From Lachnospiraceae bacterium (GTDB lineage: Bacteria > Bacillota > Clostridia > Lachnospirales > Lachnospiraceae): DNA of 20,863 bases. The notes under the pieces were generated by a model. The model was given only the letters and a program-made list of their open reading frames with translations. It did no database searches and was not told the origin of the DNA. The position numbers and the translations under genes are program-made. Positions 1 through 20,863 of the stretch are shown here, in pieces. Within the stretch, counting starts at the first letter, position 1. Each line of letters opens with the position of its first letter. The DNA is taken from the NCBI GenBank assembly GCA_003447295.1, contig DLZQ01000019.1, positions 6,583 to 27,445 on the forward strand, given 5' to 3'.

Positions 1-1031
1 GGTACATCTGCATGGGTCTGCTTCATCGGATAGGTCAGAAGACTTTCCACGCCTCCCAGACTCTCCGCAAAACGGATCAGCTTAACGCTCTCCAAGATTT
101 TAACAGCTTTTTCCGGGGAATTCAACCGGAATGAGATCATTCCGCCGTATCCGCTGCACTGTCTGTCGATCAGAGCCTTATCCGGTCTCGAATCCAGACC
201 GATATAATATACCTTCTCCACTTCCGGTCTCTGTTCCAGCCAGTGTGCAATCGCAAGGGCATTTTTCTGATGCTGCTCCATACGGACTGCCAGTGTCTTG
301 ATACCTCTGAGTAACAGCCAGCTGTCAAACGGGGAGAGACAGGCACCTGTCGTCTTATAAATATTGTTCAGCTGCTGGTACAGGGCATCATCCTTTACTA
401 CCAGGAATCCGGATAAAGTATCGTTATGTCCTTCCAGATATTTCGTACCGCTATGCACTACAACATCCGCTCCTAAGGTAAGCGGCTTCTGAAAATACGG
501 GGATAAAAAGGTATTGTCAACGATCAGAAGACAGCTATGCGCGTGTGCCAGCTCTGCGATTGCCCCAATATTTGCGACCTTCATCATAGGGTTGGACGGA
601 GTCTCCAGATAAATCGCCCTCGTCTCCGGACGGATCGCCGCCTTCACGGTCTCCACATTTGAAGTATCCACACAATCTACTGATATTCCGTTCTTATGAC
701 TGATCGTATTCCACAGCCTCAACGTACCGCCATACAGATCATCCGTAGCAATCAGATGATCCCCGGGAGAAAAAATCTCCATCAGTGTAGTGATCGCTGC
801 CATACCGGTAGAAAATGCCAAAGCCTCCGTTCCCTGTTCCAACAGGGCAACCGTCTTCTGCACTTCATCTCTGGTAGGATTACCGCAACGGGAATAATCA
901 TATCCTGTGCTCTTACCCAATCCCGGATGCGCATACGCCGCATTCTGATAAATCGGCATACTGATGGCCCCAAACGGATCCCTTCTCTCATTACTTCCCT
1001 GGACACATATGGTCTCTGCTGCAAATGCCAT
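1..1031 (-). CDS. Trans-sulfuration PLP enzyme (cystathionine gamma-synthase/lyase family), 3' end cut by window
   Basis: The first 343 codons of a Cys/Met-metabolism PLP-dependent enzyme are visible; the gene runs off the left edge. These cytosolic fold-type I enzymes interconvert cysteine, cystathionine, homocysteine and O-acyl-homoserine. Visible motifs are YDYSRCGNPTR (residues 44-54, the Tyr and Arg that contact PLP phosphate in the family), STGMAAI (74-80), VDNTF (171-175, with the Asp that pairs with the pyridine nitrogen) and HSGTKYLEGHND (193-204, Lys197 being the Schiff-base lysine). The C-terminal SLGGVESL motif is also present, at the edge. The ATG at 1031 is preceded by AGGAGG at good spacing. 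It has its own promoter and operator and is not part of the pilus operon. Sequence alone does not separate gamma-synthase, gamma-lyase, beta-lyase and O-acetylhomoserine sulfhydrylase, so no symbol is given. The family is certain and the exact reaction is not. Confidence 0.93.
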   Translation of the reverse strand, partial: MAFAAETICVQGSNERRDPFGAISMPIYQNAAYAHPGLGKSTGYDYSRCGNPTRDEVQKTVALLEQGTEALAFSTGMAAITTLMEIFSPGDHLIATDDLYGGTLRLWNTISHKNGISVDCVDTSNVETVKAAIRPETRAIYLETPSNPMMKVANIGAIAELAHAHSCLLIVDNTFLSPYFQKPLTLGADVVVHSGTKYLEGHNDTLSGFLVVKDDALYQQLNNIYKTTGACLSPFDSWLLLRGIKTLAVRMEQHQKNALAIAHWLEQRPEVEKVYYIGLDSRPDKALIDRQCSGYGGMISFRLNSPEKAVKILESVKLIRFAESLGGVESLLTYPMKQTHADV

Positions 1032-1100
1032 CTTTTTCTCCTCCTATGCCTATGTATGATGTCTGGGTCAAAAGCCCCACGGCTTTGATACCACATTTTA

Positions 1101-1125
1101 TATTCCTACTGTTCCAGTAGGTATA
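1101..1125. promoter_or_regulatory. Palindromic operator candidate at the start of the trans-sulfuration transcript
   Basis: A perfect inverted repeat CCTACTG-TTC-CAGTAGG (plus strand, 1105-1121) extends to 11-bp arms with one mismatch (1101-1125). It begins just downstream of the -10 box and covers the predicted transcription start, a classic repressor position. Given the gene controlled, an Rrf2-family sulfur regulator such as CymR is a reasonable guess. The regulator gene is not in the window and the identity is inference. Confidence 0.55.
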
Positions 1126-1130
1126 GTATA

Positions 1131-1159
1131 TATTTAGCATAGTAAGAAATAAAAGTCAA
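1131..1159 (-). promoter_or_regulatory. Sigma-A-type promoter of the trans-sulfuration gene
   Basis: On the minus strand TTGACT (1154-1159) and TAAATA (1131-1136) are separated by exactly 17 bp. The predicted transcription start is near 1124, giving a leader of about 93 nt before the ATG at 1031. The leader has a short hairpin (AAAGCC/GGCTTT, 1071-1086) but no T-box or obvious riboswitch sequence. Confidence 0.7.
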
Positions 1160-1166
1160 TATCTTT

Positions 1167-1562
1167 TTACCAATAAAGCTTCATCTGTTCTTCTGCTTCC
1201 ATTTCCGAAATATTGAGTTTATTCTTTAATTTCTGCAGCGTATATTCATAGGTGGCATTAAAATCTTTACACATTATAATAATTCCCCTGGAAATTCCTT
1301 GCGAAATTCCCCGTCTCGTATACTGGTCAAACAATTCACACATGCTGATCTCATCCTCCTCTGCAATATCTAATCCTTTTAATATTTCTTCGGTATCATC
1401 CACGTTTTTATCCCCGGACAATACCCGTAGCATTTTGATAGTAGCTTCTTTATGAATTACTTTTCGGTCTGAACGATATGCGTTACCTTCTGCAAGATAA
1501 TCTTCCATGGTATTTTGCGACATCTTCCAGTTAATAGTGCAATGTATTCGTACTGTCTGCAT
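1167..1562 (-). pseudogene. C-terminal remnant of an Rpn-type PD-(D/E)XK nuclease/transposase
   Basis: This 131-codon reading frame resembles the C-terminal tail of Rpn/YhgA-like recombination-promoting nucleases, which are common in Clostridia. Visible features are a helical segment with RVLSGD, then EISMCELFDQYTRRG followed by a GISQGISRGI low-complexity stretch and a Lys/Glu-rich helical end. The catalytic PD-(D/E)XK core of the roughly 300-aa family is absent. The first ATG sits just downstream of the antitoxin gene, with an in-frame TGA-TAA a little upstream (about 1605-1610), and no clear ribosome binding site precedes it. An adjacent frame stays open upstream (about 1540-1716), so a frameshift is possible. 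I read it as a decayed fragment, but a small functional protein cannot be excluded. The family assignment is from memory of its tail sequences and is moderate. Confidence 0.5.
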
Positions 1563-1604
1563 ATAGGCTCTCCGTTGCAGCTGTAAATTTGAATATTTCC
1601 CTTA

Positions 1605-1928
1605 TCAAATTCCACACTGAACAAACGGATATTTTTCTACCAATTCCGTGTCCATTTCCATCATATTCAAAATTCTGCTGGCTGCACCGGAAGGATGATT
1701 TGTCCCCGCTTCCCAAGCTTCCACTGTCTTCTTGGTCACACCAAGATAGCCTGCAAAAGTACTCTGTGACATTCCTACAGAATTTCTAATATTTCTAACC
1801 TGCTCCGCTCCATATTCCTTAACAGGGATAATTGTCACTGTTCTCCTGTTTAATTTCTTGCCTTCTGATTGTGCATCTTCTATAGCTTCATTTAAGCCAG
1901 TCATGATACTCTCATATACACTCTTCAT
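1605..1928 (-). CDS. higA: HigA-type antitoxin, XRE-family helix-turn-helix
   Basis: A 107-aa protein with a central HTH at about residues 44-92, where MSQSTFAGYLGVTKKTVEAWE matches the Cro/C1 recognition-helix pattern and is followed by the ASRILNMME helix usual in HigA2-type antitoxins. It would bind and neutralise the preceding RelE/HigB toxin and, with it, repress the shared promoter. It begins 15 bp after the toxin stop, and AGAGGAG lies about 8 nt before the ATG, so the two are translated from one message. Toxin-first order is the normal higBA arrangement. The role rests on family and neighbour; nothing looks truncated. Confidence 0.85.
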   Translation of the reverse strand: MKSVYESIMTGLNEAIEDAQSEGKKLNRRTVTIIPVKEYGAEQVRNIRNSVGMSQSTFAGYLGVTKKTVEAWEAGTNHPSGAASRILNMMEMDTELVEKYPFVQCGI

Positions 1929-1943
1929 AGTCTTAACTCCTCT

Positions 1944-2276
1944 TTATATATTGTCACGAAGTCTGTCAATATATATTTTAATGTTATTTCGTTCCTGTTT
2001 TGACAAATTATCCTTCTGATTTTTTGAATATACCGTAATTAAGTATATGGTTTCTTCTATGACAAAATCGACATAGCACACTCTCACACCTCCACTTTTC
2101 CCATGGTGTTTAAATGCAAATCTTGCCTTTCTGAGCCCACCTGTACCCTGCATAACTGGATATTTGTGAGGGTTCATCATAATATCAAATTCCAATCTTC
2201 TCAAATCATCATCTGTAAATCCAAATCCATCCCAATTTCGAGAAAATTCATCTGTTTGTATAAATGTTCTAGTCAT
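1944..2276 (-). CDS. higB: HigB/RelE-superfamily toxin
   Basis: A 110-aa basic protein of the HigB-2/RelE family, whose members are ribosome-dependent mRNA interferases that cut translated mRNA. Family marks are GTGGLRKARFAF (about 44-55), the GKSGGVRVCYVDF strand pair (about 59-71), the IYLITVYSKNQKDNLSKQE segment (about 77-95), and a C-terminal helix. The conserved Arg and Lys residues of the catalytic face are retained, so it looks intact. GGAGG lies 3 nt before the ATG. It is first in a two-gene operon with the HTH antitoxin and is probably autoregulated through the palindrome at 2292-2310. The superfamily is clear; activity is inferred. Confidence 0.87.
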   Translation of the reverse strand: MTRTFIQTDEFSRNWDGFGFTDDDLRRLEFDIMMNPHKYPVMQGTGGLRKARFAFKHHGKSGGVRVCYVDFVIEETIYLITVYSKNQKDNLSKQERNNIKIYIDRLRDNI

Positions 2277-2287
2277 TTTCCTCCTTT

Positions 2288-2316
2288 ATATTACCCTATA
2301 TAATAGGGTACGTCAA
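2288..2316 (-). promoter_or_regulatory. Promoter of the toxin-antitoxin operon
   Basis: On the minus strand TTGACG (2311-2316) and TAATAT (2288-2293) are 17 bp apart. With this -10 the start would fall near 2281, inside the Shine-Dalgarno sequence (2280-2284), so the message would be almost leaderless. An alternative -10 (TATTAT, 2300-2305) would leave the ribosome site intact but has only a weak -35. Either places the palindrome within the promoter. Confidence 0.6.
2292..2310. promoter_or_regulatory. Perfect 19-bp palindromic operator of higBA
   Basis: TACCCTAT-N3-ATAGGGTA is a perfect 8+3+8 inverted repeat filling the space between the -35 and -10 boxes. This is the expected place for conditional autorepression by a HigB-HigA complex through the HTH domain of HigA. 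The palindrome is read directly; the binding protein is inferred. Confidence 0.7.
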
Positions 2317-2534
2317 TAATTTGTCCTATTAACATTGTAAAAAATGAATTTCACGGCGATATGCCTTGAACTGCACACAGGGTGCGATAAAATGATGCCC
2401 ATATATGATGCTATCCTAATATATGGTATCTTCGAAATCTTATCTATACAGACTTTCTATAGATGAACTTAATATATCACAGAGGTATCCATTCTGCAAG
2501 GGAATCCGGCAAAACAAGTGCTGAAAAACTATAC
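2317..2534. other. Intergenic stretch without recognisable features
   Basis: Together with the higBA promoter and the terminator this forms a gene-free gap of about 330 bp between the giant secreted protein gene and higB. I find no convincing reading frame, RNA gene or repeat in these 218 bases. The stretch is AT-rich, with several short ATATAT-type words. Confidence 0.5.
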
Positions 2535-2581
2535 AAAAACAGAGCTGTGGAAATTGGTTATTTCTCACAGCTCTGCTTTTT
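2535..2581. terminator. Bidirectional intrinsic terminator ending the pilus operon
   Basis: CAGAGCTGTG (2540-2549) pairs perfectly with CACAGCTCTG (2566-2575), and an inner GAAAT/ATTTC pair (2550-2554, 2560-2564) extends the stem past one bulged base. On the minus strand the stem is followed at once by five U residues (2539-2535). On the plus strand five U residues follow one base after the stem (2577-2581). It lies 24 bp past the stop codon of the last pilus-operon gene and insulates the toxin-antitoxin unit from it. Confidence 0.88.
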
Positions 2582-2604
2582 GTGCAATATTACTTTTGAA
2601 AAAG

Positions 2605-5600
2605 TTAATCCAGTTCGAACAGCTCCTGGGCGCTGATGGATAACTCAGCTATTCCGCAAGGAGTTACTTTTGATCCATTATCATACACGGTATAGACTCT
2701 TGCGTAGATCGTAGCTGCCTGCGCTCCTTCGTTCAAAATCGTCCCGGGAGTGTCGGTACGAAACAGTCCCATCTCATCCGAAGAATATTTCAAGGTATAG
2801 GTCGCGCCATTTGTAATCGGGTAACAATTCTGAACTCCATTGCGTTCTATCGGTGAAATTTCCTTTCCATTGCTATCCGTGATCTTGAGGCCATCCTCTC
2901 CATCCGTCTTTAAGCGCAATACCTTTCCTGTGATTCCGTCTACACTAATGGCTCCGGCCGTATCATCTGCACAGGATTTGTAAAATTCAACACATAACTG
3001 CTGTCCACCTGCCAGAATATTGTAGTCATCTGCCTGGAAGTTGACACTGATGGTTCCGTTATTCTTATCATCCAATACAATATGGTTGACCGGATCATAC
3101 AGCATATACACGGATTGGATCTTGCTGCCGCTTTTATCCTTAAAGCTTACGGAAGGTGCCGTCACACCGGCATTATACGCTGCAATCATCGTATTAACAA
3201 ACAGTTTGATCTCCGCGTCCTTAGTGGGTCTGGAATGTCCCGCTCCGGAATATGTCACATTTCCCATGGTATAGATATAATAATTATTTACCACATCATT
3301 GGGTGTGATGTTATAAATATTAGTATCTTTATAGTTACCGCTAGCCACACCGGAAATACAGTACCACACCACAATATCATTTTTACCGTCTCCGTTACGG
3401 TCCAGCTCCATATTCGGCTGTAACCACTGGTAATGCGTATTACTGATCTCTAACTGTTCCTTTGCAGATATCTGATAAGGATACTGCGTAATCTGCCCTT
3501 CATTTACCTGTGTTGCGATCAGCGAACTGCCTGCGTAATCACCCATCAGCAAATTACTGGGGTGGTTCCAATCAGGACCTTTTCCATTGTCATATCCAGC
3601 CTGTTTCAGCAATGAATTCTTAACAGGGAACCATACTTCCGAACTGTTTGTTGTCCGCAGATCTTCCAGATAGCTTCTCAGGAAACGGACTACCGTATAT
3701 TTAGTCAGACCTTCCTTTTGCATGAGATCATTATCCGAATTCGGTTCCTTAATCTCGTCAAAAGTATAGGACTTTAACGTGTTAAGATATTCCTGATCCC
3801 TCTTCTGTTCCTCTCCCGTTGAATTTTCAACTCTCTGCTGATAATACTCTTTCAATGCTCCATAGCGATCCAGGCCTACGGATGCACGAATGGTCTTATT
3901 GAATTCATATCCCCAATACCAGTAGTTCGTATTGTTATTTTCTGCATGTCCATCGTCATTCCACTGAATCGCACTTTTGATATTATTGACATATGAAGTA
4001 GTATCATGGGTGAACAAAATACTCTTGCCGGATTCTATGTAGTCTCTGACAGCCCAGCCAACAGCCAGATTCCTCTTAACATTATCCAACCTATTATAGT
4101 AAACATCACTTGCGCCATAGGTATATCCAAACCGGTAGGCGTCACCGAAGCCTAGTATCAACATATCATATTGCTGGAACAGATTGTAGGACTCCTGGTA
4201 TATCCTCTGTATATCAGTATCCGAAGTCCCGCTAATTTTCAGCTTATTATTTACAAGATTGGTTACTGTCATGCTGTCAATACTTACATTCCAGTCAGTT
4301 AACCCGTTAATGTAATTGGAAAAAGTAGAATCGTCATGAAGATTCCAGTTGTTACGGTTATCATCAGACAACAACTGCAATACACGGATTGTCTTTTTCC
4401 CACTTTGCTGCGGCACAGAGGTATAGCCTGACTTGGCAGTTCTCACCAGTCTGTCCGCATTATCATAAAATACCAGCTTCCATGGGATAACCCCTACATA
4501 TTCCTCCGGCAGAGCCCGGATCACACGATAGGTCTCCCCGGTACGCAATTCATATCTGTTTCCGTTTGCCGTTGCAATCGGATCAACCTTATTCCACTCA
4601 TCTCCCTTTCTTATATACACAGTAAGACCGCTAACTTCTTCCGATGACGTATATGTCTTACCCTCTACATAATCAGAGCCGGAGAAACGACCGTCTGCAT
4701 TTTTATCTACGAACAGTTTACAATCATAGGTAGTACCTGTCTGTGATATTGCAGCATCATTCTGCAGATTAAAAATATATTGCAACTGATATTTTCCGTC
4801 TATCTTCTTCAGTGAGCCACCGTTGCTGGCACCGTCCTGACCATTATATTCCAGTTCCTGCGGATATGCCGCTCCGTAAGTAGTTACCCAGTTGACGGAA
4901 AGCTTTGACAGATTCAGGTAATTACAAAATACTGATCTACGTGCAGATAATGTGGTTCCTAATTTAGGATCTGCTGTATTATCCATCAGCTGACTCTCTG
5001 TAAAAATATTTTTCTGCCAATATAAATACTGACCATTTTCATCTTTCAGAGCAAACTGAATCAGCTTGTAAAAATAAGAATTTTTGTCCAGCGTATCTGT
5101 TGATGCCTCAGGTATTTGATTGTCCCCATATTTAATAAACGTATCCGCAATGACCACCGGATATCCCGCCTCAATGAACTGACAGAATTCCTCATATCGG
5201 GTAGAGTTCATATCATTGCCGGGACCACGATAGACATCTGCACTCTTATTCGTTGGATCATCATCGTTAGTCTTACTGTGATCCAGCGAAGAATCCTGCA
5301 GTCTGTGCCTTGCATTATACGTCTCCCTAGCCTGCGTAACATTATCCGTTTTCGTTTTGGTGGCATAGTCATAGTAGTCTCCTACATGAGAATAAATCAA
5401 CCCTTTCATCTGTGGATCATTATACACAGTCACACCATTTTCTGTGTTCATCTTGCTGACCCGGGCTCCGAGATAGATCATGTCGTACTTTTCATTCAAG
5501 TCCTCGATCTTACCTATAAATTCCGCAGATGACATTTGTGTAATATTGATCGCAGATGCATCATAAATTCCGTTCATCCCCATCATATTGACCACATCAG

Positions 5601-8208
5601 TCTGCAACTTACTTTTTAACGTATCGCTAAAATCATAGCAGGGCTCCAGATCCAATACACGAATAGAGGATTTCACCGTGACTCTGTGCATGTACCAGTT
5701 CAGAATATATCTGGTCACGGATGCCTTGGTAATATTCTCCGCCAATTTATTGCCGCCCGAACCACTTTTGTCTGTCAGGAAATTTTCATACTGAATTTCC
5801 TTTTTCACTGCACTGTAAATCCATTGCTTGGAGCTGTCAATATCCGTCAGGTAATCAGAAGCCACATAAGGTTTGTTTCCTTCACTATCATCATACAGAT
5901 ATACATTCTCCGTCAGGAACTCTTTCAGTGCTCCCAAGGTCTTATCATTATATTTCTCTATCCCCGCCGTTTGTGCAAAGGATGTGAAAATAGTATTTAC
6001 CTTATCCTTATATGTTGTATCATCCAGGGCCTTTTCAAACATACTCTTACTTTTCACAATAGCTTTTGCAAGGCTCTTATCAGGGTCTGCCTCTGATACG
6101 CGCAACAAGGTCAGAACCAGATTAGTCATAGCCTTATGCTTAGCATCCGAATTTTTCTTATAAAATCCGTAATCTATGATAACCGGAACTCTTGCGGCAT
6201 CGGAACGATTCCCCTTATCGTCTGTAATGCCGAATACCATCTGTGCAATTTTACTTGCGGCATATTTCATATTTTTCGGTTCATCTCCGGAATAGTCACC
6301 CTTCCCGGATAGATAGATCAGATCCACATCATCTAGATCAACACCGCAATAGCTTTTATCAGCAGACACCTCTGGATTCGTCAGATCCGCCAGTTCCTGC
6401 AAAGTAAGTGTAGTCACTTCAATCTTTAATTTATCTACATCACCACTGACAGAGGCAGTACCTTCATACTTCCCTTCTCCTGATAAATTCAAAACCTGCT
6501 TTTTGAACCATTCTTTATTATTAATACCACCATTGTACCTGATGGTCTCCAGTGCATTTTCCCTGTCATCTCCGATAAAGTCATAGGTCTGTGCATTGTC
6601 GAACCCGGTATCTCCCTCTGTCTTTATCTCCACGCTGGAGGCAGTTACCCTAATATAGCTTCCTGTCTGGTTCTCGACATAACTGTCTTCTATCCGATAA
6701 TCACCATCTGTGCATAAAGTTGCATAAGATACATAATAATCACCGTTTTCCGTTACCTTAACAAAGTATGCATCTGCAATGGATTGAAAATTATATACCT
6801 TGTTAACAGAGTCCCAGACAGCCCATAATTTAGCCGGCTTTGAGTCATGATTCAGCAGATATAAGTTATTATCTACATTTTCACCCGATGCAGCATAGGT
6901 CTGTACCGGAGCAGCAGTATTCTCTTTTGCTGAAGACATCGCAGGTGCAGTAGCTGAAGTCTCCGATTTATATGACGGGTCATTGCCGGATGTCGTAGCT
7001 GCTAAATATGCCTTACTCTCCATACCTTCTGCCTGGTCTGCAGCTTCTGTCTGGTTTCCTGCTTCTGCCTGCACACCGGCTTCTAACTGGTTTTCTGCTT
7101 CTCCCTGCGCACCGGCTTCTGTCTGGTTTCCTACTTGTGCCTGTCCACCGGCTTCTGCCTGGCTTCCTGCTTGTGCCTGTCCACCGGCTTCTGCCTGGTT
7201 TCCTGTTTCCGTCTGCACACCGGCTTCTGCCTGGTTTCCTGTTTCCGTCTGCACACCAGTTTCTGCCTGGTTTCCTGCTTCCGTCTGTCCACCGGCTTCT
7301 GCCTGGTTTCCTGCTTCTTCCTGCTCTCCAGCTTCGATCTGTACCGAAGATGTCGTCAAGTTCTGTCCAGTCTCCGCTGCAGGGCGATATTCTTCAGGAA
7401 GATCTGCACCTTTTACAACAGTTCCCAGATATGTATAAGAATCCGCTGTTGCATTTTTCTGATACATTTCCAGATCAATATAATCCTTAACATCAAATTC
7501 CGATGTGGAAGAACCTGTGGGCACCGTCGTAGAAGTATCCAGTCCATAAGTGTTCTTCGTCTCAGCGACCGAACCATCACTCAGACGGATTTCCAATTGT
7601 CCACCCGTTCCGCTAATTCTAGAAAATGTCGGAATAATACTTTGTGCATCCCGGTTCAGCTCCGTTGCCTTAACCATCTCCGTATAGCGGGCATAGCGGG
7701 GCTCCGAAGTAGTCTCATTGTCATTCAGCTTACGATATGTTGCACCATGAAGTACATAATTATATCTACCGCCAACTCCTCGATAAACAAACCGTCCCTT
7801 CAGATTCTCGGAACGACTACCACTCTCTGCTTCCGTATATGGCGATACTGTAATCAGACCATTGGCTCCAACAATGTCACTTCCCGCATTTGTCGCAAGG
7901 TTCGCCATTGCATTCACTCTCTCGGACTGAGACGGCAGTTCTGACAGCTTCCTGCCACCGGCAACCGGTTCTTCTCCGCCTATGAGGTAGCCAATGCTGG
8001 CATTTTCTTTTGACGGAACAATCTCCAGAATATGAAAGGCATCTCCGGAAGACACCGTATCATATACTAATTTCTCAATTCCCGGGAGTGTCTTCTCCTG
8101 CGCCTTTACTTCCATAGAGCCATAGCTCTGGCAGACACCGGCTGCCAAAGCTATGGTAAGAATTCCTGCTATGTACTTTTTTGAGTTGCGTTTCCAATTC
8201 ATGGTCAT
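2605..8208 (-). CDS. Giant secreted protein of the pilus operon (1867 aa), candidate tip adhesin
   Basis: Unknown function; I associate it loosely with the DUF5057 proteins of Clostridia. A Sec signal peptide is visible (Lys/Arg-rich 6-11, hydrophobic 12-25, likely cut after Ala36). There is no LPXTG motif, C-terminal membrane anchor or prepilin motif. Residues about 290-395 are an acidic Gln/Glu/Ala/Gly hexapeptide repeat. Three regions share an alpha/beta pattern: FHILEIVP (58) with DLIYLSG (629) and VPVIIDYG (674); IRVLDLEP (849) with DMIYLGA (909) and YPVVIAD (1016); IRVLQLLS (1274) with DMLILGF (1348) and SILFTHD (1396). EF-hand-like loops lie at 1168-1179 and 1603-1611. The last 230 residues look beta-rich. 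The start ATG overlaps the upstream minor-pilin stop by 4 bp (ATGA) and has an AGGA site 8 nt upstream. The pilY1-like gene position suggests a pilus-associated surface protein; this is inference. Confidence 0.85.
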   Translation of the reverse strand: MTMNWKRNSKKYIAGILTIALAAGVCQSYGSMEVKAQEKTLPGIEKLVYDTVSSGDAFHILEIVPSKENASIGYLIGGEEPVAGGRKLSELPSQSERVNAMANLATNAGSDIVGANGLITVSPYTEAESGSRSENLKGRFVYRGVGGRYNYVLHGATYRKLNDNETTSEPRYARYTEMVKATELNRDAQSIIPTFSRISGTGGQLEIRLSDGSVAETKNTYGLDTSTTVPTGSSTSEFDVKDYIDLEMYQKNATADSYTYLGTVVKGADLPEEYRPAAETGQNLTTSSVQIEAGEQEEAGNQAEAGGQTEAGNQAETGVQTETGNQAEAGVQTETGNQAEAGGQAQAGSQAEAGGQAQVGNQTEAGAQGEAENQLEAGVQAEAGNQTEAADQAEGMESKAYLAATTSGNDPSYKSETSATAPAMSSAKENTAAPVQTYAASGENVDNNLYLLNHDSKPAKLWAVWDSVNKVYNFQSIADAYFVKVTENGDYYVSYATLCTDGDYRIEDSYVENQTGSYIRVTASSVEIKTEGDTGFDNAQTYDFIGDDRENALETIRYNGGINNKEWFKKQVLNLSGEGKYEGTASVSGDVDKLKIEVTTLTLQELADLTNPEVSADKSYCGVDLDDVDLIYLSGKGDYSGDEPKNMKYAASKIAQMVFGITDDKGNRSDAARVPVIIDYGFYKKNSDAKHKAMTNLVLTLLRVSEADPDKSLAKAIVKSKSMFEKALDDTTYKDKVNTIFTSFAQTAGIEKYNDKTLGALKEFLTENVYLYDDSEGNKPYVASDYLTDIDSSKQWIYSAVKKEIQYENFLTDKSGSGGNKLAENITKASVTRYILNWYMHRVTVKSSIRVLDLEPCYDFSDTLKSKLQTDVVNMMGMNGIYDASAINITQMSSAEFIGKIEDLNEKYDMIYLGARVSKMNTENGVTVYNDPQMKGLIYSHVGDYYDYATKTKTDNVTQARETYNARHRLQDSSLDHSKTNDDDPTNKSADVYRGPGNDMNSTRYEEFCQFIEAGYPVVIADTFIKYGDNQIPEASTDTLDKNSYFYKLIQFALKDENGQYLYWQKNIFTESQLMDNTADPKLGTTLSARRSVFCNYLNLSKLSVNWVTTYGAAYPQELEYNGQDGASNGGSLKKIDGKYQLQYIFNLQNDAAISQTGTTYDCKLFVDKNADGRFSGSDYVEGKTYTSSEEVSGLTVYIRKGDEWNKVDPIATANGNRYELRTGETYRVIRALPEEYVGVIPWKLVFYDNADRLVRTAKSGYTSVPQQSGKKTIRVLQLLSDDNRNNWNLHDDSTFSNYINGLTDWNVSIDSMTVTNLVNNKLKISGTSDTDIQRIYQESYNLFQQYDMLILGFGDAYRFGYTYGASDVYYNRLDNVKRNLAVGWAVRDYIESGKSILFTHDTTSYVNNIKSAIQWNDDGHAENNNTNYWYWGYEFNKTIRASVGLDRYGALKEYYQQRVENSTGEEQKRDQEYLNTLKSYTFDEIKEPNSDNDLMQKEGLTKYTVVRFLRSYLEDLRTTNSSEVWFPVKNSLLKQAGYDNGKGPDWNHPSNLLMGDYAGSSLIATQVNEGQITQYPYQISAKEQLEISNTHYQWLQPNMELDRNGDGKNDIVVWYCISGVASGNYKDTNIYNITPNDVVNNYYIYTMGNVTYSGAGHSRPTKDAEIKLFVNTMIAAYNAGVTAPSVSFKDKSGSKIQSVYMLYDPVNHIVLDDKNNGTISVNFQADDYNILAGGQQLCVEFYKSCADDTAGAISVDGITGKVLRLKTDGEDGLKITDSNGKEISPIERNGVQNCYPITNGATYTLKYSSDEMGLFRTDTPGTILNEGAQAATIYARVYTVYDNGSKVTPCGIAELSISAQELFELD
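7024..7341 (-). repeat. 18/36-bp tandem repeat encoding a Gln-Glu-Ala-Gly hexapeptide linker
   Basis: About 17 to 18 copies of an 18-bp unit encode x-Q-x-E-A/T-G, where x varies among Asn, Gly, Val and Ser. A higher-order 36-bp period is clear: the units at 7188-7223 and 7224-7259 are nearly identical, and 7152-7187 and 7260-7295 differ only slightly more. The unit length keeps the frame, so slippage would change linker length without breaking the gene. The stretch is acidic, lacks hydrophobic side chains apart from Ala/Val, and probably forms an extended spacer behind the first domain. Confidence 0.9.
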
Positions 8209-10742
8209 TTATTATCCTTCCTGTTCCAATAAATTACCAATGCTCGTTTGATCTCTAATTGATGTTCCAATCTAGGATCGCTAAAGGTCAGATACAACAT
8301 CTTACTGGACTCATTAGGCTGTATCGTAATCTGTAATTCTCCACCTTCTGTTGATATTGTAGATTTACTGACTTTTGTACCCGGATTTATCGGTTCATCC
8401 GCTTCTATTTTTGCGTCAAATTTCGTCAATCCAGCACCGTTCGTTGCCAACTGAGACTTTTGATCTACTGTGTTGGTATTTGCAAATCCATACATGTTGA
8501 TTATTATCGGGCAGGAATATAAGCCGGGATTTTCCCCGTTACCCCAATGCTGTTTTTTATCTTTTATAAGATTAATATCTATGTCTTCTCCCTGATTGAT
8601 AACCAGATATCTGTTTCCGTTGGGGAAATAAATGTTACATTGAGGGATCAATAATTCTGTTTCCGCTATGATCTTAATCGGCTTACCTTCCTCATTCAGT
8701 ACAATATTGGACCCGGTCGTCCCTTCCGGCACATCAATATATGCCTGTAGTTCCAGACGGTATTCCGTATTCATGTCAATATTATGCTTTGCCCATACAA
8801 ATACCTTTTGTCCGGTTGCGGAAGCACTGACTCTTCTTGTAGAGTTCGTCGAGTCATACTGACTGTTGCTGTTTCCATAGCTAAAATCAAAATTAAGTTC
8901 TCCATTAGCGTCATAATAATATTTACTGAACCCAACCAGTCTCTTTGATTGTTCATTAATATCCCACGCATGCTTCTCTGCTTCGTCTTTTTCAGCAAAA
9001 TACTCAGGTGCAAGTCCGTTTTCTCTGTCATTTGCAATGCGCCACTTTACCTGACTCGCATCTCCGGTATAGTTCACTAATTCGCATTCTACTCTTCCGT
9101 TCCTGAATAAGACAAACTGATCACTCTGGATATAAGGATTACTCTTCTTCTCCGTTGCCAGCAGATTCGGGATATGGATATCAATAGTCTTATACACGAT
9201 ATTATCTTTATCCAGTTTTATCCATGCTCCTACGGTAACCGTCTCATTCAAATGTGTTCCACATTCCAGAACAATCTGGTACGGATTTTTATCTTTTGTT
9301 TCCACAAATTGGTATCCGGAACTGTCACCATCTATTACCCATTCAATAATGGGATATCCATGTGCATAATCCGCCCAGGAGGTCAGACACTCAATAACCG
9401 CACAATAACCGATCTTACTATTATCATCGTACTCATAAGTAGTCAGTCTCTCTGCAATCAGTTCCACTGTATACTTTCCTTCGATCTTTGCCACGGTAAC
9501 ATATGCAGTGTCCGACATAGAAGGATCGGCTATGGAAGTACAGGTCACCCTCAGCACTCCGGCGCCCTGTTTTTCTGCAAATCCTGCCGTAAGTAATGCT
9601 TTCAGATCAGCAACCGCTCCCGTAGAAGCGATTCCGGTTCCTGACGCAAGTGCAGAACCGTCTTTTCTGGTTACGACCCAGTTGACTCCCTGATCAATGG
9701 CTGCCTGTTTTCCTGTCATGGTACAGCTGAATGCCAGTGTTCCGCCGGGCTTTACCTCACCGTCCTTGGGACTGATCACCAGAGAATCAATCTGTTGTGC
9801 TTTTACTGTCACCGTAGCCGTTGCCGCTATGGTAGGGTCTGCCACAGAAGTACAGGTCACCTTCAATATATTATCGCCAAAGTTCTCATCATCCGCTACG
9901 CTCAGTTTTCCATTTACATTGATGGTGCTCTTACATGCGCTGCCATCCTGCCTGCTGACTGACCATTCCACGCCCTTGGCTTTTGCTTCGGCTACTGCCT
10001 CAGAATCACCGGTAAATTCAAATGTAAATACCGCAGTCTGACCTTGTTTCAAATCCGCATGCGTCGGATTGATCTTCAATCCCGTGATCCACATATATGA
10101 TTCGCTGTTCTCTTTGGACAGATCATTTCTCAGCTTAATTGTCTCAGCGATGGTATATGTCTTCTCCATATACGCAAAGGTCATCTTGAGCACAACCTTC
10201 CGGGTTGTCTTGGCTTCGCTGATATCCACATTAAAAGAAGTCACATGTTCAGCCATTAATGCCGGCTTCACATCCTCTGCAGTCAGGTCACCCCAGACAA
10301 TGGTTTCATTGCCATCGGCATCTGTTGTCACTGAATTTTTAGCTTCATAGAGGTAAATCTGATTGGCAGTATCATAGCCGCTGCCGTCATCTCCCTGCCA
10401 GCGGATCATATAGACATTGTCATTGTTATACAGACGAAGCTCGCTGACATTCGTACTATTGATAACATTGCCGGAGGCATCCTGCGCCGGAGTACCATCC
10501 AATGCAACCGCTGCACCGGTGCTATCCAAAAACTGGATATCCTTCTCCACATCAATGATCAGGTCGATCATCTGATTTGCAGTCAGCTGTGCCTCTTCCT
10601 GCAGTGTCAATTCCTTGCTTCCGCGCAAATAGGAATTATTACCTGCAACGATAAAAGCACCGACAGATCCTGCAACGATCGTCATGATAGCCAAAGATAC
10701 AATGATCTCTACCAGTGTGAACCCTTTTTGTCCAATACGCAT
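8205..10742 (-). CDS. Large minor prepilin with two bacterial Ig-like domains (GspJ/PilW-like)
   Basis: 845 aa. The short leader MRIGQKG is followed by FTLVEIIVSLAIM, so PilD should cut after Gly7, leaving N-methylatable Phe and Glu at +5. The N-terminal helix with a Gln/Glu-rich amphipathic continuation (about 45-65) is typical of the PilW/GspJ class. After a pilin-like region (about 70-205) come two BIG2-type Ig-like repeats at about 220-314 and 318-419. They share the patterns I.P....(L/V)K.G.T, V.W.V.R.DGSA and (L/V)(K/R)VTCTS(V/I)ADP. The final 425 residues are unrecognised and apparently beta-rich. GGAGG overlaps the stop of the preceding gene and sets the ATG. It is translationally coupled by an ATGA overlap to the giant secreted protein, which suggests the two are made together. 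The J/W assignment rests on position and N-terminus. Confidence 0.88.
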   Translation of the reverse strand: MRIGQKGFTLVEIIVSLAIMTIVAGSVGAFIVAGNNSYLRGSKELTLQEEAQLTANQMIDLIIDVEKDIQFLDSTGAAVALDGTPAQDASGNVINSTNVSELRLYNNDNVYMIRWQGDDGSGYDTANQIYLYEAKNSVTTDADGNETIVWGDLTAEDVKPALMAEHVTSFNVDISEAKTTRKVVLKMTFAYMEKTYTIAETIKLRNDLSKENSESYMWITGLKINPTHADLKQGQTAVFTFEFTGDSEAVAEAKAKGVEWSVSRQDGSACKSTINVNGKLSVADDENFGDNILKVTCTSVADPTIAATATVTVKAQQIDSLVISPKDGEVKPGGTLAFSCTMTGKQAAIDQGVNWVVTRKDGSALASGTGIASTGAVADLKALLTAGFAEKQGAGVLRVTCTSIADPSMSDTAYVTVAKIEGKYTVELIAERLTTYEYDDNSKIGYCAVIECLTSWADYAHGYPIIEWVIDGDSSGYQFVETKDKNPYQIVLECGTHLNETVTVGAWIKLDKDNIVYKTIDIHIPNLLATEKKSNPYIQSDQFVLFRNGRVECELVNYTGDASQVKWRIANDRENGLAPEYFAEKDEAEKHAWDINEQSKRLVGFSKYYYDANGELNFDFSYGNSNSQYDSTNSTRRVSASATGQKVFVWAKHNIDMNTEYRLELQAYIDVPEGTTGSNIVLNEEGKPIKIIAETELLIPQCNIYFPNGNRYLVINQGEDIDINLIKDKKQHWGNGENPGLYSCPIIINMYGFANTNTVDQKSQLATNGAGLTKFDAKIEADEPINPGTKVSKSTISTEGGELQITIQPNESSKMLYLTFSDPRLEHQLEIKRALVIYWNRKDNK

Positions 10743-10752
10743 AGGAACCTCC

Positions 10753-11316
10753 TTACTTCGTCAGAATCTTTCCCGTCCTGCCGACAGTTGTAATCTCTAT
10801 AGTTCTGGAACCGTTTGTAACAACAATCCGCCTGCAATATTCCTTCTCGTGTCCACCGGCCTCATTCGTATTCTGCTCAAAAGCACCGGATGCCCGGTTA
10901 AATACCAGATGCAGACCTTTTTCACCGGGTGTTGCATAAGGGGTCTTTCCGTCTATTTTAGCTAATGTATACCCTGTTGCCGATGCTCCGTCCTCAAAAT
11001 ATACTTTAATATCGATCGGATCTTTTCCCACGATACGATCTGATACAAGGGTGCCTTTCTGATAGATTTTGGCATGATATTCCTTTCCTTCATAGGTCAG
11101 GACACATTCCACATCATTCTGCTCCTTGCCCAGCGTCAGTACTCTGGTTCTTTCGATCGTGGACACGATCTCATCTGCACATTTTTTTACTTTTCTGCCT
11201 GTCAACGAAGACGCCGATATCGCCATCACTCCTACCAGAATCGCCATAATCGCGATCACGATAATCAGTTCTACCAGCGAAAAACCTCCGTTATTACTTT
11301 TTCTGCCAGTTCTCAT
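10753..11316 (-). CDS. Minor pseudopilin, GspH/FimT-like
   Basis: 187 aa from the ATG at 11316. Gly11 is followed by FSLVELIIVIAIMAILVGVM, a class-III prepilin signal with Glu at +5. Its size and the post-helix pattern, a basic RKVKKCADEI segment followed by strands, fit the GspH/FimT/FimU minor pilins that help prime fibre assembly. The C-terminus IEITTVGRTGKI also fits that class. It overlaps the end of the 814-aa gene by 23 bp in another frame, so it is probably coupled. The start is ambiguous: GGAG at 11329-11332 lies 12 nt before this ATG but only 6 nt before an in-frame TTG at 11322, which would add two residues. The pilin signal is unaffected. Confidence is high for prepilin and moderate for the H subclass. 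Confidence 0.88.
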   Translation of the reverse strand: MRTGRKSNNGGFSLVELIIVIAIMAILVGVMAISASSLTGRKVKKCADEIVSTIERTRVLTLGKEQNDVECVLTYEGKEYHAKIYQKGTLVSDRIVGKDPIDIKVYFEDGASATGYTLAKIDGKTPYATPGEKGLHLVFNRASGAFEQNTNEAGGHEKEYCRRIVVTNGSRTIEITTVGRTGKILTK

Positions 11317-13738
11317 ATACAATCAGTTCTCCAAGCTTTATATCACTGTTTATGTATGCCTTGCCATCTGAATGGAGATAGCCTTCTCCACCCTTTAAAA
11401 ACTGTGCTACGGAATACTCTGTCTCAGTTATTCCCGCTTTATTGGAATAAGTCATTACATGTAATACCGCATCACGGTCAGGTTCCACATTGACATTCTG
11501 TCCCAGCGTAATGTTTCCTCCAGCCAGTATGGTTCCGTGGAAGTTACTGCTCACTTTTACATTTCCGGTAGCAATGATCAGGCCACGGAAATTTTCCGCG
11601 GAAGTATATTCATAATCTCCCTGAACCACTACTGCTTTATATTCCGAATCCGCACCGGTAAAATATTTTGCACCGGACTTATCTACAATATTAGTGTCAG
11701 CTCTTACAACTCCCCAATAGGTCAGAATCTTTCCTTCATTCACCAGATTGGTGTAGGCATTTGCTGTATCAGCAGTCTCTAAAGGCAATAATTGCTCGTA
11801 ACTGTCTATCATCTTCTTAGACAAAGCCTTAAATTTGCTCTGATCTGCGGTAAGCAGAGCCTGGTATCCCACATTATTTTTATCGGTTCCCAGTGTAGAA
11901 GGATGAAGCTCTGCGGAATGATCCTCACTACATACCAAATTTCCGGATAAATGCATGATATAAGCTCCGGATGAGGCTTCTCGCACCTTGACCGCCTTGG
12001 TATACAGGCTGGCATACGCATCCATTGTTTCTTTATTTACGCTATAATAATCCTGATAATACCGTGCCGCATTGGTTCTGCCTTCTTCTGTTGTACTGTC
12101 AAAAGCGACATAATAATAAACCAATGTAATTTTGCTGTTAATGCGTTTAAAGTACTTCTGCACATTACTGCTGTTTAACCCATAAGAAGCCAGTGTATTT
12201 CCGTTTAATGCCGTACAAGGCACATCAAATACTACCTCCCTCACACCGTCTCTTACTTTTTTATTTGACTGGTCCCAGATCAGATCATAATACTGTTCTT
12301 TCGTCACCGGATTACTGGATCCTCCCAGAACAGACTTGCCGGAAGCATCCAATGCAATACACTGTGCCGGGATCAGATATGCCAACTGATCACTCTTCAC
12401 AGCTATGGACTGCCCCATCATAATATCTTTCACACCGGTATTCAGAGCTGCATCTTCTCCGGACAGACCGGACTTCGCCGTGTTCAATGAAATATAGGAA
12501 TTTCCCGCCAGTGTCAGATTGCGAAGTTCATTCAGATATATCTCCGTATCTGTTCCATTCACGATCACTGCACTGTTATCCGCATTATTGCGTCCCGTAC
12601 CAAATCCAATATATTGACCGGTATATTCTCCGTCTATCAGTGTTCCTGCTTTAAAATTATTCCGCTGACCATCCATCCTCAGATCTCCGGCTACATAAAT
12701 ACTATTACCGGCAAAATCAATTTTTCCCACGCTTGCCGTATTATTACCGCCGCCGTGCATCCGTATGGTTCCTGCCCATAGTTCTCCGTATTGGTCACTT
12801 GTCAGAGTGGCTCCTCTTCCCAGATACAGATCCTTCGCCACTACCATTCGTTTATCTGCATTTTCATTGCCTGCAGTTTCCTGTAAATTCACCGTTACCC
12901 CGGTACCATTTTCGGTATTCGCTTCTTCACTTCCAATAATAAGCCTGTCAGCGTAAAAGCTTCCACCGATGGTATTATTGCTCAAATTCATAGGCGCATC
13001 GGGAATGACCTGAATATTGTTCTGTGCGACCATGGAAATTCCGGTGATGGACGGAAGTGTTACTGCCTGTGCAAATTCCATATCCGGAAGCTTGACTCTA
13101 AGATCTGTCTGGATCACAGAGACATACCCTGCATCATCCGTATAAGTAACTTTCAAATTGCAAAAGGACAGACCATCTGTATACAGCTTCAGATCTCCCT
13201 TAGGGATTCCACTCCAGGTAGGATCTCCTTCCTTCTCCTGAATGAGATTACCGGAAGTATCCTGATAGACACGATAAGTATCTGTTCCTCTGACAGCCTC
13301 AAGCACTGTGTTCTGTGCCAACGCTGTATCAGCACTGATATAGTTATACAGCTTGGTCAGATCATATACCGTAGTATCATCCGCCTTATAATATTCCTGC
13401 ATACTACTTAAAAAGTAATATCTCATTTTAGAATTCTTCTGCTCTTCGGATGTCGATTCAAAGCTCTCCAGTACCTTCGTGTAGGCTCCTGATACAGAGG
13501 CGGAAATCTGCCCTTCCATCCCCATCCGGATCTCGTCCAGCACAGTCTCCGCAGAATAAAAGTTATCCTTTGCCTGCAGGTTGTTGGCCTTCATCTGATA
13601 ATTTAACAGAGACATATACATCAAAACACTGGCTAAAATGCCAATAAAGGCCATAGCTATGATCACAACGACCATAGCCGAGCCCTTATTCGCAGCTTCT
13701 TTATGATTTTTTTCAAAATGTCTCCGGAATATATTCAT
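11294..13738 (-). CDS. Atypical large minor pilin, PilX/GspK-like, lacking Glu5
   Basis: 814 aa. A basic leader ends in NKG (17-19), followed by SAMVVVIIAMAFIGILASVLMYMSL. The presumed cleavage is after Gly19, but position +5 of the mature protein is Val instead of the near-universal Glu. GspK/PilX-class tip pseudopilins share this exception. The following NNLQAKDNFYSAETVLDEIR resembles the PilX N-terminal family, where helix alpha-1 continues with a YxAE motif. Residues about 250-430 and 735-785 are rich in short strands with Gly/Asn turns (for example GLIIATGNVKVSSNFHGTIL), suggesting a beta-solenoid such as in PilX-associated or bactofilin-like proteins. It starts 18 bp after the I-like minor pilin gene with a GGAAG-type ribosome site. 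It is far larger than GspK (about 320 aa) or PilX (about 170-200 aa). The fold of the body is inferred. Confidence 0.85.
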   Translation of the reverse strand: MNIFRRHFEKNHKEAANKGSAMVVVIIAMAFIGILASVLMYMSLLNYQMKANNLQAKDNFYSAETVLDEIRMGMEGQISASVSGAYTKVLESFESTSEEQKNSKMRYYFLSSMQEYYKADDTTVYDLTKLYNYISADTALAQNTVLEAVRGTDTYRVYQDTSGNLIQEKEGDPTWSGIPKGDLKLYTDGLSFCNLKVTYTDDAGYVSVIQTDLRVKLPDMEFAQAVTLPSITGISMVAQNNIQVIPDAPMNLSNNTIGGSFYADRLIIGSEEANTENGTGVTVNLQETAGNENADKRMVVAKDLYLGRGATLTSDQYGELWAGTIRMHGGGNNTASVGKIDFAGNSIYVAGDLRMDGQRNNFKAGTLIDGEYTGQYIGFGTGRNNADNSAVIVNGTDTEIYLNELRNLTLAGNSYISLNTAKSGLSGEDAALNTGVKDIMMGQSIAVKSDQLAYLIPAQCIALDASGKSVLGGSSNPVTKEQYYDLIWDQSNKKVRDGVREVVFDVPCTALNGNTLASYGLNSSNVQKYFKRINSKITLVYYYVAFDSTTEEGRTNAARYYQDYYSVNKETMDAYASLYTKAVKVREASSGAYIMHLSGNLVCSEDHSAELHPSTLGTDKNNVGYQALLTADQSKFKALSKKMIDSYEQLLPLETADTANAYTNLVNEGKILTYWGVVRADTNIVDKSGAKYFTGADSEYKAVVVQGDYEYTSAENFRGLIIATGNVKVSSNFHGTILAGGNITLGQNVNVEPDRDAVLHVMTYSNKAGITETEYSVAQFLKGGEGYLHSDGKAYINSDIKLGELIVYENWQKK

Positions 13739-13756
13739 GGTTCTCTTCTTCCTTCC

Positions 13757-15088
13757 CTACTGTGTCACTGTTCCCGTCATAGTGATCACCGGGTTTTTCG
13801 TACCTATGGTACCTTGTGCATATACCTGTACCGTAATATCATACATACGATCAATCTTCTCTGAAGGCGGGGTCAGTCCGCTAGCTGACATAATCGACTT
13901 TGCATCAGCTCCCGTTGCTGTTCCTGCCGCTTCAGACACACTCAGATTTCGGAATTTGTAGTCTGTATATCCGTTCAGTATCAGGTTGGTTCTTAACTTA
14001 CATGCTGACTGGATCGATGCACCCGCAGATGACATCCAGCCGGGATAGCTCTCCCGAAGTTCATAAGCCACACGATATGTATTGTTGATCATATCCCGGT
14101 AAGCCGTTTCCGCATTTGTCACCCCGGCAGGTAATTCGTCTGTTGTAGGCAATTGCATCACAAGATACAAATTGGTCTCTACATTATCCGGATTGTTTAC
14201 AATGACTGTATCTCTGACCTCACTACCGGATACGCTTCCCATACGCGTAGGGAGACACACAACAATATTCGCCAGATCAGATATCACTTTACTCTGTACA
14301 GCCGCGCCGGCTTCCTTCTGTGCCTTGATCTGTGCCGCCTGTCTTCTCACCGTGTCTTCATTGGAAAAGATCACATAATCCGTGCCGTTCTGCGGATAAT
14401 CACCACTCAGAGAAGGGTTGTTAAAAATACTGGTGTCGCAGTGATATCGCGTTAATGCAGTCACCAGATATACATCGGTCTCCAATGTCTCCCCATCCCC
14501 CAGATCCAGACTGATCCGGTTGGTGTCTATTGTGATTTCCACTATTTTTTTAACATATTTCGGAATATTTTCCAGCGCAGTATTCGTTGCATAATTGGAA
14601 AAATACAAATATGCCCCGATATCTGAATCCGCTTTCTCCGAGTACACAGCATTCAGATTGCCTGCAAGATTCTGTATATCGATCAGGTCTTTCTCATTGA
14701 TAGTCGTATAAGCAGAAGGATCCAGCGTAGTCACCACATCATACGCTCCGGATGTAGTGCTGCTGTTACGAAATGTATATACCCATTCCAGGTCACCATC
14801 GCTGTCGATATCTTCTCCGCGTTTTACCGTGTTGGTAAAGCCTTCCACACTCGCTGCTTCGTAAGTATCTGCCATTTCCCCTAAAGTGTGCGCTTCAAAC
14901 TGTTCCATCACATCTTCGGCAATTGCTGTTGCATGCATGGTATTGCGTGATTTCGCATTTGTTCTGGCTGATGTAACGAAGCTGTGCAGCAGTGGTACCA
15001 CTATGATTGACAGGATCACAATAGCGATCAGAAGCTCCACCAGGGAAAAGCCTTCATTATTCAGTTGTTCTTCCTTGGCATGCTTCAT
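13757..15088 (-). CDS. Minor prepilin, GspI/PilV-like
   Basis: 443 aa. Leader of 13 residues ending in NEG, then FSLVELLIAIVILSIIVVPL with Glu at +5. The mature helix continues SFVTSARTNAKSRNTMHATAIAEDVMEQFEA, a pattern of PilV/GspI-type minor pilins, where the segment after the membrane helix contains ATxxAExxME. The remaining 350 residues form an unrecognised extracellular domain much larger than the usual PilV (about 150-200 aa). It has an Asp-rich turn DIDSDGDLEW (about 93-102) that could bind calcium. It follows pilO by 10 bp, with GAGGAG overlapping the pilO stop. In Clostridioides difficile the gene after pilO is likewise pilV. Prepilin status is near certain; the exact subclass is moderate. 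Confidence 0.88.
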   Translation of the reverse strand: MKHAKEEQLNNEGFSLVELLIAIVILSIIVVPLLHSFVTSARTNAKSRNTMHATAIAEDVMEQFEAHTLGEMADTYEAASVEGFTNTVKRGEDIDSDGDLEWVYTFRNSSTTSGAYDVVTTLDPSAYTTINEKDLIDIQNLAGNLNAVYSEKADSDIGAYLYFSNYATNTALENIPKYVKKIVEITIDTNRISLDLGDGETLETDVYLVTALTRYHCDTSIFNNPSLSGDYPQNGTDYVIFSNEDTVRRQAAQIKAQKEAGAAVQSKVISDLANIVVCLPTRMGSVSGSEVRDTVIVNNPDNVETNLYLVMQLPTTDELPAGVTNAETAYRDMINNTYRVAYELRESYPGWMSSAGASIQSACKLRTNLILNGYTDYKFRNLSVSEAAGTATGADAKSIMSASGLTPPSEKIDRMYDITVQVYAQGTIGTKNPVITMTGTVTQ

Positions 15089-15098
15089 ACTAATCTCC

Positions 15099-15851
15099 TC
15101 ACTCTACATTTCCAAAAAGAGTGTCTACTCCCATACCCATTGCAGGAATATCAGGCTCACTGTATACCTTATCTGTACCTAACAGATAATAGGTATTCAG
15201 CGTCATATTACCGGACAGCATTCCTACCGCTTCATTATAGCTGATATTTACACCCTGAATGCTCTTACGCTCCTGCAGGTTATAAATATATCTCACCAGT
15301 CCCTTAAAATCGTCATAGGTACATTCAATGCTGATGCTCAAAGGCACCTCATACATATGAGTGTCAGCATAAGCAGTTCCTTCTGTCGTAACAGGGCTAT
15401 CGGTTACTGTCGTATCAGCTGTGGCAGTCGCATCTGATGCAGCCGCTGTTCCGTCTGTTGCTGCCGCTGTTCCATCTGTTGCTGCCGCTGTTTCTGCTGC
15501 ATACGGTACCTCTGCCTCTGTTCCAAATGCGATATTCGCTACGTCCGTGCGAGTATAATCCTCTAATGTCTTCACCATCATGATGCTGTCTTCCGGTAAA
15601 ATATCTGCCGGGAAACGATTCTCGAATCCGGTAATATATGACTGCATCTTTTCGGTAGCCTCCAGATAATCTGCCTTACGCTGCTCCAATATCTCAAGCG
15701 TAGATACCTGGGATCTCAGGGATGCATTCTGCGTCTCTATCGTCTCCGACATATCATTAAACTTCGCATATACCAGGAAATAAGTCACCACGGCCAGAAG
15801 GACTCCCAGTACAGCAATCAAAAGTTGGATTTCGCTTTTCTTTACTTTCAT
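15099..15851 (-). CDS. pilO: PilO-like inner-membrane alignment protein
   Basis: 250 aa with one N-terminal membrane helix (about 9-27), a coiled-coil segment (about 31-75, NDMSETIETQNASLRSQVS) and a C-terminal ferredoxin-like PilO core (about 166-225, with HMYEVPLSISIECTYDDFKGLVRYIYNL). PilO partners PilN in the T4P alignment complex that links cytoplasmic PilM to the pilus machinery; the core faces outside the membrane. An Ala/Thr/Asp-rich insert (about 118-163) with 7-residue repeats separates the coiled coil half from the core. It begins 13 bp after pilMN with GGAGG overlapping the upstream stop. The length is slightly above usual because of the insert. The call is secure from topology, motif and gene order. 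Confidence 0.88.
   Translation of the reverse strand: MKVKKSEIQLLIAVLGVLLAVVTYFLVYAKFNDMSETIETQNASLRSQVSTLEILEQRKADYLEATEKMQSYITGFENRFPADILPEDSIMMVKTLEDYTRTDVANIAFGTEAEVPYAAETAAATDGTAAATDGTAAASDATATADTTVTDSPVTTEGTAYADTHMYEVPLSISIECTYDDFKGLVRYIYNLQERKSIQGVNISYNEAVGMLSGNMTLNTYYLLGTDKVYSEPDIPAMGMGVDTLFGNVE
15429..15491 (-). repeat. 21-bp tandem repeat in pilO
   Basis: Three 21-bp units encode TAAATDG, TAAATDG and TAAASDA (residues 121-141). The first two differ at a single base (GAT versus GAC). The repeat lies in the linker before the PilO core and keeps the frame, so copy-number change would only alter linker length. Confidence 0.85.
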
Positions 15852-15864
15852 CTTCCCCTACCTC

Positions 15865-17550
15865 CTACTGTACTGTCAGAGTGTCAGTCTGTTCTGCACT
15901 CTCGTCTGTCAAAGCTTTATAGGTGCCTGTAATAGAAAAAGTAACGGTTGAATTGCCAGCTTCGTCCTTGGTGTCTGTAATACCGCTGATCTGTACATCC
16001 TCGATGCTCTGCATATTGCGGATATTCAGAATCGTTCTCGCTGCCGCAGCCTTACCTCCCACAGTTACAGACATGCTGATTCCCGTCTGATCCGAACTAA
16101 AGCTGTTGGTCCAGAAGCTGTCCGGTAATATCTGTTCCAGTTCGTTAATGAACTCTACAAGATTCTCGTTAGGTGTCTCAGTATATGCATACAGGTACTC
16201 ATATTTATCATACTGTGCTGCCGCTGAGAGATATTCATTATATACCGTCTGCGCGGGTTGTAATTCCTCAACCCTCGCCTGCAGAGCCACATTCTCTGCC
16301 ACGGTGCCGAAGTATCTGGTCAGGGAAGTAACTGCCATGGCGATGGACAGGATCACGCCCAGTACCAGGACCGCCACACTGACGAAGGTGTAGTTCGTGC
16401 CGCTGACTACGGTCATGCCCTTGCCCTTCTGCTGGCTCTTATCGATCAGTCCCACGGGGGCAAGTACTGCGCCCAGGCAGGAAATATAGGCTGCGGGTCT
16501 GGTGGAACGGATGGCCTTGCTCATACCGATCTTGTCATCCATATCGGACAAGGTATGTACCTTGCGCTCCAGGCAGTTGGTGAACAGCTTGCTCATACCG
16601 CTGAAGCTGCCGCCGAGGCCGGTGACGTAAGTTCTCTCAATAGGTGTATTACTGTTTCTGGAATCATAGAAATCAATGACACGGCTGACGCCGACGATCA
16701 GGGGCTCCAGAGAAGAGGTGATCTTCTGTCTTGCTGCTGTGACTTCCGCATTGCCGGCATCTTCGTCTTCCCAGCGTCCGGCATTTTCCTCCCAGAGCTT
16801 ATCTCCCTGATGGAGTACTCTGTTCAGGCAGGTCTTCTTCTGGAAACGCTCTACCGCGCTCATGGGATCGTTCACGGCATAGGCACCGGATGCGATCATA
16901 GTCTCAATGGCATCCTGCACGCCGTATGCCACAGTTCTCTGTAGCAGCACCTTGCCGGCGGAAAGCACGGTCACGATGGTGCTGTTCTCATCGATCTTGA
17001 TCATCATGGTAACTTTTTCGGACTTCTCATCACGCAGGATCTGGTATAAACTGTTGCTGCTGTAATCGAAGCACTCAACCTCCCAGCCGCACATCTGCGC
17101 CAGCTGGTAATAGCTGTCTAACAGCGCCTTGGGCACTGCCAGTGCCATGACACGCAGCTTTCCTTCCTCGGTCAGTCCGCCTGCCAGATAATGTCCGATC
17201 TCATACTGGGTCAGATCCACGGGGAAATAATCGTTCGCGTTGGTCTTCACCAGTGCCTCGATCTTGTTCGCCTTCACGTTCGGGATCTGTACCTCACGGC
17301 TCGCCACTCTGGTAGAAGAAATGGTGAAGATCACTCTCTTCGTGCGGATACCGTTCGTACCCAGTGCGTTCACCAGGTGATCCGCATACTCCTGCGTCGG
17401 CTGCAGCATACCGTCCACCACGACGCCTTCCGGGGTCTCGACGGTCAATACCTTGTAGACCTTCGGTTTCTTCACCTTATAGTCGATCTCGCAGATCTTC
17501 GTAAAGGAGTTACCGATCTCAATACTCAATACGCGATTGTTCATTGCCAT
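15865..17550 (-). CDS. pilMN: PilM-PilN fusion protein
   Basis: 561 aa. Residues about 6-370 form a PilM domain, an actin-like/FtsA-like ATP-binding fold. It starts with VLSIEIGNSFTKICEID (phosphate-1 loop) and includes VTGLGGSFSGM, the adenosine-loop type motif. PilM is normally about 350 aa and binds the N-terminal tail of PilN on the cytoplasmic side. Here a membrane helix (about 387-411) follows directly, then a short coiled coil (VAENVALQARVEELQ) and a PilN-like ferredoxin-fold region to about 555. The protein therefore carries PilM and PilN in one chain across the membrane. A comparable pilMN gene is known in C. difficile. The ATG has GGAAGGG 7 nt upstream. GC is high over the PilM part, about 60% in a sampled stretch, compared with about 34% in sampled pilA. 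PilO follows 13 bp downstream. Confidence 0.93.
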   Translation of the reverse strand: MAMNNRVLSIEIGNSFTKICEIDYKVKKPKVYKVLTVETPEGVVVDGMLQPTQEYADHLVNALGTNGIRTKRVIFTISSTRVASREVQIPNVKANKIEALVKTNANDYFPVDLTQYEIGHYLAGGLTEEGKLRVMALAVPKALLDSYYQLAQMCGWEVECFDYSSNSLYQILRDEKSEKVTMMIKIDENSTIVTVLSAGKVLLQRTVAYGVQDAIETMIASGAYAVNDPMSAVERFQKKTCLNRVLHQGDKLWEENAGRWEDEDAGNAEVTAARQKITSSLEPLIVGVSRVIDFYDSRNSNTPIERTYVTGLGGSFSGMSKLFTNCLERKVHTLSDMDDKIGMSKAIRSTRPAAYISCLGAVLAPVGLIDKSQQKGKGMTVVSGTNYTFVSVAVLVLGVILSIAMAVTSLTRYFGTVAENVALQARVEELQPAQTVYNEYLSAAAQYDKYEYLYAYTETPNENLVEFINELEQILPDSFWTNSFSSDQTGISMSVTVGGKAAAARTILNIRNMQSIEDVQISGITDTKDEAGNSTVTFSITGTYKALTDESAEQTDTLTVQ

Positions 17551-17586
17551 GCTTCTACCCTTCCTCTTATCGGTTCTTTATCGTAT

Positions 17587-17609
17587 TTGGGACAGAAAAA
17601 GTGTCCCAA
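17587..17609 (-). promoter_or_regulatory. Hairpin between pilD and pilMN
   Basis: A perfect 8-bp inverted repeat (TTGGGACA and TGTCCCAA) with a 7-nt loop lies in the 98-bp gap. No U-run follows on either strand, so it is not a typical terminator. It could be an RNA processing or stability element, or an operator; its role is unknown. Confidence 0.4.
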
Positions 17610-17648
17610 GAACTTTCTAATCTCATATCAGATGTAAGTACCCGGTTT

Positions 17649-18404
17649 CTAATGATACAGACCCAGATACCACTGTAAGAATTCATTGCCCCACAGAACA
17701 GCGACTGCCACCCCTGCGGAGAGATACGGTCCCATGGCGAGGACATGCCCTTCGCCGCTTACTTTCATACGGATCAGATGGATCACGGAACCAATGATAC
17801 ATCCCAGTAAAAATGCGAAAATGATCAATTTCCAGCCGAGCAGCAGTCCACAGACCGCCATCAGCTTCACATCACCGCCGCCAATGGCTCTGCCACCGGT
17901 AGCGTAGTACAGAATAAGTAAAAATACACTGACACACAGGAAGCCGATCAGAAAATCCAGCCACTGTGTATAGTGGAAGACTCCATGGATCAGCCCCAGT
18001 GCCAGTATAAATAAGTTAAATCCCACAGGGATCTCATATGTTCTGAAATCAATCACACTTAAAGCAAGAAGTGCACTAAACAACAAGCAGTAGACTAGGG
18101 AATCCACGCTCATCCCATACTTCCAGAATACGAGCAGGTACAGCACTCCGTTCAGTGCCTCGATGATGGGGTACTGAGCGGAGATATGTGCCTTGCATTT
18201 CCGACATCTGCCTCCCAGCGCCAGGTAGCTGAACAGCGGTACGAGGTCGTACCACCGCAGCTGATAATCGCAGTTCATGCAGTGAGACCTGGTCGTTACA
18301 ATATTCTCTTTTTTCGGGATACGGTAGATCAACACATTGAGGAAGCTACCGATCACGATTCCGTAAAGGAAAATCACTATGTAGAGTAAGATTGCTGGGA
18401 GCAT
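17649..18404 (-). CDS. pilD: Type IV prepilin peptidase / N-methyltransferase
   Basis: 251 aa polytopic membrane aspartic protease that removes the leader of prepilins and methylates the new N-terminus. GSFLNVLIYRIP (19-30) opens the N-terminal domain. Two CxxC pairs (Cys42/Cys45 in HCMNC and Cys67/Cys70 in GRCRKC) form the zinc site of the methylase half. The catalytic aspartates are Asp119 in VIDFRTYEIP and Asp178 in GGGDVKLM, the GxGD motif. About seven further hydrophobic helices follow the usual pattern and the length is typical. It lies 19 bp after pilA, and AAAGG precedes the ATG. Its substrates should be PilA and the minor pilins of this operon. All key residues are present. Confidence 0.96.
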   Translation of the reverse strand: MLPAILLYIVIFLYGIVIGSFLNVLIYRIPKKENIVTTRSHCMNCDYQLRWYDLVPLFSYLALGGRCRKCKAHISAQYPIIEALNGVLYLLVFWKYGMSVDSLVYCLLFSALLALSVIDFRTYEIPVGFNLFILALGLIHGVFHYTQWLDFLIGFLCVSVFLLILYYATGGRAIGGGDVKLMAVCGLLLGWKLIIFAFLLGCIIGSVIHLIRMKVSGEGHVLAMGPYLSAGVAVAVLWGNEFLQWYLGLYH

Positions 18405-18423
18405 GTCAGGTGCCTTTCAAAAA

Positions 18424-18864
18424 TTATTTAATTTTATCATATGTGGTTTTTGCTGTTGTACCTAATTCAGGATACAAATCCGTAGCAGCAGTAGCAGCGG
18501 CAGAAGCGGTACCATAGGCAATATGTACAATATTGTTACTATCAATTGAATAATAGAATTTTGCACCACTAACTTTCTTAACAGCAGGTACTGCACTAAC
18601 CAATGTAGTTGTAACCTCATTATAAGTTCCATCAGATACATAAGTTGCAGTTTTGGTTCCAGCTTCAACATCAGCAATTGCAACTCCAATTTCAGTTGCT
18701 AAAGACTGAGCATTCTGAACATCAGTGGATTGTTTTGACTTTTCAACATATCCAATATACTGAGGTGCTAAAACACCAATCAGGACTGCCATAATGGCAA
18801 TAACGATGATCAGCTCTACCAGGGAGAAACCTTTGTTTGTTAAGTTCTTCTGTTTCTTGTTCAT
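18424..18864 (-). CDS. pilA: Major type IV pilin
   Basis: 146 aa. Leader of 12 residues ending in NKG, then FSLVELIIVIAIMAVLIGVLAPQY with Glu at +5 and the Pro kink near +22, the classic PilA/PulG helix. The head domain (about 45-146) is short, Ala/Thr-rich and has no cysteine pair; it would be held by a beta-sheet only. It lies between pilC and pilD, with AAGGAG 9 nt before the ATG. The gene is separated from pilC by 104 bp with a strong hairpin, so its message may be handled separately. Sampled stretches are about 33-35% GC, clearly lower than neighbouring pilMN and pilB, which suggests allele replacement or relaxed codon use. The major pilin role follows from size, position and N-terminus. 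Confidence 0.93.
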   Translation of the reverse strand: MNKKQKNLTNKGFSLVELIIVIAIMAVLIGVLAPQYIGYVEKSKQSTDVQNAQSLATEIGVAIADVEAGTKTATYVSDGTYNEVTTTLVSAVPAVKKVSGAKFYYSIDSNNIVHIAYGTASAAATAATDLYPELGTTAKTTYDKIK

Positions 18865-18929
18865 AATTACATTCTCCTTTTTATGTGTTTTTTAATTTCA
18901 GGGTAGTAAGTTTTCCGCCCCATTTATTA

Positions 18930-18962
18930 ATTATCGTCCTGTCCCTACACAGGACGGATAAT
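18930..18962 (-). promoter_or_regulatory. Long hairpin in the pilC-pilA intergenic region
   Basis: ATTATCGTCCTGT (18930-18942) pairs with ACAGGACGGATAAT (18949-18962) through 13 bp with one bulge, leaving a 6-nt loop. On the minus strand it is followed by AATTAATAAATG, not a U-run, so full termination is unlikely. It lies just after the pilC stop and about 65 nt upstream of the pilA ATG, a place suited to processing or 5'-end protection of the pilA message. No clear pilA promoter is visible between it and pilA. Confidence 0.55.
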
Positions 18963-18968
18963 CCAATT

Positions 18969-20183
18969 TTAGAGAGTATCCAAAGCCTGATACATGGATA
19001 CCATGGGTGCCATGCATGCTGCAATCAATCCACCCACTACGATTGCCAGTACAATGATGATCATAGGTTCCAGTGCTGCCATCAGCGACTGAATTTCCAT
19101 TTCCACTTCTTCATCATAGTAGTCTGCAATCTTGTCCAACATTTCTTCCGTACTACCGGCTTCTTCCCCGATACGGATCATCTGGTATACCATCGGCGGA
19201 AATAGTCCACTCTCCTGCAATGGTCTGGATAAAGGCATACCAATGGTAATTTCTTCTCTTGCATCCTGCAAGGCTTCTTTAAAATAGATATTACTCATGA
19301 CACCAGAAACAATATCTACGGCCTCAATCAACGGTACGCCCGCGCCAATCAGTGTACTCAAAGTTCTCGCCATCATAGCAGCTGCCGATTTCACGGTAAG
19401 TTTTTTGAAAAGCGGTAGCTTCAAAGTAATCTTGCCAAATACATGTTTTCCGGGATTCGTTCCCGCAAAATATTTAATTCCGATTGCTATTGCTATGACT
19501 ATAGGAATAATAATAAACCAGTAATCTCTGATTCCATGGCTCATATTTACATAAAATTTAGTAATCCATGGCAAATCCGTTCCTAAATCCTTAAACATGT
19601 CTTCATAAGAAGGGATTACCTTTACCAACATTACAACGGTAACAATGACAGCCACTATGCATACAACCACAGGATAAATCATTGCCTTTTTCAGCATTGC
19701 CTGTGTTTTGCTGTTTTTCTCCAACTGCACCGCCACTCGGTCGAGTGCTGTTTCCAGGCTACCGGATGCTTCACCGGCAGCCACCATATTCACCATGATC
19801 GCCGGGAATACCTTCGGGTGCTCTGCCATGGAATCTGCCAGGGTCTCACCCTTTTCCACGCTGATGCGGACTTCCTTCAGTGCATCCTGTAATCTCTTGT
19901 TTTCTGTCTGTTCGCAGAGCATTTTCAGGGATTCGAGGATGCTGACGCCCGCTTTGGTCATGCTGACGAACTGGCGACACATGACGCTTAGATCCCTGGC
20001 CTTGGGCCATCCGCCGATCTGGATGTCGATGTCTTTTGTCAGGAAGCTCTGTTCTCCCAGATCGATAACGGTCAGCTCCTGCCTTCTCAGTTCTGCCATT
20101 GCCAGATCTTTGTTATCCGCTTCCAAACTTCCCTTTACTTCTTTTCCAGCCTTTGTGATGGCCTTGTAACCATAGGTCGCCAT
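18969..20183 (-). CDS. pilC: Type IV pilus platform protein PilC (GspF family)
   Basis: 404 aa inner-membrane platform protein on which PilB drives pilin addition. Two T2SSF repeats are visible: FVSMTKAGVSILESLKML to VAAGEASGSLETALDR (about 70-145), and ARTLSTLIGAGVPLIEAVDI to MIRIGEEAGSTEEMLDK (about 272-355). Each contains the conserved GE.(A/S)G..E pattern. Membrane helices lie at about 165-190, 217-240 and 370-393. The N-terminal YGYKAITKAGKEVKGSLEA motif is standard. The ATG at 20183 is chosen because GGAGG (20192-20196) sits 8 nt upstream; the longer TTG start at 20198 would lie within that site. Length and motifs are normal for the family. GC rises toward the 5' end of the gene. Confidence 0.95.
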   Translation of the reverse strand: MATYGYKAITKAGKEVKGSLEADNKDLAMAELRRQELTVIDLGEQSFLTKDIDIQIGGWPKARDLSVMCRQFVSMTKAGVSILESLKMLCEQTENKRLQDALKEVRISVEKGETLADSMAEHPKVFPAIMVNMVAAGEASGSLETALDRVAVQLEKNSKTQAMLKKAMIYPVVVCIVAVIVTVVMLVKVIPSYEDMFKDLGTDLPWITKFYVNMSHGIRDYWFIIIPIVIAIAIGIKYFAGTNPGKHVFGKITLKLPLFKKLTVKSAAAMMARTLSTLIGAGVPLIEAVDIVSGVMSNIYFKEALQDAREEITIGMPLSRPLQESGLFPPMVYQMIRIGEEAGSTEEMLDKIADYYDEEVEMEIQSLMAALEPMIIIVLAIVVGGLIAACMAPMVSMYQALDTL

Positions 20184-20191
20184 GTGCCTTC

Positions 20192-20196
20192 CCTCC
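20192..20196 (-). promoter_or_regulatory. Ribosome binding site deciding the pilC start
   Basis: GGAGG on the minus strand, 8 nt before the ATG at 20183. The alternative upstream TTG (20198) overlaps it and has no ribosome site of its own. Confidence 0.75.
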
Positions 20197-20270
20197 AATT
20201 ACGTCTCTATCTTTAACTGTCTCCCCAACCATGTAAGACGGGCCCCGGTCCTAAAAAGGTCCAGGTTTTT

Positions 20271-20310
20271 GAAAAATTTTTATAAATTTTGATAAATTTC
20301 TATAAAATCT
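20271..20310. repeat. Four 10-bp phased A/T-tract units between pilB and pilC
   Basis: Four consecutive 10-bp units on the plus strand read GAAAAATTTT, TATAAATTTT, GATAAATTTC and TATAAAATCT. A/T tracts in phase with the helix repeat are expected to bend DNA. They sit in the 143-bp gap upstream of pilC, outside any gene, with no convincing promoter beside them. Confidence 0.6.
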
Positions 20311-20326
20311 TGCGGTTTTTATAGAA

Positions 20327-20863
20327 TTATACGTCAAAGGATACCTTTACCATCTCGGAGAAGGAGGTGGTGCCATCCAGTACGTAGTCCGTGGCACTCA
20401 TACGCAGGGTATGCATTCCTTCTTTTAATGCTTCTTCCTTTAAGATATCGGCACCTTCCCGCTTGCTGATAATGGTCTTCAGCTTCGGAGTGATCTGCAT
20501 GATCTCGTAGACACCGATACGGCCCTTAAATCCGGTATTGTCGCATTTGCTGCAGCCGCAGGGTTCGTAGATGGTTACATTTTCCTCTTCCTTCAGCCCC
20601 ATGAATTCTTTTTCATCCCTGGTGGCCTGCTTCGGCTTCTTACAGAAGGGACAGAGTCTGCGGACCAGTCGCTGTGCGATAACGCCGATGACGGAATCTG
20701 CGATCAGGTAGGATTCGATACCCATATCCTCCAGTCGGGTGATGGTGCTGGCGGATGAGTTGGTATGCAGGGTACTTACGACCAGGTGTCCGGTGATGGA
20801 TGCCTGTACGGCGATGCTGGCGGTCTCCTGGTCACGGATCTCACCGATCATGATGATATCCGG
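20327..20863 (-). CDS. pilB: Type IV pilus assembly ATPase PilB, C-terminal part (5' end cut by window)
   Basis: The last 178 codons of a GspE/PilB secretion ATPase are visible; the frame is open to the window edge. The visible part begins [14 protein letters not shown], the Walker B region with the characteristic Arg finger segment. It is followed by [12 protein letters not shown] (His box) and the tetracysteine zinc motif (CPFC at 71-74 and CSKC at 104-107 of the visible part) typical of PilB/GspE and absent from the retraction ATPase PilT. RIGVYEIM and a helical end follow. It is a hexameric cytoplasmic motor driving pilus extension on PilC. pilC begins 143 bp downstream. The N-terminal domain and Walker A are outside the window. 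Confidence 0.94.

Follow-up and report, generated by a model that had tools for sequence, protein, structure and literature searches.

The giant secreted protein whose gene closes a run of type IV pilus genes in a Lachnospiraceae bacterium is, by analogy with known tip complexes, probably a non-pilin tip effector of the Lachnospiraceae pilus, most plausibly an adhesin, and a counterpart of PilY1 that is of separate origin. The window, i.e. the whole stretch of DNA analysed (20,863 nt of Lachnospiraceae bacterium GCA_003447295.1, contig DLZQ01000019.1, positions 6,583 to 27,445, forward strand), carries this run on its minus strand, as recognized from open reading frames (ORFs) and Pfam matches. 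Its features are, in gene order and in window coordinates:

20327..20851, minus strand: pilB-type ATPase gene, partial (3' part), off the window edge (ORF matching ATPase ORFs of other loci)
18969..20198, minus strand: pilC platform protein (T2SSF, E 3e-65)
18424..18864, minus strand: major pilin, 146 aa (N_methyl, E 1.7e-7)
17649..18404, minus strand: pilD prepilin peptidase (PF06750 and PF01478)
15865..17550, minus strand: pilM-pilN fusion in one ORF (PilM_2, E 2.1e-15; PilN, E 2.2e-6)
15099..15851, minus strand: pilO (PilO, E 0.0028, sub-threshold; position)
13757..15088, minus strand: 443-aa minor prepilin, I-like (PilV/GspI), Glu5 present (PilV, E 4.1e-7; GspI, E 2.3e-6; both below cut-off)
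11294..13738, minus strand: 814-aa minor prepilin, K-like (PilX/GspK), no Glu5 (weak PilX_N match, E 0.036)
10753..11322, minus strand: 187/189-aa minor prepilin, H-like (FimU/GspH), Glu5 present (GspH model, E 4.6e-5, below cut-off)
8205..10742, minus strand: 845-aa minor prepilin, J-like (PilW/GspJ position), Glu5 present (N_methyl, E 4.6e-7; residue 5)
2605..8208, minus strand: giant secreted protein of the DUF5057 family, 1867 aa, candidate tip effector (ORF; PF16480; ATGA overlap)
5659..8208, minus strand: N-terminal half of the giant, residues 1-850, signal peptide followed by a region variable in discrete alleles
7043..7335, minus strand: 36-bp (12-aa) repeat in the giant, 8.1 copies, low-complexity linker
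2608..5658, minus strand: C-terminal half of the giant, residues 851-1867, constant where the N-terminal halves of relatives differ
4003..5217, minus strand: DUF5057 domain, residues 998-1402 (Pfam)
4672..4707, minus strand: DxNxDGxF calcium-loop-like motif of the giant, residues 1168-1179
2608..2625, minus strand: conserved extreme C-terminal tail of the giant (ELFELD), candidate docking strand
2535..2580, minus strand: intrinsic terminator 3' of the giant gene (hairpin and T run)

The five genes at the 3' end of the run (443, 814, 187, 845 and 1867 aa) have the coordinates and sizes originally claimed for them when checked as ORFs, and the small prepilin measures 189 aa from a TTG and 187 aa from the next ATG. 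The last six genes follow each other at short or negative spacings, and the 845-aa prepilin gene is joined to that of the signal-peptide protein by an ATGA overlap, as had been stated. The same gene order is found in two Lachnospiraceae contigs, which together with the 75 of 83 further loci described below indicates that the arrangement is not due to chance. The terminator proposed behind the giant gene is real as judged by its folding energy against shuffled sequences: the hairpin (approximately 2580-2535, with T run) reaches -26.2 kcal/mol (z -8.6), and none of 200 shuffles was equally stable; it is missing from the list of our consensus scan, which takes loops of 3-8 only. Immediately beyond the terminator, at window positions 1605-2276, lie the genes of a RelE-like toxin and of an HTH/MqsA-like antitoxin, a pair missing at the equivalent place in loci L001 and L002. 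A 131-aa ORF at 1167-1562, which has no Pfam match of its own, resembles the remnant of a gene of the YhgA-like transposase family (PF04754), whose counterpart in L001 (15466-16359) is 297 aa long.

The assignment of the four minor prepilins to H-, I-, J- and K-like types is based on sub-threshold NCBIfam scores and on Glu5. N_methyl (PF07963) recognizes the 443-aa (E 8.2e-7), 189-aa (E 9.2e-8) and 845-aa proteins, and the NCBIfam models, all below cut-off, place the 443-aa protein with I and the 189-aa protein with H, the 845-aa protein leaning weakly towards J. Using a simple cleavage-site rule to find residue 5 of the mature protein, Glu5 was present in 96/96 H-like, 93/94 I-like (the single exception is a misparsed ORF) and 97/97 J-like proteins and in none of 95 K-like proteins, or none of 103 once eight further loci were added. 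In the sections cited, the absence of Glu5 from K is described as what distinguishes the subunit at the very tip (PMC9934059, PMC7541494). Judged by sequence, the four prepilins thus represent a complete H/I/J/K-type tip set in a monoderm pilus. Such a set alone is not new for Clostridia, because a PilU-PilV-PilK tip complex has already been proposed for Clostridioides difficile in the part of the work cited (PMC9556784).

The original prediction also called the minor pilins unusually large. K-like pilins have a median of 809 aa in 104 complete genes, and the sizes of J-like ones are bimodal: among 105 loci, 69 are shorter than 350 aa, 10 measure 350-599 aa and 26 at least 600 aa. The J-like pilin of the window gives weak Ig-like scores. 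K-like pilins share a conserved YxNWxK-like C-terminal stretch (Trp at -4 and Asn at -5 in 44/95 each). At loci L134, L141 and L150 we noted prepilins of 2475, 1396 and 1117 aa, respectively, in operons with small giants or none, as if pilins and separate heads were trading places.

The giant belongs to the DUF5057 family (PF16480; E 3.9e-45, 155.3 bits against a cut-off of 27.9), for which Pfam records no function and whose name was not found in the literature searched; a collection search with the window giant as query reported 1740 proteins at E <= 0.001. Its N-terminus is predicted to be a type I, Sec-type signal peptide and not that of a prepilin: by simple rules, 88 of 89 giants start with a hydrophobic stretch and 87 have a small-residue cleavage-like site. 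Neither LPxTG (none in the giants) nor a C-terminal transmembrane-like stretch (0/89) was found. We considered the giant as a modular pilin, with a class III signal peptide and a Glu5-type helix, and rejected this on account of its Sec-like N-terminus and the missing N_methyl match. A D.[DN].DG loop occurs in 58 of 84 giants, compared with 8.8 on average after shuffling, and D1168 is among the few invariant positions in 25 divergent giants. The extreme C-terminus is conserved as well. In 83 de-duplicated giants Leu occupies position -2 in 78, Leu position -5 in 64 and Phe position -4 in 59, and the combined LFxLD-like pattern forms the very end of 59/83 giants versus 0.23% of positions anywhere, which makes this tail a candidate docking strand.

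Variation is concentrated in the other half of the protein. We compared 151 relatives among the matches listed in two best-first lists of mixed sources, in which frequencies carry no meaning; in 139 of these listed relatives all three C-terminal regions are at least 75% identical to the window giant. The N-terminal half is common to 86 of the 139, while 41 depart from it in residues 651-850 only (52-53% identity there) and keep 89-95% over residues 46-290. The other 12 are dissimilar along the whole of residues 46-850, with 45-48% over residues 46-290, and fall into two classes that share only about 47% identity. No intermediates between the three N-terminal identity patterns were found among the 139 listed relatives; the variation therefore resembles cassette exchange more than drift, and the N-terminal halves look like they have been exchanged as cassettes.

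Across 397 genomes from the family to which the genome of L001 belongs, PF16480 was detected in 80 and a K-like pilin in 107, or 100 after removal of seven weak matches (E 1e-5 to 1e-3; G327, G333, G346, G424, G470, G474, G656). Both occur together in 75 genomes, PF16480 alone in 5, the K-like pilin alone in 25 and neither in 292, so that a K-like pilin is present in 75/80 DUF5057 genomes compared with 25/317 others (Fisher odds ratio 175, p 2e-52, the p-value being only indicative because related genomes are not independent). In three of the genomes with PF16480 only (G333, G528, G616) the locus is cut at a contig end. Of 83 main giant loci, 75 lie right behind same-strand minor pilins, 6 at contig edges and 2 elsewhere; all four pilin types are found upstream in 72 of the 75, and the nearest pilin ends a median of 18 bp before the giant starts (within 100 bp in 71/75, overlapping in 11). 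The giant gene therefore sits at type IV pilus loci and not mostly away from them, the latter being the outcome set beforehand as speaking against the original prediction. Off the minor pilins are L069, a 652-aa form behind pilB-pilC, and L061, next to what we take to be a YifB/ComM-like gene. The 83 do not include L121-L123, which are loci from a search of the class, or L124-L126, which are secondary DUF5057 hits, weak or partial; neither L124-L126 nor the weak class-level L123 lies in an operon of this kind, and in L121 and L122 pilins adjoin the giant. In the class at large, a match was found in only 6 of 291 sampled genomes. The linkage of giant and minor pilins is thus a trait centred on Lachnospiraceae and not general for Clostridia.

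All 25 genomes with a K-like pilin only were inspected. Six encode a divergent giant recognized by a profile of our own; L128 and L148 encode a large protein with an N-terminal LEIVP-type motif, with the C-terminal tail at least in L148; three contain another large ORF, and 14 have no giant after J, one of these loci (L132) ending at a contig edge. With 14 of 25 lacking a giant, its slot is usual, not obligatory. Two further arrangements were observed. L092 encodes tandem giants (1633 and 1661 aa) behind a single minor-pilin set, and MT838087.1 (L155), a 5.7-kb scaffold labelled "Bacteriophage sp.", codes for minor pilins of the K-, H- and J-like types together with the first part of a giant and is a mislabelled bacterial pilus fragment.

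The giant also diverges together with the pilins. For 52 loci we correlated its distances with those of each partner, given PilC distances, and obtained partial r of 0.52 for I, 0.45 for K, 0.33 for H, 0.32 for J, 0.29 for PilO and 0.14 for PilM; at equal column numbers the values were 0.43, 0.33, 0.33, 0.32, 0.24 and 0.10, respectively. Taken as a group, the minor pilins follow the giant more closely than PilM does and, by a smaller margin, than PilO does. At equal columns the excess of K over H and J vanishes, and the data therefore do not single out K.

Among the closest known systems is PilY1/PilC (PF05567) of diderm type IVa pili, with FimU-PilV-PilW-PilX. According to the sections cited, a large non-pilin bearing a type I signal peptide is encoded there too alongside H/I/J/K pilins, of which the K member, PilX, lacks Glu5. 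PilY1 attaches to the minor pilins through its conserved C-terminal domain, and its N-terminal domain is variable (PMC7541494) and forms the outward head of the tip (PMC7541494, PMC13190605). Strand complementation between PilX and PilY1 has been predicted (PMC13190605), and the conserved C-terminal part, variable N-terminal part and EF-hand-like loop are shared with the giant as far as these sources describe them (PMC7541494, PMC13190605, PMC4471445). The giant differs in its DUF5057 match in place of a propeller family match and in its monoderm host, and its location at the tip is predicted. In the PilA-PilB-PilC system of Streptococcus sanguinis, another monoderm pilus, and the best-studied one, with bulky tip subunits and large minor pilins with grafted parts, the part cited places the adhesive modules within the pilins and says that PilC/PilY1 is absent in monoderms (PMC9934059); in contrast, the window encodes a separate non-pilin giant behind a full H/I/J/K-type set. 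PilV-PilU-PilK of C. difficile are likewise proposed tip-complex pilins of a Gram-positive pilus, but no giant non-pilin partner is named in the part cited, and "PilY1" does not occur in its main text (PMC9556784).

In the mechanism that we propose, Sec would export the giant, as read from its sequence signal. From there on we infer that the C-terminal half, perhaps its last LFxLD-like strand by strand addition, binds the minor-pilin complex at its K/I end, that the giant caps this complex and helps to prime the pilus, and that the capped complex is carried to the tip, with the variable N-terminal half facing outward and contacting surfaces, glycans or other cells. We count in favour of a tip effector the gene order, the co-occurrence, the set with a K pilin lacking Glu5, the Sec signal, the absence of any detected anchor, the constant C-terminal and allelic N-terminal halves and the conserved tail. 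Counted against it are the 14 of 25 K-only genomes that lack a giant, the off-operon loci L061, L069 and L123-L126, the poor AlphaFold models, the co-variation that does not single out K and the best-first origin of the allele sample, and also that most of the same signals would be expected from a secreted, released protein. Of the original proposal that the giant fills the PilY1 role, the slot behind an H/I/J/K-type set (75/83 loci) is borne out for Lachnospiraceae, on which the trait is centred.

The chief rival, which we regard as unlikely while taking it seriously, is that of a secreted or surface protein, co-expressed with the pilus, which needs the pilus machine and is not a stable tip subunit, for example a substrate recognized by the H/I/J/K tip in the manner of type II secretion, or a factor for wall passage or retraction. 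Minor pseudopilins of type II secretion systems recognize substrates by the same H/I/J/K platform in the account cited (PMC10191384), co-transcription alone would preserve synteny, and retention of the giant on pili is something that we infer. However, a monoderm has no outer membrane to be crossed by type II secretion, the gene is single and invariably beside the tip pilins, with which it co-diverges, and a docking end is suggested by a C-terminal half that stays constant while the N-terminal half can be swapped, and by the fixed C-terminal tail. That the giant gene rides along in the operon without any connection to the pilus would fit the off-operon copies L061, L069 and L124 and the 14 K-pilin operons that manage without it, but is very improbable given the odds ratio over 397 genomes and a position that hardly changes among proteins sharing only about 20% identity.

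Models of the giant are poor (AlphaFold pLDDT 60.9 for residues 846-1867 and 45.6 for residues 39-880). The fold matches listed for the weak model of residues 846-1867 are mostly Ig-like sandwiches, and its predicted element order comprises alternating strands and helices plus such sandwiches; those listed for the weak model of residues 39-880 contain nothing useful. At this quality of model, the failure to find a beta-propeller carries no weight against one. By sequence, no relative of solved structure was found. A true, very remote homologue of PilY1, to which the shared slot, type of signal peptide, N-variable/C-constant layout and calcium-loop-like motif could point, is very improbable, since PF16480 is the only Pfam match of the giant at E up to 1, PF05567 being absent as the original remark on lacking obvious kinship implied (the 0/397 genomes with PF05567 show nothing by themselves, as no control genome matched either), no PilY1 structure appears among the profile hits at E up to 10 or among the fold matches listed for the weak model of residues 846-1867, and the predicted C-terminal half mixes alternating strands and helices with Ig-like sandwiches.

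A tip effector of separate origin would bear on the current picture of these pili, in which, according to the parts of the field reviews cited, the PilY1 tip effector is absent in monoderms and tip adhesion is accomplished by modular pilins (PMC9934059, PMC10191384). A description of the giant's family at pili was not found in the literature searched, which mostly excludes subscription papers. We see about even chances that the H/I/J/K complex is a general platform capped by unrelated giants, PilY1 in diderms and in Lachnospiraceae a DUF5057 protein held by its tail and with N-terminal halves as allelic cassettes, which in gut commensals might serve to bind glycans, hosts or other bacteria, or to evade phages. 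If the giant is indeed a tip effector, the tip platform would be reused with different heads in a major gut family, DUF5057 would gain a first testable function, and the giant would be a variable surface protein that may let common gut commensals select the partners they associate with.
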